NCBI RefSeq assembly: GCF_003568865.1
Contig: NZ_CP031115.1
Location: 1,860,001 to 1,924,000, forward strand
DNA from: Rubrobacter indicoceani
Lineage (GTDB): Bacteria; Actinomycetota; Rubrobacteria; Rubrobacterales; Rubrobacteraceae
Direction of reading: 5' to 3'
Length of the DNA stretch: 64,000 nucleotides
Within the stretch, counting starts at the first letter, position 1; each line of letters opens with the position of its first letter. Below the pieces are notes generated by a model. The model ran no database searches. It had not been told where the DNA came from and worked only from the letters and a program-made list of their open reading frames with translations. Shown piece after piece: positions 1 through 64,000 of this stretch. The translations under genes and the position numbers were made by a program.

Positions 1-1910
1 TCCTCAACCTCGATGCAGTTCGCCTCCGGGTTCCGGCACACGGCCAGCAAGAGCGAGAGGCGGGCGAGGTATCCCCGGAGCTTTGCCCACACCCCTTCGA
101 GCCTGGCCGGGAAACCCGGCTCCATCGCCTCCGCTCCGAGGGCGTTGATCTCAGAGGCGAAGACCCGTTTTGCCCCGGTCGTGAGGCGCAGAGGCTTGGG
201 TTTTGGATCGCCGTTCTCGTCGGTGGCAAGGGTGAGGACTGCGAGGCTCTCGTAGAGTGTGGCGTATTTCTGTTCCGCCTCCTGACTCACCTCGTGGTCG
301 GTGAAACGTATTTGTCTGGATTCGGGGTAGGCAAAAAGGAAACGGTCGGTAAGGCCGTCTTCCGATCCGGCTCCCAGCTCGGAGAGCATGGCGGGCTGTA
401 TGCCTCCGAAGAGAGAGACGAAGGGTTTGGCGACGATGATCGGCTCTCCCTGACGGCTTTTCCTATCAACAACGACCTCATCCCCCGACCAGAACGAGAG
501 CCAGTGCTGCCTGTCCGATCCCTTCCCCCCCTTGTACTGGTCCATGGAACGAACCCACCCGGAGAGTTCGTCCTTATAGACGAGAAGCCCCCGAGGGTTG
601 TCCTCCAGGATGGAGACGAGGGCCTCGACGGTGGTATCCGAGGCGACGGAGCGTTCCATGGTCGGCGGGGTCGGTTCTTCCGGCGCTGGCTCAGAGTTCT
701 TGCGGGCTGTACGCTGCTCGACCTCCCACTCCCGGACCTCCTGTTTCCAGACCTCTTTTCCCTCGGCGTAGTTTTTGCCGAACCCACGCTGACGCTCGAA
801 GGCGGGTTTCCTGGCGAGCTTGGCCGCCGGGGTCTTCATGGCTCCGGGGCTCGCGACGACGGCCACGAAGAGAGCGGCGTACTCTCGCCAGCCTCCTTTT
901 ATCTGAATGATGCGGCTCGTGCCGATGGCACTGCTGAGGGTGGCGAGCATCGGGAGAGCCACCAACTCGGGAGCGCAGCCGAGGGCGGCTTCGGACTCGG
1001 AAATTAAAGGCCGACAGGATGCGGGCATGGCGTCGGTTGGGAATTCTACGGTTTGAGACAGCGGCGGCGGGGATCCAACCGCGAGTTGTCTCGTGTCGTT
1101 CGCGCTACAAGAGTAAAACTCGCTCGTCCCGGAGAGAGCGCGAGCGATGGTGCGGCGACGGTAGTCCTTGCGGTTCCACTTGTCTCTCACGAGGTTGGAC
1201 CGGGAGAAGAGATCCTCTATGCGCTCTTCGTCGGGGCCGCACCAGAAGGCGAGCATGGAGACGAGGGCGAGGTCGGCCTCTGAGTCCGATGCGTAGCCGG
1301 TGCGGTCGCCTTCCCAGAGGCGGATAAACCTGTTTCCGTTCGCGGAGGAGATGGCGCGGCGCAGGATCTCGTCGTCGGAGAGGCCGTTCGGCGCGTGGCC
1401 GTTTCGGGGAGGCTCGGGCGGGAAGAGCTTCCGGTGCAGCCTGTCTATCTCTCTCTGACGGGCTTCGGTGCGGGCCGGGGTTCCGGGGAGCCTGTCTCCG
1501 GTTACGGTGAAGAAACGGCCCCGATCGTAGAGTTCGATGCGCCCCTTGCGGTTTCCGCCCCCGGGCAGCGTCGCACGGACGATAATGTGAATGCCTGTGC
1601 CGCTCGGAGATAGTTCGGTGTAGGAGTCGAGGTCGTCTACGATCTCCCTCGCCCACGACCCTACCTCTCCAGTGTCCGGGTTTACACATGAGTCGAGGTC
1701 CACGCCCAAGAACGGGTCCTGTTCGGTGAAGACGAAGCCGACGCCGTCGTAGTCCGGGGCGGCGCGTCTTACTTCGGAGAGCGTCGTCCACGTACTCGGG
1801 TCGTCGGTGCGGGCGCGTCGTCCGGTGGTCGGGGAGTACGGGACTTTGGTCTTTTTGCCGCCGGACCTATCTTCGTATCGCCAGCAGATCCACTGCGCGA
1901 AGTCTTTCAT
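1..1910 (-). CDS. AEP primase/polymerase fused to DUF3987 ATPase, partial
   Basis: Replication protein of the element, open at the left edge (636 codons visible). Residues 1-140 look like an archaeo-eukaryotic primase of the phage NrS-1 type: D71 and D73 in VDLDSC give the metal-binding DxD, and SGTGIH (103-108) gives the nucleotide-binding histidine. Residues about 180-260, with the run SEADLALVSMLAFWCGPDEE, match the helix-bundle domain that follows in that family. From about residue 290 the chain matches DUF3987, an ATPase/helicase-like domain, with a variant P-loop SPGAMKT (354-360). The ATG at 1908-1910 overlaps the stop of the upstream 62-aa gene as ATGA, so the two are probably translationally coupled. 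The domain names come from recall of family sequences, not from a search. Confidence 0.85.
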   Translation of the reverse strand, partial: MKDFAQWICWRYEDRSGGKKTKVPYSPTTGRRARTDDPSTWTTLSEVRRAAPDYDGVGFVFTEQDPFLGVDLDSCVNPDTGEVGSWAREIVDDLDSYTELSPSGTGIHIIVRATLPGGGNRKGRIELYDRGRFFTVTGDRLPGTPARTEARQREIDRLHRKLFPPEPPRNGHAPNGLSDDEILRRAISSANGNRFIRLWEGDRTGYASDSEADLALVSMLAFWCGPDEERIEDLFSRSNLVRDKWNRKDYRRRTIARALSGTSEFYSCSANDTRQLAVGSPPPLSQTVEFPTDAMPASCRPLISESEAALGCAPELVALPMLATLSSAIGTSRIIQIKGGWREYAALFVAVVASPGAMKTPAAKLARKPAFERQRGFGKNYAEGKEVWKQEVREWEVEQRTARKNSEPAPEEPTPPTMERSVASDTTVEALVSILEDNPRGLLVYKDELSGWVRSMDQYKGGKGSDRQHWLSFWSGDEVVVDRKSRQGEPIIVAKPFVSLFGGIQPAMLSELGAGSEDGLTDRFLFAYPESRQIRFTDHEVSQEAEQKYATLYESLAVLTLATDENGDPKPKPLRLTTGAKRVFASEINALGAEAMEPGFPARLEGVWAKLRGYLARLSLLLAVCRNPEANCIEVE

Positions 1911-2095
1911 CTCGTCCTCCTCGTCCGTGGGTTGTAGCGGGCTTCGAGGAGGGCGGCGCGTTCTCTCGCCGCCTGCGTCGCGGCTTGCCAGTCGCGTCTA
2001 CGGATGGCGTCGCGCTCGGCGAGGATAAGGCTTGCTGTGCCGACGGGGGCGTACGACGGGTCTGGTGTCTGCTTTTCTTTTTTCATGGACATCAC
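1907..2095 (-). CDS. Small charged protein coupled to the primase
   Basis: 62 aa, rich in Lys, Arg, Ala and Glu, with a predicted helix around residues 24-52 (AERDAIRRRDWQAATQAARE). No family is recognised. It is supported mainly by its position: its stop overlaps the start of the primase gene as ATGA, and it lies in the same minus-strand run as the 454-aa gene and the lexA-like gene. The first codon is GTG at 2093-2095; ATG codons follow at residues 2 and 4 and no clear SD decides between them. It may be a small replication accessory factor, which is inference. Confidence 0.5.
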   Translation of the reverse strand: MMSMKKEKQTPDPSYAPVGTASLILAERDAIRRRDWQAATQAARERAALLEARYNPRTRRTR

Positions 2096-2119
2096 GGTAG
2101 ATTGTCGGCTTTGTTTGCA

Positions 2120-2155
2120 GTACCGGAATTGGGCGGGGCGCGAAATTCCGGGTAC
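2120..2155. repeat. 36-bp inverted repeat, copy 1 (matches 13393-13428)
   Basis: The left end GTACCGGAAT and the right end ATTCCGGGTAC are inverted relative to each other apart from one extra C. The same arms, at the same total length of 36 bp, occur at 13393-13428, while the centre differs. Copy 1 lies in the gap between the 454-aa gene and the 62-aa gene. Conserved arms with a drifting centre suggest a protein-binding or structured-RNA site. Confidence 0.65.
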
Positions 2156-2179
2156 GTGAGGAGGCGTCCTCAGGCGGGT

Positions 2180-3544
2180 TCAGGTCCGATGCCTCTGTTC
2201 TTCTTCGACCTGCTCCAGAGCGGTCTCGTAGGTGAGGTCCGAGGCTTCGGCGACGGCTTCGGCTTCGCGATGAGTGTTGCTCATTGCCTGCCAGCGGGCG
2301 ATGTCTGCTTTCATGGACTCGGCATGGAGGATCCAGCCTTCTTCTCCGAGGGCGGCGTAAAGGAGCTTGCGCCCGCGCCCGACCGTTTTTCTTGCGGTGG
2401 GGTGATCTCCCTTGTACGAGATGTCTTTCGGGGGCGGTATGCCGAGTCTTTCACCGATCTCCCGGTACGTCAGGCCGACTACGTCCCGGAGTACGACGGA
2501 CTCTATGTCGCGTCCGGCGGTACGGTGCGACGGGACCGCACCTTTTGCGGGCGTTCCATACTCGACGTAGTTGAGGGTTTTGCTGGTGGTGTCGAGGAGG
2601 CTGTTTATGTGCGAGCAGGCGTTCGAGATGAGGCCGATGCGGTCCTCGCGGGTCAGGTCGTCGAAGTCGCTCCGGTGATGGCGCAGGAGTAGAAGGACGT
2701 AGTCGAGGGGAGCGGGGCTTCCCAGCTTCTGAAGTTTCTTGCGGAACTCGCGGGGGTGTTCCGACATCGCTTTTGTCCAGGTCTCCCTGAAGCTCTGGCC
2801 CAGGCCGGGCAGCAGGTTCGGAAGCACTTCCCGAAGCAGCGGTATGTCTATCTCGCGGCCTTCGAGGCAGGTCACGGCGCAGAAGATGGCGTTGTCGGTC
2901 TTCAGGGGCCTGTCGGTGATGGTCGGTTGGCGGTATCCGAGGTGAGTCCGGGAGCCTTCGAGGTCGAGCCAGAGGGTCTGCCGACTGTTTTCGAGGTGCA
3001 CGGGGTAGGACTCGCCGTAGAGCGGGAGCGGCCTCGGCTTCCCGGAGAGTTGACCGGCCTGCTTTTTGAGCGGGAGGTCGGACGCCTCGCGTGTTCCGTA
3101 GTATCCGATCCTGAGCAGTTCTTCGATCCACTCATAGAAGTGCTGGGGGAGATCCGTGGCGGCGCAGGCCATCCCACCGTAGAGATCTTCCCTGTACCCC
3201 TCCATGTCCCCGTCCCAGGGCGGAAGGTCCCAGGGGTCCTCCGGACCGACGCTCGGCGGAAGCACCGTTTCCGTCCAGCCGATCCGAAAGAAGCCGTCTC
3301 GCTCACAGGGGGTCATCGAGCCGATAACTCCTTCAAGCTCCGGGAAACCACCGAGAGCGCGACCCCGCTCGAAGCGGTCCGCCACCTCCGCCCGGAAGTG
3401 CTCGTCCTGGCTTACGCGCTCCGCGAATGACCTTCCGTACGCCTCCAGAGCCGGTCCGAAAGCGGGGCCGAAGAGTCCCTTGAGTTCCTCCAGCAACCCT
3501 CGCCGACGATCCTCTTTGTGTCTGTCGTGTTGCATCTCCTCCAT
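2180..3544 (-). CDS. Hypothetical protein with C-terminal sigma-like HTH
   Basis: 454 aa. Residues 1-340 match nothing I recognise; they are acidic and Trp/Pro-rich around 85-115. Residues 345-400 (ESVVLRDVVGLTYREIGERL, then a GRGRK segment) resemble a sigma-70 region-4 / LuxR-type helix-turn-helix, so the protein probably binds DNA. The ATG at 3544 follows GGGGGAGAGGA; a second ATG three codons on also has a purine-rich run before it. The gene sits between the lexA-like gene and the primase on the same strand with short gaps, which suggests control of element replication or transcription. A replication-initiator role is an alternative. Confidence 0.7.
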   Translation of the reverse strand: MEEMQHDRHKEDRRRGLLEELKGLFGPAFGPALEAYGRSFAERVSQDEHFRAEVADRFERGRALGGFPELEGVIGSMTPCERDGFFRIGWTETVLPPSVGPEDPWDLPPWDGDMEGYREDLYGGMACAATDLPQHFYEWIEELLRIGYYGTREASDLPLKKQAGQLSGKPRPLPLYGESYPVHLENSRQTLWLDLEGSRTHLGYRQPTITDRPLKTDNAIFCAVTCLEGREIDIPLLREVLPNLLPGLGQSFRETWTKAMSEHPREFRKKLQKLGSPAPLDYVLLLLRHHRSDFDDLTREDRIGLISNACSHINSLLDTTSKTLNYVEYGTPAKGAVPSHRTAGRDIESVVLRDVVGLTYREIGERLGIPPPKDISYKGDHPTARKTVGRGRKLLYAALGEEGWILHAESMKADIARWQAMSNTHREAEAVAEASDLTYETALEQVEEEQRHRT

Positions 3545-3610
3545 TCCTCTCCCCCGTTCGAGGTGCGCGAAGACCGAGCGTGCAGCGCCTCTTTCACTAC
3601 CAGCCTGTTT

Positions 3611-4243
3611 TTAACGACTACGCGGCGGATGCACCACGTACACCACCCGGCCCTGCACCTTTACGTCCCCAGCATCCACGACTATGTCTTCGTGGTCTCC
3701 ATTCTCCGGCCTGAGGCGAACGTTCTCGCCCTCCCGGAACAATCGCTTGACGGTCACCTCGTCTCCGTTTCCGATGAGCGCGGCGACGACGGTTCCGTCG
3801 GGTGGGTCTTCGTCCTTCTCTATTATCAGGAGATCCCCATCTGCTATGTGGGCGCCGATCATAGACTCCCCAACCACCCGTAGCAGATACCTCTCTCTGC
3901 CCGAACGCGAACCGAGCAGATCCTGCGCGAGCGAATACGCCTCGTCCCCCAAAGCGACCGCCTCCAGCCCGCGCCCGGCGGCGATGCGACCCAGAAGGGG
4001 CATCTCCCCCGCCGCCTCCCAGCCCCGCTCAGTGAGTCGGATGTCGCGGGCGCGTCCTCCGCCGCGACGCTCTATGAGGCCGTCCTCTTCGAGCTGCCGA
4101 AGATACTTGTAAGCTGTCTGAGAGCTGCTCAGGCCGACGGCCTCCCCGACCTCGCGCACGCTCGGCGAACCGTCGCCTTCGCCAAAGCAGCGCGCAAGGT
4201 ACTTCAGCACTTCCATACGCCTCTCAAAGTTCTTACGCACCAT
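3611..4243 (-). CDS. LexA-like repressor (S24 autocleaving)
   Basis: 210 aa, the usual LexA length. The N-terminal winged HTH spans about residues 8-60 (SVREVGEAVGLSSSQTAYKY). The C-terminal S24 peptidase has the Ala89-Gly90 cleavage site in IAAGRGLEA, the catalytic serine S127 in GESM and the lysine K166 in VTVKRL, so autocleavage should be possible. The start ATG is preceded by GGAGGT at 6 nt. Its promoter carries a CAAAC-N4-GTTTG operator over the -35, and the same arrangement sits before the TcmP operon, so it probably represses itself and that operon and releases both upon DNA damage. Because it lies inside a mobile element it is probably an element regulator rather than the host LexA. 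Confidence 0.85.
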   Translation of the reverse strand: MVRKNFERRMEVLKYLARCFGEGDGSPSVREVGEAVGLSSSQTAYKYLRQLEEDGLIERRGGGRARDIRLTERGWEAAGEMPLLGRIAAGRGLEAVALGDEAYSLAQDLLGSRSGRERYLLRVVGESMIGAHIADGDLLIIEKDEDPPDGTVVAALIGNGDEVTVKRLFREGENVRLRPENGDHEDIVVDAGDVKVQGRVVYVVHPPRSR

Positions 4244-4278
4244 CGTGGTACCTCCACAATGAACATCACCTGAGAAGC

Positions 4279-4319
4279 ACCTTAGCGCAAGCTACGGCTT
4301 ATTGCAAACTGGTGTTTGC
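4279..4319 (-). promoter_or_regulatory. Promoter and operator of the lexA-like gene
   Basis: On the minus strand: -35 TTGCAA (4302-4307), 17-bp spacer, -10 TAAGGT (4279-4284). The palindrome GCAAAC-N4-GTTTGC at 4304-4319 overlaps the -35. It resembles the Gram-positive LexA box CGAAC-N4-GTTCG with one changed base per arm. The copy at 6085-6125 has the same elements at the same spacings. Confidence 0.75.
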
Positions 4320-4345
4320 TTTAGGATGATTCTTCTGGAGGTCTT

Positions 4346-5251
4346 TTAAGGTTTCAGAATATGGTTCGCTATCTTTACTGCAGTCGGCGCGCCCACAGGG
4401 TTGGCTGCTGCGAAGCACAGCAAGTAGAGAGGGACGTTTGTGGAGTTCTTAAGTGGCAGGGGCTTCTCTGCTACGCCGGGAAATATGGTTTTGAGACGTT
4501 TCACAAAGAAAGCACCGATGCTGTCGAAGTTCGCTTGCTTTTCGAGTACGGCTTCTTCGTTATCGAAGAGCATAAGAGCATCGGACTCTTTCTCGGGCGT
4601 TCTGTAGAATGCTTCTCTCCAGCTTTCGGTGCCGAACATTCTGGTAAGACGTTCAGCGTGGGCGGCTTCTGGCAGGCGTTTTCTGGTCAGGAGACGATTT
4701 ACGGCCTGACCGAGCGGAAAGAGGAGCCAGAGATCCACAGCTTTGGTCCGGGCGATGGCTTCTATGGTAGCCCAGTCTACTTGCATGCCATAAGGATCTA
4801 GGAACACGACAGCTCTGTTGCTTTTCCAGTTGGTGTTCCGGCACCATTTCTGTAAGAAGTCGTTGGCGTCTGCGACCTCGATCGTAATCCTGTCGGCTAG
4901 ATCGGGGAACTCATGTCTGAGTCTGTCTAGAGAAGCAGCGTGTTCGCGACTCCTATCTATGAACACATAGTTATCGAATTGGTTCTCTTGCCTGAGCGCA
5001 ACGTATGCGCTTCCCTCCTTGAGATAGTTGGTGTCGTCATCTTCAAGAGCATCTTCAAAGAGCGAGCCTTCTACGCGGTCCTCGGCTACTGCTGATGCTA
5101 TGCGTCCGGTTCCGGCGAAAGCGTCCAGATAGTAGGTTCCGAGCTTCGAGGCGGTTTCGTTGCGCGTAAAGATCGTCATGTACGCCTCGAGATACTTGTC
5201 CACACGTCTGAGCTTGTCTTCAGTCCACGGTCCTCCAAACGCGTGTTCCAT
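4346..5251 (-). CDS. tcmP: Three-Cys-motif partner protein TcmP
   Basis: 301 aa. TcmP proteins are encoded beside three-Cys-motif (Gp37/Gp68) proteins, as here: the partner ends 15 bp upstream. The fold looks like a methyltransferase-type Rossmann domain, with DAFAGTGR at 43-50 and a DPYG motif at 152-155 (VVFLDPYGMQVDW), like the DPPY of N6-adenine methyltransferases. The N-terminal GPWTEDKLRRVDKYLEAY is characteristic of the family. The biochemical role of TcmP is not established; nucleic-acid modification or phage defence is inference. The operon starts at a promoter that shares its operator with the lexA-like gene. Confidence 0.85.
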   Translation of the reverse strand: MEHAFGGPWTEDKLRRVDKYLEAYMTIFTRNETASKLGTYYLDAFAGTGRIASAVAEDRVEGSLFEDALEDDDTNYLKEGSAYVALRQENQFDNYVFIDRSREHAASLDRLRHEFPDLADRITIEVADANDFLQKWCRNTNWKSNRAVVFLDPYGMQVDWATIEAIARTKAVDLWLLFPLGQAVNRLLTRKRLPEAAHAERLTRMFGTESWREAFYRTPEKESDALMLFDNEEAVLEKQANFDSIGAFFVKRLKTIFPGVAEKPLPLKNSTNVPLYLLCFAAANPVGAPTAVKIANHILKP

Positions 5252-5266
5252 GAGTGTATAACCCTT

Positions 5267-6007
5267 TCAGCCTGTGAAGACGCTCATCCACCGTTCGGTG
5301 TGAGCGAGATATGCTCGAGGCATCTCGTCGTAGGTGCGTCCGTCGAGTTCGCGGCCTTTGGCTTTCGGGCGTATTCCGCCCCACTGTTTGAAGAAGAACG
5401 CACTGTCGGCCTCGTGTGTCTGCTCGCGTATGTCTTTTACCCATTGGGCTTCTATCGGGCGATGTCTGGGACCGGACTCGCCGCCGACGATCACCCAGTG
5501 GATGCCACCTAAGTCGAGGTCCAGAGGTCCGAGTAGCGGCTCACACGACAGGAAACGAACCGCCGCAGGCACCCGCCTCAGATAATCCACCCGGTAGGCG
5601 TAGTCCTGGTTCTCGACTGAGACGCCCATCCATACGTTCTCCGGCCAGGGGAGGTCGTCGGAGAGTTCGACGAGACGCTCGTGTCGCTTGGTGAGGATCT
5701 GGAACACATGGCTGGGACATTCTTCCATGACCTTGAAGATCTCCTGCAGAAACTCCAGCGGCATGCGCTCGTGGAAGAGATCGCTCATGGAGTTGACGAA
5801 CACCCGGCTCGGCTTGCGCCAACGTCTCGGCTCGTCCAGCCGTCCGGGATGCAGGGTGAAATCGAAGCCGTTCTCGAAGTGGTTGTGAAAACGCTTTGTA
5901 AGAGCCTCTGCATAGCAGTTTTTGCAACCGGGGCTGACCTTATTGCAGCCCGTAGTCGGGTTCCAGGTCTTATCCGTCCACTCTATCGCCGTGCTGGTAC
6001 TCGACAC
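5267..6007 (-). CDS. Phage Gp37/Gp68 family three-Cys-motif protein (DUF5131)
   Basis: 246 aa from the GTG at 6005-6007, chosen because GGGAGG lies 6 nt upstream and the family N-terminus (AIEWTDKTWNPTTGC) follows at once. The open frame extends 25 codons further upstream without an SD. The cysteines C21, C28 and C31 form CX6CX2CYA, reminiscent of a radical-SAM iron-sulphur site. LTKRHERL and VIVGGESGPRHRPI are also typical of the family. It forms an operon with tcmP. Known members come mainly from phages and mobile elements; the substrate is unknown. Confidence 0.87.
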   Translation of the reverse strand: MSSTSTAIEWTDKTWNPTTGCNKVSPGCKNCYAEALTKRFHNHFENGFDFTLHPGRLDEPRRWRKPSRVFVNSMSDLFHERMPLEFLQEIFKVMEECPSHVFQILTKRHERLVELSDDLPWPENVWMGVSVENQDYAYRVDYLRRVPAAVRFLSCEPLLGPLDLDLGGIHWVIVGGESGPRHRPIEAQWVKDIREQTHEADSAFFFKQWGGIRPKAKGRELDGRTYDEMPRAYLAHTERWMSVFTG

Positions 6008-6084
6008 CGCTTTCCTCCCAGGTTCCTCATCCCGCAGTAAACACCAAAAGCGAAAGGATTGCGCTCGCTTCCATGCCAACACAT

Positions 6085-6125
6085 ACCTTAGCGTATTTCG
6101 CGCTGTATTACAAACATATGTTTGT
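6085..6125 (-). promoter_or_regulatory. LexA-type operator and promoter of the three-Cys/TcmP operon
   Basis: On the minus strand: -35 TTGTAA (6108-6113), 17-bp spacer, -10 TAAGGT (6085-6090). The 16-bp perfect palindrome ACAAACATATGTTTGT at 6110-6125 overlaps the -35. The order, the spacing and the GCTAAGGT sequence around the -10 repeat those of the lexA-like promoter at 4279-4319. The site also lies about 50 bp upstream of the divergent antitoxin gene and could affect it. Confidence 0.8.
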
Positions 6126-6160
6126 TAATGTTACTTGGACCTTGCCCGGACGATGAGAGG

Positions 6161-6166
6161 TAGAAT
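6161..6166 (+). promoter_or_regulatory. Candidate -10 of the antitoxin-toxin operon, leaderless
   Basis: TAGAAT is followed by 6 nt and then the ATG of the antitoxin, a spacing at which transcription would begin at or very near the start codon. No good -35 is seen at 17 bp (TTGGAC lies 20 bp upstream). Confidence 0.4.
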
Positions 6167-6172
6167 GTTTCC

Positions 6173-6421
6173 ATGGATATGAAGTTGACGTTGCCGGATG
6201 AAGTTTTGAAGGCTCTGGGTGCTGAACCGGAGCGCGGGGTGCTTGAGGGTGTCTTGCTGCTGTTGGTGAGCGAGGGGAAGATGAGCGTGGCTCGGGCGGG
6301 GGAGATCCTGAGCCTCGGGAGTCGCCACGCGGCGATACGCTGGTACACGGGACACGGTCTTCCCTATCCGGACCTCTCCGAGGATGACCTCGCCGACGAC
6401 CTGGACTATGCCTCGTCGTAG
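6173..6421 (+). CDS. UPF0175-like antitoxin
   Basis: 82 aa. The conserved centre (LLLVSEGKMSVARAGEIL, then HAAIRWYTGHGLPYPDLSEDDL) fits the UPF0175 / HTH antitoxin family found before DUF3368 toxins: a short helix-turn-helix followed by a tail that binds the toxin. The DUF3368 gene starts 15 bp downstream. A related but damaged copy lies at 12895-13137. Autoregulation is expected for such pairs but is not shown here. Confidence 0.8.
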   Translation: MDMKLTLPDEVLKALGAEPERGVLEGVLLLLVSEGKMSVARAGEILSLGSRHAAIRWYTGHGLPYPDLSEDDLADDLDYASS

Positions 6422-6436
6422 CGGCTACGCGGTATT

Positions 6437-6952
6437 GTGCCTTCTGGCGTGAACCGCCCCGGTAGAGAAGTCGCTGTCTTCGACACGAGTCCCCTCGTCT
6501 TTCTCGATGTTCTCGGTTACGCGAGTCTGCTCGCGGAGATTCACGTCGTTTTCGTACCTCCGGCGGTGGCGGAGGAGTTGGCGGCTTCACCTGGAGAGCC
6601 GGGGAGTGGAATCCCGGAGGAAGCGTGGGTGGAGGTCAGGGAGCCGGAGGCCGGGATCCTGCGGACGGTCGAGGGTGAGATGACCGAAGGGCGAGGCGAG
6701 AAGGAAGCGATCGCACTCGCCCTGACCCTTGGCGTGCTAGTCGTTCTCGATGACAAGAGAGCGCGAAGGCATGCCCGGCGGATGGGGTTGAGGTTGACAG
6801 GCACGTTGGGTGTACTTCTCAGGCTGCACCGTTTGGGACTCGCTACCCGGAGCCTCGAAGAAGACCTCCGGTTGTTGGAGGAGGCGGATATGCGAATCAC
6901 ACCTGACCTGAAGCGGAGGATCCTCGAAGCCGGTGAAGGCAACTCTCTCTGA
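6437..6952 (+). CDS. DUF3368 PIN-like nuclease toxin
   Basis: 171 aa. DUF3368 proteins are PIN-fold ribonuclease toxins. The first acidic site is D16 in VFDTSPLVFLD; EKEAIALAL and VVLDDKRARRHARRMG supply the later conserved acidic residues, and the helix TGTLGVLLRLHRLGL is typical of the family. The GTG at 6437 begins 15 bp after the antitoxin stop, without a strong SD. It forms an operon with the antitoxin. Its 3' end abuts an excisionase-like remnant on the other strand. Confidence 0.82.
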   Translation: MPSGVNRPGREVAVFDTSPLVFLDVLGYASLLAEIHVVFVPPAVAEELAASPGEPGSGIPEEAWVEVREPEAGILRTVEGEMTEGRGEKEAIALALTLGVLVVLDDKRARRHARRMGLRLTGTLGVLLRLHRLGLATRSLEEDLRLLEEADMRITPDLKRRILEAGEGNSL

Positions 6953-6957
6953 CGGGT

Positions 6958-7053
6958 TGCATCGAGGTAGCTCTGCTTCTGTAACCACCTCTCCAGCTCA
7001 CCTCGATTTACCCGAACCGAGCGGCCTGTTTGGACGGCGGGGCCGTATCCTCC
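6958..7053 (-). pseudogene. Remnant of excisionase-like HTH gene
   Basis: The translation GRSVRVNRGELERWLQKQSY almost repeats the C-terminal half of the intact excisionase-like protein at 13142-13333 (GRSVRVNRKELERWLQQQSY). The N-terminal half is missing, and the frame runs past the usual stop into sequence antisense to the toxin gene. Together with the antitoxin upstream it forms a copy of the antitoxin/excisionase module at 12895-13333. Confidence 0.75.
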
Positions 7054-7263
7054 CGCAGCACGTGAACCGCTCGGAGGGGTGCTTCCTGCGTGGGCGTGCG
7101 GGCCGGAAGATGCAGAAGAAGGGCGGGGTGAGTCTCTCCAGCAAAGGTGGGATCCCGGGCTGCACCCACGTGCCGGCTCGCCGGTCACGAACGGCTGCAC
7201 TACCGCGAGGTCGCTTTCGGGGGCGGCGGACGGACCCGTCCTCGGGTGGGTTTCGGGCTACGG

Positions 7264-9237
7264 CTACGATCTGAAAAGTCGGACCAGCTTTTCGAAGGGA
7301 CCGCTCTTCCTGTCCTTCATAGATGTGCCGAGGAACTCTTCGAGGTGGTCGGCGTAGAAGACGATGACGTTGCCACGGGAGCCCGTAGCGTAGAGGTAGT
7401 CCGGCACGTCGCGTTTTATCTTGTTTATGGTGCCGTGCACGTCGTCCGAGCGCAGCACTATCTTGTCCGCGCTCCTCGTCCACGCCGCAGGATCGTGCGA
7501 CCAGAGCTGCAAGAGCTCCTCGGCGACCCGGTCGTGCTTTCCGTGTCCGTAGCCCTCCATCGTCACCGCCTCGCACCAGGGAGGGAGTTCTTCGCCACCT
7601 GAATGCTCGGAGATTATCCCCGCAAGGGTCGAGGAGGAGAGTTCAAGGAGGTCGAGCGGCTCGTGGAGGTCGTCGCGGACGGTCGGTATCACGCGCTTCA
7701 GGTACTCCCGGTAGAGCGCGGTGCCGAGGTCCCCCTTTATGGCTTTGAGCTTTCTGCGTAGCTCTCGGGCTTCTCCGGTGTGGTCCGGCAGGGAGGCCCC
7801 GGTGTAGATGACGAGGGCGCGCTTTCTGAGCTCGGAGTCGAAGGTGTCCTGCCCGGCGTTCATGGACAGGACGACGCACGGGTACTCCTTTAGCCCGACG
7901 TGGTCGTCCTTTATGAGGGCATCGGCGTGCTGGGAGAAGCGGGTCTTATCCATATCGTCGAAGACGAGCGGGTAGCGACCGTTCTGCTCCATCACCGCCG
8001 GGACGTAACTCTTCGTAAACCAGTCGTTCGGCGGGAACTTGTCCCGGTCGAACATGGAAGAGAGCAGGGTCTTGACGAGCTCGGACTTGCCGCAGTTGCT
8101 TTTGCCGTAGAGAAGTCCGTAGACAGGATAGTCCCACACGTCGTCGCCCCTGGCTATGGCGGCGTTGCGGAGGTCGCAGACGAAGGCCCCGGCGTAGAAC
8201 CAGCTCCAGAAGGTGAAGTAGCCTCGGGCGAGTTTGTCGCTCTGTCCCCTGAACACGCTGTAGCCGTCGAAGTACTGAAGCCAGAAGCGGGCGTCACGGG
8301 CTACGTCTTCTTCCGGGGGGTTGAGATCCAGGGATTTACCCGAGAGTAGAACCTCGCCGGAGTCGAGGTGGAGGCTCATGGACTCCTCGGGGTTCTCCTC
8401 GCGAGTGCGCCAGTTCTCCTTTACGTACCTGACGACCTTGTTGGCGGCGGGGCGGTCTATCTTTGCAACGCCGCCCTTTGCCTGCAGGGTCGAGGCGATA
8501 CCGCCGTAGCGTTTGGGCGGTTTGGCGGCTGCGCGCTGGACTATGGAGGTCTCTGAGGGGGCGTCCTGGATCAGGATGACCTTCGGGTTCTTCGAGTCCG
8601 TTCGGGCCGGGGAGAGGGCGGGGAGGTTCTCCGGGTCGAACTCCCCGTCTATCTGCGCCCGCTCGATGATGGAGGTGGTAGAGCGATCGCGGATGCGCCT
8701 GTAGGCTTCGGAGAAGTGATCCCAGGCCGCCGGGTCGTCGTCGAAGAGGACGTAGCTCTCGTTCTGGACGCCGGAGAAAGCGCGGTCTGAGAAGTTGGCC
8801 GATCCGGTTATGACACGGGTACCCTTCTCTCCTTCCAGAAGAAAGAGCTTCTCGTGCGAGATGATCTCCTGCACCACGTAGAGCTTTATGGCTCCAGAGT
8901 CTATCTTCTCCTTGACGTGGTCCCTGCCTTTCGTAGCTGAGATGAGGTCCCGGATGAGGAGTTCCTGGTAGTACATGTAGGAGGCCATGTCGCCGAGGAT
9001 GTCCGCCCGGCCGAAGACGACCTCCAGGGAGTCCATAGCCTCGGCGGCGCGGTTGACGATGGGCAGGCTGGAGGAGTAGGTAAGGACTTTCAGGGAGGAG
9101 TAGCCGGAGATCAGGTCCTCGAAAGAGCTTCGCTCAAAGCCCTCAAAACGTGCGCGCACGACGCCCAGCTTGCTCACATCGTCGAGCAGGGCGTCCTGAA
9201 ACAGGGGATTCGTGTTTTCCTTGCGCGGTATGGTCAT
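7264..9237 (-). CDS. Phospholipase-D-like nuclease fused to P-loop ATPase
   Basis: 657 aa, last gene of a four-gene minus-strand run. The N-terminal part is a PLD-like nuclease with one HxK motif: H128-E-K130, then GSANFSD at 145-151. Single-motif PLD nucleases such as the NgoFVII type act as dimers. A linker (about 185-310) follows, then a P-loop ATPase: Walker A GKSNCGKS (378-385), Walker B YPLVFDDMD (422-430), and a later SMNAGQDTF segment of the sensor type. The C-terminal 100 residues are unassigned. Fusions of an effector nuclease to an NTPase are typical of anti-phage systems; that role is inference, and I do not recognise this architecture as a named system. Alternatives are a conjugation or DNA-processing enzyme. 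Confidence 0.8.
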   Translation of the reverse strand: MTIPRKENTNPLFQDALLDDVSKLGVVRARFEGFERSSFEDLISGYSSLKVLTYSSSLPIVNRAAEAMDSLEVVFGRADILGDMASYMYYQELLIRDLISATKGRDHVKEKIDSGAIKLYVVQEIISHEKLFLLEGEKGTRVITGSANFSDRAFSGVQNESYVLFDDDPAAWDHFSEAYRRIRDRSTTSIIERAQIDGEFDPENLPALSPARTDSKNPKVILIQDAPSETSIVQRAAAKPPKRYGGIASTLQAKGGVAKIDRPAANKVVRYVKENWRTREENPEESMSLHLDSGEVLLSGKSLDLNPPEEDVARDARFWLQYFDGYSVFRGQSDKLARGYFTFWSWFYAGAFVCDLRNAAIARGDDVWDYPVYGLLYGKSNCGKSELVKTLLSSMFDRDKFPPNDWFTKSYVPAVMEQNGRYPLVFDDMDKTRFSQHADALIKDDHVGLKEYPCVVLSMNAGQDTFDSELRKRALVIYTGASLPDHTGEARELRRKLKAIKGDLGTALYREYLKRVIPTVRDDLHEPLDLLELSSSTLAGIISEHSGGEELPPWCEAVTMEGYGHGKHDRVAEELLQLWSHDPAAWTRSADKIVLRSDDVHGTINKIKRDVPDYLYATGSRGNVIVFYADHLEEFLGTSMKDRKSGPFEKLVRLFRS

Positions 9238-9297
9238 CTTTCGGTCGGTGCTACGGGCTCGCGTATGTTCTCGGACGGGGTAGACGGAAGATTTAGC

Positions 9298-10074
9298 TCA
9301 CCGATAGGTCTTATCCCGGCATCGTATCTGAGACGAGTACTCGATCAAAGAAAAGTGGACTGTCTTGAGTATTCGATCGGTGATCGCCGCGTAGCTGTGG
9401 ACAACAAGAAAACCCGTAAGGGCGGCCAATCCGGATCCGACAAGGAGATCTCGGTAGTCCCCGCTGCTGACCACCGATCCGGCGAGCAAATCCCTGACTA
9501 GTGATTGCAGCAGGAAGAGAAACAAAATCCAGAGAACAGCCGAGATCCACCGCGGTATCTTTAGCCATTCACCCACGCGCTGCTCTCGAACTTTCATGCT
9601 TTCGCGCAGGTCGTCCATATCTTCCTGATCGATAGCTTCGATCTCTTGAAGCTTGCGGCAAATGGCCGCGAGGTCCCGACGCTTTACTCCGGAGTCCGAA
9701 TATACGGACAGAGGCGGAAGGAAGATAAAGGACACAAAGATCAACACCATGCTCCAGTTGAACAAGGACGAATTCAGAACCTCCGCTTGAGTGAAGCCCA
9801 AAACTGCTCCCAGTACGCCGACCAGGATTAGGAGTACTAGATAGAAGAGTGCGAAGCAGACAGTCCAGATCGCGTAGCCAACGGCAACCGCAATAAACCC
9901 CTTTACCAAACACATCAAGGTGCAAGCGATCCGGTACACGAAATCCAGAATCGTCCGGTTACTCTTCTTGCGCCTGAAGAAAAAGGGTAGGACACGGTCT
10001 GCAGCGAATTGGCCGAACAGCACCAACGCCTCTGCGTGCCAAATCAGTTGCTGGGTTCTGTTAAACACACGCAT
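9298..10074 (-). CDS. Integral membrane protein of the PLD-ATPase operon
   Basis: 258 aa from the ATG at 10072-10074; the frame is open further upstream and the true start is unsure because no good SD is seen. There are four or five hydrophobic segments: two closely spaced near residues 50-95, one near 105-125, one near 180-205 and one near 215-235. Between them lies a charged cytoplasmic loop (KRRDLAAICRKLQEIEAIDQ) that may form a coiled coil. No family is recognised. It lies 60 bp upstream of the PLD-ATPase gene and 79 bp after the 233-aa gene, all in the same direction. Membrane proteins paired with effector nucleases are common in defence operons; no function is claimed. Confidence 0.65.
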   Translation of the reverse strand: MRVFNRTQQLIWHAEALVLFGQFAADRVLPFFFRRKKSNRTILDFVYRIACTLMCLVKGFIAVAVGYAIWTVCFALFYLVLLILVGVLGAVLGFTQAEVLNSSLFNWSMVLIFVSFIFLPPLSVYSDSGVKRRDLAAICRKLQEIEAIDQEDMDDLRESMKVREQRVGEWLKIPRWISAVLWILFLFLLQSLVRDLLAGSVVSSGDYRDLLVGSGLAALTGFLVVHSYAAITDRILKTVHFSLIEYSSQIRCRDKTYR

Positions 10075-10153
10075 TCGTAATCCGGTCTTTAGGCTGGGCG
10101 GGCTGACGATATACCAACCCGCCTCCACAAAATTTCGCGGAATGCTCAGCCTG

Positions 10154-10855
10154 CTAGTTGTAGCGATATGGGATGGTGACCTTCGGATCGTTGCGCCAGA
10201 GCCACCCGTAGATCGGGCGCTCCCCCATGTGCGTAGGCCCGCTTGGCTGTTCCGGTGGTGCATCCTGTCCCGGGAGCTTCGTAATGACCGGTACTCCGAT
10301 GTTCATGCCGGGCGCTGCCCACGCAGGTGGAAAGACGACCGTGACGCTCATCTGTGACAGACCGGGGGCAAGAACAAATCCTGCGAGTGGAGCGAAGAAC
10401 TCAACCTCGTAGGAGCGTGGATCTCCATTCACGGGCCTGAGTACCTGACGGGTGTGGAAGCGGAGGACCTGCGAGCCGGAGGGGATGCGTACGTCGGCCA
10501 CCCGGAACTCCTTGATGGCCGCACGAACCTCCTTCATGATCGGCTCCTGGTCGGCCGGGATCTCGCCGATAGTTTTGAGAAGCTCGACAAACTGTTCCCC
10601 CCGACCGTCGCGCTTGCGAAACTCCGTGCGCTTCCCGGTGGAGACGACACGCACCTCCGCGCTCGACTCCTCGGACGGGAAGGGGAGCACGAGCCTCACG
10701 TCCTGCTCCGTGGGATTCTCCACGACAAGGACACCGTTGACGTTCGCTACGTCGTAGGAGTCTTGCGCGAAGCCCCTGTGCGGGGCTATGGACTCGACGT
10801 CCACGCCCAGCACCTGGGAGCGAACTGGGAGATTGATTACGGGACTGAGGGCCAT
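10154..10855 (-). CDS. Hypothetical protein of the PLD-ATPase operon
   Basis: 233 aa, no signal peptide or membrane segment. The pattern of alternating hydrophobic residues suggests a mainly beta fold (for example VANVNGVLVVENPTEQDVRL), with one helix around residues 85-115 and a Pro-rich stretch near 200-210. AAAGGA lies before the ATG. It follows the 57-aa gene by 20 bp and precedes the membrane protein. No family is recognised. Confidence 0.65.
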   Translation of the reverse strand: MALSPVINLPVRSQVLGVDVESIAPHRGFAQDSYDVANVNGVLVVENPTEQDVRLVLPFPSEESSAEVRVVSTGKRTEFRKRDGRGEQFVELLKTIGEIPADQEPIMKEVRAAIKEFRVADVRIPSGSQVLRFHTRQVLRPVNGDPRSYEVEFFAPLAGFVLAPGLSQMSVTVVFPPAWAAPGMNIGVPVITKLPGQDAPPEQPSGPTHMGERPIYGWLWRNDPKVTIPYRYN

Positions 10856-10875
10856 TCCGATTTCCTTTCTTTGGA

Positions 10876-11049
10876 CTATCTACTCCTGAGCATCTTCGAA
10901 AGCGAATTCCCCGTCGCGCCTCGCAGCGTGTCGAGATGGGTGTCCCTCCTCTTCGAAGACAACTCACCATACTTGCGTTCTAGGGTTTCGAGGTGCGTGT
11001 CCGACCTCTTCGCCCGGAATCTACCGTTCTTGTTACGGCTTCTACTCAT
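10876..11049 (-). CDS. Small basic protein, first gene of the PLD-ATPase operon
   Basis: 57 aa, strongly basic, with a partial internal repeat: RSDTHLETLERKYGE followed 19 residues later by RRDTHLDTLRGATGN. The ATG at 11047-11049 is preceded by GGGGGTGAG, a usable SD. It is the first gene after the minus-strand promoter at 11093-11121, and the next gene begins 20 bp downstream. It could be a small regulator, an RNA/DNA-binding protein or an antitoxin-like partner; none of these is shown. Confidence 0.55.
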   Translation of the reverse strand: MSRSRNKNGRFRAKRSDTHLETLERKYGELSSKRRDTHLDTLRGATGNSLSKMLRSR

Positions 11050-11083
11050 GTCTCACCCCCTCTCGGGTATCATCCATATCACA

Positions 11084-11121
11084 GCTATATAGTTTATAGC
11101 AACTATTTGCTATAATCGCAA
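11084..11121. promoter_or_regulatory. Divergent promoters sharing one operator (XRE-ImmA / PLD operon)
   Basis: The perfect palindrome TATAGCAA-CTAT-TTGCTATA lies at 11095-11114, and a third half-site GCTATA at 11084-11089. On the minus strand, -35 TTGCGA (11116-11121) and -10 TATAAA (11093-11098) are 17 bp apart and drive the 57-aa / PLD-ATPase operon. On the plus strand, -10 TATAAT (11111-11116) drives the XRE-ImmA gene. The palindrome fills both promoters, so one bound repressor, most simply the XRE-ImmA protein, would shut both. Confidence 0.78.
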
Positions 11122-11140
11122 GTATCGAGGAGGTGACGAG

Positions 11141-12328
11141 ATGATCACGCAGGAGGAGTTGGGGGGTCGGCTACGCCGGGCGCGTTCGGAAGCGGGTATC
11201 ACGCAGGGGGATGCGGGGCGGGCCGCGGGGCTGGATGATACGGCTATCGCCAAGATAGAGAGAGGCAAGAGGGGTGTTGGGGCGTTGGAGATCAAGCGCC
11301 TGGCTTCCCTGTACGGCATCCCGGTGGATGATCTGCTGGAAGACCCTGTGGCGGAAGGACTCGTTCCTCTCACGGTCGCGCTCCGCTCGGTGGAGGAGGC
11401 ATCTCCTTCCAGAGTCGAGCGGATGAAGCGGCAGATGCAGCGTCTGGTTTCCGACGACAGATGGCTGCGCGAAGGCGACGATGCCAGCGTGGCCTGGGAG
11501 CCTGTAGATTTACACACGATATCCAACGAGCCGGATTACAGGAGAGGGTATCGGCTTGCGGACAAGTTCCGAGCCCGGTACGAGCTGGGCGATTCACCTG
11601 TACCGGACCTTGCGATGCTCGCGGATGAGATCGGGGTGGTGGTCGCCCGAATGCCGCTCGGAGATGTGGGGGCTCCCGACGGTTGCTCCGCCCTGGATCC
11701 CGAGACAGGGTTTGCTTACGTCCTGATCAACAGCGACAAGAGCAGGGTCAGGCGCAGGTTCACCATAGCTCACGAGCTGGGACACCTCGTTTCCGGCCAT
11801 CTGAACCCGGGGGAGGTTGTTCTCGACGAGACGCTGAACGAGAAGAATCCACAGGAGCAGGAAGCCAACGCCTTCGCGGCCGGGTTACTCATGCCCGAGA
11901 GTGGTGTATGCGGCGCGGTCAAAAGGTTGCAGGGCAAGCTGGGAGAAGAGGATCCGGTCGCCTGGATCGTCTGGCTCGCGGATTCGTTCGGCGTTAGTGA
12001 GGAAGCTGCAGCCTACCGTCTTGTGAACCTGAAGTTAGCCAAAGTAGTGGGAGGCAAGACAAGAGAAGCTGTTCGGGAGGTCGCGGAGGATCTCGAAGGT
12101 CAGCGGGAGGCCAGGGCGCGACTAGGATTGTCGCTTGCTATGCGGGACTCCGAGCGAGGTGTCACCGAGGTCGGACCGTCCATGAGGGCGCGCATATCCC
12201 GCGCTCTCGAGGTGGGTGAAATCTCGGTTGATGGAGCGGCGCGAATGCTCCATCTATCTCCGGAAGAGACTGACCGCTGGATAGTTGATTCGGGCATAAG
12301 GCTGGGCGTCGCGGAAGCACCTCTGTAG
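11141..12328 (+). CDS. XRE-family regulator with ImmA/IrrE metallopeptidase domain
   Basis: 395 aa. The N-terminal XRE helix-turn-helix spans about residues 5-62 (LRRARSEAGITQGDAGRAAG). The ImmA/IrrE-type zinc peptidase follows, with FTIAHELGHLVSGH (HELGH at 211-215) and the third ligand in NPQEQEANAFAAGLLMP (about 236-252). The C-terminal 80 residues contain a second possible HTH (MRARISRALEVGEISVDGAA). ImmA peptidases cut repressors to induce mobile elements or stress genes; a fused HTH lets one protein sense and regulate. It is divergent from the PLD-ATPase operon across a shared operator, and the PIN gene follows 14 bp downstream. Confidence 0.88.
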   Translation: MITQEELGGRLRRARSEAGITQGDAGRAAGLDDTAIAKIERGKRGVGALEIKRLASLYGIPVDDLLEDPVAEGLVPLTVALRSVEEASPSRVERMKRQMQRLVSDDRWLREGDDASVAWEPVDLHTISNEPDYRRGYRLADKFRARYELGDSPVPDLAMLADEIGVVVARMPLGDVGAPDGCSALDPETGFAYVLINSDKSRVRRRFTIAHELGHLVSGHLNPGEVVLDETLNEKNPQEQEANAFAAGLLMPESGVCGAVKRLQGKLGEEDPVAWIVWLADSFGVSEEAAAYRLVNLKLAKVVGGKTREAVREVAEDLEGQREARARLGLSLAMRDSERGVTEVGPSMRARISRALEVGEISVDGAARMLHLSPEETDRWIVDSGIRLGVAEAPL

Positions 12329-12342
12329 GCTGACCTGCTCGG

Positions 12343-12885
12343 ATGCTCGCAGGAGTAGATACGAACGTCCTTATGGACTTTCTGCTACTGGATGCAAAGT
12401 CCACGTTGGCGCGAGTTCTCGGCGGTAAAGGATGGACGACGGTGTTCGTGGACGACGAACTATTCGATCCCCGAAGCGGCCGAGGTTTGAGGGTCTCGGA
12501 TGTCTTTCCCTTTATCGAGGTGGACCCTGTGGACGCCAGGTTGCTTCCTCGTATTCGTCGGGACCAGCTCGCAATCGTTGGAGAGCGAAGGGCTGAACTG
12601 GGCAATGCGGCCGGGGAGTCCAGCCTGATCCACGTAGCGATCAAAGACAGAAGCGGCTCGATCGTACTCAGCAACGATCGGCACGCGGTCGGGCTTGGGC
12701 GGCGACGCGGCATTGCCGTAAGGGGAACTCTCTACGTATTACACAGAGCCGTAGCCAGCAATGACTTGACTCTCGAAGACGCCTGGCCCATGTACTGCAA
12801 GCTGCTGGAGGAAGACCGACGCCCACCGCGAATGACGAGAGCGCAACTGGATACGTATCTGTCTTCGGGGGTGGATCCGCGGTAG
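12343..12885 (+). CDS. PIN-domain protein partnered with XRE-ImmA
   Basis: 180 aa. The N-terminal GVDTNVLMDFLLLDA has the first PIN aspartate (D6); ESSLIHVAIKDRSGSIVLSNDRHAV carries the later conserved acidic and Asn-Asp positions. PIN domains are Mg-dependent ribonucleases. It lies 14 bp after the XRE-ImmA gene on the same strand, so the two are probably co-transcribed; pairs of an XRE-ImmA protein and a PIN-like protein behave as toxin-antitoxin-like units in other genomes. The ATG has no strong SD, consistent with coupling. Confidence 0.75.
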   Translation: MLAGVDTNVLMDFLLLDAKSTLARVLGGKGWTTVFVDDELFDPRSGRGLRVSDVFPFIEVDPVDARLLPRIRRDQLAIVGERRAELGNAAGESSLIHVAIKDRSGSIVLSNDRHAVGLGRRRGIAVRGTLYVLHRAVASNDLTLEDAWPMYCKLLEEDRRPPRMTRAQLDTYLSSGVDPR

Positions 12886-12894
12886 GTTCACCGC

Positions 12895-13137
12895 ATGGAT
12901 ACAAAGCTTCACACTACCGGAAGGGGTTTTCTGGGGAAACTGGGACCGGAGCCGGGGCGCGAGGTACTTGAGGGAGTGCTGCTGCTTCTCGTGAGTGAGG
13001 GGAGCATGAGTGTGGCTCGGGCCGGGAAGATCCTGAGTCGTCATGCGGCGATACGCCCTTACACGGGATACGGCCTTCCATATCAGAACCCCACCGACCA
13101 AGACTTCATCGATGACCTGGACCATGCTTTTTCCTGA
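12895..13137 (+). CDS. Damaged paralogue of the UPF0175 antitoxin
   Basis: 80 aa, closely related to the antitoxin at 6173-6421 (shared VLEGVLLLLVSEG and MSVARAG). Two compensating indels scramble residues 6-16: in the neighbouring frame the DNA still encodes TLPEGVF, matching TLPDEVL of the other copy. A 9-bp deletion also removes three residues before HAAIR. No toxin gene follows. The frame is open, but the N-terminal DNA-binding part is altered, so function is doubtful. It lies 9 bp after the PIN gene. Confidence 0.6.
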   Translation: MDTKLHTTGRGFLGKLGPEPGREVLEGVLLLLVSEGSMSVARAGKILSRHAAIRPYTGYGLPYQNPTDQDFIDDLDHAFS

Positions 13138-13141
13138 AGGT

Positions 13142-13333
13142 TCAACGGATCACATCTGAGTAGCTCTGCTGCTGCAGCCACCTCTCCAGTTCTTTACGAT
13201 TCACCCTCACCGAGCGACCTATTCTGACGGCGGGGATCTCACCCGTCGCCACCAGCTCGTAGGCCCGGCTGCGGGCGATGCGTAGCTCTTTTGCGACCTC
13301 CCCCGCCTTCATCCACTCGTGCCTCTCGTCCAC
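13142..13333 (-). CDS. Excisionase-like HTH protein
   Basis: 63 aa from the GTG at 13331-13333, which has GGAG 6 nt upstream; the frame is open further up but without an SD. The sequence WMKAGEVAKELRIARSRAYE, then GEIPAVRIGRSVRVNRKELERWL, is the MerR-like winged helix (HTH_17) of excisionases and of small DNA-binding proteins of mobile elements. It lies about 300 bp inside the tRNA-Val attachment site, where such a gene is expected. A truncated copy lies at 6958-7053. Confidence 0.8.
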   Translation of the reverse strand: MDERHEWMKAGEVAKELRIARSRAYELVATGEIPAVRIGRSVRVNRKELERWLQQQSYSDVIR

Positions 13334-13392
13334 GCCGTACTCCCTTGCTCGCTTGCGGATACGTGGAGGATATGGCGTAGTAGGTGATTCGA

Positions 13393-13428
13393 GTACCGGA
13401 ATCGGACAACCCTCCGAATTCCGGGTAC
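13393..13428. repeat. 36-bp inverted repeat, copy 2 (matches 2120-2155)
   Basis: Same arms and same length as the copy at 2120-2155; the central 14 bp differ. It lies 60 bp upstream of the excisionase-like start and about 210 bp inside the element boundary, so it could be a recombinase or excisionase arm site or a regulatory site. Confidence 0.65.
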
Positions 13429-13637
13429 AGAGGCGCTCTCGTTGCGACCGCGCGGCCCAGGTCATTTCGCTCAAAGAAATCGGACGAAAGCTTCCCGCAG
13501 TGTGCATCAACCGTGCAGCAACCCGACCGGAACACCTTGGTACAGCCTGGCACGCTGAAACCATCTACAAAGCTAAAGTACCTGCAAAACCAAGATAAAC
13601 TGGAACAGGCTGGAACACACCATAATGTATTGTATGT

Positions 13638-13681
13638 CCCTTACAAGGAGGGGGTCGCTGGTTCGAACCCAGCATCGCCCA
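13638..13681 (+). other. attachment site: 3' half of tRNA-Val(TAC)
   Basis: From 13640 the sequence reads as an anticodon loop CTTACAA (anticodon TAC), the 3' stem GGAGG, the variable loop, the T-arm GCTGG-TTCGAAC-CCAGC (13657-13673), the 3' acceptor strand ATCGCCC (13674-13680) and the discriminator A. The 5' half is absent: the bases before the loop do not pair properly with GGAGG. This is the duplicated 3' end of a tRNA gene left by integration; the intact tRNA should lie at the other end of the element. Confidence 0.82.
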
Positions 13682-14073
13682 CTTACGATTTACCGATAAA
13701 TGAACCGACAAAACACAGCGTTTCACGGATCGAACCCGAGAACCCTCAGGCGGGTTGCGGTCCCGTCCGAAGGACCGGCTGTGCAAGGTCGAGAGGTGAG
13801 CAGATCCCCTCAGGAGGTACGAGATCCCCGTTCCGCCGCAGCCCGGCGGGTAGTCATGGGCGGTGATCCGTAAGGGGAGTTCTCACCGGGAGCCGTCCCG
13901 ACCCGGCAGATCTGACCCGAAACCGGCTGGGCCTCTGGTCCCTTTGTTGTGCCGGAGCAGGTAATTTCGGGAGATCGGTCCCGACCTACAGGCACCAGCG
14001 GTCATTTGTGTGAAAATAGACAATCCATCCGGGATCTTTTGAAGTGAGGGCGCAAAGTAGGAGAGGAGTAAGG
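13682..14073. other. Non-coding stretch between attachment site and carboxypeptidase gene
   Basis: About 390 bp. It contains several GC-rich inverted segments but no gene I can support. I compared it by eye with cobalamin, TPP, FMN, glycine and c-di-AMP riboswitch consensus blocks and saw no match. An AT-rich part (about 14010-14040) may hold the promoter of the next gene. Confidence 0.5.
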
Positions 14074-15261
14074 TTGCTTGAGTTATCCGGCCCGGTCCGG
14101 ACCTCCGTCTACCCGTTGGCCCCGGTGATCCTGGCCGCGCTCATGGTCGTCGGCGTTCAGGAACGGGCACCAGCTCAGCCTGACGGAGACGCGCCGGAGA
14201 TACAAGCCGAAGCCTGGGCCGTTGCGGACGTGGAATCCGGGAGGATCCTCGCCGGGGAGAACGTAGACGAGCAGATAATGATGGCCTCGACCGCAAAGGT
14301 GATGACCGCCCTCGTGGTTCTGGAGAGCGGCGTCGGCCTCGATGAGGAGATAGTAGTCTCCGAGGATGCGGAGGAGTACGTCGGCGACACCTACAGCAAC
14401 ATCGGCCTCATAAGCGGCGAGAGCGTCACGGCCCGAGACCTGCTCGCGGCGTCTTTGATCCCGTCCGGCACCGACGCGGATTACGCGCTCGCCGAGTACG
14501 TCGGCGACGGCAGCGTCGAGCAGTTCGTGCAGCAGATGAACGGCAAAGCCGAAGAGCTCGGCCTGCAGAACACCAACTTCACGAACCCGACCGGCATAGA
14601 CGAAGAGAACAACTACTCAAGCGCATCCGACCTGCTCAAGATAACCGGCGCGGCCCTTGAGTACGACCTTTTCAGGGAACTGGTCTCACAGACGCAGGCG
14701 ACCATCCGGGCCGAGGGCGCCGGGGAACGGGAGATCGAGGTCTACACGACAAACGAGCTCCTGAGTACCTACCCGCCCGCAAGCGGCGTAAAGACCGGCA
14801 CGGGGAGCGCGGGCTACATGCTCATCTCCTCGGCCGAAGCCCAGGACGAGTCCTACATCGCCGCCGTTCTCGGCGCGGAGGATGAGGAAGCGGTAAACCA
14901 GTCCTCCGAAGATCTTCTGGACTACGCCTTCGCGAGCTTCCAGCGTCAGGAGATCATCGAAGAAGGCCGGGTCTACGACGAGCGGGAGATCCCGTTCCGC
15001 AGCCGCTCCATAGAGCTGACGGCGGCGGAGAACGTCTCGGCGGTCTTGGAGGAAGGGGCCGAGGTGGAACGCCGCGTCCGGGATAGCGACCTGCCGGACT
15101 CCGCGCAGCAGGGGGACGAAGTCGGTCGGGTCGAGGTGCTCGTCGGCGGCGAAAGCGTCGGTCAGAGCGCCCTGCTCGCCTCCGAAGGCTACGAAGAAGC
15201 CTCCTTCCTGCGGAAGACCACGAGCCGTCTGACCGGTTGGATCGGCGGGCTTTTCGGGTGA
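14074..15261 (+). CDS. D-alanyl-D-alanine carboxypeptidase (peptidase S11)
   Basis: 395 aa from the TTG at 14074, preferred because GGAGAGGAG lies 5 nt upstream; an in-frame GTG at 14044 has no SD. The enzyme removes the terminal D-Ala from peptidoglycan stem peptides outside the membrane. The N-terminus has a hydrophobic export segment ending near an Ala-rich site. Penicillin-binding motifs: STAK at about 72-75, SGT at 131-133 in place of the common SGN, and KTG at 240-242. The C-terminal domain is beta-rich, as in PBP5, and ends in an amphipathic stretch that may hold it to the membrane. It is the first chromosomal gene after the element. Confidence 0.9.
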   Translation: MLELSGPVRTSVYPLAPVILAALMVVGVQERAPAQPDGDAPEIQAEAWAVADVESGRILAGENVDEQIMMASTAKVMTALVVLESGVGLDEEIVVSEDAEEYVGDTYSNIGLISGESVTARDLLAASLIPSGTDADYALAEYVGDGSVEQFVQQMNGKAEELGLQNTNFTNPTGIDEENNYSSASDLLKITGAALEYDLFRELVSQTQATIRAEGAGEREIEVYTTNELLSTYPPASGVKTGTGSAGYMLISSAEAQDESYIAAVLGAEDEEAVNQSSEDLLDYAFASFQRQEIIEEGRVYDEREIPFRSRSIELTAAENVSAVLEEGAEVERRVRDSDLPDSAQQGDEVGRVEVLVGGESVGQSALLASEGYEEASFLRKTTSRLTGWIGGLFG

Positions 15262-15264
15262 TCC

Positions 15265-15285
15265 CACCCCGCCTCTGACGGGGTG
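15265..15285 (+). terminator. Hairpin after the carboxypeptidase gene
   Basis: CACCCCG and CGGGGTG form a perfect 7-bp stem with a 7-nt loop, 3 bp after the stop codon. There is no T-run, so termination is uncertain. Confidence 0.5.
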
Positions 15286-15542
15286 AAGATCAACCCTGTT
15301 CTCTACCGTCAGTCGCTCCTCGTTGCCACCGACGATGTGTATGTTGCACTGATCCTACAAGGGAGTTAATCGTCGGTTCCAACGGCCCGCTTGCGAAACA
15401 CTTTCGTCGGGTTCCGGCGGGCGGTCCGTCGACGCTTGAGCGTACCGGGCAGCCTCCCGGGCGACCGGCTGTGCTTGATCTCCCGCTCCGCTTTTTCAAA
15501 CAGCTCGGCGGTTGCGCGCCGGAAGCCGGGTCGCTGCGGTTC

Positions 15543-15737
15543 TCAGGGGTGCTTGAGGCGAATGTTGTAGGAGCCGCAGACCGGGCAGCCGTCTACGGCG
15601 TTCTTGAGCATCTCCCCGACCGGTCCCATCACCCCCGGTACGGCCCGCGACTTCATGACGACCTCGCCCCTGTACTCCGCGCCGCACATCCTGCACACGA
15701 CCTCCGCTTGCCGCGAACTCTCTTGCGCTCGGGCCAT
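15543..15737 (-). CDS. Zinc-ribbon protein
   Basis: 64 aa with two CxxC pairs, CRMC near residue 15 and CPVC near residue 51, spaced as in a zinc ribbon. The function is unknown. It starts 10 bp after the stop of the Ig-like gene, so the two are probably co-transcribed. After its TGA stop the same frame stays open for about 58 further codons rich in Lys and Arg, ending near 15370, with no normal start codon early in that stretch. Confidence 0.65.
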   Translation of the reverse strand: MARAQESSRQAEVVCRMCGAEYRGEVVMKSRAVPGVMGPVGEMLKNAVDGCPVCGSYNIRLKHP

Positions 15738-15747
15738 GACCGGCCTC

Positions 15748-16149
15748 CTATTCGTCCTTTAGTGAAAGATACTCGTCAACCCGCAGCCTGAAGCTGTGGC
15801 GATGTTTGTTGCCCGCGCCGTCCACCGCTACGAACGTGAGCTTCGTGTTCCCGCTGCATCCGGCCCCACGCGCCACGCGGGCAAGCTCCTTTGCCCGGAC
15901 TCTATACCGGGTGTTCCCCCCGGCGGGGATTCGGGCGGGTATCTCACCCTCAATCTCAAAGCGGAGCGGCTCTTCCGAACCCTTCGTTCTGACCCCGACG
16001 GAGGTTACCTCTACCGCCTCCCGGCCCGTGTTCTCCGCGTCGAAGAACACGTAGAGCGGGGAGATGTCTCCGCTCGAGAGCAGATACGCACCGAGGTTCC
16101 GGGTGAGCTTCAGAGGCGATGAACCGAATATCTTAGAGAGCAGGCTCAT
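15748..16149 (-). CDS. Hypothetical protein, immunoglobulin-like fold
   Basis: 133 aa from the ATG at 16147-16149, chosen because GGAG lies 6 nt upstream and the frame above it is Arg/Pro-rich noise. Alternating beta strands (VFFDAENTGREAVEVTSVGV, then FEIEGEIPARIPAGGNTRYR) suggest a beta-sandwich. There is no signal peptide. The zinc-ribbon gene follows after 10 bp. Confidence 0.65.
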   Translation of the reverse strand: MSLLSKIFGSSPLKLTRNLGAYLLSSGDISPLYVFFDAENTGREAVEVTSVGVRTKGSEEPLRFEIEGEIPARIPAGGNTRYRVRAKELARVARGAGCSGNTKLTFVAVDGAGNKHRHSFRLRVDEYLSLKDE

Positions 16150-16538
16150 CTCTCGCTCCGGGTCGTGGTCCACGCAAGGTATTTGTCGAGAAGGCGAGAG
16201 GCGGGTCGGAAGAGGGGGATCGCTCCCCCGATGGAGAGCACGTGTACGTTTCCCCGGACCGCAGGGGCGCACCCGCCCCACCCTCGCCCGGGTCCCCGAG
16301 GTTCCCGAAGGCAAGGGCGTAGCCAGCAGCGGAGTCGATCATGGAGGGGAGGCGAACAGGCTTCGGCGGGCCGTGCGTCGCTATAAGGAGCGCGCCGCAG
16401 GTCACGACCGCCGGGCGCAGGCTCTCGGGGTAGCAATTCACGGGGAGGTTCCGGGACGAGGGAGCACAACGGTTTTCGGAGAGGTTCCCTCGCCCGCGTT
16501 CAAGCGCCCGCCCCTCTACGGGCGGCCTCGTCCAACCG
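16150..16538. other. Intergenic stretch without a supported gene
   Basis: About 390 bp. On the minus strand a frame reads fairly well between about 16240 and 16440 (PAVVTCGALLIATHGPPKPV) but has no proper start or SD and matches nothing I know; it may be an old gene remnant. A GGGGGA-N4-TCCCCC hairpin lies at 16214-16229. Confidence 0.4.
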
Positions 16539-17315
16539 CTACCACGCCGTCGTGCCGCCATCTACGACGACCGTCTGTCCCGTCATGTACGCCGCCGCCG
16601 GGGAGGCAAGGAAAACTATTACGCCCTTCAGTTCCTCGGGCGTACCGAAGCGGTTGAGCGGGATGTCGGCGAGCATCTCGTCCCCGAACTTCTCTATCAG
16701 GCCACCGGACATCTTTGTAGGGAACCAGCCCGGCGCGATGGCGTTGACGTTTATATCGTAGCGCGCCCAGCCCGTAGCGAGGTCGCGGGTCATGTTCACT
16801 ATCGCGCCTTTGGAGGAGTTGTAGCCGATCGTCTGCATGTACTTCGGGTTGCCGCCGACGAGGCCGGCTACGCTTGCTATGTTTATGATCTTCCCGCCCG
16901 AGCCGCGCTCTATCATGCGCCGGCCGACCGCCTGGCTCATTAGGAACGTCCCGCGCACGTTCACCTTCATCACGTGATCGAACCGCTCCGGCGGCATCTC
17001 TTCGGTCGGCGCGCCCCACGTCGCCCCGGAGTTGTTGACAAGGATGTCCACGCCCCCGAACTCGGACTCCGCCGCCGACACGACCTTCTCAACGTCCCCT
17101 TCTTCGGTGATGTCGGCGGCGACGGCGAGCGCCCTGCCGCCTGCGGCTTCGATGTCGGCCTTCACCTCGTCGAGCGGCTCCTGTTTGCGCGAGCAGACCA
17201 CGACGTTCGCCCCCGCGTCCGACAGAGCCTCGGCCATGTACCTCCCGAGGCCGCGCCCGCCGCCCGTGACCACCGCCGTCTTTCCGTCGAGCCGGAAAAG
17301 GTCGAGGGCGTTCAA
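16539..17315 (-). CDS. Short-chain dehydrogenase/reductase
   Basis: 258 aa, classical SDR length. NAD(P) motif TGGGRGLG at about 18-25, NNSG near 92-95, catalytic serine in NIASVAG, and the YxxxK pair in GYNSSKGA, followed by PGW. It resembles gluconate 5-dehydrogenase / 3-oxoacyl reductase types; the substrate cannot be fixed. The TTG start overlaps the TGA of the upstream acyl-CoA ligase as TTGA, so the two are coupled, which favours an acyl-chain substrate. Confidence 0.88.
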   Translation of the reverse strand: MNALDLFRLDGKTAVVTGGGRGLGRYMAEALSDAGANVVVCSRKQEPLDEVKADIEAAGGRALAVAADITEEGDVEKVVSAAESEFGGVDILVNNSGATWGAPTEEMPPERFDHVMKVNVRGTFLMSQAVGRRMIERGSGGKIINIASVAGLVGGNPKYMQTIGYNSSKGAIVNMTRDLATGWARYDINVNAIAPGWFPTKMSGGLIEKFGDEMLADIPLNRFGTPEELKGVIVFLASPAAAYMTGQTVVVDGGTTAW

Positions 17316-18970
17316 GAGGCACCCCCGACGTCGCCGATCTTCGCCTTCTCCTCATCTGCCAGCACGCGCCGCAGAAGCTTCCCGACGGTTGACTTCGGCA
17401 GCTCTTCACGGAACTCGATCCCCTTCGGGGCCTTGTACGACGCGAGCCGCTCCCGGCAGAAGGCGACGAGCTCGTCTTCCGTGAGGTCTGAGCCGGATTT
17501 CCTTACGACGAACGCCTTGACCGTCTCGCCCCGGTACTCGTCCGGAACCCCGATCGCCACGGCCTCGGCGACGGCCTCGTGCTCGAAAAGAACCTCCTCG
17601 ACCTCGCGGGGGTAGATGTTGTAGCCGCCTGCGACGATCATGTCTTTTTTCCGGTCCACGATGTAGAAGTAGCCGTCGCTGTCCATCGTCGCTACGTCGC
17701 CGGTGTAAAGCCAGCCGTCTCGGAGAGCCTTCTCCGTCTCGTCCGGCATGTTCCAGTATCCGGCCATCACCTGCGGTCCCCTGATGATAAGCTCCCCGGA
17801 CTCACCGACGGGCATCTCGTGGTCTCCGGTCTCCACGTCCACGATGCGGGCGTCGGTCGAGGGGATCGGGATGCCGATGGAGCCTTCCCGGCCCCCCGAG
17901 AGAAACGTCGGGTTGTTGTGCGTAACGGGCGAGGTCTCGGAGAGCCCGTAGCCCTCGAAGACGGGGCGTCCGGCTTTCTGCTCGAAGCTACGCTTGAGGT
18001 TCACCGGGAGAGCCGCGCCGCCGGAGTTAAAGGTATCCACCCGATCGAAGCCGTACTCCTTGAGGTCCGCGCCGCTTGCAAGGAGCCCCATGTACATCGT
18101 CGGAACGGCGGGGAAGAACTTCGGGGCGTTGTCCCTGACCGTGTTCAGGATCATCTCCGGATCGAAGCGCGGGATAAGGAGTTGCCTGAGGCCAAGATCC
18201 AGCCCGAACATCATGACGCACGTAAGCCCGTAGATGTGGAAGAACGGCAGGACCCCGACGATGCCCTCGTTGTTCTGGAACTTCTCCCGGTCGGAGGCGA
18301 ACATATCGAGCGTCTGCCCGACGTTTGCGAGCAGGTTCCGGTGCGTGAGCATCGCCCCCTTCGATACGCCCGTGGTCCCGCCCGTGTACTGCAGCGCGGC
18401 GAGGTCTTTGTGCGGGTTTACGGGCGCCGGGGCGACCTCCCCCTCGCCGCCCGCGAGAAAGGCCCCGAAGTCGTGGTGGTCCTCGCTGAGTTCGACGGCG
18501 CCCTGAAAGCTCACGACGATGACGTTCTTCAGGTCCGTCTCCGGCAGGACGGCCTTCACGCGCTCGTACATGTCGGCATAGACGAAGATGGTCTCGGCGC
18601 CCGAGTCGCGCAGGATGTACTCTATCTCGCGCTCGACGTAGAGCGGGTTGAGCTGCGTGACGACCGCCCCGAGCTTGACGGTGGCGAAGAAGCCCATAAC
18701 GTACTGGGGACAGTTCGGGAGCATGAGCGCGACGCGGTCGCCTTTCGAAACTCCCGCCTCCGACATCGCCGCCGAGAGCTTCTCGACCGTTCCATACAGA
18801 TGGGCAAACGGCACGTCATTGCCGAAAAACGAGAGCGCGACCTTTCCGGAGTGCTTCTGCACCGCGCGACCGAGAAACTCGAAAACGGAGCCTTCGAACA
18901 CCTCCGTCTCGGGTGCGACGTGTCCTCTGTAGACCTCAAGCCAGGGCTTTTCTTCTCTGAACGTTGCCAA
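17312..18970 (-). CDS. Long-chain fatty-acid-CoA ligase
   Basis: 552 aa, a member of the adenylate-forming family that activates fatty acids as acyl-AMP and then acyl-CoA. The P-loop-like motif YTGGTTGVSKGAMLTHRN is near residue 190, GYGLSETSP near 340, YTGDVATMDSDGYFYIVDRKKD near 425 and the C-terminal hinge GGYNIYPREVEEVL after it; PKSTVGKLLRR carries the catalytic lysine. Start: TTG with GGAGG 6 nt upstream. It is coupled with the SDR gene downstream. Confidence 0.92.
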   Translation of the reverse strand: MATFREEKPWLEVYRGHVAPETEVFEGSVFEFLGRAVQKHSGKVALSFFGNDVPFAHLYGTVEKLSAAMSEAGVSKGDRVALMLPNCPQYVMGFFATVKLGAVVTQLNPLYVEREIEYILRDSGAETIFVYADMYERVKAVLPETDLKNVIVVSFQGAVELSEDHHDFGAFLAGGEGEVAPAPVNPHKDLAALQYTGGTTGVSKGAMLTHRNLLANVGQTLDMFASDREKFQNNEGIVGVLPFFHIYGLTCVMMFGLDLGLRQLLIPRFDPEMILNTVRDNAPKFFPAVPTMYMGLLASGADLKEYGFDRVDTFNSGGAALPVNLKRSFEQKAGRPVFEGYGLSETSPVTHNNPTFLSGGREGSIGIPIPSTDARIVDVETGDHEMPVGESGELIIRGPQVMAGYWNMPDETEKALRDGWLYTGDVATMDSDGYFYIVDRKKDMIVAGGYNIYPREVEEVLFEHEAVAEAVAIGVPDEYRGETVKAFVVRKSGSDLTEDELVAFCRERLASYKAPKGIEFREELPKSTVGKLLRRVLADEEKAKIGDVGGAS

Positions 18971-19068
18971 GCCGATCCTCCCTCTCTACCTGCGAAGGCG
19001 CAAAAGCCCGCAGGATAGCTTCCCTTTTCCTCCAGGCTATTTTACCCGGAGCGGGAGAGGGACGCGGG

Positions 19069-20055
19069 TCAGGTGGCTTCGGAGGGCGAGTTCCAGCGAG
19101 ACTCGGGATTCTCCGGGACGTAGAGGGCACGCCTTAGAGGGTTGTCGTGGTGGCTCCAGCCGCCGTCCGTTACGTTTTTCGTGCTCTCGGCGTACATACC
19201 GAGCCTGGCGTCCATGTTGTCTATAAAGTGGACGAGTATCGCCTCGAGGGTCTTCGGGATCTCTGGGGATCCGAACTGCTGCTCGCCCTGGTGAGCGAGG
19301 AGTATGTGCGAGATATGGAGGGCGAGTTCCTTCGGGAAGTCCGGCAGCTGCTCGATGTAGTCCGAGATCACGCGCTCCCCGAGCACGACGTGGCCGATCA
19401 GCCGTCCCTCGGTCGTGTAGGCGAAGCCGCCGAGATCCCACGAAAGCTCCCGGACCTTCCCCACGTCGTGGAAGATGGCGCAGAAGACGAGCAGATCCCT
19501 GTTGACCGGATAGAGCTTCGCCAGAGACTTCGCCACCCGCATACACTGGAGCGAGTGTTCGAGCAGCCCCCCGAGCCGGGCGTGGTGCATCGTCTTTGCC
19601 GCCGGAGCCTCGCAGAAGGCGTCCCAGAGGTCCTTGTCCGAGGCGATCAGACCAAAAAGCTCCGCGAGGTTGTCGTCCCTGAAGCTCCAGCCCGCCTCCA
19701 GGACCTCGGCGGCCATCGCCCGGCGGTCCTGCTCGGAGACCGGAAGGTAATCCTCCTCGGAGACTTCATCGGCGCGGAGCACCCTGAGGCGCTCTACCTT
19801 GAGCTGGAGCATCCCCCGGTACTCGTGGGTCTGTCCCTCGACGTGGACGTAGCCCGGTTCCGGTATGCCGCCGAGGAGTTCCTGCGGCAGCCCCCACATC
19901 CGGGCGTCTATCGAGCCGGTCTTGTCCAGAAGCATCGTCGAGAGGTACGGAACGCCCCGGCTGTCGTTTCGGACCGAGGCGTCGCGAGCGAGGAACGTGG
20001 AGCGGACCCGCTGGCCCGCCCCGAGGTCCCTCGCCCAGAAATTCTCTTTGCTCAC
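19069..20055 (-). CDS. YhaM-like 3'-5' exoribonuclease (OB fold + HD domain)
   Basis: 328 aa. Residues about 10-95 form an OB-type nucleic-acid-binding domain (RGVPYLSTMLLDKTGSIDAR, then VEGQTHEYRGMLQLKVERLR). An HD phosphohydrolase follows, with H-x-LL-EHS near 165, the metal site FHDVGKVREL near 195 and HISHILLAHQG near 255. This order is that of YhaM/CbF, which trims RNA and DNA 3' ends. GTG start. It is single, with permease genes downstream on the same strand. Confidence 0.88.
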   Translation of the reverse strand: MSKENFWARDLGAGQRVRSTFLARDASVRNDSRGVPYLSTMLLDKTGSIDARMWGLPQELLGGIPEPGYVHVEGQTHEYRGMLQLKVERLRVLRADEVSEEDYLPVSEQDRRAMAAEVLEAGWSFRDDNLAELFGLIASDKDLWDAFCEAPAAKTMHHARLGGLLEHSLQCMRVAKSLAKLYPVNRDLLVFCAIFHDVGKVRELSWDLGGFAYTTEGRLIGHVVLGERVISDYIEQLPDFPKELALHISHILLAHQGEQQFGSPEIPKTLEAILVHFIDNMDARLGMYAESTKNVTDGGWSHHDNPLRRALYVPENPESRWNSPSEAT

Positions 20056-20138
20056 GTTCGTGGTACTCAGGTTTCCGGCTCTCTAGCGTCAGCGCTGCAC
20101 GGGGTGTGGACCCTTCCAACGCAGAACAGCTTAACAGG

Positions 20139-20996
20139 TTATCCCTTCACCGCCCCCGCCGTCAGGCCCGAGACGATGCGCCGCTGGAAGATCAGGACCA
20201 TTATCACGAGCGGGACGGTGACCACGACCGCCGCTGCGGCCTGCGCCCCGTAGTCGGTGGTGTACTGCGTCGCGAAGTTCGGTATAACGACCGTTACCGG
20301 CTGGGTCTGCGGCGTGAAAAGAAACGTGTTGGCGAAGAGGAACTCGTTCCAGGCCGCGATGAACGTCAGGATGGCGCACGTGAACACCCCCGGCGCGGCG
20401 AGCGGCACGATAACCTTTCTGAACGCCTGCAGCGTCGTCGCCCCGTCAACCTGCGCGGCCTCCTCTAGGTCTCGCGGAAGCTCCTTGAAGAACGCGACCA
20501 GGATCCAGACCGTCAGGGGCAGCGCGAAAACAACGTTCGCGATGATGACCGACCAGTAAGTGTCTATCAGGCCGAAGGTCGAGAACTGCTGGAAGAGCGG
20601 CGCGAGTATGGCGACCGCCGGGAAGAAGCTTATGGCGAGGATCAGGGTCATAACAGAGCTCTTGAACCGGAACCGCAGGCGGGCTATCGCGTACCCGGCA
20701 AGCGCGCCGAAAAAGAGGCAGATCACCGTCGTCACCCCGGCGATAACGACGCTGTTCAAAAGAGCGCGGCGGAAGGTCGGGTTTGCAAAGACCGTATCGT
20801 AGCTTGTCCCGACCGGCGGCGCGAACGCCGTGGCGACCGGAGAGGCGAAAAGGTCGGCCTTGCTGACGATGCTCATCTTGAACACCCAGAGAAGCGGCAG
20901 GATGCTCGCCAGCACAAAGAGAACGATAAAGATGTAGAAGAGCGTGCTCTTGGCGGCTCCGGCCCCGCCGCTCTTGCCTGCCGTTGCTGAAGCCAT
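20139..20996 (-). CDS. Sugar ABC transporter permease, MalG type
   Basis: 285 aa with six hydrophobic segments. The EAA loop that docks on the ATPase is EEAAQVDGATTLQAFRKVI, near residue 185. It is the second permease of a carbohydrate importer; the MalF-type permease ends 27 bp upstream. The substrate cannot be read from the sequence; maltose, trehalose or another oligosaccharide are likely for this group. Confidence 0.92.
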   Translation of the reverse strand: MASATAGKSGGAGAAKSTLFYIFIVLFVLASILPLLWVFKMSIVSKADLFASPVATAFAPPVGTSYDTVFANPTFRRALLNSVVIAGVTTVICLFFGALAGYAIARLRFRFKSSVMTLILAISFFPAVAILAPLFQQFSTFGLIDTYWSVIIANVVFALPLTVWILVAFFKELPRDLEEAAQVDGATTLQAFRKVIVPLAAPGVFTCAILTFIAAWNEFLFANTFLFTPQTQPVTVVIPNFATQYTTDYGAQAAAAVVVTVPLVIMVLIFQRRIVSGLTAGAVKG

Positions 20997-21023
20997 CAGG
21001 AAAGGTTCCTTTCTCTCATCGGG

Positions 21024-21947
21024 CTAGTCCTCCGTCGAGGTCTGCATGCCGAAGACCTTGATAAAGACCAGGGCCAGCAGGAACGCCGTCACAAAGATAA
21101 ACACCGCAGCCGCGTTCCCCTGGGCAAACTGGAGCTGGCTGATCTTCACCCCCTCGTAGACGAACGTGCTCAGGGACTCGAGCTCCCGGTTCGACATGCC
21201 CCAGAAAAGGTCGAAGACCCGGTACGATTCAAGCGTCCTGAACAGAAGCGCGACGAGCAGCGCGGGCTTCAGGAGCGGCATCGTTATCGAGAAGAACCGC
21301 TGAAAGACGTTGGCCCCATCCACCCTTGCAGCCTCGTAGACATCCTCGGGGATGGTCAGAAGCCCGGCGAGGAGCAAAAGCGCCATAAACGGCGTCGTCT
21401 TCCACACGTCGACCCCGATGGCCGCTATAAGAAGCAGGGTGCGGTCGGAGAGGATGGGCTGCGCGATAACGCCCAGAACGTCGTTTGCCAGCCAGTTCAC
21501 GACCCCGACCTGATCCTGAAACATCAGCCGCCACATAACCGCCGAGACGACCGTGGGAAAGGCCCACGGAACCAGAATCGCCGCCCGCACGAGACCGCGC
21601 CCCCTGAAGGCGCGGTTGATGGCGAGGGCTATGGCAAGCCCGATTATGAACTCAAAGAACACCGCGACGACGGTAAAGACAACGGTATTGTACAGGCCCT
21701 CGCGGAAGCCGGGGTTCTGGAACATCTCGGCGTAGTTCTCGAAGCCGACAAACCCGCCGATGCCGGTTATCGTCGAGTCCGTAAGGCTCAGGACAACGGA
21801 GTACAGAACCGGGAAGAGCGCGATTGCGAAGATCACCAGAATGGTCGGCAGGATCATCAGGTACGCCGTGCGGCGTTCCGGGTTGCCGAACTCCTCCCTG
21901 AAGAAACCGCCTTTTTTCTTGCCGCCGGAGCGGCTTGCGCTAGCCAT
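21024..21947 (-). CDS. Sugar ABC transporter permease, MalF type
   Basis: 307 aa with six membrane segments. The EAA loop is [20 protein letters not shown], near residue 200. The N-terminal tail is basic and cytoplasmic. SD GGAGGTGA lies 6 nt before the ATG. It stands between the binding-protein gene (35 bp upstream) and the MalG-type permease, in one operon. Confidence 0.92.
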
Positions 21948-21982
21948 TTTCTTTCACCTCCCGAGATAGTGGAGGCCGCATG

Positions 21983-23344
21983 TTACGACCCCTGATCCAC
22001 GATGTTCTGCAGCTCCTGCTGCAGGTTCGCCGCGGTCTCCTCCGGGGTGCTGTTGCCCGTGAGGTTTGCGTTGAACTGCTCGGCCATAACGAGCGACATG
22101 TCCGAGTAGTACGGTGAGGCCGGACGCGGCGTGGCGTTGGCGATTGCCTCCTGCCCCCCGGCCAGATCCACGACCGGAAGCGCGTCAAGGACTTCCTGCT
22201 CCTCGTAGAGCGCGCTGAGCGTCGGCAGGAAACCACCCTCCACCGCCCGGAAGCGCTGCTGTTCGGGCTGGCTGGCGAAGTTGATGAACTCCCAGGCTCC
22301 GTCCTGAACCTCCTGCGGCGCGGTCGCCGAGATGTAGAAGTTCCAGCCGCCGAGCCCCGGAGAACTCTCCCCGCCCTCACCCGCCGGAAGCGAGGTAATG
22401 CCGACCTGATCTCGCTCTATGTTCGCCTCTTCCGGGGTAACGAGACCGTAGACGTACGGCCAGTTTCTGAGGAATACGCCGTCCCCCTGCAAAAACGTCG
22501 TCTGCGACTCGGTCTCGGTGTAGTTTGCGACGGCCTGCGGGGCGGCCTCGCTCACGACCATCTGACGCTCGGCCTCAAGCGCGGCGATGGCCTCCGGGCT
22601 GTCTATAAGAACCTGGCTGGAGTCTTCCGAGAGGATTTGACCCCCGTAGCTGTAGATGTACTCCAGCGCGTTGACGACGCCGCCCTCGTAGTTTGAACCC
22701 TGGAAGGCGTACCCGATGCGCGTTCCGGCGTCCTGCTTTATCTGGTTTGCGGTCTCCCTGAGTTCGTCCCACGTGGTCGGCGGCTCGACCCCGGCGTCGT
22801 CGAGGAGGTCCTGCCTGTAGTACAGCACCCCGAAGTCCGTAAACCACGGCACCCCGTAGACCGCCCCGTCGTACGTGTTCGACTCAACCGGGCCGGGCAG
22901 GAAGTTCCCCCGCATCTGCTCGGTGAAGCGGTCCGAGAGATCCAGAATCCACCCGTTGGCCGCGAACTGCCCCGGCCAGATAACGTCCCCGCCGATAAGC
23001 GCGAGGTCCCCGCCCCCGGCCTGGAACTGCGTCCTCAGACGGTCGAAGAACTGCCCGGTGTCGGACGGCTGCTGCTGGAAGTTCGCCCGGAACTCCCCGG
23101 CGAACTGCTCGTTGAAGCGTCGCACCAGCTCCTGCAGGGACCCCGACTCGTCCGGTCCGAACGCGAAGTTGACGAGCACGCTGCCGTCCTCCGCCGTCTG
23201 CACCCCGCCGCCGCCACCGCAGCCCGCCGCCGTCCCGAGAAGCGTCGCCCCCGCAAGACCCGCGCCGCCGAGCTTGAGGAACCGCCTCCGGCTCATCCCC
23301 CGCCCGAACACCCCGCTACGACCGCCTTTTACCGATTTCCTCAC
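21983..23344 (-). CDS. ABC transporter sugar-binding lipoprotein (Tat-exported)
   Basis: 453 aa from the GTG at 23342-23344, which has AAAGGG 8 nt upstream; an in-frame GTG at 23368 has no SD. The signal has the twin-arginine motif SRRRFLKLGG, a hydrophobic core, and the lipobox GTAAGC whose cysteine would be lipidated. The mature part (EESQFLQG-like segments, GGWNFYISATAPQ, and WEFINFASQPEQQ) is that of family 1 solute-binding proteins, which deliver oligosaccharides to MalFG-type permeases. First gene of the importer after the ATPase gene, 83 bp downstream of it. Confidence 0.92.
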   Translation of the reverse strand: MRKSVKGGRSGVFGRGMSRRRFLKLGGAGLAGATLLGTAAGCGGGGGVQTAEDGSVLVNFAFGPDESGSLQELVRRFNEQFAGEFRANFQQQPSDTGQFFDRLRTQFQAGGGDLALIGGDVIWPGQFAANGWILDLSDRFTEQMRGNFLPGPVESNTYDGAVYGVPWFTDFGVLYYRQDLLDDAGVEPPTTWDELRETANQIKQDAGTRIGYAFQGSNYEGGVVNALEYIYSYGGQILSEDSSQVLIDSPEAIAALEAERQMVVSEAAPQAVANYTETESQTTFLQGDGVFLRNWPYVYGLVTPEEANIERDQVGITSLPAGEGGESSPGLGGWNFYISATAPQEVQDGAWEFINFASQPEQQRFRAVEGGFLPTLSALYEEQEVLDALPVVDLAGGQEAIANATPRPASPYYSDMSLVMAEQFNANLTGNSTPEETAANLQQELQNIVDQGS

Positions 23345-23427
23345 CTGGTTTTCCCTTTCCCTTGGCACATCGTTTAACCGTCCGACCCCGCTTTTCCGGG
23401 GCGTTTCGCTGCTCTTGCGTTTCTTTG

Positions 23428-24630
<1,203 letters not shown>

Positions 24631-24840
24631 TTTCACTCCTCCTTCAGGTTTATGGCCCACCGGAACTTCTACCCGACGCGTTTAAGGAAACCCCCGGCTC
24701 GTCTCTTGTCTTACCATTCTTATTTTCCGTTTCTGTCCGTTTCTATCCGGTTCGAGGATGCTTCGCCATGCAAACAAAAATCCTCGTCTTTCCCCGTCGG
24801 GTTCTGCCCCAGCTATGAGACCCGACACCGGGCATTGTAG

Positions 24841-26022
24841 CTAACGTTCGGCCTTTTCGTAAAGGCTATATTCTTTTTTGACGCTCAGGATCCGCTCGGC
24901 GGAGGCTCTTATCCGCTCTTCGGGTATTTCGCCGGACTCGACCGCGGCTACGATGGCGTCGTAGGCGGCGGCCTGCTCCTCCGGTGGGCTGGATATTATA
25001 AGCAGGTCGGCCCCGGCTCTGACCGCCCGGAGCGCAGCGTCTGCGGGCGGGTTTCCGCCGTTCGCCCCTTCCATCGAGAGGTCGTCCGTTACCGTTACGC
25101 CCGAAAAGCCCAGGTCTTCGCGGAGCATCCGGTAGGCTTCGGGGGAGAGGCTCGTCGGGGCGTTCGGGTCTATCTGCGGATAGATGAGGTGTCCGACCAT
25201 CACCATCGGCACCCCGGCCTCCACCGCCGCCCGAAACGGCGGGAGGTCGAAGGATTCAATTGTCTGCGCGTCGTGGTTTACGGTCGGGAGGCTTACGTGC
25301 GAGTCGCTCCCCGCCGGGCCGTGATTGGGGAAGTGCTTGGCCGAGGTGATGATACCGGCTCCATCCAGGCCCTCCATCGCCGCGACGCCCATCTCGGAGA
25401 CGAGGTCCGGGTCCTCCCCGAAGGACCGGCTCCCGATGGCCGCGCCGAAGCCCGTATCGAAGACGGGGGCGAAGTCCGTGTTGACCCCGGCTCGGGCGAG
25501 TTCGGTGCCGATGGTGTTCGCGGCGTTGCGAGCCGCCGCCGCATCTCCGCTCGCTCCAAGCTCCGCCGCAGAGGGCTGGGGCGTTACCCAGGGCGCGCCG
25601 GCGACCTCACCACCCTCGTGATCCACGGCGACGAACATCGGGATCGCAGGTTCGGTGTTCATGGAACGTCTCTGCATCGCGCCCGTAAGCTCGGCGACCT
25701 GCCGCTCGGACTCCATGTTGTAGCCGAAAAGGAGCGCCCCCCCGATATTACGGTCGTCTATCATCTTGTTTATGTAATAGTCCGGCTCGGTTCCCTGAAC
25801 GGAGATCACGAACATCTGCCCCACCATCTCCCTGACGCTCATCCCGGCGAGCGGGTCTTCGGCGTCTGTGGCGGTCGTCTGCTCGCCTTCCGGTTCGGGG
25901 GCCGCTTCGGACCTGTCTCCCGCTCCGCCGGAGCCACCGCACGACAAGGCGAGCAGCGCGACGCAGGCCGAGATCAGGACAGACGCAACTACCTTCGTGA
26001 AATTACCGTGCTGCGAAAACAA
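24841..26022 (-). CDS. nagZ: Beta-N-acetylhexosaminidase-like lipoprotein (GH3, NagZ type)
   Basis: 393 aa. Signal peptide with lipobox LALSC at about 24-28, then an acidic linker rich in Glu, Thr and Ala. The GH3 domain starts near 60 (MSVREMVGQMFVISVQG). The His-Asp dyad region KHFPNHGPAGSDSH near 230 is the NagZ signature, and the nucleophile aspartate lies in VTVTDDLSMEGA near 317. It should release GlcNAc from peptidoglycan fragments outside the cell, as lipoprotein NagZ proteins of Gram-positives do. Divergent from the XPB-like helicase gene. Confidence 0.9.
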   Translation of the reverse strand: MFSQHGNFTKVVASVLISACVALLALSCGGSGGAGDRSEAAPEPEGEQTTATDAEDPLAGMSVREMVGQMFVISVQGTEPDYYINKMIDDRNIGGALLFGYNMESERQVAELTGAMQRRSMNTEPAIPMFVAVDHEGGEVAGAPWVTPQPSAAELGASGDAAAARNAANTIGTELARAGVNTDFAPVFDTGFGAAIGSRSFGEDPDLVSEMGVAAMEGLDGAGIITSAKHFPNHGPAGSDSHVSLPTVNHDAQTIESFDLPPFRAAVEAGVPMVMVGHLIYPQIDPNAPTSLSPEAYRMLREDLGFSGVTVTDDLSMEGANGGNPPADAALRAVRAGADLLIISSPPEEQAAAYDAIVAAVESGEIPEERIRASAERILSVKKEYSLYEKAER

Positions 26023-26117
26023 GACACTCCCTCCAAAGCAGACCGACCCGGCCAGTCTAACGCTGAGAGCGGACGAAGTCTCGGGTATGCTCTTTGCAAG
26101 TCGAAAGGTAAAGGAAG

Positions 26118-27485
26118 ATGCTGGAACTCCACTACGAATCGGGGACGCTCACGGCGGACGGGGAAGCCCCCGGCCAGCTCCCCGGCGCTTTTGTCTGGGA
26201 CGAGCGCACCCGCCGGCACCGCGCCCCCGCGAGCGCTTACCGCAAAGTCGCCCTCGCCCTTCGCGAGGCCGGGGTCGAGCACCGGGACCACGCCGCAGCC
26301 TTCGAGAACGTCGGCTTTGAATCAAAACTCGCCCTGGAGCCGCGACCGTACCAGAAGGAGGCTCTTTCGGCCTGGAGGCAGGCCGGGCTTTGCGGCGTAG
26401 TCGTGCTGCCGACGGGCGCGGGCAAGACCGCCGTCGCAGTGAACGCGCTCGAAAAAGTCGGGCGCAGCACCCTGGTCGTCGTGCCGACGCTCGCCCTCTT
26501 AAAGCAGTGGTACTCCGTTCTCAACGACGCATTCGGGGTCGAAGTGGGTCTTCTCGGCGGCGGTTACCACGAGATAAAACCCGTGACCGTAACAACCTAC
26601 GACTCGGCCTACATCCACGCCGAACGCTACGGGGACCGCTTCGCGATGGTCGTCTACGACGAGGTCCATCACCTTCCCGCCCCGAAAAACGCCGTCATCT
26701 CTCAGATGCTCCTCGCGCCGTACAGGCTCGGCCTGACCGCAACCCCGGAGAGGCCGGACGGCGGCCACGAAAGGCTGCCGGAGCTTGTCGGCGGCATCGT
26801 CTACCGCAAAGACCCCGAAGACCTCGCCGGAAAGTACCTCGCCCCGTTCGAGCTGGTGAAGATCCCCATAGAACTCACCGCCCACGAACGCCACGAATAC
26901 AACCTCGCAAACGCCGTCTACCGGGATTTCCTTGAAAAGCACCGGCTACCGATGCGCTCGGCGGAGGACTGGCAGCGCTTCATCATGGTCGCTGCGACAA
27001 GCCACTCCGGCGGACGGGAGGCCCTGCTCGCGGCGCGTCGGCGGCGGGAGATCCAGTCAAACGCCCTGCGAAAGGTCGTCACCCTAGAGAGCCTGCTCCG
27101 ACGCCACTGGGACGACCGGGTCATCGTCTTTACCAAGAGCGTCGAGGAGGTCTATGCCCTCTCCCGACGGTTCCTTGTCCCGTCCATCACCTTCGAGACC
27201 CCGGCCAAGGAGCGAAAAGAGATCCTCGACAAGTTCCGCGACGGTCGCTACCGGGCCGTGATCGCCTCGGACGTTCTGAACGAGGGCGTGGATGTCCCCG
27301 ACGCCGGCGTCGCTATCGTTCTGGCCGGAAGCGCGTCTCGCCGCGAGTACGTCCAGCGTCTCGGGCGCATCCTTCGCCCGAAAAAGGACAAACGCGCCAC
27401 GCTCTACGAGCTCGTAACCACCGAGACGGGCGAGGAGTTCACCTCCCGCCGACGCCGGGAGTCCTTCACCGGGGGACCAAACTAG
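26118..27485 (+). CDS. XPB-like DNA helicase (superfamily 2)
   Basis: 455 aa. Motif I LPTGAGKT at 97-104, DEVH at 181-184, motif III LGLTATPER at 204-212, and motif VI QRLGRILRPKKD near 414. The N-terminal 80 residues match the damage-recognition region of XPB-type helicases. XPB unwinds DNA in eukaryotic and archaeal excision repair and transcription. Its stop codon is followed immediately by the ATG of the DUF790/Bax1 gene, the partner nuclease in archaea, so both act together. Not part of the UvrABC pathway, although uvrA, uvrB and uvrC are also in this window. Confidence 0.92.
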   Translation: MLELHYESGTLTADGEAPGQLPGAFVWDERTRRHRAPASAYRKVALALREAGVEHRDHAAAFENVGFESKLALEPRPYQKEALSAWRQAGLCGVVVLPTGAGKTAVAVNALEKVGRSTLVVVPTLALLKQWYSVLNDAFGVEVGLLGGGYHEIKPVTVTTYDSAYIHAERYGDRFAMVVYDEVHHLPAPKNAVISQMLLAPYRLGLTATPERPDGGHERLPELVGGIVYRKDPEDLAGKYLAPFELVKIPIELTAHERHEYNLANAVYRDFLEKHRLPMRSAEDWQRFIMVAATSHSGGREALLAARRRREIQSNALRKVVTLESLLRRHWDDRVIVFTKSVEEVYALSRRFLVPSITFETPAKERKEILDKFRDGRYRAVIASDVLNEGVDVPDAGVAIVLAGSASRREYVQRLGRILRPKKDKRATLYELVTTETGEEFTSRRRRESFTGGPN

Positions 27486-28772
27486 ATGCTCCGCACGGAG
27501 CACGTCATGGCGCGGCTGAGCCGGGGCCGCCTCATCCCCCACCGCCTCGACCCGGCAAACGAAAAGGTGCTCGAGGCCGCCTCGGAGGCGATCCGGTGCT
27601 ACGAAGAACACGTCGGGGGAACGCGCTCGGCGCTCGAAGCCGAACTTGGGCGCCTCGAAGCGGAGGCCGGCCCACGGCTCGACGCCCGCCGGGGGTTTCG
27701 AATGATCCGCGCCTTCGGTAAGCTCCTCGAAGAACGCTCCGAGTGGGCCGCCCCGGCGGAGATAGACCCCTACACCCTCAGAACCCGCGTCTACGACCTT
27801 GCCTCAAGGCTGCCCGAACCACCCGCGCTCGAAGCCGGGCTGCTCGGCACCCCGACCCGCGACGACGTTCTTCTGCAGGTCGCCCGCGAGGTCGGAGCGT
27901 GGGACGCGGAGGCGGTGGCGGCGCTTCTTTTCTCCGACAGGCAATCCGCGCAGGTGCTGTCGGAGTTCGAGAGGCCCGAGCCGTATGAATTAATATCGCG
28001 ATACAACGTAGCACAGGTGCAGGGGGTGTTGTACGCGGCAAAGGAGTTGACCGTCGAGCTGGACGCCGAGGCCGACGGGCGGCTTGTCTTTCACTACGTC
28101 AAGCGGATGGGTCTGATCCACTCCATCGAGCCGGTTCGCTCTGGTTTCTCCGGCTATCTGCTTCGGCTGGATGGTCCGCTCTCGCTTTTCGGTCCGACGC
28201 GCAAGTATGGTCTCCGGCTCGCGAAGTTCCTTCCCGGCCTTATGCTGACCTCGCCGTGGAGGCTTTCTGCGACCGTTGACTGGAAGGGTCGTGAGGCGCT
28301 GCTGGAGCTGGACTCCTCCGGCTTCGAGACCGCCGGCGTGAAAAGCCACTACACGGGTCCAAAGCGCGACGACGAGCAGGATGAGGTGCGCGAAGCGTTC
28401 GCCAAAGCATGGGAGCGGGCCAGAGATACGGGCGGCTGGAAGCTCGCCGCAACGGCAAAGGTGCTGAACTTCCCCGAACACGGCGCGGCCCTCGTGCCGG
28501 ACTTCACCCTGACGGACCGGGAAACGGAAAAGACGGTCTACCTCGAACTCCTCGGTTTCTGGTCAGAGCGGAGCCTGGTAGAGCGGGTGCGGCTTATACG
28601 GGCCGCCAACGAGCGCGGCGAGCGGGTCATCGTCGCGGCTTCGGAGGGGGCCGGGGCGTCGCAAGAGGCTCTGGCAGAGGCCGTGGGCGGCGGTGGCGTG
28701 GTCCCGTTCAAGGGACGGCTCGCGGTGAAGTCCGTTCTTGCGGCTCTGGCGACCCCGGAGGGCGGGGCTTGA
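27486..28772 (+). CDS. Bax1-like nuclease (DUF790), partner of XPB
   Basis: 428 aa. DUF790 proteins (Bax1) bind XPB and cut DNA 3' of the bubble in archaea. The PD-(D/E)xK-like site is seen as PDF at 338-340 and VYLELLGFW at 351-359 (E354). The N-terminal half (RLIPHRLDPANEKVLEAASE, then SRYNVAQVQGVLYAA) is typical. The ATG directly follows the TAG of the helicase gene. A TTG-initiated membrane-protein gene overlaps its stop. Confidence 0.9.
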   Translation: MLRTEHVMARLSRGRLIPHRLDPANEKVLEAASEAIRCYEEHVGGTRSALEAELGRLEAEAGPRLDARRGFRMIRAFGKLLEERSEWAAPAEIDPYTLRTRVYDLASRLPEPPALEAGLLGTPTRDDVLLQVAREVGAWDAEAVAALLFSDRQSAQVLSEFERPEPYELISRYNVAQVQGVLYAAKELTVELDAEADGRLVFHYVKRMGLIHSIEPVRSGFSGYLLRLDGPLSLFGPTRKYGLRLAKFLPGLMLTSPWRLSATVDWKGREALLELDSSGFETAGVKSHYTGPKRDDEQDEVREAFAKAWERARDTGGWKLAATAKVLNFPEHGAALVPDFTLTDRETEKTVYLELLGFWSERSLVERVRLIRAANERGERVIVAASEGAGASQEALAEAVGGGGVVPFKGRLAVKSVLAALATPEGGA

Positions 28773-29188
28773 GGTTTCCGATCGGCCTCGGGCTTGCATG
28801 CCTGGCGGCGGCGACGGTCTTCGGCTTCGGCTCGGAGGTCTTCTCAGCCGGGTTTTTCTACTCGGGGGACGAGGGGCGGGCGCAGGTCGTTCTGCTCGGG
28901 CGGCTGGTCGCGCTCGTCGCGCTGGCGGTGATGCTCGTCTTTCGCGGGGGCTGGGGCGGGGTCGTCGTCGCCCTGACGATGGCTCTGGGGGCGACCTTTA
29001 TCGAGTGGCTCTTGCTCCCGGTCGCCTTTGACTGGGCGGCGGCTCAGGCCCCGCCCGAGCTTGCCCGGCAGATACCGGACGGGATCACCCGCCCGCCGTA
29101 TCTTCTCTGGGCCGCTGGAGACCTCCTCTCCGTCGGCTTCGCCTGCACCCTGACCCAGGTCGGGCGGATGCTCTTCGGAATGAAATAG
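28769..29188 (+). CDS. Small integral membrane protein
   Basis: 139 aa with four hydrophobic segments (about 4-25, 38-58, 62-85 and 115-135). The TTG start overlaps the stop of the Bax1 gene (TTGA) and has GGAGG 7 nt upstream; the longer open frame before it is a shadow of that gene. Translational coupling to a repair nuclease is unusual, but no functional link is claimed. Confidence 0.65.
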   Translation: MRFPIGLGLACLAAATVFGFGSEVFSAGFFYSGDEGRAQVVLLGRLVALVALAVMLVFRGGWGGVVVALTMALGATFIEWLLLPVAFDWAAAQAPPELARQIPDGITRPPYLLWAAGDLLSVGFACTLTQVGRMLFGMK

Positions 29189-29246
29189 TCGAAATCCGGC
29201 AGAAGTGGATACCCGGGCGGAAGTTTCCGGGCGGGGACGGGACGGG

Positions 29247-29525
29247 TCAGGCTTCAGCGCCGCCGGGCTTTACGACCTCTATCTCCTCGTCCTCCGGAAG
29301 GTCGTAGTCGAGCAGGTAGACCTCACCCGTCGCGGTGAACTCGTAGCTGTCCGGCGGTAGCATTCCGGCCGCCGAGTCCCTCACCTCGACGCCGGTTATA
29401 AGGCTGCCACGTCCCTTGCACCGGCGGCACAGGATGGGCCGCCAGTCTGCGCCGTCGTCGCCGCGTCCGTCGCAGTTCGGGCACCTGCGGGAACTCGTGA
29501 AGCGGATGGTGATGGTGCGGGCCAC
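29247..29525 (-). CDS. Zinc-ribbon protein
   Basis: 92 aa with CPNC near residue 15 and CRRC near residue 33, each followed by a Gly-rich turn (CDGRG, CKGRG) like the DnaJ-type CxxCxG repeats. The C-terminus is acidic. The GTG start shares one base with the stop of the upstream GNAT gene (TAGTG), so it is translated with it. Confidence 0.68.
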   Translation of the reverse strand: MARTITIRFTSSRRCPNCDGRGDDGADWRPILCRRCKGRGSLITGVEVRDSAAGMLPPDSYEFTATGEVYLLDYDLPEDEEIEVVKPGGAEA

Positions 29526-30388
29526 TAGAGAAACGAACCGCTCGGGAGGTACGGCGCAAGGGGTCCGGGGCTGCCTTTCACGCAGACGGGACCGTCAGGA
29601 TGGAGGTCGAGCCCGGCGTCGAGTAAAGCCCGCATCGCCCAGTTCTGGCGGGCCGTGATCCACCGCACTTCAAGGTCCGAGTCGGGTTCGCAGGCCGCCA
29701 GGTAGGCCCACAGAAGCCGCGCCGCCACGCCCTCGTCCGTCGCCCCGAGAAGCCAGAGGTTCTCGCCGTGAGAGAAGGCGTAACCCTCGCCCCCGGCCTC
29801 CTCGATAACAAGCATCCTTGCGCCGCCGGAGAGGATATTTTCCAGATCCGGACCGTGCGCCGCACCTCGCAGACGTCGGTCCACGCGGGCGGCGAGGTCG
29901 AGGTCTGATGCGTCTCCCTCGCGGACTTCAAGGTCCGGGGGGACGTTCTCCCGGCGCAGCTTCCCCTTCGCCGTAAACGTCGGGTGCAGGGCAAAGCCGG
30001 AGTTCGAATAGGTCCGCAGCGCCGCCGGGTGGGTCGAGGCCGCGATCATTCCCTCGGTAAAGTCGCCGCCGTAGTCGAGGGCGTGTTTCATGAGACTCCG
30101 TCCGATACCGCCCCCCTGGGCCTCTTCCGAGACGGCCAGAAGCGCGAGAACCCACAGCCCGTTCCTCAGAAGCGCAACGGAAACCCCGACTACCTCGCTG
30201 TGTCCGTCCGTTGCGACAAAGGAACCGTTCGGGTCGTGATCCAGATAGTGACGGAAGCGGGACAGGTAAAGTTCTTTCTCCTCCGGCGAGCGGTCCAGAA
30301 CCTCCTGCTCGGAGCCCGCGAGCGCAAAAGAGGCGACCCGGTAGGCCGCCTCGATATCGTCCCTGCGCATCTGTCGGAGGTGCGCCAA
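29525..30388 (-). CDS. GNAT-family N-acetyltransferase
   Basis: 287 aa. The acetyl-CoA site is in LLAVSEEAQGGGIGRSLMKHAL near residue 85-105 (Q/RxxGxG/A). The C-terminal half looks like a second, degenerate GNAT repeat, so this is probably a tandem-GNAT protein. The substrate is unknown. It is transcribed before the zinc-ribbon gene and after the S-adenosylhomocysteinase gene on the same strand (8-bp gap). Confidence 0.82.
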   Translation of the reverse strand: MAHLRQMRRDDIEAAYRVASFALAGSEQEVLDRSPEEKELYLSRFRHYLDHDPNGSFVATDGHSEVVGVSVALLRNGLWVLALLAVSEEAQGGGIGRSLMKHALDYGGDFTEGMIAASTHPAALRTYSNSGFALHPTFTAKGKLRRENVPPDLEVREGDASDLDLAARVDRRLRGAAHGPDLENILSGGARMLVIEEAGGEGYAFSHGENLWLLGATDEGVAARLLWAYLAACEPDSDLEVRWITARQNWAMRALLDAGLDLHPDGPVCVKGSPGPLAPYLPSGSFL

Positions 30389-30396
30389 GTTATTCT

Positions 30397-31647
30397 CTAA
30401 CGCCAGCTCATCTGGTAGGTGGCCTGCTCGTCGGTCAGCCTTTCCGGCTCGACGCCCATCGTGCGGAGCTTGATGCGGGCGACTTCCTGATCCAGTTCCT
30501 CCGGCAAAGCCTGAATCCCCGGCTCGAAGTCGCTTGAGTTCGAAGCGAGGTGATGTATCCCGAGGGCGTGCAGGGCGAAGGTGAGGTCCATGATTTCGAC
30601 CGGATGACCGTCCCCCGCGCCGGAGTTCAGAAGCCTGCCGCGGGCTATAACGTGGATGCGATTGCCGTTCGGCATCTCGTACTCGACGATGTTCTTTCTG
30701 ACTTCACGCTCGGTTACGCTCATCTCCCTGAGCGTCGCCAGGTCGAACTCGTGGTCGTAATGCCCGGCGTTCGCCAGCACCGCGCCATCCTTCATCTTCT
30801 CGAAGTGTTCCCGGCGAAGCACCTTCAGGTTCCCCGTCCCCGTAAGAAAAAAGTCCCCGGCCTCGGCGGCCTCGATGGAGTTCATCACCTCGTAGCCCTC
30901 GGAGTGCGCTTCAAGGAGTTTTACCGGGTCGGGCTCGCAGACTATGACCCGCGCCCCGAACCCCGCGGCGTACTTCGCAAGCCCCCGGCTGACCCAGCCG
31001 AAGCCCATCACCACGACCCGCTGCCCGGAGAGGAAAAGGTTTGTGTTGGCGAGCAAACTCACGATGGACGAATGCCCCGTGCCGTAGCGGTTGTCGAAGA
31101 GGTGTTTCATCCGCGCCTCGTTGATGCCGAGAACCGGGAACGGAAGAACGCCCTCGCCGCTCATCGCCCGGAGCTTCAGGATGCCCGTCGTCGTCGTCTC
31201 GGTCGCGCCGACTATCCTGTCCATCAGATCCGGGTGGCTCGTTACGAGCCGGGCCGCAAGCTCCGCCCCGTCGTCCAGAAGAAGGTCCGGTTCCGTCTCC
31301 AGAGCGAGGTGGATGTACCGCTCGAAGTCCTCGTCGGACGGGTCGTGGGTCGCGTAGACCCGAATACCGCGCTCGACAAGGGCCGCACACACCGAGTCCT
31401 GGGTGGAGAGCGGGTTGGATCCGGTAACGGTAACGTCGGCTCCGGCTTCGTGCAGCAGAACCGCCAGGTACGCCGTCTTCGCCTCCAGATGGACGGTAAC
31501 GGCGATCTTCTTGCCGCTAAGAGAACCGTCGGAGAGCTGCTTGCGGGCGATGTCGTTCAGGACCGGGCAGTGCTGCGCGGCCCAGTCTATCTTCTGGTTG
31601 CCCTCTTTGGCGAGCGACGGGTCCTTGATGATTGAGTCTGTGATCAC
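30397..31647 (-). CDS. ahcY: S-adenosylhomocysteinase
   Basis: 416 aa from the GTG at 31645-31647, where homologues begin; the open frame above it is basic noise overlapping the next gene. The enzyme splits S-adenosylhomocysteine into adenosine and homocysteine after methyl transfer. Seen: VTVHLEAKTAYLAVLLHEAGA, the substrate segment GATETTTTGILKL, the NAD segment VVVMGFGWVSRGLA (in place of the commoner GYGDVGKG) and NAGHYDHEFD. AGGAG lies 11 nt before the start. Confidence 0.93.
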   Translation of the reverse strand: MITDSIIKDPSLAKEGNQKIDWAAQHCPVLNDIARKQLSDGSLSGKKIAVTVHLEAKTAYLAVLLHEAGADVTVTGSNPLSTQDSVCAALVERGIRVYATHDPSDEDFERYIHLALETEPDLLLDDGAELAARLVTSHPDLMDRIVGATETTTTGILKLRAMSGEGVLPFPVLGINEARMKHLFDNRYGTGHSSIVSLLANTNLFLSGQRVVVMGFGWVSRGLAKYAAGFGARVIVCEPDPVKLLEAHSEGYEVMNSIEAAEAGDFFLTGTGNLKVLRREHFEKMKDGAVLANAGHYDHEFDLATLREMSVTEREVRKNIVEYEMPNGNRIHVIARGRLLNSGAGDGHPVEIMDLTFALHALGIHHLASNSSDFEPGIQALPEELDQEVARIKLRTMGVEPERLTDEQATYQMSWR

Positions 31648-31682
31648 GGCTCGAAATCTCCTGTTCTTCGACTGTGAGATGT

Positions 31683-32579
31683 CTAGTCTACCGTTTTGCC
31701 CGGCGGACGACCGTCGAGGACCGATCGGAGCAGGTCGGGCCGGTCGGTCATGATCCCGTCTACCCCCAGGTCCACAAGCCGGCTGATCTCTTCTTCTTCG
31801 TCTACGGTCCATACATCTACTCGAACCCCCCGCGAGTGAGCCGCCTCGACAAGCCCCGGCGTTACGACTTCCATCCCCCGGTACCGGACCGGGACCTGCA
31901 GCGCAACGTACGGCGTCGGCACAAACGCCTCGAGCCCGAGCCGGGCTGCAAAGTGAAAGACCGCTACCTCAATAAGCGAGGCCGAGGTTGCTACGCCCGG
32001 GATTTCCTTTCGCAACCGCAGCATCCTCCGGTGTCCGCTGGACGCGACGGTGACCCTCCCTTCCGCGCCGCAGCCTTTTATCAACCGCGCCATGCGCCGC
32101 CTCGCCTCCGCAGCGTCGGACTTCACCTCAACGTTCACCCGAGCCTCCGGAAAGCTCCGAAGCACCTCTCCGAAGCTCGGTACCCTTATGCCCCTGCCCC
32201 GATACGGATACCGCCCCTCCCCCTCGAAGCGGTACCCGGCGTCGAGTCGACTGAGGTCCGAGTAGTCCATCTCCGAAACGCGTCCGAAGCCCTCGGTGGT
32301 GCGCTCGACGTTCTCGTCGTGGATAACGACGAGCTCGCCGTCGCGGGTGAGGTGCACATCCATTTCAAGGGCGTCCGCGCCCTCCGAAAGACCCCGCGCA
32401 AAGGCGACGAGGGTGTTCTCCGGCGCGTTCGTCGCCCCGCCCCGGTGCGCATATCCGACCACCGGCGAGCCGCCCCGAACCCTGCCCCTCCCCTTGCCCG
32501 CCCGTCGAGCGTTCAGAAACCTCACGACCAGAACGACGCCTGCAAGCAGCGCCCCGGCAAAAAGCAGGGTCTCCCGCAC
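31683..32579 (-). CDS. Glycerophosphodiester phosphodiesterase
   Basis: 298 aa from the GTG at 32577-32579 with GGGGGA 6 nt upstream; another GTG 12 codons earlier is possible. A single hydrophobic anchor (about residues 5-22) precedes the GDPD barrel. The active-site segment AHRGGATNAPENT gives the His/Arg and Glu ligands, ALEMDVHLTRDGELVVIHDE the second Glu-Asp-His set, and VDVWTVDEEEE the last. It hydrolyses deacylated phospholipids to glycerol-3-phosphate and is probably membrane-bound facing outward. Confidence 0.9.
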   Translation of the reverse strand: MRETLLFAGALLAGVVLVVRFLNARRAGKGRGRVRGGSPVVGYAHRGGATNAPENTLVAFARGLSEGADALEMDVHLTRDGELVVIHDENVERTTEGFGRVSEMDYSDLSRLDAGYRFEGEGRYPYRGRGIRVPSFGEVLRSFPEARVNVEVKSDAAEARRRMARLIKGCGAEGRVTVASSGHRRMLRLRKEIPGVATSASLIEVAVFHFAARLGLEAFVPTPYVALQVPVRYRGMEVVTPGLVEAAHSRGVRVDVWTVDEEEEISRLVDLGVDGIMTDRPDLLRSVLDGRPPGKTVD

Positions 32580-32752
32580 CGTCGGTCCCCCGTCCTGTCG
32601 CCCCGTAACCCCCACGAGCGTTTCGTTCCTCCCCCGGCCTTCTCCGCGCCGCCTCTCGGAATTCTTCAAGGACACCCGGAAGTATAGTGTCGCCTCCGCC
32701 AGCGGGACCGAACGAAAGTCAACACCTCCCTCGACGACCCGGGAAATCACCT

Positions 32753-32781
32753 TTGAACATTCCCGCTCCCTCCCTTATACT
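32753..32781 (+). promoter_or_regulatory. Promoter of tRNA-Leu
   Basis: -35 TTGAAC (32753-32758), 17-bp spacer, -10 TATACT (32776-32781). The tRNA 5' end lies 15 bp beyond the -10. Confidence 0.8.
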
Positions 32782-32795
32782 CTTGCGGGCCGCAG

Positions 32796-32882
32796 GTCGA
32801 AGTGGCGGAATTGGTAGACGCGCTAGGTTGAGGGCCTAGTGTCCCTTATACGGACGTGAGGGTTCGAGTCCCTCCTTCGACA
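32796..32882 (+). tRNA. tRNA-Leu (GAG)
   Basis: 87 nt. Acceptor GTCGAAG (32796-32802) pairs with CTTCGAC (32875-32881), with discriminator A. The D-arm has GGCGGAATTGGTAGACGC; the anticodon stem CTAGG/CCTAG encloses TTGAGGG with anticodon GAG. The long variable arm of class II is present, and the T-arm is GAGGG-TTCGAGT-CCCTC. CCA is not encoded. Confidence 0.95.
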
Positions 32883-32891
32883 CTCAACGCA

Positions 32892-32928
32892 GAGAGGCCG
32901 GGGATCAGATCCCCGGCCTCTCCTTTTT
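32892..32928 (+). terminator. Intrinsic terminator of tRNA-Leu
   Basis: A perfect 14-bp stem GAGAGGCCGGGGAT / ATCCCCGGCCTCTC with a 3-nt loop is followed by CTTTTTC. Confidence 0.9.
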
Positions 32929-33153
32929 CGGGCTTCCTCCGACAACCCGGACGGCAACGATCAACGCCCGGTATGCCGGACGGCACATGGGTACGGATAA
33001 TGTACGTTGTATAGTATCTATTGTGGAGTCGCCTGTTCTCCCCATCCTCCCTGGGCGGCTCCTTCTTTTTCCCTTTCGGGTCTGTTTTCAGAATGGCAGG
33101 GGTCTGCGGCGGTCGGAGACCGGTTGCACGTCGTGAGGTTTCCGGCTGAGAGG

Positions 33154-33378
33154 CTAGCCGAAGAAGATCAGGAAAACGTTCGTGAGAACAAAGAGCGCAA
33201 GGATAACGAGGGTGAGCCTCGTGAGGTTCTTCTCCATTATCGTCGTGCCGCTGAACGTGCCTCCGACCCCGCCGCCGAGCGAGGACGAAAGGCCACCCCC
33301 CTTGCCGGAGTGCAGAAGGATAAGGGCAACGAGCGTTACGCAGAATATGATGTGAAAGACGGCTATTACGTAGATCAT
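33154..33378 (-). CDS. secG: Preprotein translocase subunit SecG
   Basis: 74 aa from the ATG at 33376-33378. Two membrane segments (about 3-20 and 52-72) flank the Gly-rich loop GGGLSSSLGGGVGGTFSGT, the usual SecG layout. It is part of the SecYEG channel. It is the last gene of the conserved gap-pgk-tpiA-secG run but lies beyond a hairpin after tpiA; TAGACT 7 nt before the ATG could be a -10 for its own, nearly leaderless, transcript. Confidence 0.9.
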   Translation of the reverse strand: MIYVIAVFHIIFCVTLVALILLHSGKGGGLSSSLGGGVGGTFSGTTIMEKNLTRLTLVILALFVLTNVFLIFFG

Positions 33379-33400
33379 GGCCGATAGTCTAGCAAAGAAG

Positions 33401-33428
33401 CCGCCGGGGGGGAATCCCTCCCCGGCGG
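33401..33428 (-). terminator. Hairpin after tpiA
   Basis: CCGCCGGGG / CCCCGGCGG, a 9-bp stem with a 10-nt loop; on the minus strand it is followed by CTTCTTTG, so a moderate terminator between tpiA and secG. Confidence 0.6.
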
Positions 33429-33442
33429 TCGGGCCGTCCGTG

Positions 33443-34204
33443 CTACTTCGCCGCCTCGACAAGCTCTCCGAATGACTCCACGTCCAGCGCGGCGCCACCG
33501 ACAAGGCCGCCGTCAACGTCTCTCTGGGACATGATCTCCGCGATGTTCTCCGGCTTCACCGAACCGCCGTAGAGTATCCGCACCGAACCGGCGAACCCCT
33601 CACCACGCAGCTCTTCCAGAAGGCCGCGAACCTGCCCGATAGCGTCCTGAGCGTCCTCCGGCGAGGCCGTGTCGCCCGTGCCTATCGCCCAGATCGGCTC
33701 GTAGGCAAAGATTATCTTCTCCGGGTCGAGGTCGCCGTCTACGGCGTCCATGACGGCCTTGATCTGGGCCTGTATCTTGTCCCACATCCCACCCGAGTCG
33801 CGTTCTTCCTTTGTCTCGCCGCAGCAGACCACCGGGATCAGCCCGGCGTCGAGGGCGCGCTTTGTCTTTTTCGCGACCATCTCGTCGCTCTCGAAGAAGA
33901 TTTCGCGTCGTTCGGAATGACCGATAAGCACGGCCCTTGCGCCGACGTCCAGAAGCATCGGGGCCGAGACTTCCCCCGTGTACGCCCCCGAGTCCTCGAA
34001 GTAGAAGTTCTGCGCCCCGGCTATAACGGGGGTGTCTGCGGTCATACGGGCGAACTCGTTGAGGCAGGTGAACGGCACGAAGACCGCCACGTCCACGCCG
34101 CCGGCGTCCTCGGCTTTCGGGATGACCGCCGCAGCGTAATCCTCGGCCTCACGCAGGGTCTTGTTCATCTTCCAGTTCGCCGCCATCATGGGCTTTCTCG
34201 CCAT
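33443..34204 (-). CDS. tpiA: Triosephosphate isomerase
   Basis: 253 aa from the ATG at 34202-34204, with AAAAGGAG 5 nt upstream. ANWKMNK near residue 9 has the Asn and Lys of the active site, GHSERR near 97 the catalytic His, YEPIWAIGTG near 170 the catalytic Glu, and LYGGSVKPEN the phosphate loop. Interconverts dihydroxyacetone phosphate and glyceraldehyde 3-phosphate. It lies 91 bp after pgk in the glycolytic run. Confidence 0.96.
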   Translation of the reverse strand: MARKPMMAANWKMNKTLREAEDYAAAVIPKAEDAGGVDVAVFVPFTCLNEFARMTADTPVIAGAQNFYFEDSGAYTGEVSAPMLLDVGARAVLIGHSERREIFFESDEMVAKKTKRALDAGLIPVVCCGETKEERDSGGMWDKIQAQIKAVMDAVDGDLDPEKIIFAYEPIWAIGTGDTASPEDAQDAIGQVRGLLEELRGEGFAGSVRILYGGSVKPENIAEIMSQRDVDGGLVGGAALDVESFGELVEAAK

Positions 34205-34295
34205 GCCGTCTCCTTTTCTTGTGCGCCCCGTCCGGGCCGCTGGTGGTCTGTACCGGGTGGTAAGTGGAAATTGCCTTTCGCGCCCCGGGGTCGGG

Positions 34296-35468
34296 CTACT
34301 TTGCGGGCAGAACCGCGACGCCGGGTAGTTCTTTCCCCTCGACGTATTCAAGCGACGCCCCGCCCCCGGTCGAGATATGGCTCATCTCGCCCTCGAGGCC
34401 GAGCTTGTTCACCGCAGCAACGGAGTCCCCGCCGCCGACTACGCTTGTAGCCTCGCTCGCCGCGACGGCCTTTGCAACGCCTTCGGTTCCCTTTGCAAAG
34501 GCCTCCATCTCAAAGACGCCCATCGGACCGTTCCAGAAGATGGTCCTCGCCGAGGTGATGGTCCCGGAGAAAAGCTCCACCGTCTCCGGTCCGACGTCGA
34601 GGCCCATCCAGCCCTGCGGCACGCCATCCCCGGGCCGGGCGGTCTCGTGCCTCGCGTCGTGTTCGAACTCTTCCGCCGCCACGACATCCACCGGGAGAAC
34701 GAGCTTCTCCCCGGCCTTCTCCATGAGGCGCTTCGCCTCTTCGACGTAGTCGTCCTCCACAAGGGATTTCCCGACGGAGTAGCCCTTCGCCTTGAAGAAC
34801 GTAAAGCACATTGCCCCGCCGATGAGCAGCGAATCCGCAACGCCGAGAAGGCTCTCGATAACGCCGAGCTTGTCCGAGACCTTCGCCCCGCCGAGGATGG
34901 CGACAAACGGACGCTCCGGGTCTTTCAGCACCCCGTCGAGGTAGTCCACCTCTTTTTCGAGCAGCAGACCCGCCGCCGCCGGGAGCCGCTTTGCCACCCC
35001 GACGGTCGTGGCGTGCGCCCGGTGCGCCGCCCCGAAGGCGTCGTTGACGTACAGGTCGAACGGCGCGGCGAGCTCGTCCGCGAACCCGGCGTCGTTCTTT
35101 GTCTCGCCGGGGTAGAACCGTGAGTTTTCCAGCAGGACCACGCTGTTATCCGTCCGGTCCAGAGCCGCCGTCACCTCATCACCCGTCGCGGTGTCGAGCT
35201 TCTCGACATGCTTGCCGAGGAGTTCTCCGAGTCGTTTGGCAACCGGGTCCATCGAGAACTTCGCGTCGGGCGCGCCCTTCGGACGACCGAGATGGGAGAT
35301 AAGCCCGACCTTCGCGCCGCGAGCGACGAGCAGCTCTATCGTCGGCAGGGCGCGTTCTATGCGGGTGTCATCGGTTACCCGACCCTTGCGGACCGGGACG
35401 TTGAAATCGACCCGGACAAGAACCTTCCTGCCGTCAACGTCTATGTCTCTCACGCTCTGTTTATCCAT
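34296..35468 (-). CDS. pgk: Phosphoglycerate kinase
   Basis: 390 aa. VRVDFNVPV near 20 and SHLGRPKGAPD near 60 bind the 3-phosphoglycerate; AILGGAKVSDKLGV near 190 and the C-terminal GGGDSVAAV and STGGGASLEY segments bind ATP. GGGAG lies 5 nt before the ATG. It is separated from gap by a strong hairpin at 35497-35529. Confidence 0.96.
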   Translation of the reverse strand: MDKQSVRDIDVDGRKVLVRVDFNVPVRKGRVTDDTRIERALPTIELLVARGAKVGLISHLGRPKGAPDAKFSMDPVAKRLGELLGKHVEKLDTATGDEVTAALDRTDNSVVLLENSRFYPGETKNDAGFADELAAPFDLYVNDAFGAAHRAHATTVGVAKRLPAAAGLLLEKEVDYLDGVLKDPERPFVAILGGAKVSDKLGVIESLLGVADSLLIGGAMCFTFFKAKGYSVGKSLVEDDYVEEAKRLMEKAGEKLVLPVDVVAAEEFEHDARHETARPGDGVPQGWMGLDVGPETVELFSGTITSARTIFWNGPMGVFEMEAFAKGTEGVAKAVAASEATSVVGGGDSVAAVNKLGLEGEMSHISTGGGASLEYVEGKELPGVAVLPAK

Positions 35469-35496
35469 AACAACTCCCGGTACTCTGCGTAGATAG

Positions 35497-35529
35497 AAAA
35501 GCAGCCGGGGCGAGTTGCTCCCCGGCTGC
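35497..35529 (-). terminator. Terminator/attenuator between gap and pgk
   Basis: GCAGCCGGGG / CCCCGGCTGC gives a perfect 10-bp stem with a 9-nt loop; on the minus strand TTTTCTAT follows. It would stop part of the gap transcript before pgk. Confidence 0.8.
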
Positions 35530-35573
35530 AGACTGCGGTCATCCGGACGACGGTAGGCCCGCCTCCGGTTCTT

Positions 35574-36575
<1,002 letters not shown>

Positions 36576-36758
36576 ACTCATCTCCTCCTGTCTTTCCTAC
36601 GATTTCACAGGTTCTCCGACCCATTGTTCCCGAATGACCCCGCGTCTAACAACCGGCGATCATCCGGATACGGCATACCTTCGCACAGTTCCAGGCACCG
36701 TGCAAAGCCACCCGTTCCCACATTTGTAAACCTTTTCAGAAAAGATGTCCACCGGATT

Positions 36759-37631
36759 CTACTCTCCGCCGCGCTCTCTTCCCGCCAGCGCGACGATCCT
36801 TCTCAGACGATGGTTGACCGCGCTCTTCGAGAGGCCGGAGAGGCGAGCGATCTCGGCGAGGGAGGCGTCGGGGTGTTCAAGACGGATAAAGAGCATCTCG
36901 GCCAGCGCGTCCGGCAGTTCTCCCGGGTCGAGGGTTTCCAGTATGCGTTGCTGATCGGCTGCGGCTCTTGCGGTTCTTCCGGCGTTCGCCGCGTCGAAGT
37001 TCGTTACGCGGTTGGCGTTGCCCTTCGCCTCCCCGACTATTGCCTTCGCCTCGTACTGGAGCACGGCGTCGTGCAGGCCCATCTGCGAGAGAACGGTCGT
37101 AACGCCGTCCGCGCTCTTTGTGTAGGCGATGTACCGGCCGCGACGACGCGAGATCTTCAGAGGAGCGCGGGAGAAATTCCTTACCCGCTCTATAAAGGCT
37201 TCGGTCGGGTGTACGAATTCAAGGTGGTGACCGCCCCGGCTCCCCGGCCTGACGACCGAGCCGCACCCCTGAAACGCCCCGGAGAGGTACGAAGTCCGGG
37301 AGGTCGCTTCGCGGCTGTTGCGGGCGGCGCGGAGTTCTTCCACGGCCTGCACGACGCGGTTGCCCGAGGCCCGCACCGAGTAGACCGGACGACCGAAACG
37401 GTCGTTCTCGGCGGGGGTCAGGGTAGAGTTGACGGCGAACTCGGTGCGCCAGAGCCGGACGACGGAGCGTGCGACGGCGGCGGACGGAGTGCGGAGGGTT
37501 ACGCCGTCGGCATCGGCCTTGCCGCAGGCATCGAGCAGACCGGCGAGCTCGGCCCGGCCGGTTCGGCGCGAGGAACCGGAAGCCGTTGCGGCGGCGAGTT
37601 CCCGGCGGACTTCAGCTGCGAACGAGACCAG
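36759..37631 (-). CDS. whiA: WhiA regulator, probable CTG start
   Basis: 290 aa. WhiA is a conserved Gram-positive regulator with a degenerate LAGLIDADG homing-endonuclease fold and a C-terminal HTH, here SLAEIARLSGLSKSAVNHRL near 252-275. The family N-terminus VSFAAEVRRELA reads directly from a CTG at 37629-37631 with a perfect AGGAGGT 8 nt upstream; an in-frame stop lies two codons above it. The first standard start would be the GTG at 37376 and would lose about 85 residues. The gene overlaps the end of yvcK by 20 bp, as usual for this pair. Confidence 0.88.
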   Translation of the reverse strand: MVSFAAEVRRELAAATASGSSRRTGRAELAGLLDACGKADADGVTLRTPSAAVARSVVRLWRTEFAVNSTLTPAENDRFGRPVYSVRASGNRVVQAVEELRAARNSREATSRTSYLSGAFQGCGSVVRPGSRGGHHLEFVHPTEAFIERVRNFSRAPLKISRRRGRYIAYTKSADGVTTVLSQMGLHDAVLQYEAKAIVGEAKGNANRVTNFDAANAGRTARAAADQQRILETLDPGELPDALAEMLFIRLEHPDASLAEIARLSGLSKSAVNHRLRRIVALAGRERGGE

Positions 37632-38598
37632 CTTTCAAGACCTCCTCCGCGAGCTTATCGGGGTCGTGACGGATTCCGGCGGGGTTGTCGTCGGAGAGCA
37701 GATCCGCGCCGTACAGCCGGACCCCCAGAGCTTCGAGTTCGTCTCTGTCTACAACGGTCGGGGTCGCGTCTTCGGCCCGGTAGCGTTCAAGGAGCTCATC
37801 GGAGAAGTCGCCCTCGTGGACAAGAACGTCCGTGATGGCGAGGCCGACATGATCCCCCACGGCCCGGACGTGGTCGGCGACCGAGAACCCCCCCGTCTCC
37901 CCGGCCTGCGTCATCACGTTCGCCGCGTAGACGACCGGCCCGGAGAAACCGGACAAAGCCTCCCGCACCCCGGAGCCGAGAAGCGACGGGATGGTGCTCG
38001 TAAACAGGCTCCCCGGGCTCAGGGCGATAAGGTCGGCGCGCCGAATGGCCTCTATCACCCCATCCGGCGCGGGTGTCCCTTCCGGCTCGACGGAGACGCT
38101 TGCGACCTGCTTTTTCGTCTCGTGGACTATGGACTCGCCGCGCGTAACCGTCCCGTCGGCGTAGCGTACGACGAGCGTCAGGCTCTCGGTGGCGGCGGGA
38201 TAGACGCGGCCCTTCACGCGCAGAAAGCGGGCGGCCCGCTCGACGCCCTCCTCAAAAGAGCCGGACATATCCGCGAGCGCGGCGATGATGATGTTCCCGA
38301 CGGCGTGGTCGCGCATCTCCTCCCCCGCCTCGAAGCGGTAATCAAAGACCTCGGCAAGCCTCTGTCGCCCGGCCAGAGCAACAAGACAGTTGCGAACGTC
38401 CCCCGGCGGCGCGACCCCGAGCTCCTGGCGCAGCCGACCGCTGGAGCCGCCGTCATCCGCGACCGTCACCACCGCGGCCAGGTCCGAGACGCGATCCCGC
38501 AGCCCGCGCAAAAGCACCGGAAGGCCTGTTCCGCCCCCGAAAGCCACGACGCGTGGTTCCCCTCTGCCGCTCAGAGTGTCCTTATCCTTCGCTCGCAC
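37612..38598 (-). CDS. yvcK: YvcK/CofD-family protein
   Basis: 328 aa from the GTG at 38596-38598 (AGGG 7 nt upstream); an ATG 18 codons earlier is an alternative start. The N-terminus RVVAFGGGTGLPVLLRGL is the family nucleotide-binding loop, followed by VTVADDGGSSGRLR and ALSPGSLFTSTIPSLL. YvcK proteins bind UDP-sugars and affect peptidoglycan precursor supply. Its last codons overlap the whiA start. The usual neighbour rapZ is 2.8 kb upstream, separated by inserted genes. Confidence 0.92.
   Translation of the reverse strand: MRAKDKDTLSGRGEPRVVAFGGGTGLPVLLRGLRDRVSDLAAVVTVADDGGSSGRLRQELGVAPPGDVRNCLVALAGRQRLAEVFDYRFEAGEEMRDHAVGNIIIAALADMSGSFEEGVERAARFLRVKGRVYPAATESLTLVVRYADGTVTRGESIVHETKKQVASVSVEPEGTPAPDGVIEAIRRADLIALSPGSLFTSTIPSLLGSGVREALSGFSGPVVYAANVMTQAGETGGFSVADHVRAVGDHVGLAITDVLVHEGDFSDELLERYRAEDATPTVVDRDELEALGVRLYGADLLSDDNPAGIRHDPDKLAEEVLKAGLVRS
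37640..37646 (-). promoter_or_regulatory. Shine-Dalgarno deciding the whiA CTG start
   Basis: AGGAGGT on the minus strand, 8 nt before the CTG at 37629-37631. No ATG, GTG or TTG lies at a suitable distance in the whiA frame. Confidence 0.7.
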
Positions 38599-38815
38599 TT
38601 CACGACCCTGTAATCGTAGCTTTCTATCTTTTTGAAGGAGACCGGTACTCATCACCGGAATCAGCAACGCAAGTCTACCCGCAAAGCGTCTTTCAGATTC
38701 ACTCCGGAGCTCCAGGCAGGACAAGCCGGGTCTACCGGCACCGTCCCGGGCTCACAGAATACTTCAACTGCCTGTAGGCGGTTTCTGCGGGTTCAGGGAG
38801 TATCGGATGTGGACA

Positions 38816-39294
38816 TCAGACACCGCTGATATCGAAATACGGCGTTGCGGTGTAGAGAACGGAGGCGGCGACCAGGATCAGGACGAGCCCGATAACGTGC
38901 GGGGGCGCTCCGCCCAGGCGCGAGAGGCGTTGCAGGAGCTTTGCGGCCCGTTCGGAGAGCACGAGCGTCACGAGCGGCAGAGAGAACAAGCCCGAAGACA
39001 ACGCCCAGACCAGGGGAGCGGTCGGCACGCTTCGGGAGCAGCGGTTTAGAGGAGAAACGCCCGAACAGGCCCCACCGGAAGCGGGCGTTCCCCCTAAACG
39101 GCGGTGCCCAGCGCAAGGTACAGAAGCCCCAGAAACAGCCAGAAGCCCTTCTCTTGAGGGTCTCGCGCAGCCGCTCCGCGCGTTTTCCGTCTTTGAGCTG
39201 GCCGAGAAGACGCCGGGCGCACCGATGGAGCAGGGCTCTATAAAGCCCAGGAGCCCAGCCCGAAGACCGACGCAAGCAGGTAAGGATCTTCCAC
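38816..39294 (-). pseudogene. Decayed CcdA-like membrane protein
   Basis: Pieces of one membrane protein are spread over all three minus-strand frames: VEDPYLLASVFGLG at the start, LGFIEPCSIGAP next, GQLKDGKRAERLRETLKR in another frame, EKGFWLFLGLLYLALGTAV in the third, and a long hydrophobic tail (LVTLVLSERAAKLLQRLSRL) in the second. The order and motifs (FIEPCSIGA, RAERLRETL) fit cytochrome-c-biogenesis CcdA/DsbD-type transmembrane proteins. At least three frameshifts and internal stops make it a pseudogene. It lies between yvcK and an ABC-2 permease. Confidence 0.75.
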
Positions 39295-39299
39295 ACAAC

Positions 39300-40154
39300 T
39301 CAGTATCGCAGGTTGTGCCCGCGCCTCAGCAGCTCCGTCGTCGCCGCGAACACAAGAACTGCAAAGAGGATCAGGGCGGCCAGGGCCGGGTACGCCGGGA
39401 CATCGGAGACGCCGAGGGCGGCGTAGCGGAAAGAGTCAACGGCGTAGAAGACGGGGTTCAGGTAGGTGACGACCCGAAGCGGGTCGGGCAGGGACTCAAC
39501 CGAGTAGAACACCCCGCCCAGAAAGGCGAGGGGCTGGATAACGATGTTGCTCAGGAAAAAGATATGGTCTATGCGGGTCGCGAGCACCCCGGCCATCACG
39601 CCCAGAGAGGCGAAGATCACGCTCGCCGCCAGGCCGGAGACCAGAAGCAGCAGAGGATGCTCGACCGGGAGCCCGACAAGGGGCACGGCCAGGGCAAAGG
39701 TGCCCAAACCAACCATCAACCCCCGCAAGGTCCCTCCGAGAACGTAGGCCAGGGTTATCTGAAGCGGTGTCATCGGGCTGATAAGGATGTCATCTATATA
39801 GCGGTCACGTTTGGCGTCGAAGAGGCTCGTGGAGGTGTTGCCGTAGGAGCCGGTGATAACGCTCATCAGGACCAGGCCGGGGAGGATGAAGGTCAGGTAC
39901 GGTACACCGGCGACCTGCTCTATGCGGCTGCCGAGCCCGTAGCCGAAAACGACGACGTAGAGCACCGACGACAGGAGCGGGGCGAGCAGGGTCTGGGTCC
40001 AGACCCTGGTGAACCGCTTTACCTCGCGGGAGAGCAGCGTGCGGAAGGAGCGGTCTAGGCTCCAGAACGCAGGTGCCTCCCCATCTTCGCCCGCAAAGCC
40101 GGACGCGCTACCGACCTCTTCGCCGCGACCGGACCTCAGAACTTCACCTTCCAA
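39300..40154 (-). CDS. ABC-2 type transporter permease
   Basis: 284 aa from a TTG. After a charged 40-residue N-terminus, LLSREVKRFTRVWTQTLLAP leads into six hydrophobic segments; GLVLMSVITGSYGNTSTSLF and YLNPVFYAVDSFRYAAL are typical ABC-2 export permease motifs. The usual ATPase gene is not next to it: upstream is a reductase, downstream a pseudogene. The partner may lie elsewhere or be lost. The frame is open above the TTG, so the start is uncertain. Confidence 0.85.
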   Translation of the reverse strand: MEGEVLRSGRGEEVGSASGFAGEDGEAPAFWSLDRSFRTLLSREVKRFTRVWTQTLLAPLLSSVLYVVVFGYGLGSRIEQVAGVPYLTFILPGLVLMSVITGSYGNTSTSLFDAKRDRYIDDILISPMTPLQITLAYVLGGTLRGLMVGLGTFALAVPLVGLPVEHPLLLLVSGLAASVIFASLGVMAGVLATRIDHIFFLSNIVIQPLAFLGGVFYSVESLPDPLRVVTYLNPVFYAVDSFRYAALGVSDVPAYPALAALILFAVLVFAATTELLRRGHNLRY

Positions 40155-40277
40155 CCGTATCTCGACCGCCGCGGTCGTCTCGCCCCCGGGCGGGGGCGTG
40201 GATGCTCCCGGCGGCCTGCACCTTCTATTCCGTTCTCCACTCGGCGAACGGCGAAACGGGCAGGCGGCTCCCTCAAC

Positions 40278-41228
40278 CTATCTCCCCTCCCTGCCGTGCG
40301 GCGTGGTGAAGTCTATGGCCGGCCCGAGCGGGACGATGCGCGTCGGGTTGACGGTTTCGTGCGAGGAGTAATAGTGGGTTTTTATCTGATCCAGCCTGAC
40401 CGTCTCCGCTACGCCGGGGTACTGGTACAACTCCCTGAGATACCCCCAGAGGTTCGGATAGTCCAAGATGCGTCGGATGTTGCACTTGAAGTGACCGTGA
40501 TAAACCGCGTCGAACCTGACGAGCGTCGCGAACATCGCCCAGTCGGCCTCGGTGATCCGGTCGCCCGCAAGGTAACGCTGCTCGCCAAGCACGTCCTCCC
40601 ACCTGTCCAGCGCGTCGAACAGTTCCGTTACTGCCTCCTCGTAGGCGGCCTGCGTGGTGGCGAAGCCGGAGCGGTAGACGCCGTTGTTTATCGGTTCGTA
40701 GATCTCATCGAGCACGCGCTCGACTTCGGGCTCCAGATCCGGCGGGCAGAAGTCTTTATCGTTGGCGAGGCCGATAAACTCGTGGTCGAGCATCCGGATA
40801 ATCTCCCGCGACTCGTTGTTGACGATCTCACCGGTCTCCCTGTCCCACAGGACGGGCGTCGTTACGCGCCCCGTTACGTCCGGGGCGGCCTTCACGTAGA
40901 TGTCCCTGAGGTGTCCCTCGCCAAAGAGCGGGTCCGAGAACTCGCCGCTCTCGGAGAAAGTCCAGCCGTCCGCGCCCATGAAAGGCTCGACGCTCGAGAT
41001 GGAGATCGCATCTTCGAGGCCTTTTATCTTGCGCAGGATCGCCGTCCGGTGCGCCCAGGGACAGGCCCACGAGATGTACAGATGATACCGCCCCGCCTCC
41101 GCCGGATGACCGCTCGAACCATCGGCGGTTATGCGGTCCCGAAACGCCGTCTTCTGCCGGACGAAACGCCCCTGCTCGTCCTTCGGGAACTCCCCCGTCT
41201 CCCACTTTCCTTCGACCAGCATCCCCAA
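40278..41228 (-). CDS. Glutathionyl-hydroquinone reductase-like (GST omega family)
   Basis: 316 aa. LYISWACPWAHRTAILRKIKGL near residue 50-70 carries the CPWA active site; the C-terminal helical domain has YRSGFATTQAAYEEAV and DWAMFATLVRFDAVYHGHFKCN, both typical of YqjG/PcpF. Known members reduce glutathionyl-quinone adducts. Actinobacteria mostly use mycothiol or other thiols, so the physiological thiol here is open. Confidence 0.9.
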   Translation of the reverse strand: MGMLVEGKWETGEFPKDEQGRFVRQKTAFRDRITADGSSGHPAEAGRYHLYISWACPWAHRTAILRKIKGLEDAISISSVEPFMGADGWTFSESGEFSDPLFGEGHLRDIYVKAAPDVTGRVTTPVLWDRETGEIVNNESREIIRMLDHEFIGLANDKDFCPPDLEPEVERVLDEIYEPINNGVYRSGFATTQAAYEEAVTELFDALDRWEDVLGEQRYLAGDRITEADWAMFATLVRFDAVYHGHFKCNIRRILDYPNLWGYLRELYQYPGVAETVRLDQIKTHYYSSHETVNPTRIVPLGPAIDFTTPHGREGR

Positions 41229-41404
41229 GATGACCTCCTCCGAAATACGTTTTCAGACTACAACAACCTGTATATTCCCCGGAACCCCGCCGCTGACTAC
41301 ACCACACGCCAGACGTAACGAGCAACCTCGCAGCCGGGATCTACACAACCCTTATTCGCACGGTTAATATAACCTTTGAGCAAAGGTACAGTCGCGGACG
41401 GTCT

Positions 41405-42313
41405 CTAGCGCCGGTCGAGGTCGCGGTGCCGGACGAATATCTCGGCGTCGGAGTCCGAGTCGCGGAGGCAGCGGGCGAGTTCTTCGGTGATGGCGACGGA
41501 GCGGTGCCGACCGCCGGTGCAGCCAACGCCGAGCGTGAAGTACGTCTTGCCTTCGGCGGCGTAGCGGGGCAGAAGAAAGTTCAGGAGATCGCAGGTCTTC
41601 CCCAGGAATTCCTCTCCGTCGGGCTGCTTGAGTACGGCCTCCCGGACGCGTTCGTCGTGCCCGGTGAGCGGCCTGAGTTCGGGGTCGTAGTGTGGGTTGG
41701 CGAGAAAGCGGGTGTCGAGGAGCATGTCCGCGTCGAGCGGCGCACCGTGTTTGAACCCGAAGGAGAAGATGCTGACCGTCAACTTCGAGGTAAGGGATTC
41801 GGCGAGCTTTTTAAAGCGGAGCCGGGCGTCGGCGGCGGTGTAGCCGGAGGTGTCCACGACGAGGTCGGCGCGCTCGCGGAGCCCGGAGAGGTAGGTGCGT
41901 TCGGAGCGTATCGCCCCGAGCACGTCGCCGTCCTTTGCGTTCGGGTGCGGGCGACGGCTCTCCTTATAGCGACGGACAAGGGTCGGTTCGTCGGAGTCTA
42001 TGAAGATCACCTTCCGGTTCCAGCCGCTCTCGACGCCGAAGGATTCGAGGCTCTCCTCCAGCTCCGACCCGAAGTACCGCCGACCGCGAATGTCCATCAC
42101 GACGACTATCCCCTCCGGCCCTTGCTCGGCATCCGAGGTGGCGAGAACCGACCGGACCATGCGCGGCGGGAGGTTGTCTATGCAGAAGTACCCGGCGTCT
42201 TCAAAGGCGTGGAGGGCGTTGGATTTCCCGGCCCCGGAGAGGCCGGTGATGATGACGACCTGGCGTCCGGTTCTCTGCGCAGGCTCGGAAACCCGCGTCG
42301 TCCCGTCGCTCAT
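41405..42313 (-). CDS. rapZ: RNase adapter RapZ / nucleotide-binding protein YvcJ
   Basis: 302 aa from the ATG at 42311-42313 with GGGAG 6 nt upstream; the open frame above is not supported. Walker A ITGLSGAGKSNALHAFEDAG at about 22-41, Walker-B-like VVVMDIRGRRYF near 80, and the C-terminal FTLGVGCTGGRHRSVAITEE near 265. Normally followed by yvcK and whiA; here 2.8 kb of other genes intervene. Confidence 0.93.
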   Translation of the reverse strand: MSDGTTRVSEPAQRTGRQVVIITGLSGAGKSNALHAFEDAGYFCIDNLPPRMVRSVLATSDAEQGPEGIVVVMDIRGRRYFGSELEESLESFGVESGWNRKVIFIDSDEPTLVRRYKESRRPHPNAKDGDVLGAIRSERTYLSGLRERADLVVDTSGYTAADARLRFKKLAESLTSKLTVSIFSFGFKHGAPLDADMLLDTRFLANPHYDPELRPLTGHDERVREAVLKQPDGEEFLGKTCDLLNFLLPRYAAEGKTYFTLGVGCTGGRHRSVAITEELARCLRDSDSDAEIFVRHRDLDRR

Positions 42314-42393
42314 GGCGAGCTCCCTCGATTTCTTCTCTGGCCGACCCTCCGCAGGACGTGCGGAGAAACCGGAGACCATTTCCTGGGGCGAGG

Positions 42394-43287
42394 TTAGCAC
42401 CGCCTCGGAGGCCTTACAACGATTCGGCGTATATTTATGAGAGATTTAACCTGCGGTGCCCGATTCTGAGCAGCCTCGGGGACGACGACCTCGGGCTCGT
42501 TGCCTTCGGGGTCGATCCCGCTGCCGGCATGGTCCCTGCGGTACCGGACGTAGAGCGCGAGGCTCACGAAGAGCGCCGAGAGAACGGCGAAGGGTACCGA
42601 GGCGTAACTCCACGAAGTCAGCACCCCGGTTACGAAATCGCCGGGCGAAGCCCCGAAGCTCAGGCGCGGATGGGCGAGGTTGTAGAGGATGCGGTTGTTC
42701 ACCGTTGCCGAGAGCGAGGCGGTAATAAAGACCATGCACCCGAGAAAGACGGAGCCCAGAGCATGAAGTTGGCGTAGCCCGCGCTCAGGCGGCTTTTGCT
42801 ATTCGAGAAGCGCGTCCCCCAGCCGTTGTCCTTCAAGGTCAGGAGCGCCTTGAGCCTCACCGGCATCAGCACCGCGATTGTGCAGGAACCCGTGGAGGAC
42901 GAAGAGCAGGAAGCTCAGGTCACGGGTCATCAGCAGACCGTAGACGGAGCGCAGAGAGGCCATGACGGCGGGCAGCATCAGGTAGTAGAGCGGGACGCGC
43001 AGGTCGAGGGTGTCAAGGAAGTTCGACGATACGGCCCCGAGGGCGAACAGGAAAAGAAAGAACAGCGGGATCTGAGCGACAACGTCCCAGAGCGAGTACA
43101 GGCTGAACTTCCGGTAGTCCTTCAGGGTCCATATGGCCTCCCGGCAAAAGCTCTTGTTCCAGCGGGTCTTCTGCACTACGTACTCGCCCATCGTGGTCGA
43201 CACGTACGTGTGGGCGACGGCCCCCGGCTGAAACCCGCTCTTGCAGCCCGAGGCGATCACAAGGCTCGTCAGGTGGCGGTCGTCGCC
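42394..43287 (-). pseudogene. Truncated, frameshifted family-2 glycosyltransferase (hyaluronan/chitin-synthase type)
   Basis: From GDDRHLTSLVI (43287 downward) the sequence gives AHTYVSTTMGEYVVQKTRWN, the QxxRW product-binding motif of processive GT2 enzymes such as NodC and HasA, then hydrophobic segments. At about 42880 the frame shifts by one base; the correct continuation (IAVLMPVRLKALLTLKDNGW) is in the next frame. A second shift near 42760 leads to the last hydrophobic part. The catalytic N-terminal half is missing and a stop lies just before GDDRH. Clearly non-functional. It lies between uvrC and rapZ. Confidence 0.82.
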
Positions 43288-43590
43288 CTAGGTGCAGGCC
43301 TCCCCGAGGAAAGTTTGCCTATACACACCATACAACGCGGCAAATCGGCGCAGACGTTCTTTATCTACTCCTCTCTGTGGAGAGGATCTCGCACCCTGCT
43401 GTTCAAACCAACTACTTGAGCTGACTACTAGACGATCGGTAACATCTGGCATATCTTTGGCCCGAAAAGCCCTGATCCCGGAATTCTTCTGCTCTGAAAG
43501 GCCAGATCTGGTCAAAAGTGAGGTTCTGACGGGCGAGATCCCGCCCGGAGAAAGGAGGTCCGGCGCGGGTTGCTACCTGCTACTACGTTA
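43288..43590. other. Lower-GC intergenic stretch after uvrC
   Basis: About 300 bp, visibly less GC-rich than its surroundings. A 75-codon minus-strand frame (43288-43515) ends in RLRRFAALYGVYRQTFLGEA, which reads like protein but has no SD and no known relative; it may be the remains of an inserted element. No terminator with a T-run is seen after uvrC. Confidence 0.4.
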
Positions 43591-45411
43591 CTACCTGTGT
43601 ATTCGGGCGTGGACCTGTCTTGCGACCCTTCCGGGCAGAACTTCTTCCAGTTCCTCGACCGAAGCGTTCATAAAGGCGTCCGGGGTTCCGAAGTGGTCGA
43701 GGATCTTCTTTTTGCGGGACGGACCGACGCCGGGCAGCTCGTCCAGCACCGAGGCCGTCATCGCCTTGCCGCGCAGCTTCTTGTGGTAGGTGTTGGCGAA
43801 GCGGTGCGCCTCGTCGCGCACCCGCTGGAGCAGCCGAAGCTCCGGGGAGTTCCGCTCCAGCATGACAGGCTCGGGCTTGCCCGGCTCGAAGACCTCCTCG
43901 TCTCGCTTCGCCAGAGACCGGAGCGGAATATCTCCGTTCGGGTCCAGCTCCGCCATAACCGGGATGACCGCCGACAACTGACCCTTCCCGCCATCCAGTA
44001 CAAGCAGATCCGGGGCGGGCATGAACTTCTCGTCGCCCTCGTTGAGGCGTTCCAGGCGGCGGCGGATCACCTCGGCCATGCTCGCGAAGTCGTCCGCCCC
44101 TTCGACGGTCCTGATCCTGAACTTCCGGTACTCACTCTTGGCCGGGCGCCCCCCCTGAAACACGACCATCGAGGCGACTGAGTTCGTCCCCATCGTGTTC
44201 GAGATGTCGTAGCACTCGATGCGCAGGGGCAGCTTCGGCAGCGCGAGCTCTTCCTGCAGGTTGTCCAGCGTGGAGGCGACCTGGTTGCGCCGCGCCTCAT
44301 CGAGCGTCCGTTCGTGCTCAAGGCTCATCTCGGCGTTTCTCTGCGCCAGCTCCATGATGCGCCGCTTGTCGCCGCGCTGTGGCCTTCGTATGTCCACCTT
44401 CGTGCCGCGCAACCCGGTTAGATGCTCCGAGATCGGAGCCAGAGCCTCCTCGTCCGTCGAGGCGACAAGGACTTCCCTCGGGACTCGGGCCGTGTCGTAG
44501 AACTGCGGGATAAACGAGAGGGCGACCGCCTCCGCCCCGACCTCGCCGTAGTTGTCGAGCAGAAACGAGTCGCGGCCCGTCACCTGTCCGTCGCGCACCG
44601 CAAAGACCTGCACGCACGCCGTCTCACCCTCGACGTACGCCCCGAAGGCGTCGAACGATTCCTCCGAGGCGATGGTCGCCTGCTGCCGCTCGCGCACCGT
44701 CTGAAGGGCGGCCAGTTCGTCGCGGAGCTTCGCCGCCCGCTCGAAGTCCATCTCCCTTGCGGCGGTCTTCATCTGAGCTTCGCGGTCGCGGATCAAACCA
44801 TCAACCCGCCCCTCAAGAAACGCGATGACATCCGCGATTATCCCGTCGTACTCCTCTTTCGTAACCGCCCCGACGCACGGCGCGACCGAACGCCCGATGT
44901 GGTAGTTCAGGCACGGAACGCCGCTTCTGCGCCCCGGCTCCGGCCCCCGGCACTTCCTGAACGGGAACGTCTTGTTCAGAACGTCGAGCGTCGCATGCAC
45001 CGAACCCGCCGACGGGAACGGTCCGAAGTATCGGTGGCGCGGGTCGCGGTTACCCCGCGACGAAAACACCCGGGGGTACTCATCGCCCGTCGTCACCACG
45101 ATGTACGGGTACGATTTATCGTCTCGCAGCGAGGCGTTGAAGCGCGGGCGGTGGCGTTTTATAAGGTTCGCTTCAAGGACGAGGGCTTCCGTCTCGCTCT
45201 TGGTGGAGATGAAATCTATATCCTCGACGCGCTCGCGCAGCTCGGCTATCTTCGGTCTGCCGTCGCCGGACTTCGTGAAGTAGTTGGCGACGCGGGAGCG
45301 GAGGTTCTTTGCTTTTCCGACGTAGATCACCTTCTCGTCGGCGTCCCGGAAGATGTACACGCCGGGCGAGGTCGGGAGGTGAGAACGGTCGGGGTAGAGA
45401 CCTTTTGGCAT
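43591..45411 (-). CDS. uvrC: Excinuclease ABC subunit C
   Basis: 606 aa. GIY-YIG domain at about 15-45 ([20 protein letters not shown]), UVR region near 205-235, the RNase-H-like C-terminal nuclease with [16 protein letters not shown] and RDEAHRFA, and a terminal helix-hairpin-helix ([16 protein letters not shown]). It makes both incisions in nucleotide excision repair. The ATG follows a perfect TATAAT by 6 nt and has no SD, so the mRNA is probably leaderless. uvrA and uvrB are also in the window but far apart. Confidence 0.96.
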
Positions 45412-45417
45412 GCAGAG

Positions 45418-45423
45418 ATTATA
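45418..45423 (-). promoter_or_regulatory. -10 box of uvrC, leaderless start
   Basis: TATAAT on the minus strand, 6 nt before the ATG of uvrC. With usual spacing, transcription starts at the A of the ATG. No recognisable -35 at 17 bp. Confidence 0.6.
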
Positions 45424-45453
45424 CCGCGCGGCCCCGGCTTCCCCCTGAGACTT

Positions 45454-46218
45454 CTACGACACGGGGCGGGCGCCAGGGCCGTACTTCAGAACCCGAACCG
45501 AGCCGCCGGAGATCTTGAGGTTGACCGAGGTAATGTTGTTGGCCTCGTTGCTCTCGCGGAACCAGTTCGCCTCATCGGCGGTCCCGACCATCCGGTAGCG
45601 TCCGTCCGGCAGCCCGGTTATGTCTACGTACTGGTCGGGGAGGGTGTAGGGGTAGATATCCCCCCAGCCCCGCGAAAGCCCCATCGTAACAACGAGGTCG
45701 GTGTTGTCCCCGCAGTGGGTGTAGTACGGGGAGAGGCGGGAGCCGAAGCGGTAGTTGTCGTAGAAGCAGAAACCGTGCTTCGCTCCGGCGCGCAGGGCCC
45801 TGTTGTTCTTGACCCGCTTCAGGTCGAAGCTTTCGAGGTCGCGGACATGCCAGTGGTTGTGGCCGTCGCCGCCGAAGTACATGGTGGCGTCGGTCGGCAG
45901 GATGCGCCGTCCCCCAGACGAATTGTAGACGTGCTGGCTTACGGTCATGGTGGACGCACCGGAGTTCGGGCGGCTTCCGCGAACCTCGAAGCGGCCCGGC
46001 CCCGTGTTTACGACGACCGAGTCAAAGCGCAAAAGGCGCTTGCCGCCCGTGTACTGGACCCTGAAGTTCCCGAGGTGCGCCATGCCGATATCGGGCAGCA
46101 CGTCGGAGGCCGCCGGGATCCGGGAGGGTTCGGGATCGCTTCCGGTCGCCGGAGATGCTGCGGTTGCAAACAGCAGCGCGCCGGCAGCGATTACTGCGGC
46201 GATGATAACCTGTCTCAT
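45454..46218 (-). CDS. Secreted lysyl-oxidase-like protein
   Basis: 254 aa from the ATG at 46216-46218, with AAGGAAG upstream. N-terminal signal peptide with a cut near ATAASPA. The copper-binding segment GGDGHNHWHVRDLESF near 115-130 and the following FCFYDNYRF and YYTHCGDN are those of lysyl oxidase (PF01186), which oxidises lysine side chains outside the cell. Bacterial members are uncommon but known, mainly in actinobacteria; the substrate is unknown. Confidence 0.85.
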   Translation of the reverse strand: MRQVIIAAVIAAGALLFATAASPATGSDPEPSRIPAASDVLPDIGMAHLGNFRVQYTGGKRLLRFDSVVVNTGPGRFEVRGSRPNSGASTMTVSQHVYNSSGGRRILPTDATMYFGGDGHNHWHVRDLESFDLKRVKNNRALRAGAKHGFCFYDNYRFGSRLSPYYTHCGDNTDLVVTMGLSRGWGDIYPYTLPDQYVDITGLPDGRYRMVGTADEANWFRESNEANNITSVNLKISGGSVRVLKYGPGARPVS

Positions 46219-46302
46219 CCGACTTCCTTCCACCCGTATCTTCAGAACGGCAGAGGAAAGATACCTTTATTGCTAGCCCGGCGCAACTCGCGGGTGAGCG
46301 GG

Positions 46303-47010
46303 CTACCCGGCGTTGCGCGGTCTGCGGTTTCCCCGGGGCTGGCGCGGTTTCTCGGTAACGCCGGGCGGGAGCATCTCGGCCCCTCCGGCGCGAGCGTAGC
46401 CGAAGCCGGCGGTCCATCCGGCCGCGGCCCCGGCGACGGTCGAGACTATCGCTCCGATGACGACGAGCCCGGTTCCGCCGAGTATCAGGACGACAAGCCC
46501 GGCGACGAGCGCAAGCCCAGCCGATACGATAACCGCTCTCCGACCCTTCTCGTTGTCCTTCGAGAAAAGAGCGTAGAGGATCAGAACAGACGACGCGAAG
46601 GCAAGCGGCAGGTACAGGTTCGCAAGGACGCTGCCCCCCGTCTGCTGAACCTCCAGGTAGACGATAAAAGCGTAGCCGAGCCAGCCGATGATCGTCCCGA
46701 TGTACGTACCGTTCTTTGTGGCGACCCTTTTCTCCGAGCGGTACGTTCTCGCGCCCAGAACCGCTGCTCCGACAAGGGCGGGGAGAAAGAGGATCACCGC
46801 CGCAAGGGTCGGGGCTTCGATCAGGGAGAACAGGTTCCAGTCCCCGAAAAACCAGAGCGGCATGAGCAGCAGGGAGATAACCGCCAGAAACGCCAGCGTC
46901 GCCATGTAGATCCAGGTAACGCACCCGAACGACCGCCGGTACTTCGGGGCTATGCCTTCGCTCTCGGTCGGGTTCTGCCCGTTTCTGCCGGATGCATCGT
47001 TCTTTGCCAC
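46303..47010 (-). CDS. Membrane protein
   Basis: 235 aa with six hydrophobic segments between residues 30 and 210 and a basic C-terminal tail (RQPRGNRRPRN). GTG start with GGAG 4 nt upstream, 1 bp after the stop of the phosphodiesterase gene, so coupled to it. No family recognised. Confidence 0.72.
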   Translation of the reverse strand: MAKNDASGRNGQNPTESEGIAPKYRRSFGCVTWIYMATLAFLAVISLLLMPLWFFGDWNLFSLIEAPTLAAVILFLPALVGAAVLGARTYRSEKRVATKNGTYIGTIIGWLGYAFIVYLEVQQTGGSVLANLYLPLAFASSVLILYALFSKDNEKGRRAVIVSAGLALVAGLVVLILGGTGLVVIGAIVSTVAGAAAGWTAGFGYARAGGAEMLPPGVTEKPRQPRGNRRPRNAG

Positions 47011-47011
47011 G

Positions 47012-48508
47012 TTACTCCTCGCCCTTCTTCTCTTCTCCGTCGAAATAGTCCAGGATAGTCGGTGTTACGTCGGTGATGCGCCTCGGGGCCGGAACCCCGA
47101 CGCCGATCGAGAAAACCAGCGAGTCCTCGTGGAAGAGCGCGCCGTGATCGCTCGCCTCGTGGTACCCGCCCGTCACTTCCCCGAAGGTGTGGCCCTGCGT
47201 GGCGGAGACGATCACATCCCCCGCCCGCCCCGATATCCCACACTCCCACAGCCGGTTCAGCGCGTCCGGGTAATCTCCGTACGCGATGCTTCCGCTCTCG
47301 ATGCTGACGCCGAGTATCCCGACCTCCCCGTCCGTCTTCCACGAATCACCGTAGCCGTCCGGTACGCCGTTTTCGTCTTTCCTGAAGCGCATCTCGAGCC
47401 CGAGCTTTCGGACGTGGATCCAGCCGTCCTCCCGCCACGCGGCGAAGTCTATGCCGCGCCGCCCGCCAAGAGACCGCGCGGCCTTCCGCGAGTCCGAAGG
47501 GTCTTTCAGATAGTACGAAGCCGCCCGCCCGTTCGGCACGACAACGGTATCCGCGCCGCTGCCGTTGTTCCCGAAGCTCGCCTTCGGCCCGAAAGAGATG
47601 CTGCGTCCTTCGGGTTTCAGGCGCGAGAGCGGGACGTAGCGACGTTTGGAGAGCAGCGGTGAATGACCGTGGTCCGAGAGGGAAAGAACCGCGTACTCGG
47701 AGAGAAACGCGTCCAGCCCGCCCGCCGCGTCTATTATCCGCCCGAGAAAGCCGTCGAGTTCTGCAAGGTACTTCCGCTGGGCGGTGAGTCCCTCATGGTG
47801 GGCCATTTGATCCCCCCGGAAGAAATACAGCAGCGTGAAGGGGGAGGTCGAATCCGAGATCAGCCGCACCCCGACCTCGATGGCGTAGTCGTCGTTTATG
47901 CCGCTGGAGCGCCGGATCCCACCGTTCGCCTTTCTGCCGCTCAGCCTGAAATCCGTGCTGTAGAAAAGGTCTCCGAGAAACATCTCCTTCGGCCCGGCCA
48001 CCGAAGGCCCGAGGTAGCGGCTCCCCTTTACATATCCCTCGACGAGCCTGCTCCTCACGGGATGCTCGTGCGGGCCGCGCCGGACGGGGAAGTGGACGTT
48101 CGCGCCGTCTATGCCGCGATCGTGAAGCTCCTCGAAGACCGTCGGGGGCATGAGATCGTCGCGGTTCATCCGCCAGACGTGGTTGTGGAAGACCTGCACC
48201 GCCCCGGTCCTTATAACGGTGCTTGTCTTTGCCCCGTAGACGACCGTCTCGTTGGCCTTCCGATCAAACCACGCGTGGCCGATTATGCCGCTTGCCCCCG
48301 GTGCCTCGCCCGTCGCTATGGCGCTCGTCGCCGCCGGGGTGATGCTCGGGAAAACGGAGACGGCGTCGTAGCGGACCTCGCCGCGTTCCGTGAGGAGCCG
48401 GAAGTTCGGGGCGTCGCCCTCCCGGACGGCGGCCCGCATTATGTCCGGTCGGATGCCGTCAAGGACAAGGAGCAGGAGTTTTTTTGGAGGCTTTCCGGTT
48501 TCAGTCAA
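47012..48508 (-). CDS. Type I phosphodiesterase / alkaline-phosphatase-superfamily protein
   Basis: 498 aa, no signal peptide. LLLLVLDGIRPDIM at 11-24 holds the first metal aspartate, FPSITPAATSAIATGEAPG near 55 the nucleophile threonine, SDHGHSP near 273 and HTFGEVTGGYHEASDHGALF near 440 the remaining metal ligands. The group hydrolyses phosphodiesters or phosphonates; the substrate is unknown. It is translated with the membrane protein downstream. Confidence 0.85.
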   Translation of the reverse strand: MTETGKPPKKLLLLVLDGIRPDIMRAAVREGDAPNFRLLTERGEVRYDAVSVFPSITPAATSAIATGEAPGASGIIGHAWFDRKANETVVYGAKTSTVIRTGAVQVFHNHVWRMNRDDLMPPTVFEELHDRGIDGANVHFPVRRGPHEHPVRSRLVEGYVKGSRYLGPSVAGPKEMFLGDLFYSTDFRLSGRKANGGIRRSSGINDDYAIEVGVRLISDSTSPFTLLYFFRGDQMAHHEGLTAQRKYLAELDGFLGRIIDAAGGLDAFLSEYAVLSLSDHGHSPLLSKRRYVPLSRLKPEGRSISFGPKASFGNNGSGADTVVVPNGRAASYYLKDPSDSRKAARSLGGRRGIDFAAWREDGWIHVRKLGLEMRFRKDENGVPDGYGDSWKTDGEVGILGVSIESGSIAYGDYPDALNRLWECGISGRAGDVIVSATQGHTFGEVTGGYHEASDHGALFHEDSLVFSIGVGVPAPRRITDVTPTILDYFDGEEKKGEE

Positions 48509-48583
48509 AGCCCGGCGATTTTAACCGCTCGCCGCGAAAGCGGAGCGACGGCTTTCACCCGCTCCCGAGGTTCTCCGAAAACC

Positions 48584-50095
48584 CTACGCGTCGTTGTTTG
48601 CCGAACCCTCGCGCTGACGGCGACCGAGGCGGCTTGCGTTCTTGCTGTAGAGAAAGTAGACGACGACCCCGAGCAGCATCCACGCCCCGAAGCGCAGCCA
48701 GGTCTCGAGCGGCAGAAACGTCATGACAAGGAAGCTCACGGCGGCGGAGACTATCGGCAGAAGCGGCACGAGCGGAGCCCGGAAGGCGCGGGGCAGGTCC
48801 GGCTGACTCCGGCGCAGGACAAGGACGCTTATGGAGACCAGGACAAACGCCGCAAGCGTCCCGATGTTGACGAGTTCTCCAAGGGCGTTCAGGGGAAGAA
48901 AGCCGGTGAGCAGCGCGGCGACGACGGCGGTGATGATGGTCAGGCGGTAGGGCGTGCGGTAGACGGGGTGGACCCGGGCAAACCAGCGCGGCAGAAGGTT
49001 GTCGCGGCTCATGGCGAACGCCACGCGAGACTGCCCGAGCAGGAGGATCATCACGACCACCGTGAGCCCGACAAGGATGCCGAGCGAGATGATGAAGTTG
49101 AAGCCGGTAAGCCCCGTGGAGGCTAGCGCGTCCGCGACCGGAGCGTCGCCGCCGAGCTGGTCGTAGGGCAGGATACCGGTCAGGATTATCGAGACGACGA
49201 CGTACAGAACGGTGCAGATGCCGAGCGAGGCGAGGATGCCGATCGGGAGGTCCCGCTGCGGGTTGCGCGCCTCCTCGCTTGTCGTTGCGACCACGTCAAA
49301 GCCGATGTAGGCAAAGAACACGAGCGCGGCCCCGGTAAAGATGCCGAGGAACCCGAAGGTCGTTTCGATGCCGAAGACCTGCAGAAAGAGCGGGGTGCTG
49401 AGCGCGGTCTCACCGTAGGAGCCCGGCTCGGCGGGCGGGATAACGGGCGTCAGGTTCTGCGGGTCGATGTAGAAGACGCCTATGGCGATGATCGCAAGCA
49501 CGAGCAGGAGCTTGAGGGCGGTTACGACCTGGTTGACGCGGGAACTCAGCGTGATCCCGACGACCAGCACCATCGCCATCGCGACGACGATAAGCGCGGC
49601 GGGCAGATCGAAAAACCCGACCGGGGCGTCCGGCGCGGACGCAACCGGGGAGTTGGAGAGGGCGGCGGGTATCTCAAGCCCGAGCGTCGCGAGAACGCTG
49701 TCGAGGTAGCCGCCCCAGCCCTTTGCCACCGTCGCCGCCCCGACGGTGAACTCCAGAATGAGGTCCCAGCCTATAAGCCACGCGATGAACTCCCCGAGCC
49801 CGACGTAGGAGAAGGTATACGCGCTCCCGGCGACCGGGACGGTCGAGGCGAACTCGGCGTAGCAAAGAGCGGCCAGGGCGCAGGCGAAGCCGCTTACGAG
49901 AAAGGAGATGGCGACGCCCGGCCCGGCGTAGTTGGCGGCGGCCTGCCCGGTCAGGACAAAGATACCCGTACCGATGATGACGCCTATCCCGAAGACCGTC
50001 AGGTCGAGCGCTCCGAGGGCTTTCTTGAGTTTGTGCTCCGGCTCTTCGCTGTCGCGGATCGCCTGCTCTACCGGCTTGCGCCGCATTATCTCCAT
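48584..50095 (-). CDS. APC-family amino acid permease
   Basis: 503 aa with 12 to 13 membrane segments. LDLTVFGIGVIIGTGIFVLTGQAAANYAG (residues about 30-58) is the unwound TM1 with the GIGxG substrate loop; YAEFASTVPVAGSAYTFSYV and FFAYIGFDVVATTSEEARNP are typical of the cationic amino acid transporters (CAT/YfnA type). Likely proton symport at the cytoplasmic membrane. GGGG precedes the ATG. Confidence 0.93.
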   Translation of the reverse strand: MEIMRRKPVEQAIRDSEEPEHKLKKALGALDLTVFGIGVIIGTGIFVLTGQAAANYAGPGVAISFLVSGFACALAALCYAEFASTVPVAGSAYTFSYVGLGEFIAWLIGWDLILEFTVGAATVAKGWGGYLDSVLATLGLEIPAALSNSPVASAPDAPVGFFDLPAALIVVAMAMVLVVGITLSSRVNQVVTALKLLLVLAIIAIGVFYIDPQNLTPVIPPAEPGSYGETALSTPLFLQVFGIETTFGFLGIFTGAALVFFAYIGFDVVATTSEEARNPQRDLPIGILASLGICTVLYVVVSIILTGILPYDQLGGDAPVADALASTGLTGFNFIISLGILVGLTVVVMILLLGQSRVAFAMSRDNLLPRWFARVHPVYRTPYRLTIITAVVAALLTGFLPLNALGELVNIGTLAAFVLVSISVLVLRRSQPDLPRAFRAPLVPLLPIVSAAVSFLVMTFLPLETWLRFGAWMLLGVVVYFLYSKNASRLGRRQREGSANNDA

Positions 50096-50213
50096 CTTTT
50101 CCCCTCTCGAACGACCGAAGCTGCTCCAGACAGGGACAAAATAGCAGAGCGGGAACCAGGTTAGCTAGGGGTAAACGCCGCGGAAACACGCCGTCCGGCC
50201 CCGCCGGACAAGG

Positions 50214-51122
50214 CTACTGAACGGGGGCCGGCTCCACTTCGGAGGGCTGTACCTCGGTCGGCACTTCCGGAGCAACTCCCGAGCCGTCCTCGGAGGGCAC
50301 GACGGGCTGCACTGAGCCGTCCGGCACCTCCGTACCGGAGGGCTGTTCGAAGAAACCGCCGCCGGAGTCGCCTTCCGCACCGCTCCCGTCCGAAGGGACC
50401 TGCTGTTCGGGCGCGAGGCTCGGCGGTTCGAGCTGGTTTTCAAAAGGCTGGGCCGCGCCGCCGGAAGAACCGCCGGCCCGGGAGGCGATCTCACCAAACG
50501 TGGTGTTCGCGGTCGCGCCGGATGCTCCGGTCGCAGTCTGACAGACCCCGCCCGTCAGGCAGGAGAGGGTTCGACCGCTGACGACCTCGACGCTCGTGAT
50601 GGCCCCCATTGCCACGACAAAGGCGATGACCGCCGGGATCGCAGCCCCGAGTATCACCCTGCGCTTGCGCGAGCCGGGCAGCCGCCTGAACCACCCGAAG
50701 GCGGAGCCGAGCTTCCCGAAGAAGCCTCGTCCACCGTCCCTGCCGCGACCGTAGACGGCCATCCCTTCGGATGCGTCGCTGCGCGTCGCGCTGTCCACCG
50801 TCGCCGTCGTGTTCGCGGCGCGCCCGGCGCGGCTGCGGTTCAGTCGGGTGCGCCCGGTGTTTATCCGCTGCGGCATGCTCTTGACGTGCCCGGAGAGGGT
50901 GTCGAGGTAAGACTTCAGAATAGCCGAGCCGCCCGTGATGATCATGGTCGTGAGCCCGGCCCCGATCAGGGTCCCGGCCACCCCGAAGCGCGAGGTAAAC
51001 AGCGCCGCCCCGACCGAAGCCATCCCGGCCGCAAGCATCTGACTCACGCTGATGCCGGAACCCTTGGCCTCTACGGCGTGGTGTTCCTGGTACGGCTGAT
51101 TTGGTGAAGACATTTTACTCAA
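50214..51122 (-). CDS. Membrane-anchored protein with acidic Pro/Ser-rich tail
   Basis: 302 aa. A hydrophobic Gly/Ala-rich hairpin spans about 25-72, then a basic segment (residues 80-150), one strong membrane helix (about 158-178), and an extracellular tail of about 110 residues rich in Pro, Ser, Glu, Gly and Val ending EVQPSEVEPAPVQ. Two cysteines in LSCLTGGVCQ after the helix may form a disulfide. Possibly a cell-envelope protein. The start codon (TTG at 51122 or the ATG three codons later) is not settled. Confidence 0.65.
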   Translation of the reverse strand: MSKMSSPNQPYQEHHAVEAKGSGISVSQMLAAGMASVGAALFTSRFGVAGTLIGAGLTTMIITGGSAILKSYLDTLSGHVKSMPQRINTGRTRLNRSRAGRAANTTATVDSATRSDASEGMAVYGRGRDGGRGFFGKLGSAFGWFRRLPGSRKRRVILGAAIPAVIAFVVAMGAITSVEVVSGRTLSCLTGGVCQTATGASGATANTTFGEIASRAGGSSGGAAQPFENQLEPPSLAPEQQVPSDGSGAEGDSGGGFFEQPSGTEVPDGSVQPVVPSEDGSGVAPEVPTEVQPSEVEPAPVQ

Positions 51123-51388
51123 AGCGTGGTGAGACTATCAGCAGGTGAGGGTGTTTGCAAAGTTTTCCTGCCGACCGGCGGTGAATTTCTACACGTCGGA
51201 ACCCCGTCGAGACCCCGCGACGAAAGAGGCCAGAGAAACGGGCGCGTTCCCGGTCAAGCGTCCGTGAACCGCTCCCCGCTGACCAGATGGCGCAGGCCCG
51301 GACGCCTGCACGCCGAGGCCGCCCCGGGGGCAGTTGCCCGGCGTCCGGCCGCGCACAGGGTGCGTTTCCGGCGTCGCGGTTTCCGGCA

Positions 51389-54280
51389 CTAGCTCGCCGC
51401 AGCGACCTCCGGAAAGAACTCCTTGAGAAACCGACCCGTGTGAGAACGCTCGACGCGGGCGACTTCTTCCGGTGTCCCGGTCGCGACGATCTCACCCCCG
51501 CCGTCCCCACCTTCGGGTCCAAGGTCTATAACGTAGTCCGAAGACCTCACGACATCCAGGTTATGTTCGATGACTATCACGGTGTTCCCCGCCTCTACGA
51601 GCCGGTGCAGGATCTCCAGCAGCCGCTCCACATCGGCGAAGTGCAGCCCGGTCGTGGGCTCGTCGAGGATGTAGACGGTCTTTCCGGTCGCCCGCTTCCC
51701 CAGCTCGCTCGCCAGCTTCACGCGCTGTGCCTCGCCGCCGGAGAGGGTCGTGGCGGGCTGACCGAGCCGGACGTAGCCGAGCCCGACATCCCGTAGGGTG
51801 TTCAGCCGGCGGGCGATGGCCGGGACCGGCTCGAAGAACCCGCAGCCCTCCTCTATCGTCATCTCCAGCACATCGGCGATGGACTTGCCCTTGTAGGTGG
51901 ACCGGAGGGTCTCGTTGTTGTAGCGACGACCCTTGCAGACCTCGCACGGTACGTAGACGTCCGGCAGGAAGTGCATCTCTATGCGGATCTGACCGTCGCC
52001 CTTGCACGCCTCGCACCGACCGCCCTTGACGTTGAAGCTGAACCTTCCGGGCTTGTAGCCTCGCACCTTCGCCTCCGCCGTCTGGGAGAAGAGCTGCCGG
52101 ATGTGGTCAAAGACCTTTGTGTACGTCGCCGGGTTGGAGCGCGGGGTGCGTCCGATAGGAGACTGGTCTATGTCTATTACCTTGTCCACGTTCTCGACGC
52201 CCGTCAGCCCCTTGTGCCTGCCGGGACGGTGCTTTCCCCGGCTGACGGCGTTGGCCAGAGCCTTGAACAGGATGTCGTTGACGAGCGTGCTCTTGCCGCT
52301 GCCGGAGACCCCCGTTACGCTTGTAAAGATGCCGAGCGGGAACTCTGCGTCCACACCCTGAAGGTTGTTCTCAGCCGCACCCTTGACCGTGATCTCGCCT
52401 TTAGGTTCACGGTGCTTCTCGGGCGGCCGGATGGCGCGTCTGCCGGAGAGAAAATCCCCGGTAACCGAGCGCGGCTCGGACTCTATATCCTTGACGGAGC
52501 CGGAGGCGATGATCTCACCCCCGTGAACCCCGGCTCCCGGCCCGACGTCTATAACGTAGTCCGCGGTGCGGATGGTCTCCTCGTCATGCTCCACGACGAT
52601 AAGCGTGTTCCCGAGGTCCCGCAACCGCACGAGCGTCTCCAGAAGCCGCTTGTTGTCGCGCTGATGCAGCCCGATGGACGGCTCGTCGAGAACGTACAGA
52701 ACCCCGACCAGCCCGCTCCCGACCTGAGAGGCGAGCCGGATGCGCTGAGCCTCCCCGCCGGAGAGCGTCCCGGCGGACCGCGAGAGCGTCAGATAGCCGA
52801 GACCGACGTCCACGAGAAAACCGAGGCGCTCACGGATTTCCTTGATCACCCGCTCCCCGATAAGCCATTCCCGTGCCGTGAAGTCTATGCCGTCAAAGAA
52901 GTTCTGTGCGTCGCGCACCGAGAGCGCGGCGAACTCCGCTATGTTCCGCTCCCCGACCGTTACGGCCAGAGCCTCGGGCCTCAGCCGGGCGCCCTTGCAC
53001 TTCGGACAGGGGACGTGGGACATGTATTCTTCGATCTTCTCCCGCCGGTACTCCGAATCCGTCTCGACGTACCGCCGCTGCAGGTTCCCGACCACGCCGT
53101 CGAACTGCGTCATGTACTGGCGTTTTCTGCCGTAGCGGTTGCGGTAGGAGATGTAGATGCGTTCCCCGCCCGTTCCATTCAGGATGGTGTCTTTATGCTC
53201 GTCCGGGAGATCGCGCCATGCAGCATCGAGGTCGACGCGGTACTTGTCCGTCAGGGCCCAGAGAATGGAATCCTGATATTCGCTCGATGAGTTGGCCCAG
53301 GGCGCTATGGCCCCGTCGTTTATGGACAGGTCTTCGTTCGGGATAACGAGGTCGGGGTCTATCTCCAGCCGGCTCCCTAGGCCGTCGCAGCGGTCGCACG
53401 CGCCGTGCGGGTTGTTGAACGAGAACGTCCGGGGCTGTATCTCCGCGATGGACGCGCCGCAGTTCGTGCAGCTGAAGCTCTCCGAAAAGAGCATCGTCTC
53501 GCCCGGACCGTCCTTCTCCACGGTCTCTATCTGCACGAGTCCTTCAGCCAGCCGGAGCGCGGTCTCTATCGAGTCCGTCAGACGGCGTTCGATGCCTTCG
53601 CGCATCGAGAGCCTGTCTATAACGACCTCGATATCGTGCTTGTACTTCTTGTCGAGGTCGAGGTCAACCGGGAGCTCGTGTACCTCGCCGTCCACCTTGA
53701 CCCTTGCGTAGCCCTGCTCGGCAAACTCCTTGAGCATCTTCCCGTACTCGCCCTTGCGGCCGCGCACGACCGGGGCCGAGACAAGGAAGCGCGTTTTCTC
53801 CGGCAGCGTCAGCACCTTCTCGACCATCTGCTGCGGCGTCGAACTCGAGACCGGGAACCCGCATACGTGGCAGTGCGGCCTGCCTGCGCGGGCGTAGAGA
53901 AGGCGCAGGTAGTCGTAGATCTCCGTTACCGTCGCGACGGTCGAGCGAGGGTTGTTCGAGGTGGTCTTCTGGTCTATCGAGACCGCCGGGGAGAGGCCGT
54001 CTATGTGGTCCACATCGGGTTTGTCCATCTGGCCGAGGAACTGTCGGGCGTAGGCGGAGAGTGATTCCACGTAGCGACGCTGACCTTCGGCGTAGATCGT
54101 ATCAAAGGCCAGCGAGGATTTGCCCGACCCCGAAAGCCCGGTAACGACGACCATCTCGTCGCGGGGCATCGAAACGGTAACGTCCTTCAGGTTGTGCTCG
54201 CGTGCGCCCCGGACTGTTATGTGGCTCTCGGCGATTTTCCGCTCCCCTCGCTGCTGTTGCGCTGTTCTCGACCGGATCAC
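51389..54280 (-). CDS. uvrA: Excinuclease ABC subunit A
   Basis: 963 aa from the GTG at 54278-54280. Two ABC modules: Walker [10 protein letters not shown] and GVSGSGKST, signatures [16 protein letters not shown] and [16 protein letters not shown], and zinc fingers with CHVC..., CTNC/CDRC and CEAC/CEVC pairs. UvrA scans DNA and loads UvrB. The GTG lies 5 nt after a TATACT -10, fitting a leaderless mRNA. The usual family N-terminus ([14 protein letters not shown]) begins 15 residues later, at an ATC with GGAG 6 nt upstream, which is an alternative start. Divergent from the pucR gene. Confidence 0.95.
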
Positions 54281-54285
54281 CGGCA

Positions 54286-54313
54286 AGTATACGGCCCCCT
54301 TTGCGGAGGCCAA
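54286..54313 (-). promoter_or_regulatory. Promoter of uvrA
   Basis: On the minus strand: -35 TTGGCC (54308-54313), 16-bp spacer, -10 TATACT (54286-54291). The GTG at 54280 follows after 5 nt. No LexA box (GAAC-N4-GTTC) is seen nearby. Confidence 0.65.
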
Positions 54314-54530
54314 CGGGCTGGTTATCTTTCTTTATCTCACGCCGCGTATTTTACCGCGACATACCGAAACTACGACCGGAAGATGCATCTTTCCGGGGTG
54401 ATGCAGACAACACCGGGCGTTGCGTCTTCGGGCCGGGATTTGCGCTTCCCGGGGCTGGCCGACAGAATAAAGGCGTTGTCGGGTGCCCCCCGCGCCACGT
54501 CGTGGAGTTTGAGATCGGAGCTAAAAACCC

Positions 54531-56255
54531 TTGAACCTCGGTGGATTTTCAAGAATTCTGCAGGATGATTTCGGCGCGAGGATTATCTCGCCGGGCGAGG
54601 CTTCCCGTGAGATCCCGGGTCTCTCGGTCGAGGAGTCCGGCGACGGGTGGCTGGAGGATGGCACGGTCGCGTTTGTCTCACGGACCCGGCAGGAGGCGGG
54701 CTACGTGAAGCTCGTCGAGCTTGCAAAGAAGAGCGGCTCACCGGCGGTCCTGCTCCGGCTCCCGAAGGGGGAATCGGGGCCTTCTACCAGCATCGTCCGC
54801 GAGGCGAAAGAGCGAAACGTCGCCGTGATCTCCCTCCCGGAAACGGTCGCGGTCGGGCGTCTGACGGCGATGCTCCTTGCCGAGGAGCGAAAGGAGAACG
54901 GGCTTCTCAGGCTCTCGCACCGCGCCGGACGGGAACTCCTCTCCGTCGGGGGGGACGAGACCTCCCTTGAGTCCGTAACGCAGCGCGTCTCGCGGATGCT
55001 CGGTCGGGCGGTGGTTCTGGAAGACCCGGTGGGGCGTCTGATCCCGGCCTCCCCGGACGCCGGGGATGATGCGGCCCTGATCTCAGCCCTCCACGAGCAT
55101 TCTCTGCGGGCGTCACGCCCCGGCAGCGTCGAGGAGACCCGCCGCGAGAGGCGCGACCGCTACGCCCGGCTCCCGGACGGCTTCCTCTCCGTGCCGGTCG
55201 AACGCTGGCGCATCGGCGGCGGTCGCGAACTCTTCTGGTCGCCGCTCGGGGAGGGCGTGTCGTCCGGCTACCTCTGGATAGACCTGTTCGAGAACCCGCT
55301 CGCCCCCGAAGACGTGGTGAACCTCTACTGGGCGCGGCGGGTCCTGAAGACGGAGCTGGACAAGGACCGCATCCGCCTGGAAACGGAGCTCGGCATCCGG
55401 GGAGACTTCGTGGATGACCTTATAAGCGGCCACTACGGCTCGGTGGAACTTCTGCTGCAGCGGGCCCGCTACCTCGGCGCGAACCTGACGCAGGGCGCGC
55501 TCGTCCTGATAGTAGACATAGACGACTTCGCCAGATACCTCGGTCGCCGTCGCCTCAAGGAACCGGCCATCCAGGAACTGAAACGCCGCCTCGCCGACGC
55601 GGTGCGCCTGCAGGCCCGCGAGGTCTTCTCGAACTTCCTGACCGGGCCTCGCTCCGACAACGTCATCCTCCTCATCGCCCCGTCGGACTTCGAAACGGCA
55701 AAGGAGATACCGGAGAAAGCCCGCACCCTCGCGGCCCGCATCCAGCGCTACGTGCGCGGCCTCCTCCCCGACCTCACCGTCTCCGTCGGCCTCGGACGCT
55801 TCACCACAGAGCCGTCCCGCCTCTCCGAAGCCTACTCCGAAGCCGAGGTCGCCCTTGAGATCGGCCACCGCATCAACGGACCGTCGTCCATATCGACCTT
55901 TGAAGCGACCGGAACCTACAAGCTCCTCTTCAAGGTCCTGCGTGACGACCCGCAGGAACTGGAATCCTTCTACGAAGAGACCCTCGCCCCCGTGGTCGTC
56001 TACGACGAACGCTACGGCACCGAGCTCATCCACACCCTCACCACCTACCTCGGCAACGACGCCTCGACCGTAAAGACCGCCGGAGAACTCTTCGCCCACC
56101 GACACACCATCCGCTACCGCCTCGACCGCATCACCGAACTCACCAGCCTCGACATAGAAAAAACCGAAGACCGCGAACGACTCACCCTCGGCCTCAAAGC
56201 CATGCAGCTCCTCGGCCGCGCCCCCGAACGCCCCGCTACGATCTCCGACCGCTGA
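54531..56255 (+). CDS. PucR-family transcriptional regulator
   Basis: 574 aa. The N-terminal 130 residues resemble the PucR/XylR sensor domain (DGTVAFVSRTRQEAGYVKLV, with RNVAVISLPE). The middle is GGDEF-like / GAF-like, and the C-terminus has the HTH_30 of PucR/CdaR proteins: TVKTAGELFAHRHTIRYRLD near 515-535. Such regulators control purine, amino-acid or sugar-acid use. The ammonium transporter lies downstream on the same strand after 240 bp, so nitrogen metabolism is a plausible target. TTG start. Confidence 0.85.
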   Translation: MNLGGFSRILQDDFGARIISPGEASREIPGLSVEESGDGWLEDGTVAFVSRTRQEAGYVKLVELAKKSGSPAVLLRLPKGESGPSTSIVREAKERNVAVISLPETVAVGRLTAMLLAEERKENGLLRLSHRAGRELLSVGGDETSLESVTQRVSRMLGRAVVLEDPVGRLIPASPDAGDDAALISALHEHSLRASRPGSVEETRRERRDRYARLPDGFLSVPVERWRIGGGRELFWSPLGEGVSSGYLWIDLFENPLAPEDVVNLYWARRVLKTELDKDRIRLETELGIRGDFVDDLISGHYGSVELLLQRARYLGANLTQGALVLIVDIDDFARYLGRRRLKEPAIQELKRRLADAVRLQAREVFSNFLTGPRSDNVILLIAPSDFETAKEIPEKARTLAARIQRYVRGLLPDLTVSVGLGRFTTEPSRLSEAYSEAEVALEIGHRINGPSSISTFEATGTYKLLFKVLRDDPQELESFYEETLAPVVVYDERYGTELIHTLTTYLGNDASTVKTAGELFAHRHTIRYRLDRITELTSLDIEKTEDRERLTLGLKAMQLLGRAPERPATISDR

Positions 56256-56322
56256 CCCCCGACAAGAATACCTTCCGTACAGGCAACACAAACTACATGC
56301 TCCCGATCGAACCGGGCTTCCG

Positions 56323-56361
56323 GTACAAACATACGCCTTCTGCAAGAGGCTATGTTTGTAC
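56323..56361. promoter_or_regulatory. 11-bp inverted repeat upstream of amtB
   Basis: GTACAAACATA (56323-56333) and TATGTTTGTAC (56351-56361) are perfect inverted repeats with a 17-bp spacer, about 135 bp before the amtB start. The spacer contains a weak GCCT/AGGC pairing. No T-run follows, so an operator is more likely than a terminator. The arms resemble the CAAAC/GTTTG sites at 4304 and 6110 but at a different spacing. Confidence 0.6.
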
Positions 56362-56495
56362 ATCGGGCCAAAGACCTTGTTTGCGGGCGGTTCTAGACTA
56401 CGAGCGTTACATCAGTCATCCCGACCGGGGCCGGATTGACGGCGATGTCCTGGGCAGGGTCACGCGGCGGGGTTCAGAAAACGAGGAGGAATTCT

Positions 56496-57911
56496 TTGAA
56501 GAGGTTGGCACTCATACTATCGGCGTCGCTGCTCCTTGTGATGGCGTTGCCGGGGATGGCGTTTGCGCAGGACGCTCCGAGTACGGCGGATCTCTCGCTG
56601 GCGATGGACACGATGTGGGTTCTGGTTGCTGCCGTGCTGGTCATCTTCATGCAGGCCGGTTTCGCGATGCTCGAGGTCGGGTTCTCGCGGATGAAGAACG
56701 TCGGCAGCGTGGTGGCGAAGATCCTCGTGAACCTCGCTATCGCGGGCCTGATGTTCTGGGCGGTCGGCTTTGCGTTCGCCTTCTCGGACGGCGGATCGCT
56801 TCAGAGGTTTATCGGCCTCGGCGGGTTCTTCCTGACCGGCAACGAGGCGACCTACTCCGGTCTCTCGTGGACGCAGGTGCCGATCTCGGCCAAGTTCGTT
56901 TTTCAGGTCGCGTTCGTTGCGGTCTCGCTGGCCATCGTCTGGGGGACGATGCTGGAGCGCACGAAGTTCGCGGTATACGTGATCTTCGCGGTGGTGTTTG
57001 CGGGTCTGATCTATCCGCTGGTGGCTCACTGGGTCTGGGGCGGCGGCTGGCTTTCCGAACTCGGCAAGCAGGACTTCGCCGGTTCGACGGTCGTTCACCT
57101 CTCCGGCGCAGCGGCGGCCCTTGCCGGGACGCTCCTTCTCGGGCCTCGTCTCGGTAAGTACGACGACGAAGGCCGGCCCGTTACAATCCCCGGCCACAAC
57201 ATGCCGCTTGCGGTGCTTGGCGTCCTGATCCTCTGGGTCGGCTGGTACGGCTTCAACGCCGGCTCGACGATGGCGGCGACTACGCAGATCGCCGACGTGG
57301 CCCTGACCACGACGCTCGCGGCCTGCGGTGGTGTTATCGGCGCGATGGGCATGAGCTACATCTACCGCAAGAACGTGGACGTCGGGATGGGCGGCAACGG
57401 TGCGATCGCGGCCCTGGTCGGCATCACGGCGAGTTGTGCGTTCGTTGCTCCGTGGGCCGCGGTGATCATCGGCCTCATAGCCGGTGTTATCATGTACATA
57501 ACGTTGATCTTCGTTGACAAGATCGGCGTAGACGACCCGCTCGGGGCGATCGCGGCACACGGCATGGGTGGTGTGTGGGGTACGCTCTCCACGGGCTTCT
57601 TCGCCACGCCGGAGCTTGCGACGGTCGGACAGCCGGGTCTGTTCTACGGCGGCGGGTTCACACAGCTCGGCGTTCAGGCCCTCGGCATCATCTCGGTCTT
57701 CGCCTTTGTCTTTCTCTCCTCGCTTCTGGTCTTCGCCGTTCTCAAGGCGACCATAGGCCTCCGGGTCAAGCCCGAGTTCGAGCTGGACGGTCTCGACCTC
57801 CACGAGCATGGCGTCTACGGTTACCCGGACCTTGTGGCGACCGACTACCAGAACGGTTCGGCCTCAAGGCAGGGTGTGGTCTCCGGCAGCTCCACCGGAA
57901 GCAGGGGCTAG
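56496..57911 (+). CDS. amtB: Ammonium transporter
   Basis: 471 aa from the TTG at 56496, which has GGAGG 6 nt upstream; the open frame before it lacks an SD. The signal peptide (about residues 1-24, cut after AFA) precedes 11 membrane segments. AGFAMLEVGFSRMKN near 50, DFAGSTVVHLSGAAAALAGT near 195 with the first twin His, and AAHGMGGVWGT near 350 with the second. Passes ammonium into the cell. No glnK gene follows here; the next gene is a small PH-like protein. Confidence 0.95.
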   Translation: MKRLALILSASLLLVMALPGMAFAQDAPSTADLSLAMDTMWVLVAAVLVIFMQAGFAMLEVGFSRMKNVGSVVAKILVNLAIAGLMFWAVGFAFAFSDGGSLQRFIGLGGFFLTGNEATYSGLSWTQVPISAKFVFQVAFVAVSLAIVWGTMLERTKFAVYVIFAVVFAGLIYPLVAHWVWGGGWLSELGKQDFAGSTVVHLSGAAAALAGTLLLGPRLGKYDDEGRPVTIPGHNMPLAVLGVLILWVGWYGFNAGSTMAATTQIADVALTTTLAACGGVIGAMGMSYIYRKNVDVGMGGNGAIAALVGITASCAFVAPWAAVIIGLIAGVIMYITLIFVDKIGVDDPLGAIAAHGMGGVWGTLSTGFFATPELATVGQPGLFYGGGFTQLGVQALGIISVFAFVFLSSLLVFAVLKATIGLRVKPEFELDGLDLHEHGVYGYPDLVATDYQNGSASRQGVVSGSSTGSRG

Positions 57912-57941
57912 GAAAAGAAGTTCAGCGGCAGGCAGCAAAAC

Positions 57942-57981
57942 CCGAAGGGCGTCGGCCGGTAATCCGGTCGGCGCTCTTCGG
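57942..57981 (+). terminator. Hairpin after amtB
   Basis: CCGAAG ... CTTCGG with inner GCG, CG and CCGG/CCGG pairings gives a long imperfect stem around a TAAT loop. No strong T-run. Confidence 0.6.
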
Positions 57982-58056
57982 TGTCCGGGACAAGGGAATA
58001 ATTGTATTCTCTGCCGGAAAAGCAAACCAGGGTAATCAGATCACAGGGAGGGCTAA

Positions 58057-58338
58057 GTGGGATCTCCGCTAGTCGAAGCGTCCGCGCACACAAACCACGT
58101 TGTAAAGGTCTACTCCGACAGGGTGGAGGTGCAGAGCGGCTGGCAAGGACAGCAGGTCGAGTCAATAGGGCTCAGGGATATAGAGAACGTTACGCTGAAA
58201 GGCCTGGTGAACTGCACCCTGATAATAAAGACAAACAAGGGCAAGGTCTTTGACCTCAAGAGGATGGCCCTCCCCGAGGCCCGACGCGTGAAGGCGACCG
58301 TCGAAGACCAGAAAAGCCGCGCCGGGCTCTACGATTAA
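58057..58338 (+). CDS. Small PH-like domain protein
   Basis: 93 aa. Beta-strand pattern KVYSDRVEVQSG, then ESIGLRDIENVTLKGLVNCTLIIKTNKGKVFDL, then a final helix: the layout of small bacterial PH (bPH_2-like) domains. GTG start with GGGAGGG upstream. Function unknown. Confidence 0.72.
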   Translation: MGSPLVEASAHTNHVVKVYSDRVEVQSGWQGQQVESIGLRDIENVTLKGLVNCTLIIKTNKGKVFDLKRMALPEARRVKATVEDQKSRAGLYD

Positions 58339-58438
58339 AAGAACGCTCCACAACAGAACACGCTCACAACACCTTCCGTTGATTTGATCCATAATCCCCC
58401 ACATAAGCACGAGTCCAATGCTGTAAGCTAAAGGCCAA

Positions 58439-59122
58439 GTGGGGAGAATCGGAGTTTGGGAGCGTAGAAAGTTGGCCGAGAAGGGAAAGCTGAGCCGGGA
58501 AAAGGTTCTGGAGGCGGCGGTCACGTTCGTGGACCGGGAAGGTCTCGAAGCGCTCTCGATGAGGAAGCTTGGAGCGGAGCTCGGGGTGGAGGCGATGTCC
58601 CTCTACAACCACATCCCGAACAAAAGCGCGCTGCTTGACGGGATGGTTCGCTACGTTCTCGAAGAGCTGGAAGTACCAAGAACCAGCGACACCTGGGAAG
58701 AGCAGATCAAAGACGGCTACCGCCGGTTCCGCCGCATCGCCCAGAAACACCCGAACGTTTTTCCGCTTCTGATCAACCGCCCACCCAGCTTTCCGGACGG
58801 ACTCTGGCTTCTGGAACGGTACCTGAAGATCATGACCGACGCGGGCTTCGGTATGAAGGAGTCGTTCCACGTTTTCAGGATCCTCACGAACTACACCTTC
58901 GGCTACGCTATGAGCGAGATCCGGGGCTTCGCCCTTGAAGCCCGCGACGGGAACCGCAGAAAGAATCGCTACGAGATACCCCGCGAGTTCACCGGGGTAA
59001 TCCAGCTCCGCCCCTACCTCGGCAACATAGACCACGACTACGAATTCGAACTCGGCCTGGACCTCATCATCTCCGGCCTTAGAGACCGCACCTCTCACAC
59101 CCGAAGGCAACCAACCCGGTAA
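58439..59122 (+). CDS. TetR-family regulator
   Basis: 227 aa. HTH at about 20-65: REKVLEAAVTFVDREGLEAL, MRKLGAELGVEAMSLYNHIP. The C-terminal half resembles the TetR_C ligand domain. Target unknown; no obvious divergent transporter. GTG start. Confidence 0.85.
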   Translation: MGRIGVWERRKLAEKGKLSREKVLEAAVTFVDREGLEALSMRKLGAELGVEAMSLYNHIPNKSALLDGMVRYVLEELEVPRTSDTWEEQIKDGYRRFRRIAQKHPNVFPLLINRPPSFPDGLWLLERYLKIMTDAGFGMKESFHVFRILTNYTFGYAMSEIRGFALEARDGNRRKNRYEIPREFTGVIQLRPYLGNIDHDYEFELGLDLIISGLRDRTSHTRRQPTR

Positions 59123-59283
59123 ACCTTCCCCGGAAGACCGTCTTCGTTACCGGAAAACAAACCCGATCGCCCCTCCCCCTCTTCGACCGGACGTGAACCC
59201 CTTCGACGTCGAAGACTCAGTACGAAATCGTGACCGAGGAAGAGAAGGATCAGTTCCCACCGTTCCACGGAAGCTCCAGGTTC

Positions 59284-59815
59284 TCTCACCCGAACTCCGT
59301 TGGCTTGTCCCGCAACTGATGGATAGATTCAATAAAGAAACGCTTGATAGCGGCGATGTGGTCTTCCTCGTGCAGAAAATCTGCAAGGCTCCGGCCGCGC
59401 CAGACCCTGAGGGCCCCGGTGGGATCTTTCAAACCAAAGCTATCCCATCTGTCTCGAAGCCCTGTTCTTCCATAAAGAACATCACCTCCTCAACAAGTGC
59501 ATCTCGCTCAGTGGTTTGCAGATATTTGTAGAAGTCATGCAAGCGGAGTTGCAGAAACGTTACGCCTTCGGCGGCGGCTTCGATGTGATCGGGGTCTTTG
59601 AGGTCGTAGGCTCGTGTTGTATAGATGAGGGTTCTTCGGTCGGCGGAGATGTTTTCAAGATACGCGACATATCTTCTCAGTTGCTCCGGCCCCTCCCAGG
59701 AACCGAGTCTGGAGTCGAACATCACGACCTCGATGTAAGGTCCGGGTTCCTCACCCTCAGAGAGGCTGTCGATCTTCGACGCGATGAGCTCCGGTGAAGA
59801 TCGGCAGCATCCTTC
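59284..59815 (-). pseudogene. Decayed PD-(D/E)xK-nuclease-like gene
   Basis: A frame without a start codon gives SPELIASKIDSLSEGEEPGP and then IEVVMFDSRLGSWEGPEQLRRYVAYL, which resembles the lIExK...QLxxYxxYL core of PDDEXK_4 nucleases, but with the catalytic Lys position lost. At about 59450 the frame shifts: the continuation DRWDSFGLKDPTGALRVWRG and RSLADFLHEEDHIAAIKRFF is in another frame and ends at 59284. A 98-aa open frame (59429-59725) is only part of it. Missing start, frameshift and altered site point to a pseudogene. Confidence 0.65.
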
Positions 59816-59860
59816 CGAACTGGCCCGTCACCTTTTGTTCTCTTTAACGATCCTGAACTG

Positions 59861-61864
59861 CTACGCTGTCGCCTCCTGCAACTGCCGCTCCAGGTCTTTG
59901 ATCTCATCCCTCAACTTCGCCGCGTACTCGAACTTGAGGTCTTCGGCGGCGAGCGCCATCTCGGCCTCGAGGTTGGCGATGAGGTCGCGCAGCTCTTTCG
60001 GGTCTCCGGAGGTGTTCCGCTCGACGTTTCTTTGCTTCCGGGTCTTGTACAGACCCTTCGCCTCCGCCGCGACAAGGATATCCGAGACGCCCTTGCTGAT
60101 GGTCGTCGGGGTGATGCCGTTCCGCTCGTTGTAGGCGGTCTGGATCTCCCGCCGCCGCGAAGTCTCCCCGAGCGCGGCCTTCATCGCATCCGTCTCCCGG
60201 TCGGCGTACATGATCACCCGCCCGTCCACGTTCCTCGCCGCCCGCCCGATGGTCTGGATCAGCGCCCGCTCCCCACGCAGGAAACCCTCCTTGTCCGCAT
60301 CCAGAATGGCGACGAGCGTAACCTCCGGCAGGTCGAGTCCTTCCCTGAGGAGGTTGATGCCAACGAGCACGTCGAACTCCCCGGTCCTCAGGCCTCTTAT
60401 GATCTGGATGCGGTCGAGCGTCTCGATGTTCGAGTGCATGTAGCGGGTCTTGACGTTGTGTTCCAGCAAATAGTCCGTCAGGTCTTCGCTCATCTTTATC
60501 GTGAGCGTCGTGATAAGGACGCGCTCGCCATGTTCGACGCGAATTGCGACCTCGTTCATCAGGTCGTCTATCTGACCCTTTGTCGGGCGAACGTCCACTG
60601 GCGGGTCAACGAGGCCGGTCGGGCGGATGATCTGCTCCACTATCTGTCCTGAATTCTCGAGCTCATACGGCCCCGGCGTCGCCGAGACAAACACAAGCTG
60701 GTTGCTCTTCAGGAGAAACTCATCAAAGGTGAGCGGGCGGTTGTCCTTGGCGCTCGGGAGCCGGAAGCCGTGATCCACGAGCGTTCCCTTGCGCGACTGG
60801 TCGCCGTTGTACATCCCGCGTATCTGCGGCAGCGTGATGTGAGACTCGTCCAGGAACGTCACGTAGTCGTCCGGGAAATAGTCGAGCAGCGTGAACGGCG
60901 TCGAGCCGGGCGGGCGTCCGTCCATGTGGCGCGAGTAGTTCTCGATGCCGGAGCAGTAGCCGAGCTCGCGCATCATCTCCAGGTCGTACTGGGTGCGCTG
61001 CCTGAGTCGGTACGCCTCCAGCACCTTCCCCTGCCCTTCGAGGTAGGCGTACTGTTCTTCGAGTTCCGCCTCGATGTCCTTTGTCGCCCGGCCCAGTTTG
61101 TCCTCGTCGGTGACGAAATGGGTCGCCGGGTAGACGGTGACGAGGCCGTGTTCGCGCAGAACCTCGCCCGTAAGTGGGTCAACCTCGTTCACGCTCTCTA
61201 CCTCGTCCCCGAAGAACGAGACCCGGTAGACCGTATCCTGGTAGGCGGGCTGAATCTCCAGCACATCGCCGCGAACGCGGAAGTTGCCGCGAGCGAGCTG
61301 GTAGTCGTTGCGCGTGTACTGGATCTTGATGAGATCGCGCAGCACGTCGTCGAGGTCGTAGAAGCCGCCCTCCTCGAATACAACCATCTTGCTCCGGTAC
61401 TCCTCCGGGCTTCCGAGGCCGTAGATGGCGGATACAGACGCAACGACGATGACATCGCTCCGCGTGAAAAGCGAGCTCGTCGTCGAGTGCCTGAGGCGGT
61501 CTATGTCCTCGTTGATCTGGGCGTCCTTCTCGATAAACGTGTCCGACGAAGGTACGTACGCCTCCGGCTGATAGTAGTCGTAGTAGCTCACGAAGTACTC
61601 GACGGCGTTGTTCGGGAAGTACTCCCCGAACTCGCTTGCAAGCTGCGCGGCGAGGGTCTTGTTGTGGGCCATGACGAGCGCGGGCTTCCCGACCTGCTCT
61701 ATGACGCGGGCCATCGTGTGGGTCTTGCCGGAGCCGGTAACCCCGAGGAGCGTCTGACGGTCGAGACCGTTCCCGAGCCCGGCGACAAGGCTCTCTATAG
61801 CCTTCGGCTGATCTCCGGTCGGCTGATAATTGCTGACGACTTCGAATGTATTACGAGTCTCGAT
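59861..61864 (-). CDS. uvrB: Excinuclease ABC subunit B, probable ATC start
   Basis: 667 aa if started at the ATC at 61862-61864. [20 protein letters not shown] opens the family sequence, Walker A is [10 protein letters not shown] near 41-50, then the beta-hairpin [42 protein letters not shown], and a C-terminal UVR motif. No ATG, GTG or TTG exists between the in-frame TAA at 61865-61867 and the ATG at 61714, which lies after Walker A. GGAGGT sits 7 nt before the ATC. The start overlaps the transglycosylase stop by 14 bp. Confidence 0.93.
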
Positions 61865-62495
61865 TTAGGTTACCTCCGTAGAGTTCCCGGTAGATGTCCT
61901 GCCGCTCAAGAACGTGGTCCACGTAGTTTCGCGTCTCGGTGAACGGGATGTCGCTCTCTATCCTGAACCCCGGCTCCGCAAGCCACGAGTCCACGTTGCC
62001 CTGCCCCGAATTGTACGCCGCCAGCATCGCCCTCTCATCCCCGAAATATCTTCCTTCAAGGTAACTCAGCTGCCAGGTCCCCATCCAGATGTTGATGTAG
62101 GGGTCGGTGAACTCGCCGGTGATGCCGGAGTTGTTCTGGATAAAATCGGCGGTTTCGGGGGTGATCTGCATCAGACCCTGCGCGTTCTGACTCGATACGG
62201 CCTCCGGATCATAGCGGCTCTCCGTGTAGATGACCGCCGCTACAAGCGTCGGCTCTACCGCGTACGCCTCCGCCGCTTCCACGATGGTGTCCCGGTACTC
62301 CAGCGGATAGACCGCCCGCTGTACGCTTTCGGGGGGCTCGGTCACAAGGTTATACAGCCCGTAGACCCCCGCCGCCACAAGCATGAGAATGACCACCAGC
62401 GCGAGAAATCCACCGCCGGGGCGTCTGCGGTGATGACGCCCGTAAGTACGGAACTCCCCGCTATCCCTGCTTCTCTTCGTTCCCGTCGCGGCCAA
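61851..62495 (-). CDS. Lytic transglycosylase (SLT family)
   Basis: 214 aa. Basic N-terminus, membrane anchor at about 30-50, then the SLT lysozyme-like domain: catalytic Glu in [16 protein letters not shown] near 92, [13 protein letters not shown] near 107, and [16 protein letters not shown] near 157. It cuts peptidoglycan glycan strands to 1,6-anhydro products outside the membrane. TTG start with GAGGA upstream, inside the last 35 bp of coaE; its own end overlaps uvrB. Confidence 0.9.
61872..61877 (-). promoter_or_regulatory. Shine-Dalgarno of uvrB before the ATC start
   Basis: GGAGGT on the minus strand, 7 nt before the ATC at 61862-61864 and inside the last codons of the transglycosylase gene. 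Confidence 0.7.
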
Positions 62496-63105
62496 TGTTC
62501 CTCTCTTGTCGTACCCTTGTCAGAAGGTCTACGGCTTTTTTTTCGAGATGTTCCAGCGTACCGTCGTTTTCTACCACGATATCGGCCCGCCGCGCCTTCT
62601 CTGCGGCGGTGAACTGCCTGGCCTCTATGCCCCGGAGGCTCGAATCGTCAACGCCCCGCGCCGCAGACCACTCCCGGCGGCGGCTCTCCGAAGGCAGCAC
62701 CGCAACGGTGTAGTCGAAAGCCTCCTCCCGGCCCGCCTCGAAGAGCAGCGGTATCTCCGCCACGAACACCTCGGACTCCGAGCTTTGGATGCGCCTCCCC
62801 GTCTCTTTTCTGACAAGCGGATGGAGTATCGTTTCGAGGTCCCTCAAGGCTTCAGCGTCCCCGAAGACCGCGCCGCCGAGCTTCTTCCGGTCTACGTTTC
62901 CAGCCTCATCGGTTACGTCCCCGAACCGCTCCGTTACCCGCCTGAGCGTCTCCGGGTCGCCGGCGTAGAGGTCGTGGACTATCTGATCCGAGGACACCGT
63001 CTCCGCCCCCGCCTCGCCGAGCATCTTTGTAAACGTACTCTTCCCGGACGCAAAAGAGCCGGTGACCGCGATGGTCACCGGCCCTCTCTTCGGGCTCGCG
63101 CTCAT
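62461..63105 (-). CDS. coaE: Dephospho-CoA kinase
   Basis: 214 aa. P-loop GSFASGKST at 16-24, SSDQIVHDLY near 38, HPLVRKE near 95 and EIPLLFEAGREEAFD near 115, the usual CoaE motifs. Last step of coenzyme A synthesis. It starts 19 bp after the rpsA stop. Confidence 0.95.
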   Translation of the reverse strand: MSASPKRGPVTIAVTGSFASGKSTFTKMLGEAGAETVSSDQIVHDLYAGDPETLRRVTERFGDVTDEAGNVDRKKLGGAVFGDAEALRDLETILHPLVRKETGRRIQSSESEVFVAEIPLLFEAGREEAFDYTVAVLPSESRRREWSAARGVDDSSLRGIEARQFTAAEKARRADIVVENDGTLEHLEKKAVDLLTRVRQERNIGRDGNEEKQG

Positions 63106-63124
63106 GTTCTGCGTGATCCGGTCG

Positions 63125-64000
63125 TTACTCGTTGTTCTCCAGGTCTAGATCCGAGAGCGCATCGAACGCCCCGGTCCTCAGACCGCCGGACTCGCGCGGC
63201 GGCGCGCTGGAGCCGCTGCCCCGGTCTTCTCTTTCGCGGCGCGGCGGACGCTCTCCGCGTGGTGCGCCACCTTCTTCGCGCTCGCGGCGCGGCGGGCGGT
63301 CGTCCCGGTCCTCGCGCTTCGGGCGAAGGCTCAGCGACAGCCTGCGGCGCTTTGCGTCCACGTCGATGATGCGCGCCTCGACCTCGTCGCCGGAGCGGAC
63401 GATCTCGGACGATTCCTCGACGTGGTGGTCGGCAAGCTCCGAGATGTGGATAAGCCCCTCGACCCCTTCCGCGACCTCCACAAACGCCCCGAAGGAAACC
63501 AGCTTCGTGATGCGCCCCGGTATCGTCTCCCCGACGTTGACACGCTCGACGATCTCCTGCCACGGGTCTTTCCGCGTCTGCTTGAGACCGAGCGAGATGC
63601 GCTCCCGGTCACGGTCCACCTCGAGAACCTTGACCTTGACCTCTTCGCCGACCTCGACGACCTCGGAGGGGTGATCCACGTGGTTCCACGAAAGCTCCGA
63701 GATGTGGATGAGACCGTCTATGCCTTCAAGGTCAACAAACGCCCCGAAGTCCACGAGGTTCGAGACGATGCCCTCGACGATGTCGCCCTCTTCGAGCGTC
63801 GTGAGGATCTTCTCGCGCTCTTCCTTGCGCTCCTCTTCGAGCACCGCCCGGCGACTAAGCACGACGTTGTTGCGGCTGCGGTTCAGCTCGATAACCTTGC
63901 ATTCGAGACGGTCGCCGAGAAATGAGTCGAGGTTCCTGACCCGTCGGATGTCCACCAGCGAGGCCGGCAGGAAGCCGCGAAGCCCGATGTCGATGATCAG
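63125..64000 (-). CDS. rpsA: 30S ribosomal protein S1, C-terminal part
   Basis: Open at the right edge; about 290 codons are visible. Repeated S1 RNA-binding domains: an incomplete first one (GLRGFLPASLVDIRR), then GDIVEGIVSNLVDFGAFVDL with GIDGLIHISELSW, then GETIPGRITKLVSFGAFVEV with GVEGLIHISELAD. The tail (about 75 residues) is rich in Arg, Glu, Gly and Pro with REREEGG and PPRRERED runs. Binds mRNA on the small subunit. Followed by coaE. Confidence 0.95.
   Translation of the reverse strand: MIIDIGLRGFLPASLVDIRRVRNLDSFLGDRLECKVIELNRSRNNVVLSRRAVLEEERKEEREKILTTLEEGDIVEGIVSNLVDFGAFVDLEGIDGLIHISELSWNHVDHPSEVVEVGEEVKVKVLEVDRDRERISLGLKQTRKDPWQEIVERVNVGETIPGRITKLVSFGAFVEVAEGVEGLIHISELADHHVEESSEIVRSGDEVEARIIDVDAKRRRLSLSLRPKREDRDDRPPRREREEGGAPRGERPPRREREDRGSGSSAPPRESGGLRTGAFDALSDLDLENNE

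What the first reader, a model, noticed from the sequence alone, without database searches (positions are those of the whole stretch)
7264..12328. Four-gene operon ending in a PLD-ATPase fusion, switched by a divergent XRE-ImmA protein
A 57-aa basic protein, a 233-aa beta-rich protein, a multi-pass membrane protein and a 657-aa PLD-like nuclease/P-loop ATPase are arranged head to tail inside a mobile element. Their promoter overlaps that of an XRE-ImmA regulator, and one palindrome (11095-11114) covers both. An effector nuclease with an NTPase, a membrane partner and a cleavage-type regulator is the layout expected of a phage-defence or element-competition system. I do not recognise this gene set as a named system.
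Basis: partly seen in the sequence, partly recalled or inferred. Interest (0 to 1): 0.82.

Follow-up and report, generated by a model that had tools for sequence, protein, structure and literature searches.

The report
Defence cargo under toxin-linked protease switch
A mobile stretch of DNA loaded with anti-phage genes carries a cut-yourself repressor paired with a likely toxin, placed head to head with an undescribed set of genes that ends in a likely DNA-cutting helicase; related switches often sit in front of known bacterial immune systems, so this one probably controls another.

Summary
All four genes, the divergent XRE-ImmA gene and the palindrome are real. They are not one conserved four-gene system. 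The PLD-ATPase is a sparse, phylum-crossing stand-alone gene: none of 45 fetched stretches holding relatives has the other proteins. Its predicted fold is a BfiI/NgoAVII/SauUSI-type PLD nuclease joined to a ring helicase (nearest SCCmec Cch and SaPI Rep). The 233-aa protein belongs to a separate small family, beside HTH/ImmA genes in 4 of 9 loci (one a remnant).

The XRE-ImmA gene has its own downstream partner, a PIN-like protein. This pair recurs (64%/60% identical) with the same operator core but another divergent operon. Related XRE/ImmA genes face CBASS, Pycsar, Qat, type I restriction or ubiquitin-like operons or candidates in 9 of 15 loci (6 strictly), against 0 of 9 plain XRE controls (p 0.007; strict 0.052). 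The locus lies near the right end of a 40.2-kb tRNA-Val-integrated element carrying DSR2, a type IIG restriction gene and a SIR2 candidate.

So the defence reading is supported by context; "four genes travel together" is refuted. Best reading: a CapH/CapP-like, toxin-linked controller switching an unnamed defence operon. Function is untested.

The parts
7264..9237 (-). PLD nuclease (res. 34-208) - SF3/MCM-like AAA+ helicase (res. ~286-646) fusion, 657 aa
   Evidence: invariant H128,K130,S146,N148 (HKD-type), G383,K384 (Walker A), R473; D427,D428,N460 at 90% or more
9298..10074 (-). multi-pass membrane protein, 258 aa from the likelier start (longest ORF to 10263, 321 aa)
   Evidence: no family match of note; no relative in 59 other genomes
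10154..10855 (-). 233-aa beta-rich protein of a small, sparse, unnamed family
   Evidence: motif GxRxxxxWxWRxDPxxxVxYRY
10876..11049 (-). 57-aa basic protein
   Evidence: no family match; no tblastn match in 45 PLD stretches
11094..11115 (.). palindromic operator, 9-nt arms, at both -10-like hexamers
   Evidence: core GCAACTAYTTGC kept in L075, GCAAN4TTGC also in L064
11141..12328 (+). XRE HTH - ImmA (Peptidase_M78) regulator, 395 aa
   Evidence: M78 3.2e-19, HTH_31 4.1e-12; RmrA 9.7e-28, CapP 1.7e-23, CapH 3.8e-10
12343..12885 (+). PIN-like protein, 180 aa, probable toxin partner of XRE-ImmA
   Evidence: D6, E92, D112 invariant in 5 rows; library support weak (PDC-S70 0.0023; PIN 1o4w 0.095)
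13637..13688 (+). right attachment site: 47-nt exact copy of the tRNA-Val 3' end, 52 nt with one mismatch
   Evidence: left copy at C1:1833398-1833449, outside the window

Best explanation
The stretch is a composite defence cargo, not one four-gene machine. (1) XRE-ImmA with the PIN-like protein forms a toxin-linked controller cassette. The XRE half represses both divergent promoters from the shared palindrome; on a signal (probably single-stranded DNA from phage attack, as for CapP) the ImmA half cleaves the repressor half, opening both operons and freeing the PIN-like nuclease. (2) The opened head-to-head operon makes the 57-aa, 233-aa and membrane proteins and, by read-through, (3) the PLD-helicase, an ATP-driven helicase-nuclease that loads on invading DNA as a ring and cuts it with its PLD domains. 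Shown: genes, operator, a recurring cassette with a different divergent operon, association with known immune operons, defence-rich element, predicted fold of the PLD-helicase. Inferred: repression, cleavage, signal, co-transcription, toxicity, DNA cutting, anti-phage effect.
For: Cassette: XRE-ImmA 64% and PIN 60% identical pair in G020 with the operator core kept and a Ubl-CEHH-E1 operon in place of the window's divergent genes. Head-to-head neighbours of 15 related XRE/ImmA loci: 9 defence-type by PADLOC, 6 of them strict (CBASS x2, Pycsar, Qat, type I R, Ubl-E1); a tenth (L105) faces an AbiGI/AbiEi-like gene beyond a small ORF. XRE-only controls: 0 of 18 ORFs at 9 loci. Fisher p 0.007 for 9 of 15. 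GCAAN4TTGC in the intergenic stretch of 3 of 8 loci read, 2-7 of 2000 shuffles each. At L064 a 26-residue remnant of the 233-aa family lies between XRE-ImmA and the type I R gene. Element cargo: DSR2 3.5e-244, SIR2 PDC-S65 1.9e-192, type IIG RM/DrmMI 1.4e-90, PDC-M18A 2.9e-48, PDC-M41A 1.7e-119. PLD-helicase fold: pLDDT 76; Z 13.4 to Cch; Z 12.2 and 11.8 to SauUSI and NgoAVII R PLD; catalytic residues conserved over 24 rows. Neighbours of some stand-alone homologues: Gabija-like pair, BrxD-like, type II RM. Published precedents: CapH+CapP as controllers of adjacent immune operons (PMC13373217, passages and sections 13-14); ImmA antitoxins paired with PIN-like toxins (PMC10440598, passages).
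Against: Nothing here was measured in cells. That the PLD gene belongs to the divergent operon rests on a 60-nt gap and lack of a terminator-like site there; its composition differs from its upstream neighbour (GC3 0.825 against 0.645) and no clear ribosome site is seen. Five of 15 related loci show no defence gene head to head (L107, L108, L111, L112, L114). The 9 include a candidate family (L113), a partial second gene (L104) and a 3e-10 match (L109). Strict counts are weak: 6 of 15, p 0.052. L064 and L115 came from outside the E-value rule; without them 7 of 13 (p 0.017) and strictly 4 of 13 (p 0.115). Controls had shorter flanks. Several stand-alone PLD loci lie between ordinary genes. The PIN assignment is by motif.
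Confidence: 0.5

Rival explanations
1. Three unrelated modules side by side: an XRE-ImmA/PIN toxin-antitoxin pair acting only for itself (RosmerTA-like), a 57/233/membrane gene group of unknown use, and an independent PLD-helicase defence gene with its own promoter. The shared palindrome serves only the toxin-antitoxin operon.
For: PLD gene has none of these neighbours elsewhere; composition differs; ImmA-PIN toxin-antitoxin pairs are published (PMC10440598, passages); P0005 scores best against RmrA models.
Against: The palindrome lies 44 nt from the start of the 57-aa gene and reaches a -10-like hexamer on its strand; related cassettes often stand head to head with immune operons while XRE-only controls do not; the 233-aa family is beside HTH/ImmA genes in 4 of 9 loci.
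Confidence: 0.33
2. The PLD-helicase is a replication initiator of the mobile element: a nicking enzyme joined to an SF3-type helicase, by analogy with HUH-SF3 Rep proteins.
For: Nearest structures of the ATPase half are SCCmec Cch and SaPIBov1 Rep, helicases of mobile elements; homologues lie on plasmids.
Against: The element has another candidate replication protein, the 842-aa ORF L074 9382-11910 (primase-helicase by my reading only, not searched). Komagataeibacter plasmid pKOB3 carries a separate replication initiator A. Some homologues lie singly in chromosomes between housekeeping genes; none was found in 50,697 phage records or the viral contig scan.
Confidence: 0.1
3. ICEBs1-type ImmR/ImmA lifestyle switch: XRE-ImmA controls excision or transfer of the element rather than defence genes.
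For: ImmA-type proteases control integrase expression in ICEBs1 (cited in PMC10440598, passages); the gene lies in an integrative element.
Against: The integrase-like ORF is about 36 kb away at the other end; no second operator of this spacing in the genome with up to 3 mismatches; none of the divergent genes matches an excision or transfer family.
Confidence: 0.05

Closest known systems
CapH + CapP controllers of CBASS and other immune operons (PMC13373217 passages; Lau et al. 2022 recalled, not read)
   Same: HTH repressor plus ImmA-like metalloprotease beside an immune operon; PADLOC CapP 1.7e-23 and CapH 3.8e-10 on P0005
   Different: HTH and protease fused in one chain, a PIN-like gene 14 nt downstream, and an operon I found no description of
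RosmerTA (RmrA/RmrT) and ImmA-PIN toxin-antitoxin pairs (PMC10440598, passages)
   Same: RmrA 9.7e-28 on P0005; HTH-ImmA protein followed by a small PIN-like protein
   Different: no RmrT model matches P0006; a divergent operon shares the operator
VapKSC (PMC13373217, section 13 read)
   Same: a defence-operon controller type also found as a toxin-antitoxin system with a PIN/VapC nuclease
   Different: kinase and STAS protein instead of XRE-ImmA; there the toxin form and the controller form are described as separate loci
PLD restriction enzymes SauUSI, NgoAVII R, BfiI
   Same: same PLD nuclease fold at the N-terminus (Z 12.2, 11.8, 8.7)
   Different: the motor here is a ring-type SF3/MCM-like AAA+ domain, not the SF2 helicase of SauUSI (SF2 recalled); no sequence match in PDB
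SCCmec Cch / SaPIBov1 Rep helicases
   Same: AAA+ helicase fold, Z 13.4 and 13.3
   Different: no PLD nuclease at their N-terminus (my understanding, not tested); they are replication proteins of their elements

Membership tests
CapH+CapP-type controller | XRE HTH repressor and ImmA/IrrE-like (M78) protease | tested here: met
   M78 3.2e-19; HTH_31 4.1e-12; CapP, CapH models
CapH+CapP-type controller | two separate proteins, protease cleaving a separate repressor | tested here: not met
   one fused 395-aa chain
CapH+CapP-type controller | placed at the promoter of an immune operon | tested here: inconclusive
   head to head with an operon whose immune role is unproven; related loci 9 of 15, strictly 6 of 15
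CapH+CapP-type controller | ssDNA-activated cleavage and derepression | not testable with these tools
   needs biochemistry
RosmerTA | RmrA-type HTH-ImmA antitoxin | tested here: met
   RmrA 9.7e-28 (sequence only)
RosmerTA | RmrT-type toxin | tested here: inconclusive
   no RmrT model matched P0006, only PDC-S70 at 0.0023; RmrT toxins are said to be diverse (PMC10440598, passages)
PIN nuclease | conserved acidic residues | tested here: met
   D6, E92, D112 invariant in 5 rows; that these are the PIN acids is recalled
PIN nuclease | significant match to a PIN family model | tested here: inconclusive
   no Pfam match; PIN structure 1o4w only at 0.095, behind a proteasome match at 0.0023 taken as chance
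PLD (HKD) nuclease | HxK...GSxN motif and fold | tested here: met
   H128,K130,S146,N148 invariant; Z about 12 to PLD-fold proteins; Pfam PLDc_2 26.3 bits against a cut-off of 27
SF3-type/AAA+ helicase | Walker A, Walker B DD, sensor N, arginine, fold | tested here: met
   PF00910 21.6 bits against a cut-off of 21.5

The most novel reading that the evidence does not exclude
XRE-ImmA + PIN is a portable, toxin-armed master switch for bacterial immunity. One self-cleaving antitoxin-repressor keeps both a nuclease toxin and whichever immune operon lies head to head (Pycsar, Qat, Ubl, type I restriction, or here a PLD-helicase operon; CBASS for relatives in which no PIN gene was seen) off from one operator. 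A single ssDNA signal then fires the immune operon first and the suicide toxin as back-up. The operon in this window would be a new immune system found through its switch.
Probability: 0.33. Interest if true: 0.78.

Novelty: new variant of a known kind. Interest (0 to 1): 0.6.

Why it matters
If true, a toxin-antitoxin pair and an immune-operon controller are the same object here, linking two fields that describe them separately, and the switch becomes a handle for finding unknown immune operons: look at what stands head to head with it. The PLD-ring-helicase would be an unnamed, phylum-crossing single-gene nuclease motor, open to direct biochemistry.

Tried and rejected
Conserved four-gene system: rejected. 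Phage origin of the PLD-ATPase: no match in 50,697 phage records, and none of 40 pattern hits in viral contigs was confirmed. PDB by sequence for P0001 and its profile: nothing. Fold of P0003 alone: failed, pLDDT 36, so no fold claim. P0003 family: no Pfam match for 5 of 5 members; a PDB match at 0.71 was ignored. A PHROG SieB match to P0002 at 0.27 and a PADLOC ZacB match to 34 residues of P0001 at 7e-4 were not used. Sigma-70 scan: 0 found against 1.3 expected; terminators 3 against 4.4: uninformative. A common palindrome over the eight intergenic stretches was not seen: best ones differ, and three were not rare among shuffles (27, 127 and 296 of 300). First paper search gave unrelated papers; one search was only looked at as a listing. 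Lau et al. 2022 was not read.

Corrections made on re-check: one search used ORFs of 60 aa or more and so could not see the 57-aa protein, so all five proteins were searched again by tblastn. L105 had been left out as cut off, but its divergent side is readable; it is now counted (n 15, no PADLOC scan, AbiGI/AbiEi-like).

Rows dropped: of the 14 loci, five flagged ImmA were left out of the controls and not added to the test set; weaker loci were not fetched; L100 and L101 look alike and counting them once hardly changes p. Neighbour scan: 20 loci of the 30, 95 neighbours, no control run for it. The 24-row fold alignment left out split or partial genes (L033, L053, L054, L055, L056) and near-duplicates (L044, L046).
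Full report
Check of the observation. The membrane ORF overlaps the 233-aa gene in its longest form; the start at 10074 removes the overlap. The intergenic palindrome is 11094-11115, perfect arms of 9 nt and a 4-nt loop, not matched by any of 300 shuffles and single in the genome with up to three mismatches. TATAAT and TATAAA hexamers lie at its two arms, so one bound repressor could close both sides; no consensus promoter was found.

Where it lies. ARAGORN finds tRNA-Val at C1:1833371-1833444. Its 3' part recurs at window 13637-13688, 47 nt identical, 52 nt with one mismatch. An integrase-like ORF (by my reading) sits beside the tRNA. The element is therefore 40.2 kb, and the finding is near its right end. 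Of 10 hand-picked proteins of the element, six matched PADLOC: DSR2 (3.5e-244), SIR2 PDC-S65 (1.9e-192), type IIG restriction/DrmMI (1.4e-90), PDC-M18A (2.9e-48), a CRISPR-accessory-type model (by my reading of its name) on L074 7096-8103 (1.1e-17) and, inside the window at 4349-5251, PDC-M41A (1.7e-119); four had no match.

The PLD-ATPase. 6 of 60 genomes match, one being the own genome and two being fragments. Plasmid records: 9 of 72,556, in Acetobacter, Komagataeibacter and Thermus; phages: none. The genome-contig scan gave 30 loci, among them Rubrobacter, Chloroflexota, Acidobacteria, Clostridia, Treponema and acetic acid bacteria. In 45 stretches with relatives, some showing the same gene twice and many short, tblastn found no homologue of P0002 to P0006 at 0.01, and the 233-aa profile found none. 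In the annotated plasmids L008 and L012 it is a single gene among toxin-antitoxin genes; in Rubrobacter taiwanensis (L032) and others it lies between ordinary genes (the output was cut). Among 95 neighbours at 20 loci PADLOC found defence models in some: a BrxD-like gene at L030 and a type II RM at L047, and GajA/GajB matches that fit L052, whose two genes resemble GajA and UvrD-type helicases. Of 10 neighbours re-scanned singly, 8 had none.

Its fold. The model from 24 sequences has mean pLDDT 76. The N-terminal part matches PLD-fold proteins (SauUSI Z 12.2, NgoAVII R Z 11.8, BfiI Z 8.7; also FAM83 and polyphosphate kinase). The C-terminal part matches the SCCmec Cch helicase (Z 13.4, rmsd 6.7) and SaPIBov1 Rep (Z 13.3), then MCM and SF3 helicases. 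Foldseek gives the same two groups. Catalytic residues of both halves are invariant or nearly so. It is built like a helicase-nuclease; whether it restricts DNA is not shown.

The 233-aa protein. Relatives: G020 (75%, from residue 56), G041 and G055 (23%) among 60 genomes; G110 and G338 besides among 396; plasmids of Arthrobacter and Paenibacillus. In Arthrobacter the homologue is divergent from an HTH gene and an ImmA-type ORF; in G338 contig C102 it follows an HTH-ImmA pair; in G338 contig C39 a 26-residue remnant lies between XRE-ImmA-PIN and the type I R gene. In the stretches read around the G020, G041, G055, G110 and Paenibacillus copies no such pair was seen. So the link to HTH/ImmA holds in 4 of 9 loci, the window and the remnant counted. 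In none but the window was the PLD gene seen beside it.

The switch. P0005 matches Peptidase_M78 and HTH families and PADLOC RmrA, CapP and CapH models. It is followed at 14 nt by P0006, a PIN-like protein with conserved D6, E92, D112; library support is weak. In G020 the same pair (64% and 60%) lies head to head with DUF2604 Ubl, Metal_CEHH and Prok-E2_C/ThiF genes, and the operator core GCAACTAYTTGC is kept. GCAAN4TTGC also occurs in the L064 intergenic stretch: 3 of 8 stretches, with 2, 4 and 7 of 2000 shuffles showing it. So the cassette recurs with its operator core while the divergent operon differs.

Association test. Fifteen related XRE/ImmA loci were read: all 13 other matches with E under 1e-10 (L075 and L103-L114), the own-genome copy L115, and L064, found through the 233-aa remnant. 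Head to head, by PADLOC or Pfam: type I R (L064, 1.6e-222), Ubl-E1 (L075, BilD 2.5e-25), CBASS (L103, 3.7e-69; L110, 1.7e-161), Pycsar (L106, 1.2e-122), Qat (L115, 1.6e-149): 6 of 15 strict. Adding L109 (BilD 3e-10), L113 (PDC-M48B 1.5e-12) and L104 (second gene, HEC-05 8e-18) gives 9 of 15. L105 faces an AbiGI/AbiEi-like gene (4.4e-5; the name AbiEi for 6y8q is recalled) beyond a small co-directional ORF and is not counted among the nine. None: L107, L108, L111, L112, L114 (L107, L112 and L114 by reading; one gene each of L108 and L111 scanned; L111's is peroxidase-like). Of 7 loci with a PIN-like gene besides the window, 5 face a defence-type gene (L064, L075, L104, L106, L115; not L108, L111); PIN calls there are by reading. 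Control: at 9 XRE-only loci of the same search 0 of 18 divergent ORFs matched PADLOC at 1e-8. Fisher p: 9 of 15, 0.007; 6 of 15, 0.052; without L064 and L115, 7 of 13, 0.017, and strictly 4 of 13, 0.115. The samples are small, related by descent, with hand-picked ORFs against all ORFs and unequal flanks.

Literature. [quoted passage not shown] PMC10440598 (passages): ImmA-type RmrA antitoxins pair with varied toxins, PIN-like ones included. PMC10904395 (passages): ssDNA acts on PprI and CapP. In the listings of searches I saw no paper on an XRE-ImmA-PIN set controlling a divergent immune operon, or on this PLD-ring-helicase; listings were capped, and the library lacks most subscription journals.

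Conclusion. Known parts in a new combination: a fused CapH/CapP-like, RosmerTA-like controller with a PIN-like partner, facing an undescribed operon that includes or adjoins a stand-alone PLD-helicase.

Noticed in passing
own genome C1:1833398 to 1873688 (window 1-13688 is its right end): 40.2-kb integrative element in tRNA-Val carrying DSR2, a SIR2 candidate (PDC-S65), a type IIG restriction gene, PDC-M18A and PDC-M41A.
   Followed up: partly
own genome C1, L115 4908-9743: Second HTH, ImmA, PIN-like gene set, head to head with QatA/QatB in the same genome.
   Followed up: partly
window 6173-7042 and 12895-13235: Diverged direct repeats (77-81%) of a UPF0175-like gene and an excisionase-like HTH piece (names by reading) flank the block with the PLD, divergent and XRE genes.
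   Followed up: no
window 4346-6082: Three-Cys-motif-partner-like protein (name recalled; PDC-M41A) beside a DUF5131 gene.
   Followed up: no
L010 6025-9083 (Thermus oshimai plasmid): PLD and ATPase halves of a homologue lie apart, with a transposase gene between them.
   Followed up: no
L064 7167-7244: 26-residue remnant of the 233-aa family between an XRE-ImmA-PIN set and a type I R gene, as if one divergent operon had replaced another.
   Followed up: partly
L075 7620-10530 and L109 3985-6094: Ubl and ThiF/Prok-E2_C-type genes facing XRE-ImmA genes in two families of the phylum.
   Followed up: partly
L025 3784-7913 (Paenibacillus plasmid): Homologue of the 233-aa protein lies between a DndB gene and a PBECR4-domain gene.
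   Followed up: no

What the first reader, a model, noticed from the sequence alone, without database searches (positions are those of the whole stretch)
11084..11121. One operator inside two face-to-face promoters
TATAGCAA-N4-TTGCTATA fills the 17-bp spacer of the minus promoter (TTGCGA / TATAAA) and overlaps the plus TATAAT. A third half-site is at 11084. This predicts mutual shut-off of regulator and operon and release on ImmA-mediated cleavage or loss of DNA binding.
Basis: seen in the sequence. Interest (0 to 1): 0.6.

Follow-up and report, generated by a model that had tools for sequence, protein, structure and literature searches.

The report
Conserved switch for swapped immune-type operons
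A 23-base DNA switch that contains a strong bacterial promoter sits beside a repressor-protease gene in this genome and two relatives and occurs only in genomes that carry that gene, although the neighbouring operons, often defence-type, differ each time; this points to a portable control module of an already known general kind.

Summary
The palindrome is real: TTATAGCAA-CTAT-TTGCTATAA at 11094-11115, unique in its 3.08-Mb genome. Each half-site holds an extended -10 promoter element (plus TGCTATAAT, minus TGCTATAAA), so the regulator gene and the divergent operon have overlapping promoters. They are divergent, not face to face.

The strongest evidence is comparative. Searched alone at up to 3 mismatches in 396 phylum genomes, the window's 23-mer (11098-11120) hits exactly three genomes, the only three with close XRE-ImmA and PIN-like genes. 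Each hit heads the regulator's own transcription unit. Identity is 87-91% inside the 23 bp and 14-29% outside.

The partner operon differs each time: p57-p233-membrane protein here, a ubiquitin-like/JAB/E2-E1 operon in G024, MBL/E2-E1-JAB/membrane protein in G030. So the site is almost certainly the XRE-ImmA operator.

Corrections: the conserved third half-site is on the right (11117-11121), not at 11084; the outer TATA arms are promoter, not repressor contact; the minus promoter is supported by this window only. Release by ImmA cleavage is inferred from CapH/CapP, ImmR/ImmA and DdrO/IrrE. A new member of the CapHP/Rosmer kind of controller, distinctive in fusion, PIN partner and swapped operons.

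The parts
11098..11120 (+). conserved operator-promoter core AGCAACTATTTGCTATAATCGCA (consensus AGCAACTAYYTGCTATWATMGCA)
   Evidence: found at up to 3 mismatches in only 3 of 396 phylum genomes, each time at the head of the XRE-ImmA transcription unit; 87-91% identity inside, 14-29% outside
11094..11115 (.). full palindrome TTATAGCAA-CTAT-TTGCTATAA; outer TTATA/TATAA arms belong to the two -10 elements
   Evidence: 6/2000 shuffles reach 9-bp arms; outer left arm not conserved in G024 or G030
11108..11116 (+). extended -10 TGCTATAAT of the regulator promoter; expected start near 11123 (inferred)
   Evidence: only 8/8 match to TGNTATAAT in 64 kb; TGCTATWAT conserved in all three genomes
11093..11121 (-). 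divergent promoter: -35 TTGCGA (11121-11116), 17 bp, extended -10 TGCTATAAA (11101-11093); expected start near 11086 (inferred)
   Evidence: 9/12 hexamer score plus TG; not conserved in G024 or G030
11117..11121 (+). third half-site CGCAA, conserved as (A/C)GCA in relatives; makes a second overlapping dyad TGCTATAATCGCA centred about 9.5 bp from the first
   Evidence: three-way alignment
11084..11089 (-).
11141..12328 (+). XRE-ImmA (HTH + M78 metallopeptidase, HELGH 211-215), 395 aa
   Evidence: Pfam M78 3e-19, HTH_31 4e-12; PADLOC RmrA 1e-27, capP 2e-23, capH 4e-10
12343..12885 (+). PIN-like protein, 180 aa, always directly downstream of this XRE-ImmA
   Evidence: motif DTNVL, GE(S/A)SL, SND conserved in 3 genomes; no Pfam, NCBIfam or PDB sequence match, so PIN is assigned by motif only
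10876..11049 (-). p57, small basic protein, first gene of the divergent operon
   Evidence: ORF with GGGGGTGA ribosome site; weak relative before p233 in G113
10154..10855 (-). p233, unknown function
   Evidence: relatives in G024, G113, G058 and an Arthrobacter plasmid; in the plasmid it is divergent from an XRE + M78 pair
9298..10074 (-). p258 hydrophobic protein, probable membrane protein; start taken as ATG 10074
   Evidence: ORF; no relative in 39 family genomes

Best explanation
The 23-bp element 11098-11120 is the operator of the adjacent XRE-ImmA protein and is fused to its promoter. Repressor dimers bind the inverted AGCAA/TTGCT half-sites, with a third GCA half-site one turn to the right, and cover the extended -10 element TGCTATAAT. 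This shuts off the regulator-PIN transcription unit. In this genome the left half-site is extended to TATAGCAA, which makes a second extended -10 (TGCTATAAA) on the minus strand, so the same occupancy also blocks the divergent p57-p233-p258 operon. Because the protein carries an ImmA peptidase domain, inactivation of its HTH part by proteolysis on a stress or phage signal, or sequestration, should turn both directions on together. Shown here: the element, its conservation, its one-to-one tie to the regulator, and the swapped partner operons. Inferred: binding, repression, transcription starts, the minus promoter's activity, and the proteolytic release.
For: The window's own 23-mer hits only three of 396 genomes, the same three that hold close XRE-ImmA and PIN-like homologues, always at the head of that unit. 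In G030 the regulator lies near the end of its operon, and the operator is about 4 kb away at the operon's start rather than in front of the regulator, so the element follows the promoter and not merely the gene's 5' end. Identity falls from 87-91% to background at both edges. The HTH recognition stretch DDTAxAKxERG is shared by the three, while a 36%-identical paralogue with a different helix has no such site. p233 relatives elsewhere are linked to XRE/ImmA genes. CapH/CapP and ImmR/ImmA give the release precedent (PMC13373217, PMC10233336).
Against: There are only three instances, one of them in a 6.6-kb metagenome contig. The minus promoter is not conserved: G024 has TGATAT at that place and G030 shows nothing convincing. 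No binding, start-site or expression data exist. In fused XRE-ImmA proteins of the Rosmer type the demonstrated role is antitoxin (PMC10440598, PMC12795458), and self-cleavage was not shown in the passages read. The structure model was too poor to use.
Confidence: 0.68

Rival explanations
1. Plain toxin-antitoxin autoregulation: XRE-ImmA is a Rosmer-type antitoxin for the PIN-like protein and represses only its own operon; the divergent genes are unrelated cargo and the minus TATAAA is a by-product of palindrome symmetry.
For: RmrA profiles are the best PADLOC hits; Makarova et al. describe fused COG2856-Xre with PIN toxins; minus promoter not conserved; in G030 the operator heads the regulator operon.
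Against: Partner operons in G024 and G030 are of immune type; in G030 the regulator and the E2-E1-JAB genes are codirectional behind one operator; the left arm in this window is exactly what adds a near-consensus minus -10.
Confidence: 0.22
2. Mutual shut-off is mostly RNA polymerase competition at overlapping divergent promoters, with the repressor secondary.
For: The two -10/-35 sets overlap completely; competition at bidirectional promoters is documented in E. coli (PMC12825309).
Against: Divergent starts would be about 37 bp apart, against a usual 18 (10 and 23 also common) when one -10 is shared; in G030 the element stands at the head of an operon and the half-sites are still conserved.
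Confidence: 0.05
3. The element is bound by another host factor and the link to XRE-ImmA is coincidental.
For: No direct binding data.
Against: Absent from 393 other genomes of the phylum sample and present exactly where XRE-ImmA is.
Confidence: 0.05

Closest known systems
CapH + CapP (controllers of CBASS, Bub and other immune operons)
   Same: XRE-type repressor with M78/ImmA peptidase beside immune-type operons; Bub (ubiquitination-like) operons are frequent partners of CapW or CapH+CapP (PMC13373217)
   Different: here HTH and peptidase are one protein, a PIN-like gene always follows, and one operator can serve two diverging units
RosmerTA (RmrA antitoxin) including RipAB/Spr1629
   Same: XRE-ImmA fusion paired with a varied toxin-like gene; RmrA is the top PADLOC profile
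   Different: no known RmrT toxin matched; the regulator also heads immune-type operons; 36% identity or less to the other copies found in the family
COG2856-Xre fusions with PIN toxins (Makarova et al. 2009, e.g. Rv2515c)
   Same: same domain fusion and PIN-type partner; a three-component TA was predicted in 2009
   Different: the PIN-like protein matches no Pfam family; operator now defined; swapped neighbouring operons
ImmR/ImmA of ICEBs1 and DdrO/IrrE
   Same: XRE repressor released by an ImmA/IrrE peptidase
   Different: two proteins there; they control mobile-element or DNA-repair genes
Bidirectional sigma-70 promoters of E. coli
   Same: overlapping divergent promoters built on symmetry
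   Different: two separate -10 elements about 18 bp apart, each overlapping an operator half-site, instead of one shared -10

Membership tests
CapH + CapP type immune controller | XRE HTH domain and ImmA/M78 peptidase | tested here: met
   Pfam and PADLOC hits incl. capP 2e-23 and capH 4e-10, though as one fused protein
CapH + CapP type immune controller | adjacent to immune operons | tested here: met
   G024 DUF2604/CEHH/JAB/E2-E1 and G030 MBL-type/E2-E1-JAB; in the window itself the divergent operon is of unknown function
CapH + CapP type immune controller | repressor binds the operon promoter | tested here: inconclusive
   conserved operator over the promoter, no binding data
CapH + CapP type immune controller | peptidase cleaves the repressor on ssDNA | not testable with these tools
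   HELGH site conserved only
RosmerTA | XRE-ImmA antitoxin RmrA | tested here: met
   PADLOC RmrA 9.7e-28; neutralisation not tested
RosmerTA | partner toxin RmrT | tested here: inconclusive
   PIN-like neighbour has no RmrT hit; PDC-S70 only at 0.002; RmrT toxins are diverse
COG2856-Xre/PIN three-component TA | fusion in one operon with a PIN nuclease | tested here: inconclusive
   neighbour kept in all 3 genomes with PIN-like motifs, no profile support
Bidirectional promoter | shared -10, starts usually 18 bp apart (10 or 23 also common) | tested here: not met
   two -10 elements, predicted starts about 37 bp apart

The most novel reading that the evidence does not exclude
Operator, XRE-ImmA and PIN-like gene form a portable three-part cassette that captures immune operons, represses them through an operator whose half-site doubles as an extended -10 element, and turns operon and PIN effector on together; the p57-p233-membrane protein operon is then an undescribed immune system.
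Probability: 0.25. Interest if true: 0.62.

Novelty: new member of a known kind. Interest (0 to 1): 0.42.

Why it matters
It predicts, from sequence alone, the operator of a fused XRE-ImmA regulator and shows that operator, regulator and PIN-like gene stay together while the neighbouring operon changes. That gives a short, testable target for asking how these common fusions work, and a promoter-based way to find further immune-type operons such as p57-p233.

Tried and rejected
A genome-contig scan with the regulator found nothing; with the PIN alignment it returned only the G030 contig again, as a Rubrobacter metagenome record. A viral-contig scan gave one distant hit. The third half-site at 11084 was rejected because it is not conserved. 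The idea that the PLD-ATPase gene 7264-9237 must belong to the regulated operon was dropped: its relatives in G015 and G006 stand without the other genes. Structure models of XRE-ImmA and p233 had mean pLDDT 48.5 and 52.2 and were not used. Synteny with the same-genus genome G010 was looked for and not found, so no empty site could be read.

Full report
What is there. The sequence at 11080-11121 is CACAGCTATATAGTTTATAGCAACTATTTGCTATAATCGCAA. It holds a perfect inverted repeat with 9-bp arms, TTATAGCAA-CTAT-TTGCTATAA, at 11094-11115. The 20-bp core occurs once in the 3.08-Mb genome at up to two mismatches. Shuffling the intergenic region gives arms this long in 6 of 2000 trials.

Promoters. The right half-site continues into TGCTATAAT (11108-11116), the only full extended -10 match in the 64-kb window on either strand. 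By symmetry the left half-site reads TGCTATAAA on the minus strand (11101-11093), with TTGCGA 17 bp upstream of TATAAA; its 9 of 12 score is reached at only 15 places in the window. Predicted starts are near 11123 (+) and 11086 (-), so the transcripts diverge from fully overlapping promoters. 'Face-to-face' is therefore not accurate. The routine promoter scan calls neither site, so these are consensus arguments, not proof.

Relatives. Among 39 genomes of the family, close homologues of the XRE-ImmA protein exist in G030 (75%) and G024 (64%), each followed by the same 180-aa PIN-like gene. In the phylum sample of 396 genomes there is none besides these three at E 1e-40. The G030 contig matches a Rubrobacter metagenome record of the same length, so the window probably comes from Rubrobacteraceae (inference).

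The footprint. G024 has AGCAACTACTTGCTATTATAGCA directly before its regulator gene. G030 has AGCAACTACCTGCTATAATCGCA not before its regulator but before the first gene of the operon whose last genes are XRE-ImmA and PIN. The window's own 23-mer, AGCAACTATTTGCTATAATCGCA, searched alone at up to 3 mismatches in 396 genomes, hits these three places and nothing else. The letters of that query came from the window alone; its boundaries were chosen after seeing the alignment, so the test is nearly but not wholly free of circularity. Within the 23 bp the three agree at 87-91%; on either side at 14-29%, about the level of chance. The conserved part ends at (A/C)GCA (11117-11120), a third half-site on the right; GCTATA at 11084 has no counterpart.

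Neighbouring operons. In G024 the regulator diverges from a DUF2604 ubiquitin-like protein ending in GG, a metal-binding CEHH protein, a JAB peptidase and an E2-ThiF fusion that matches BilD. In G030 it follows a 384-aa protein with weak matches to MBL-type defence profiles, an E2-E1-JAB fusion and a probable membrane protein. In the window it diverges from p57, p233 and a probable membrane protein of unknown function. p233 relatives are rare. In an Arthrobacter plasmid p233 is divergent from an XRE gene followed by an M78 peptidase ORF, the two-protein CapH/CapP layout. In G113 it lies downstream of an ImmA-like gene, SbcD-like and SMC-like genes and a p57-like peptide. In G024 a p233 relative lies far from the regulator. 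So p233 is repeatedly, but not always, linked to ImmA-type genes.

How it most likely works. XRE-ImmA binds its operator and blocks the extended -10 of its own unit and, in this genome, the divergent unit too. Release is probably through the ImmA domain. The precedents are CapP cleaving CapH on single-stranded DNA (PMC13373217), ImmA cleaving ImmR (PMC10233336) and the prediction for COG2856-Xre fusions with PIN partners (PMC2701414). Fused proteins of this type have been tested as antitoxins (PMC10440598; PMC12795458), so antitoxin action on the PIN-like protein is a serious parallel or alternative role. A controller and a PIN toxin joined in one immune locus also has a precedent in VapKSC, with a different controller (PMC13373217).

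Comparison. It works like CapH/CapP and looks like RmrA; it is not filed as a strict member of either, because cleavage and an RmrT toxin were not shown. It fails the shared -10 definition of a bidirectional promoter. Overall it is a well-supported new member of a known kind of controller, with a clean operator and swapped partners as its distinctive points.

Noticed in passing
window 6215-7042 and 12940-13235: Two diverged copies (77-81%) of a cassette with a UPF0175-like antitoxin gene and an HTH_17 (excisionase-type) gene flank the block 7264-12885; the left copy also keeps a DUF3368 PIN-type gene between them. May mark a mobile island.
   Followed up: partly
L040 4684-5256 (minus), Arthrobacter agilis plasmid NZ_CP117871.1: An M78/ImmA ORF behind the XRE gene is not in the annotation table; the record lists a hypothetical protein on the opposite strand at 4810-5079.
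   Followed up: partly
window 7264-9237: 657-aa protein with a PLD-like nuclease region and a P-loop region; relatives in six other family genomes, stand-alone where the contig allows a view; the G006 copy has an internal TAA.
   Followed up: partly
window 4346-6082: TcmP (three-Cys-motif partner) and DUF5131/radical-SAM mobile pair genes next to the island.
   Followed up: no
window 10876-11049: p57 holds two DTHL(E/D)TL repeats in a very basic small protein; function unexplained.
   Followed up: no
L009 180-1223 and 4074-5138 (G024): A SMODS nucleotidyltransferase (CBASS-type) and an integrase-like gene lie within 8 kb of the G024 regulator, which suggests a defence island.
   Followed up: no
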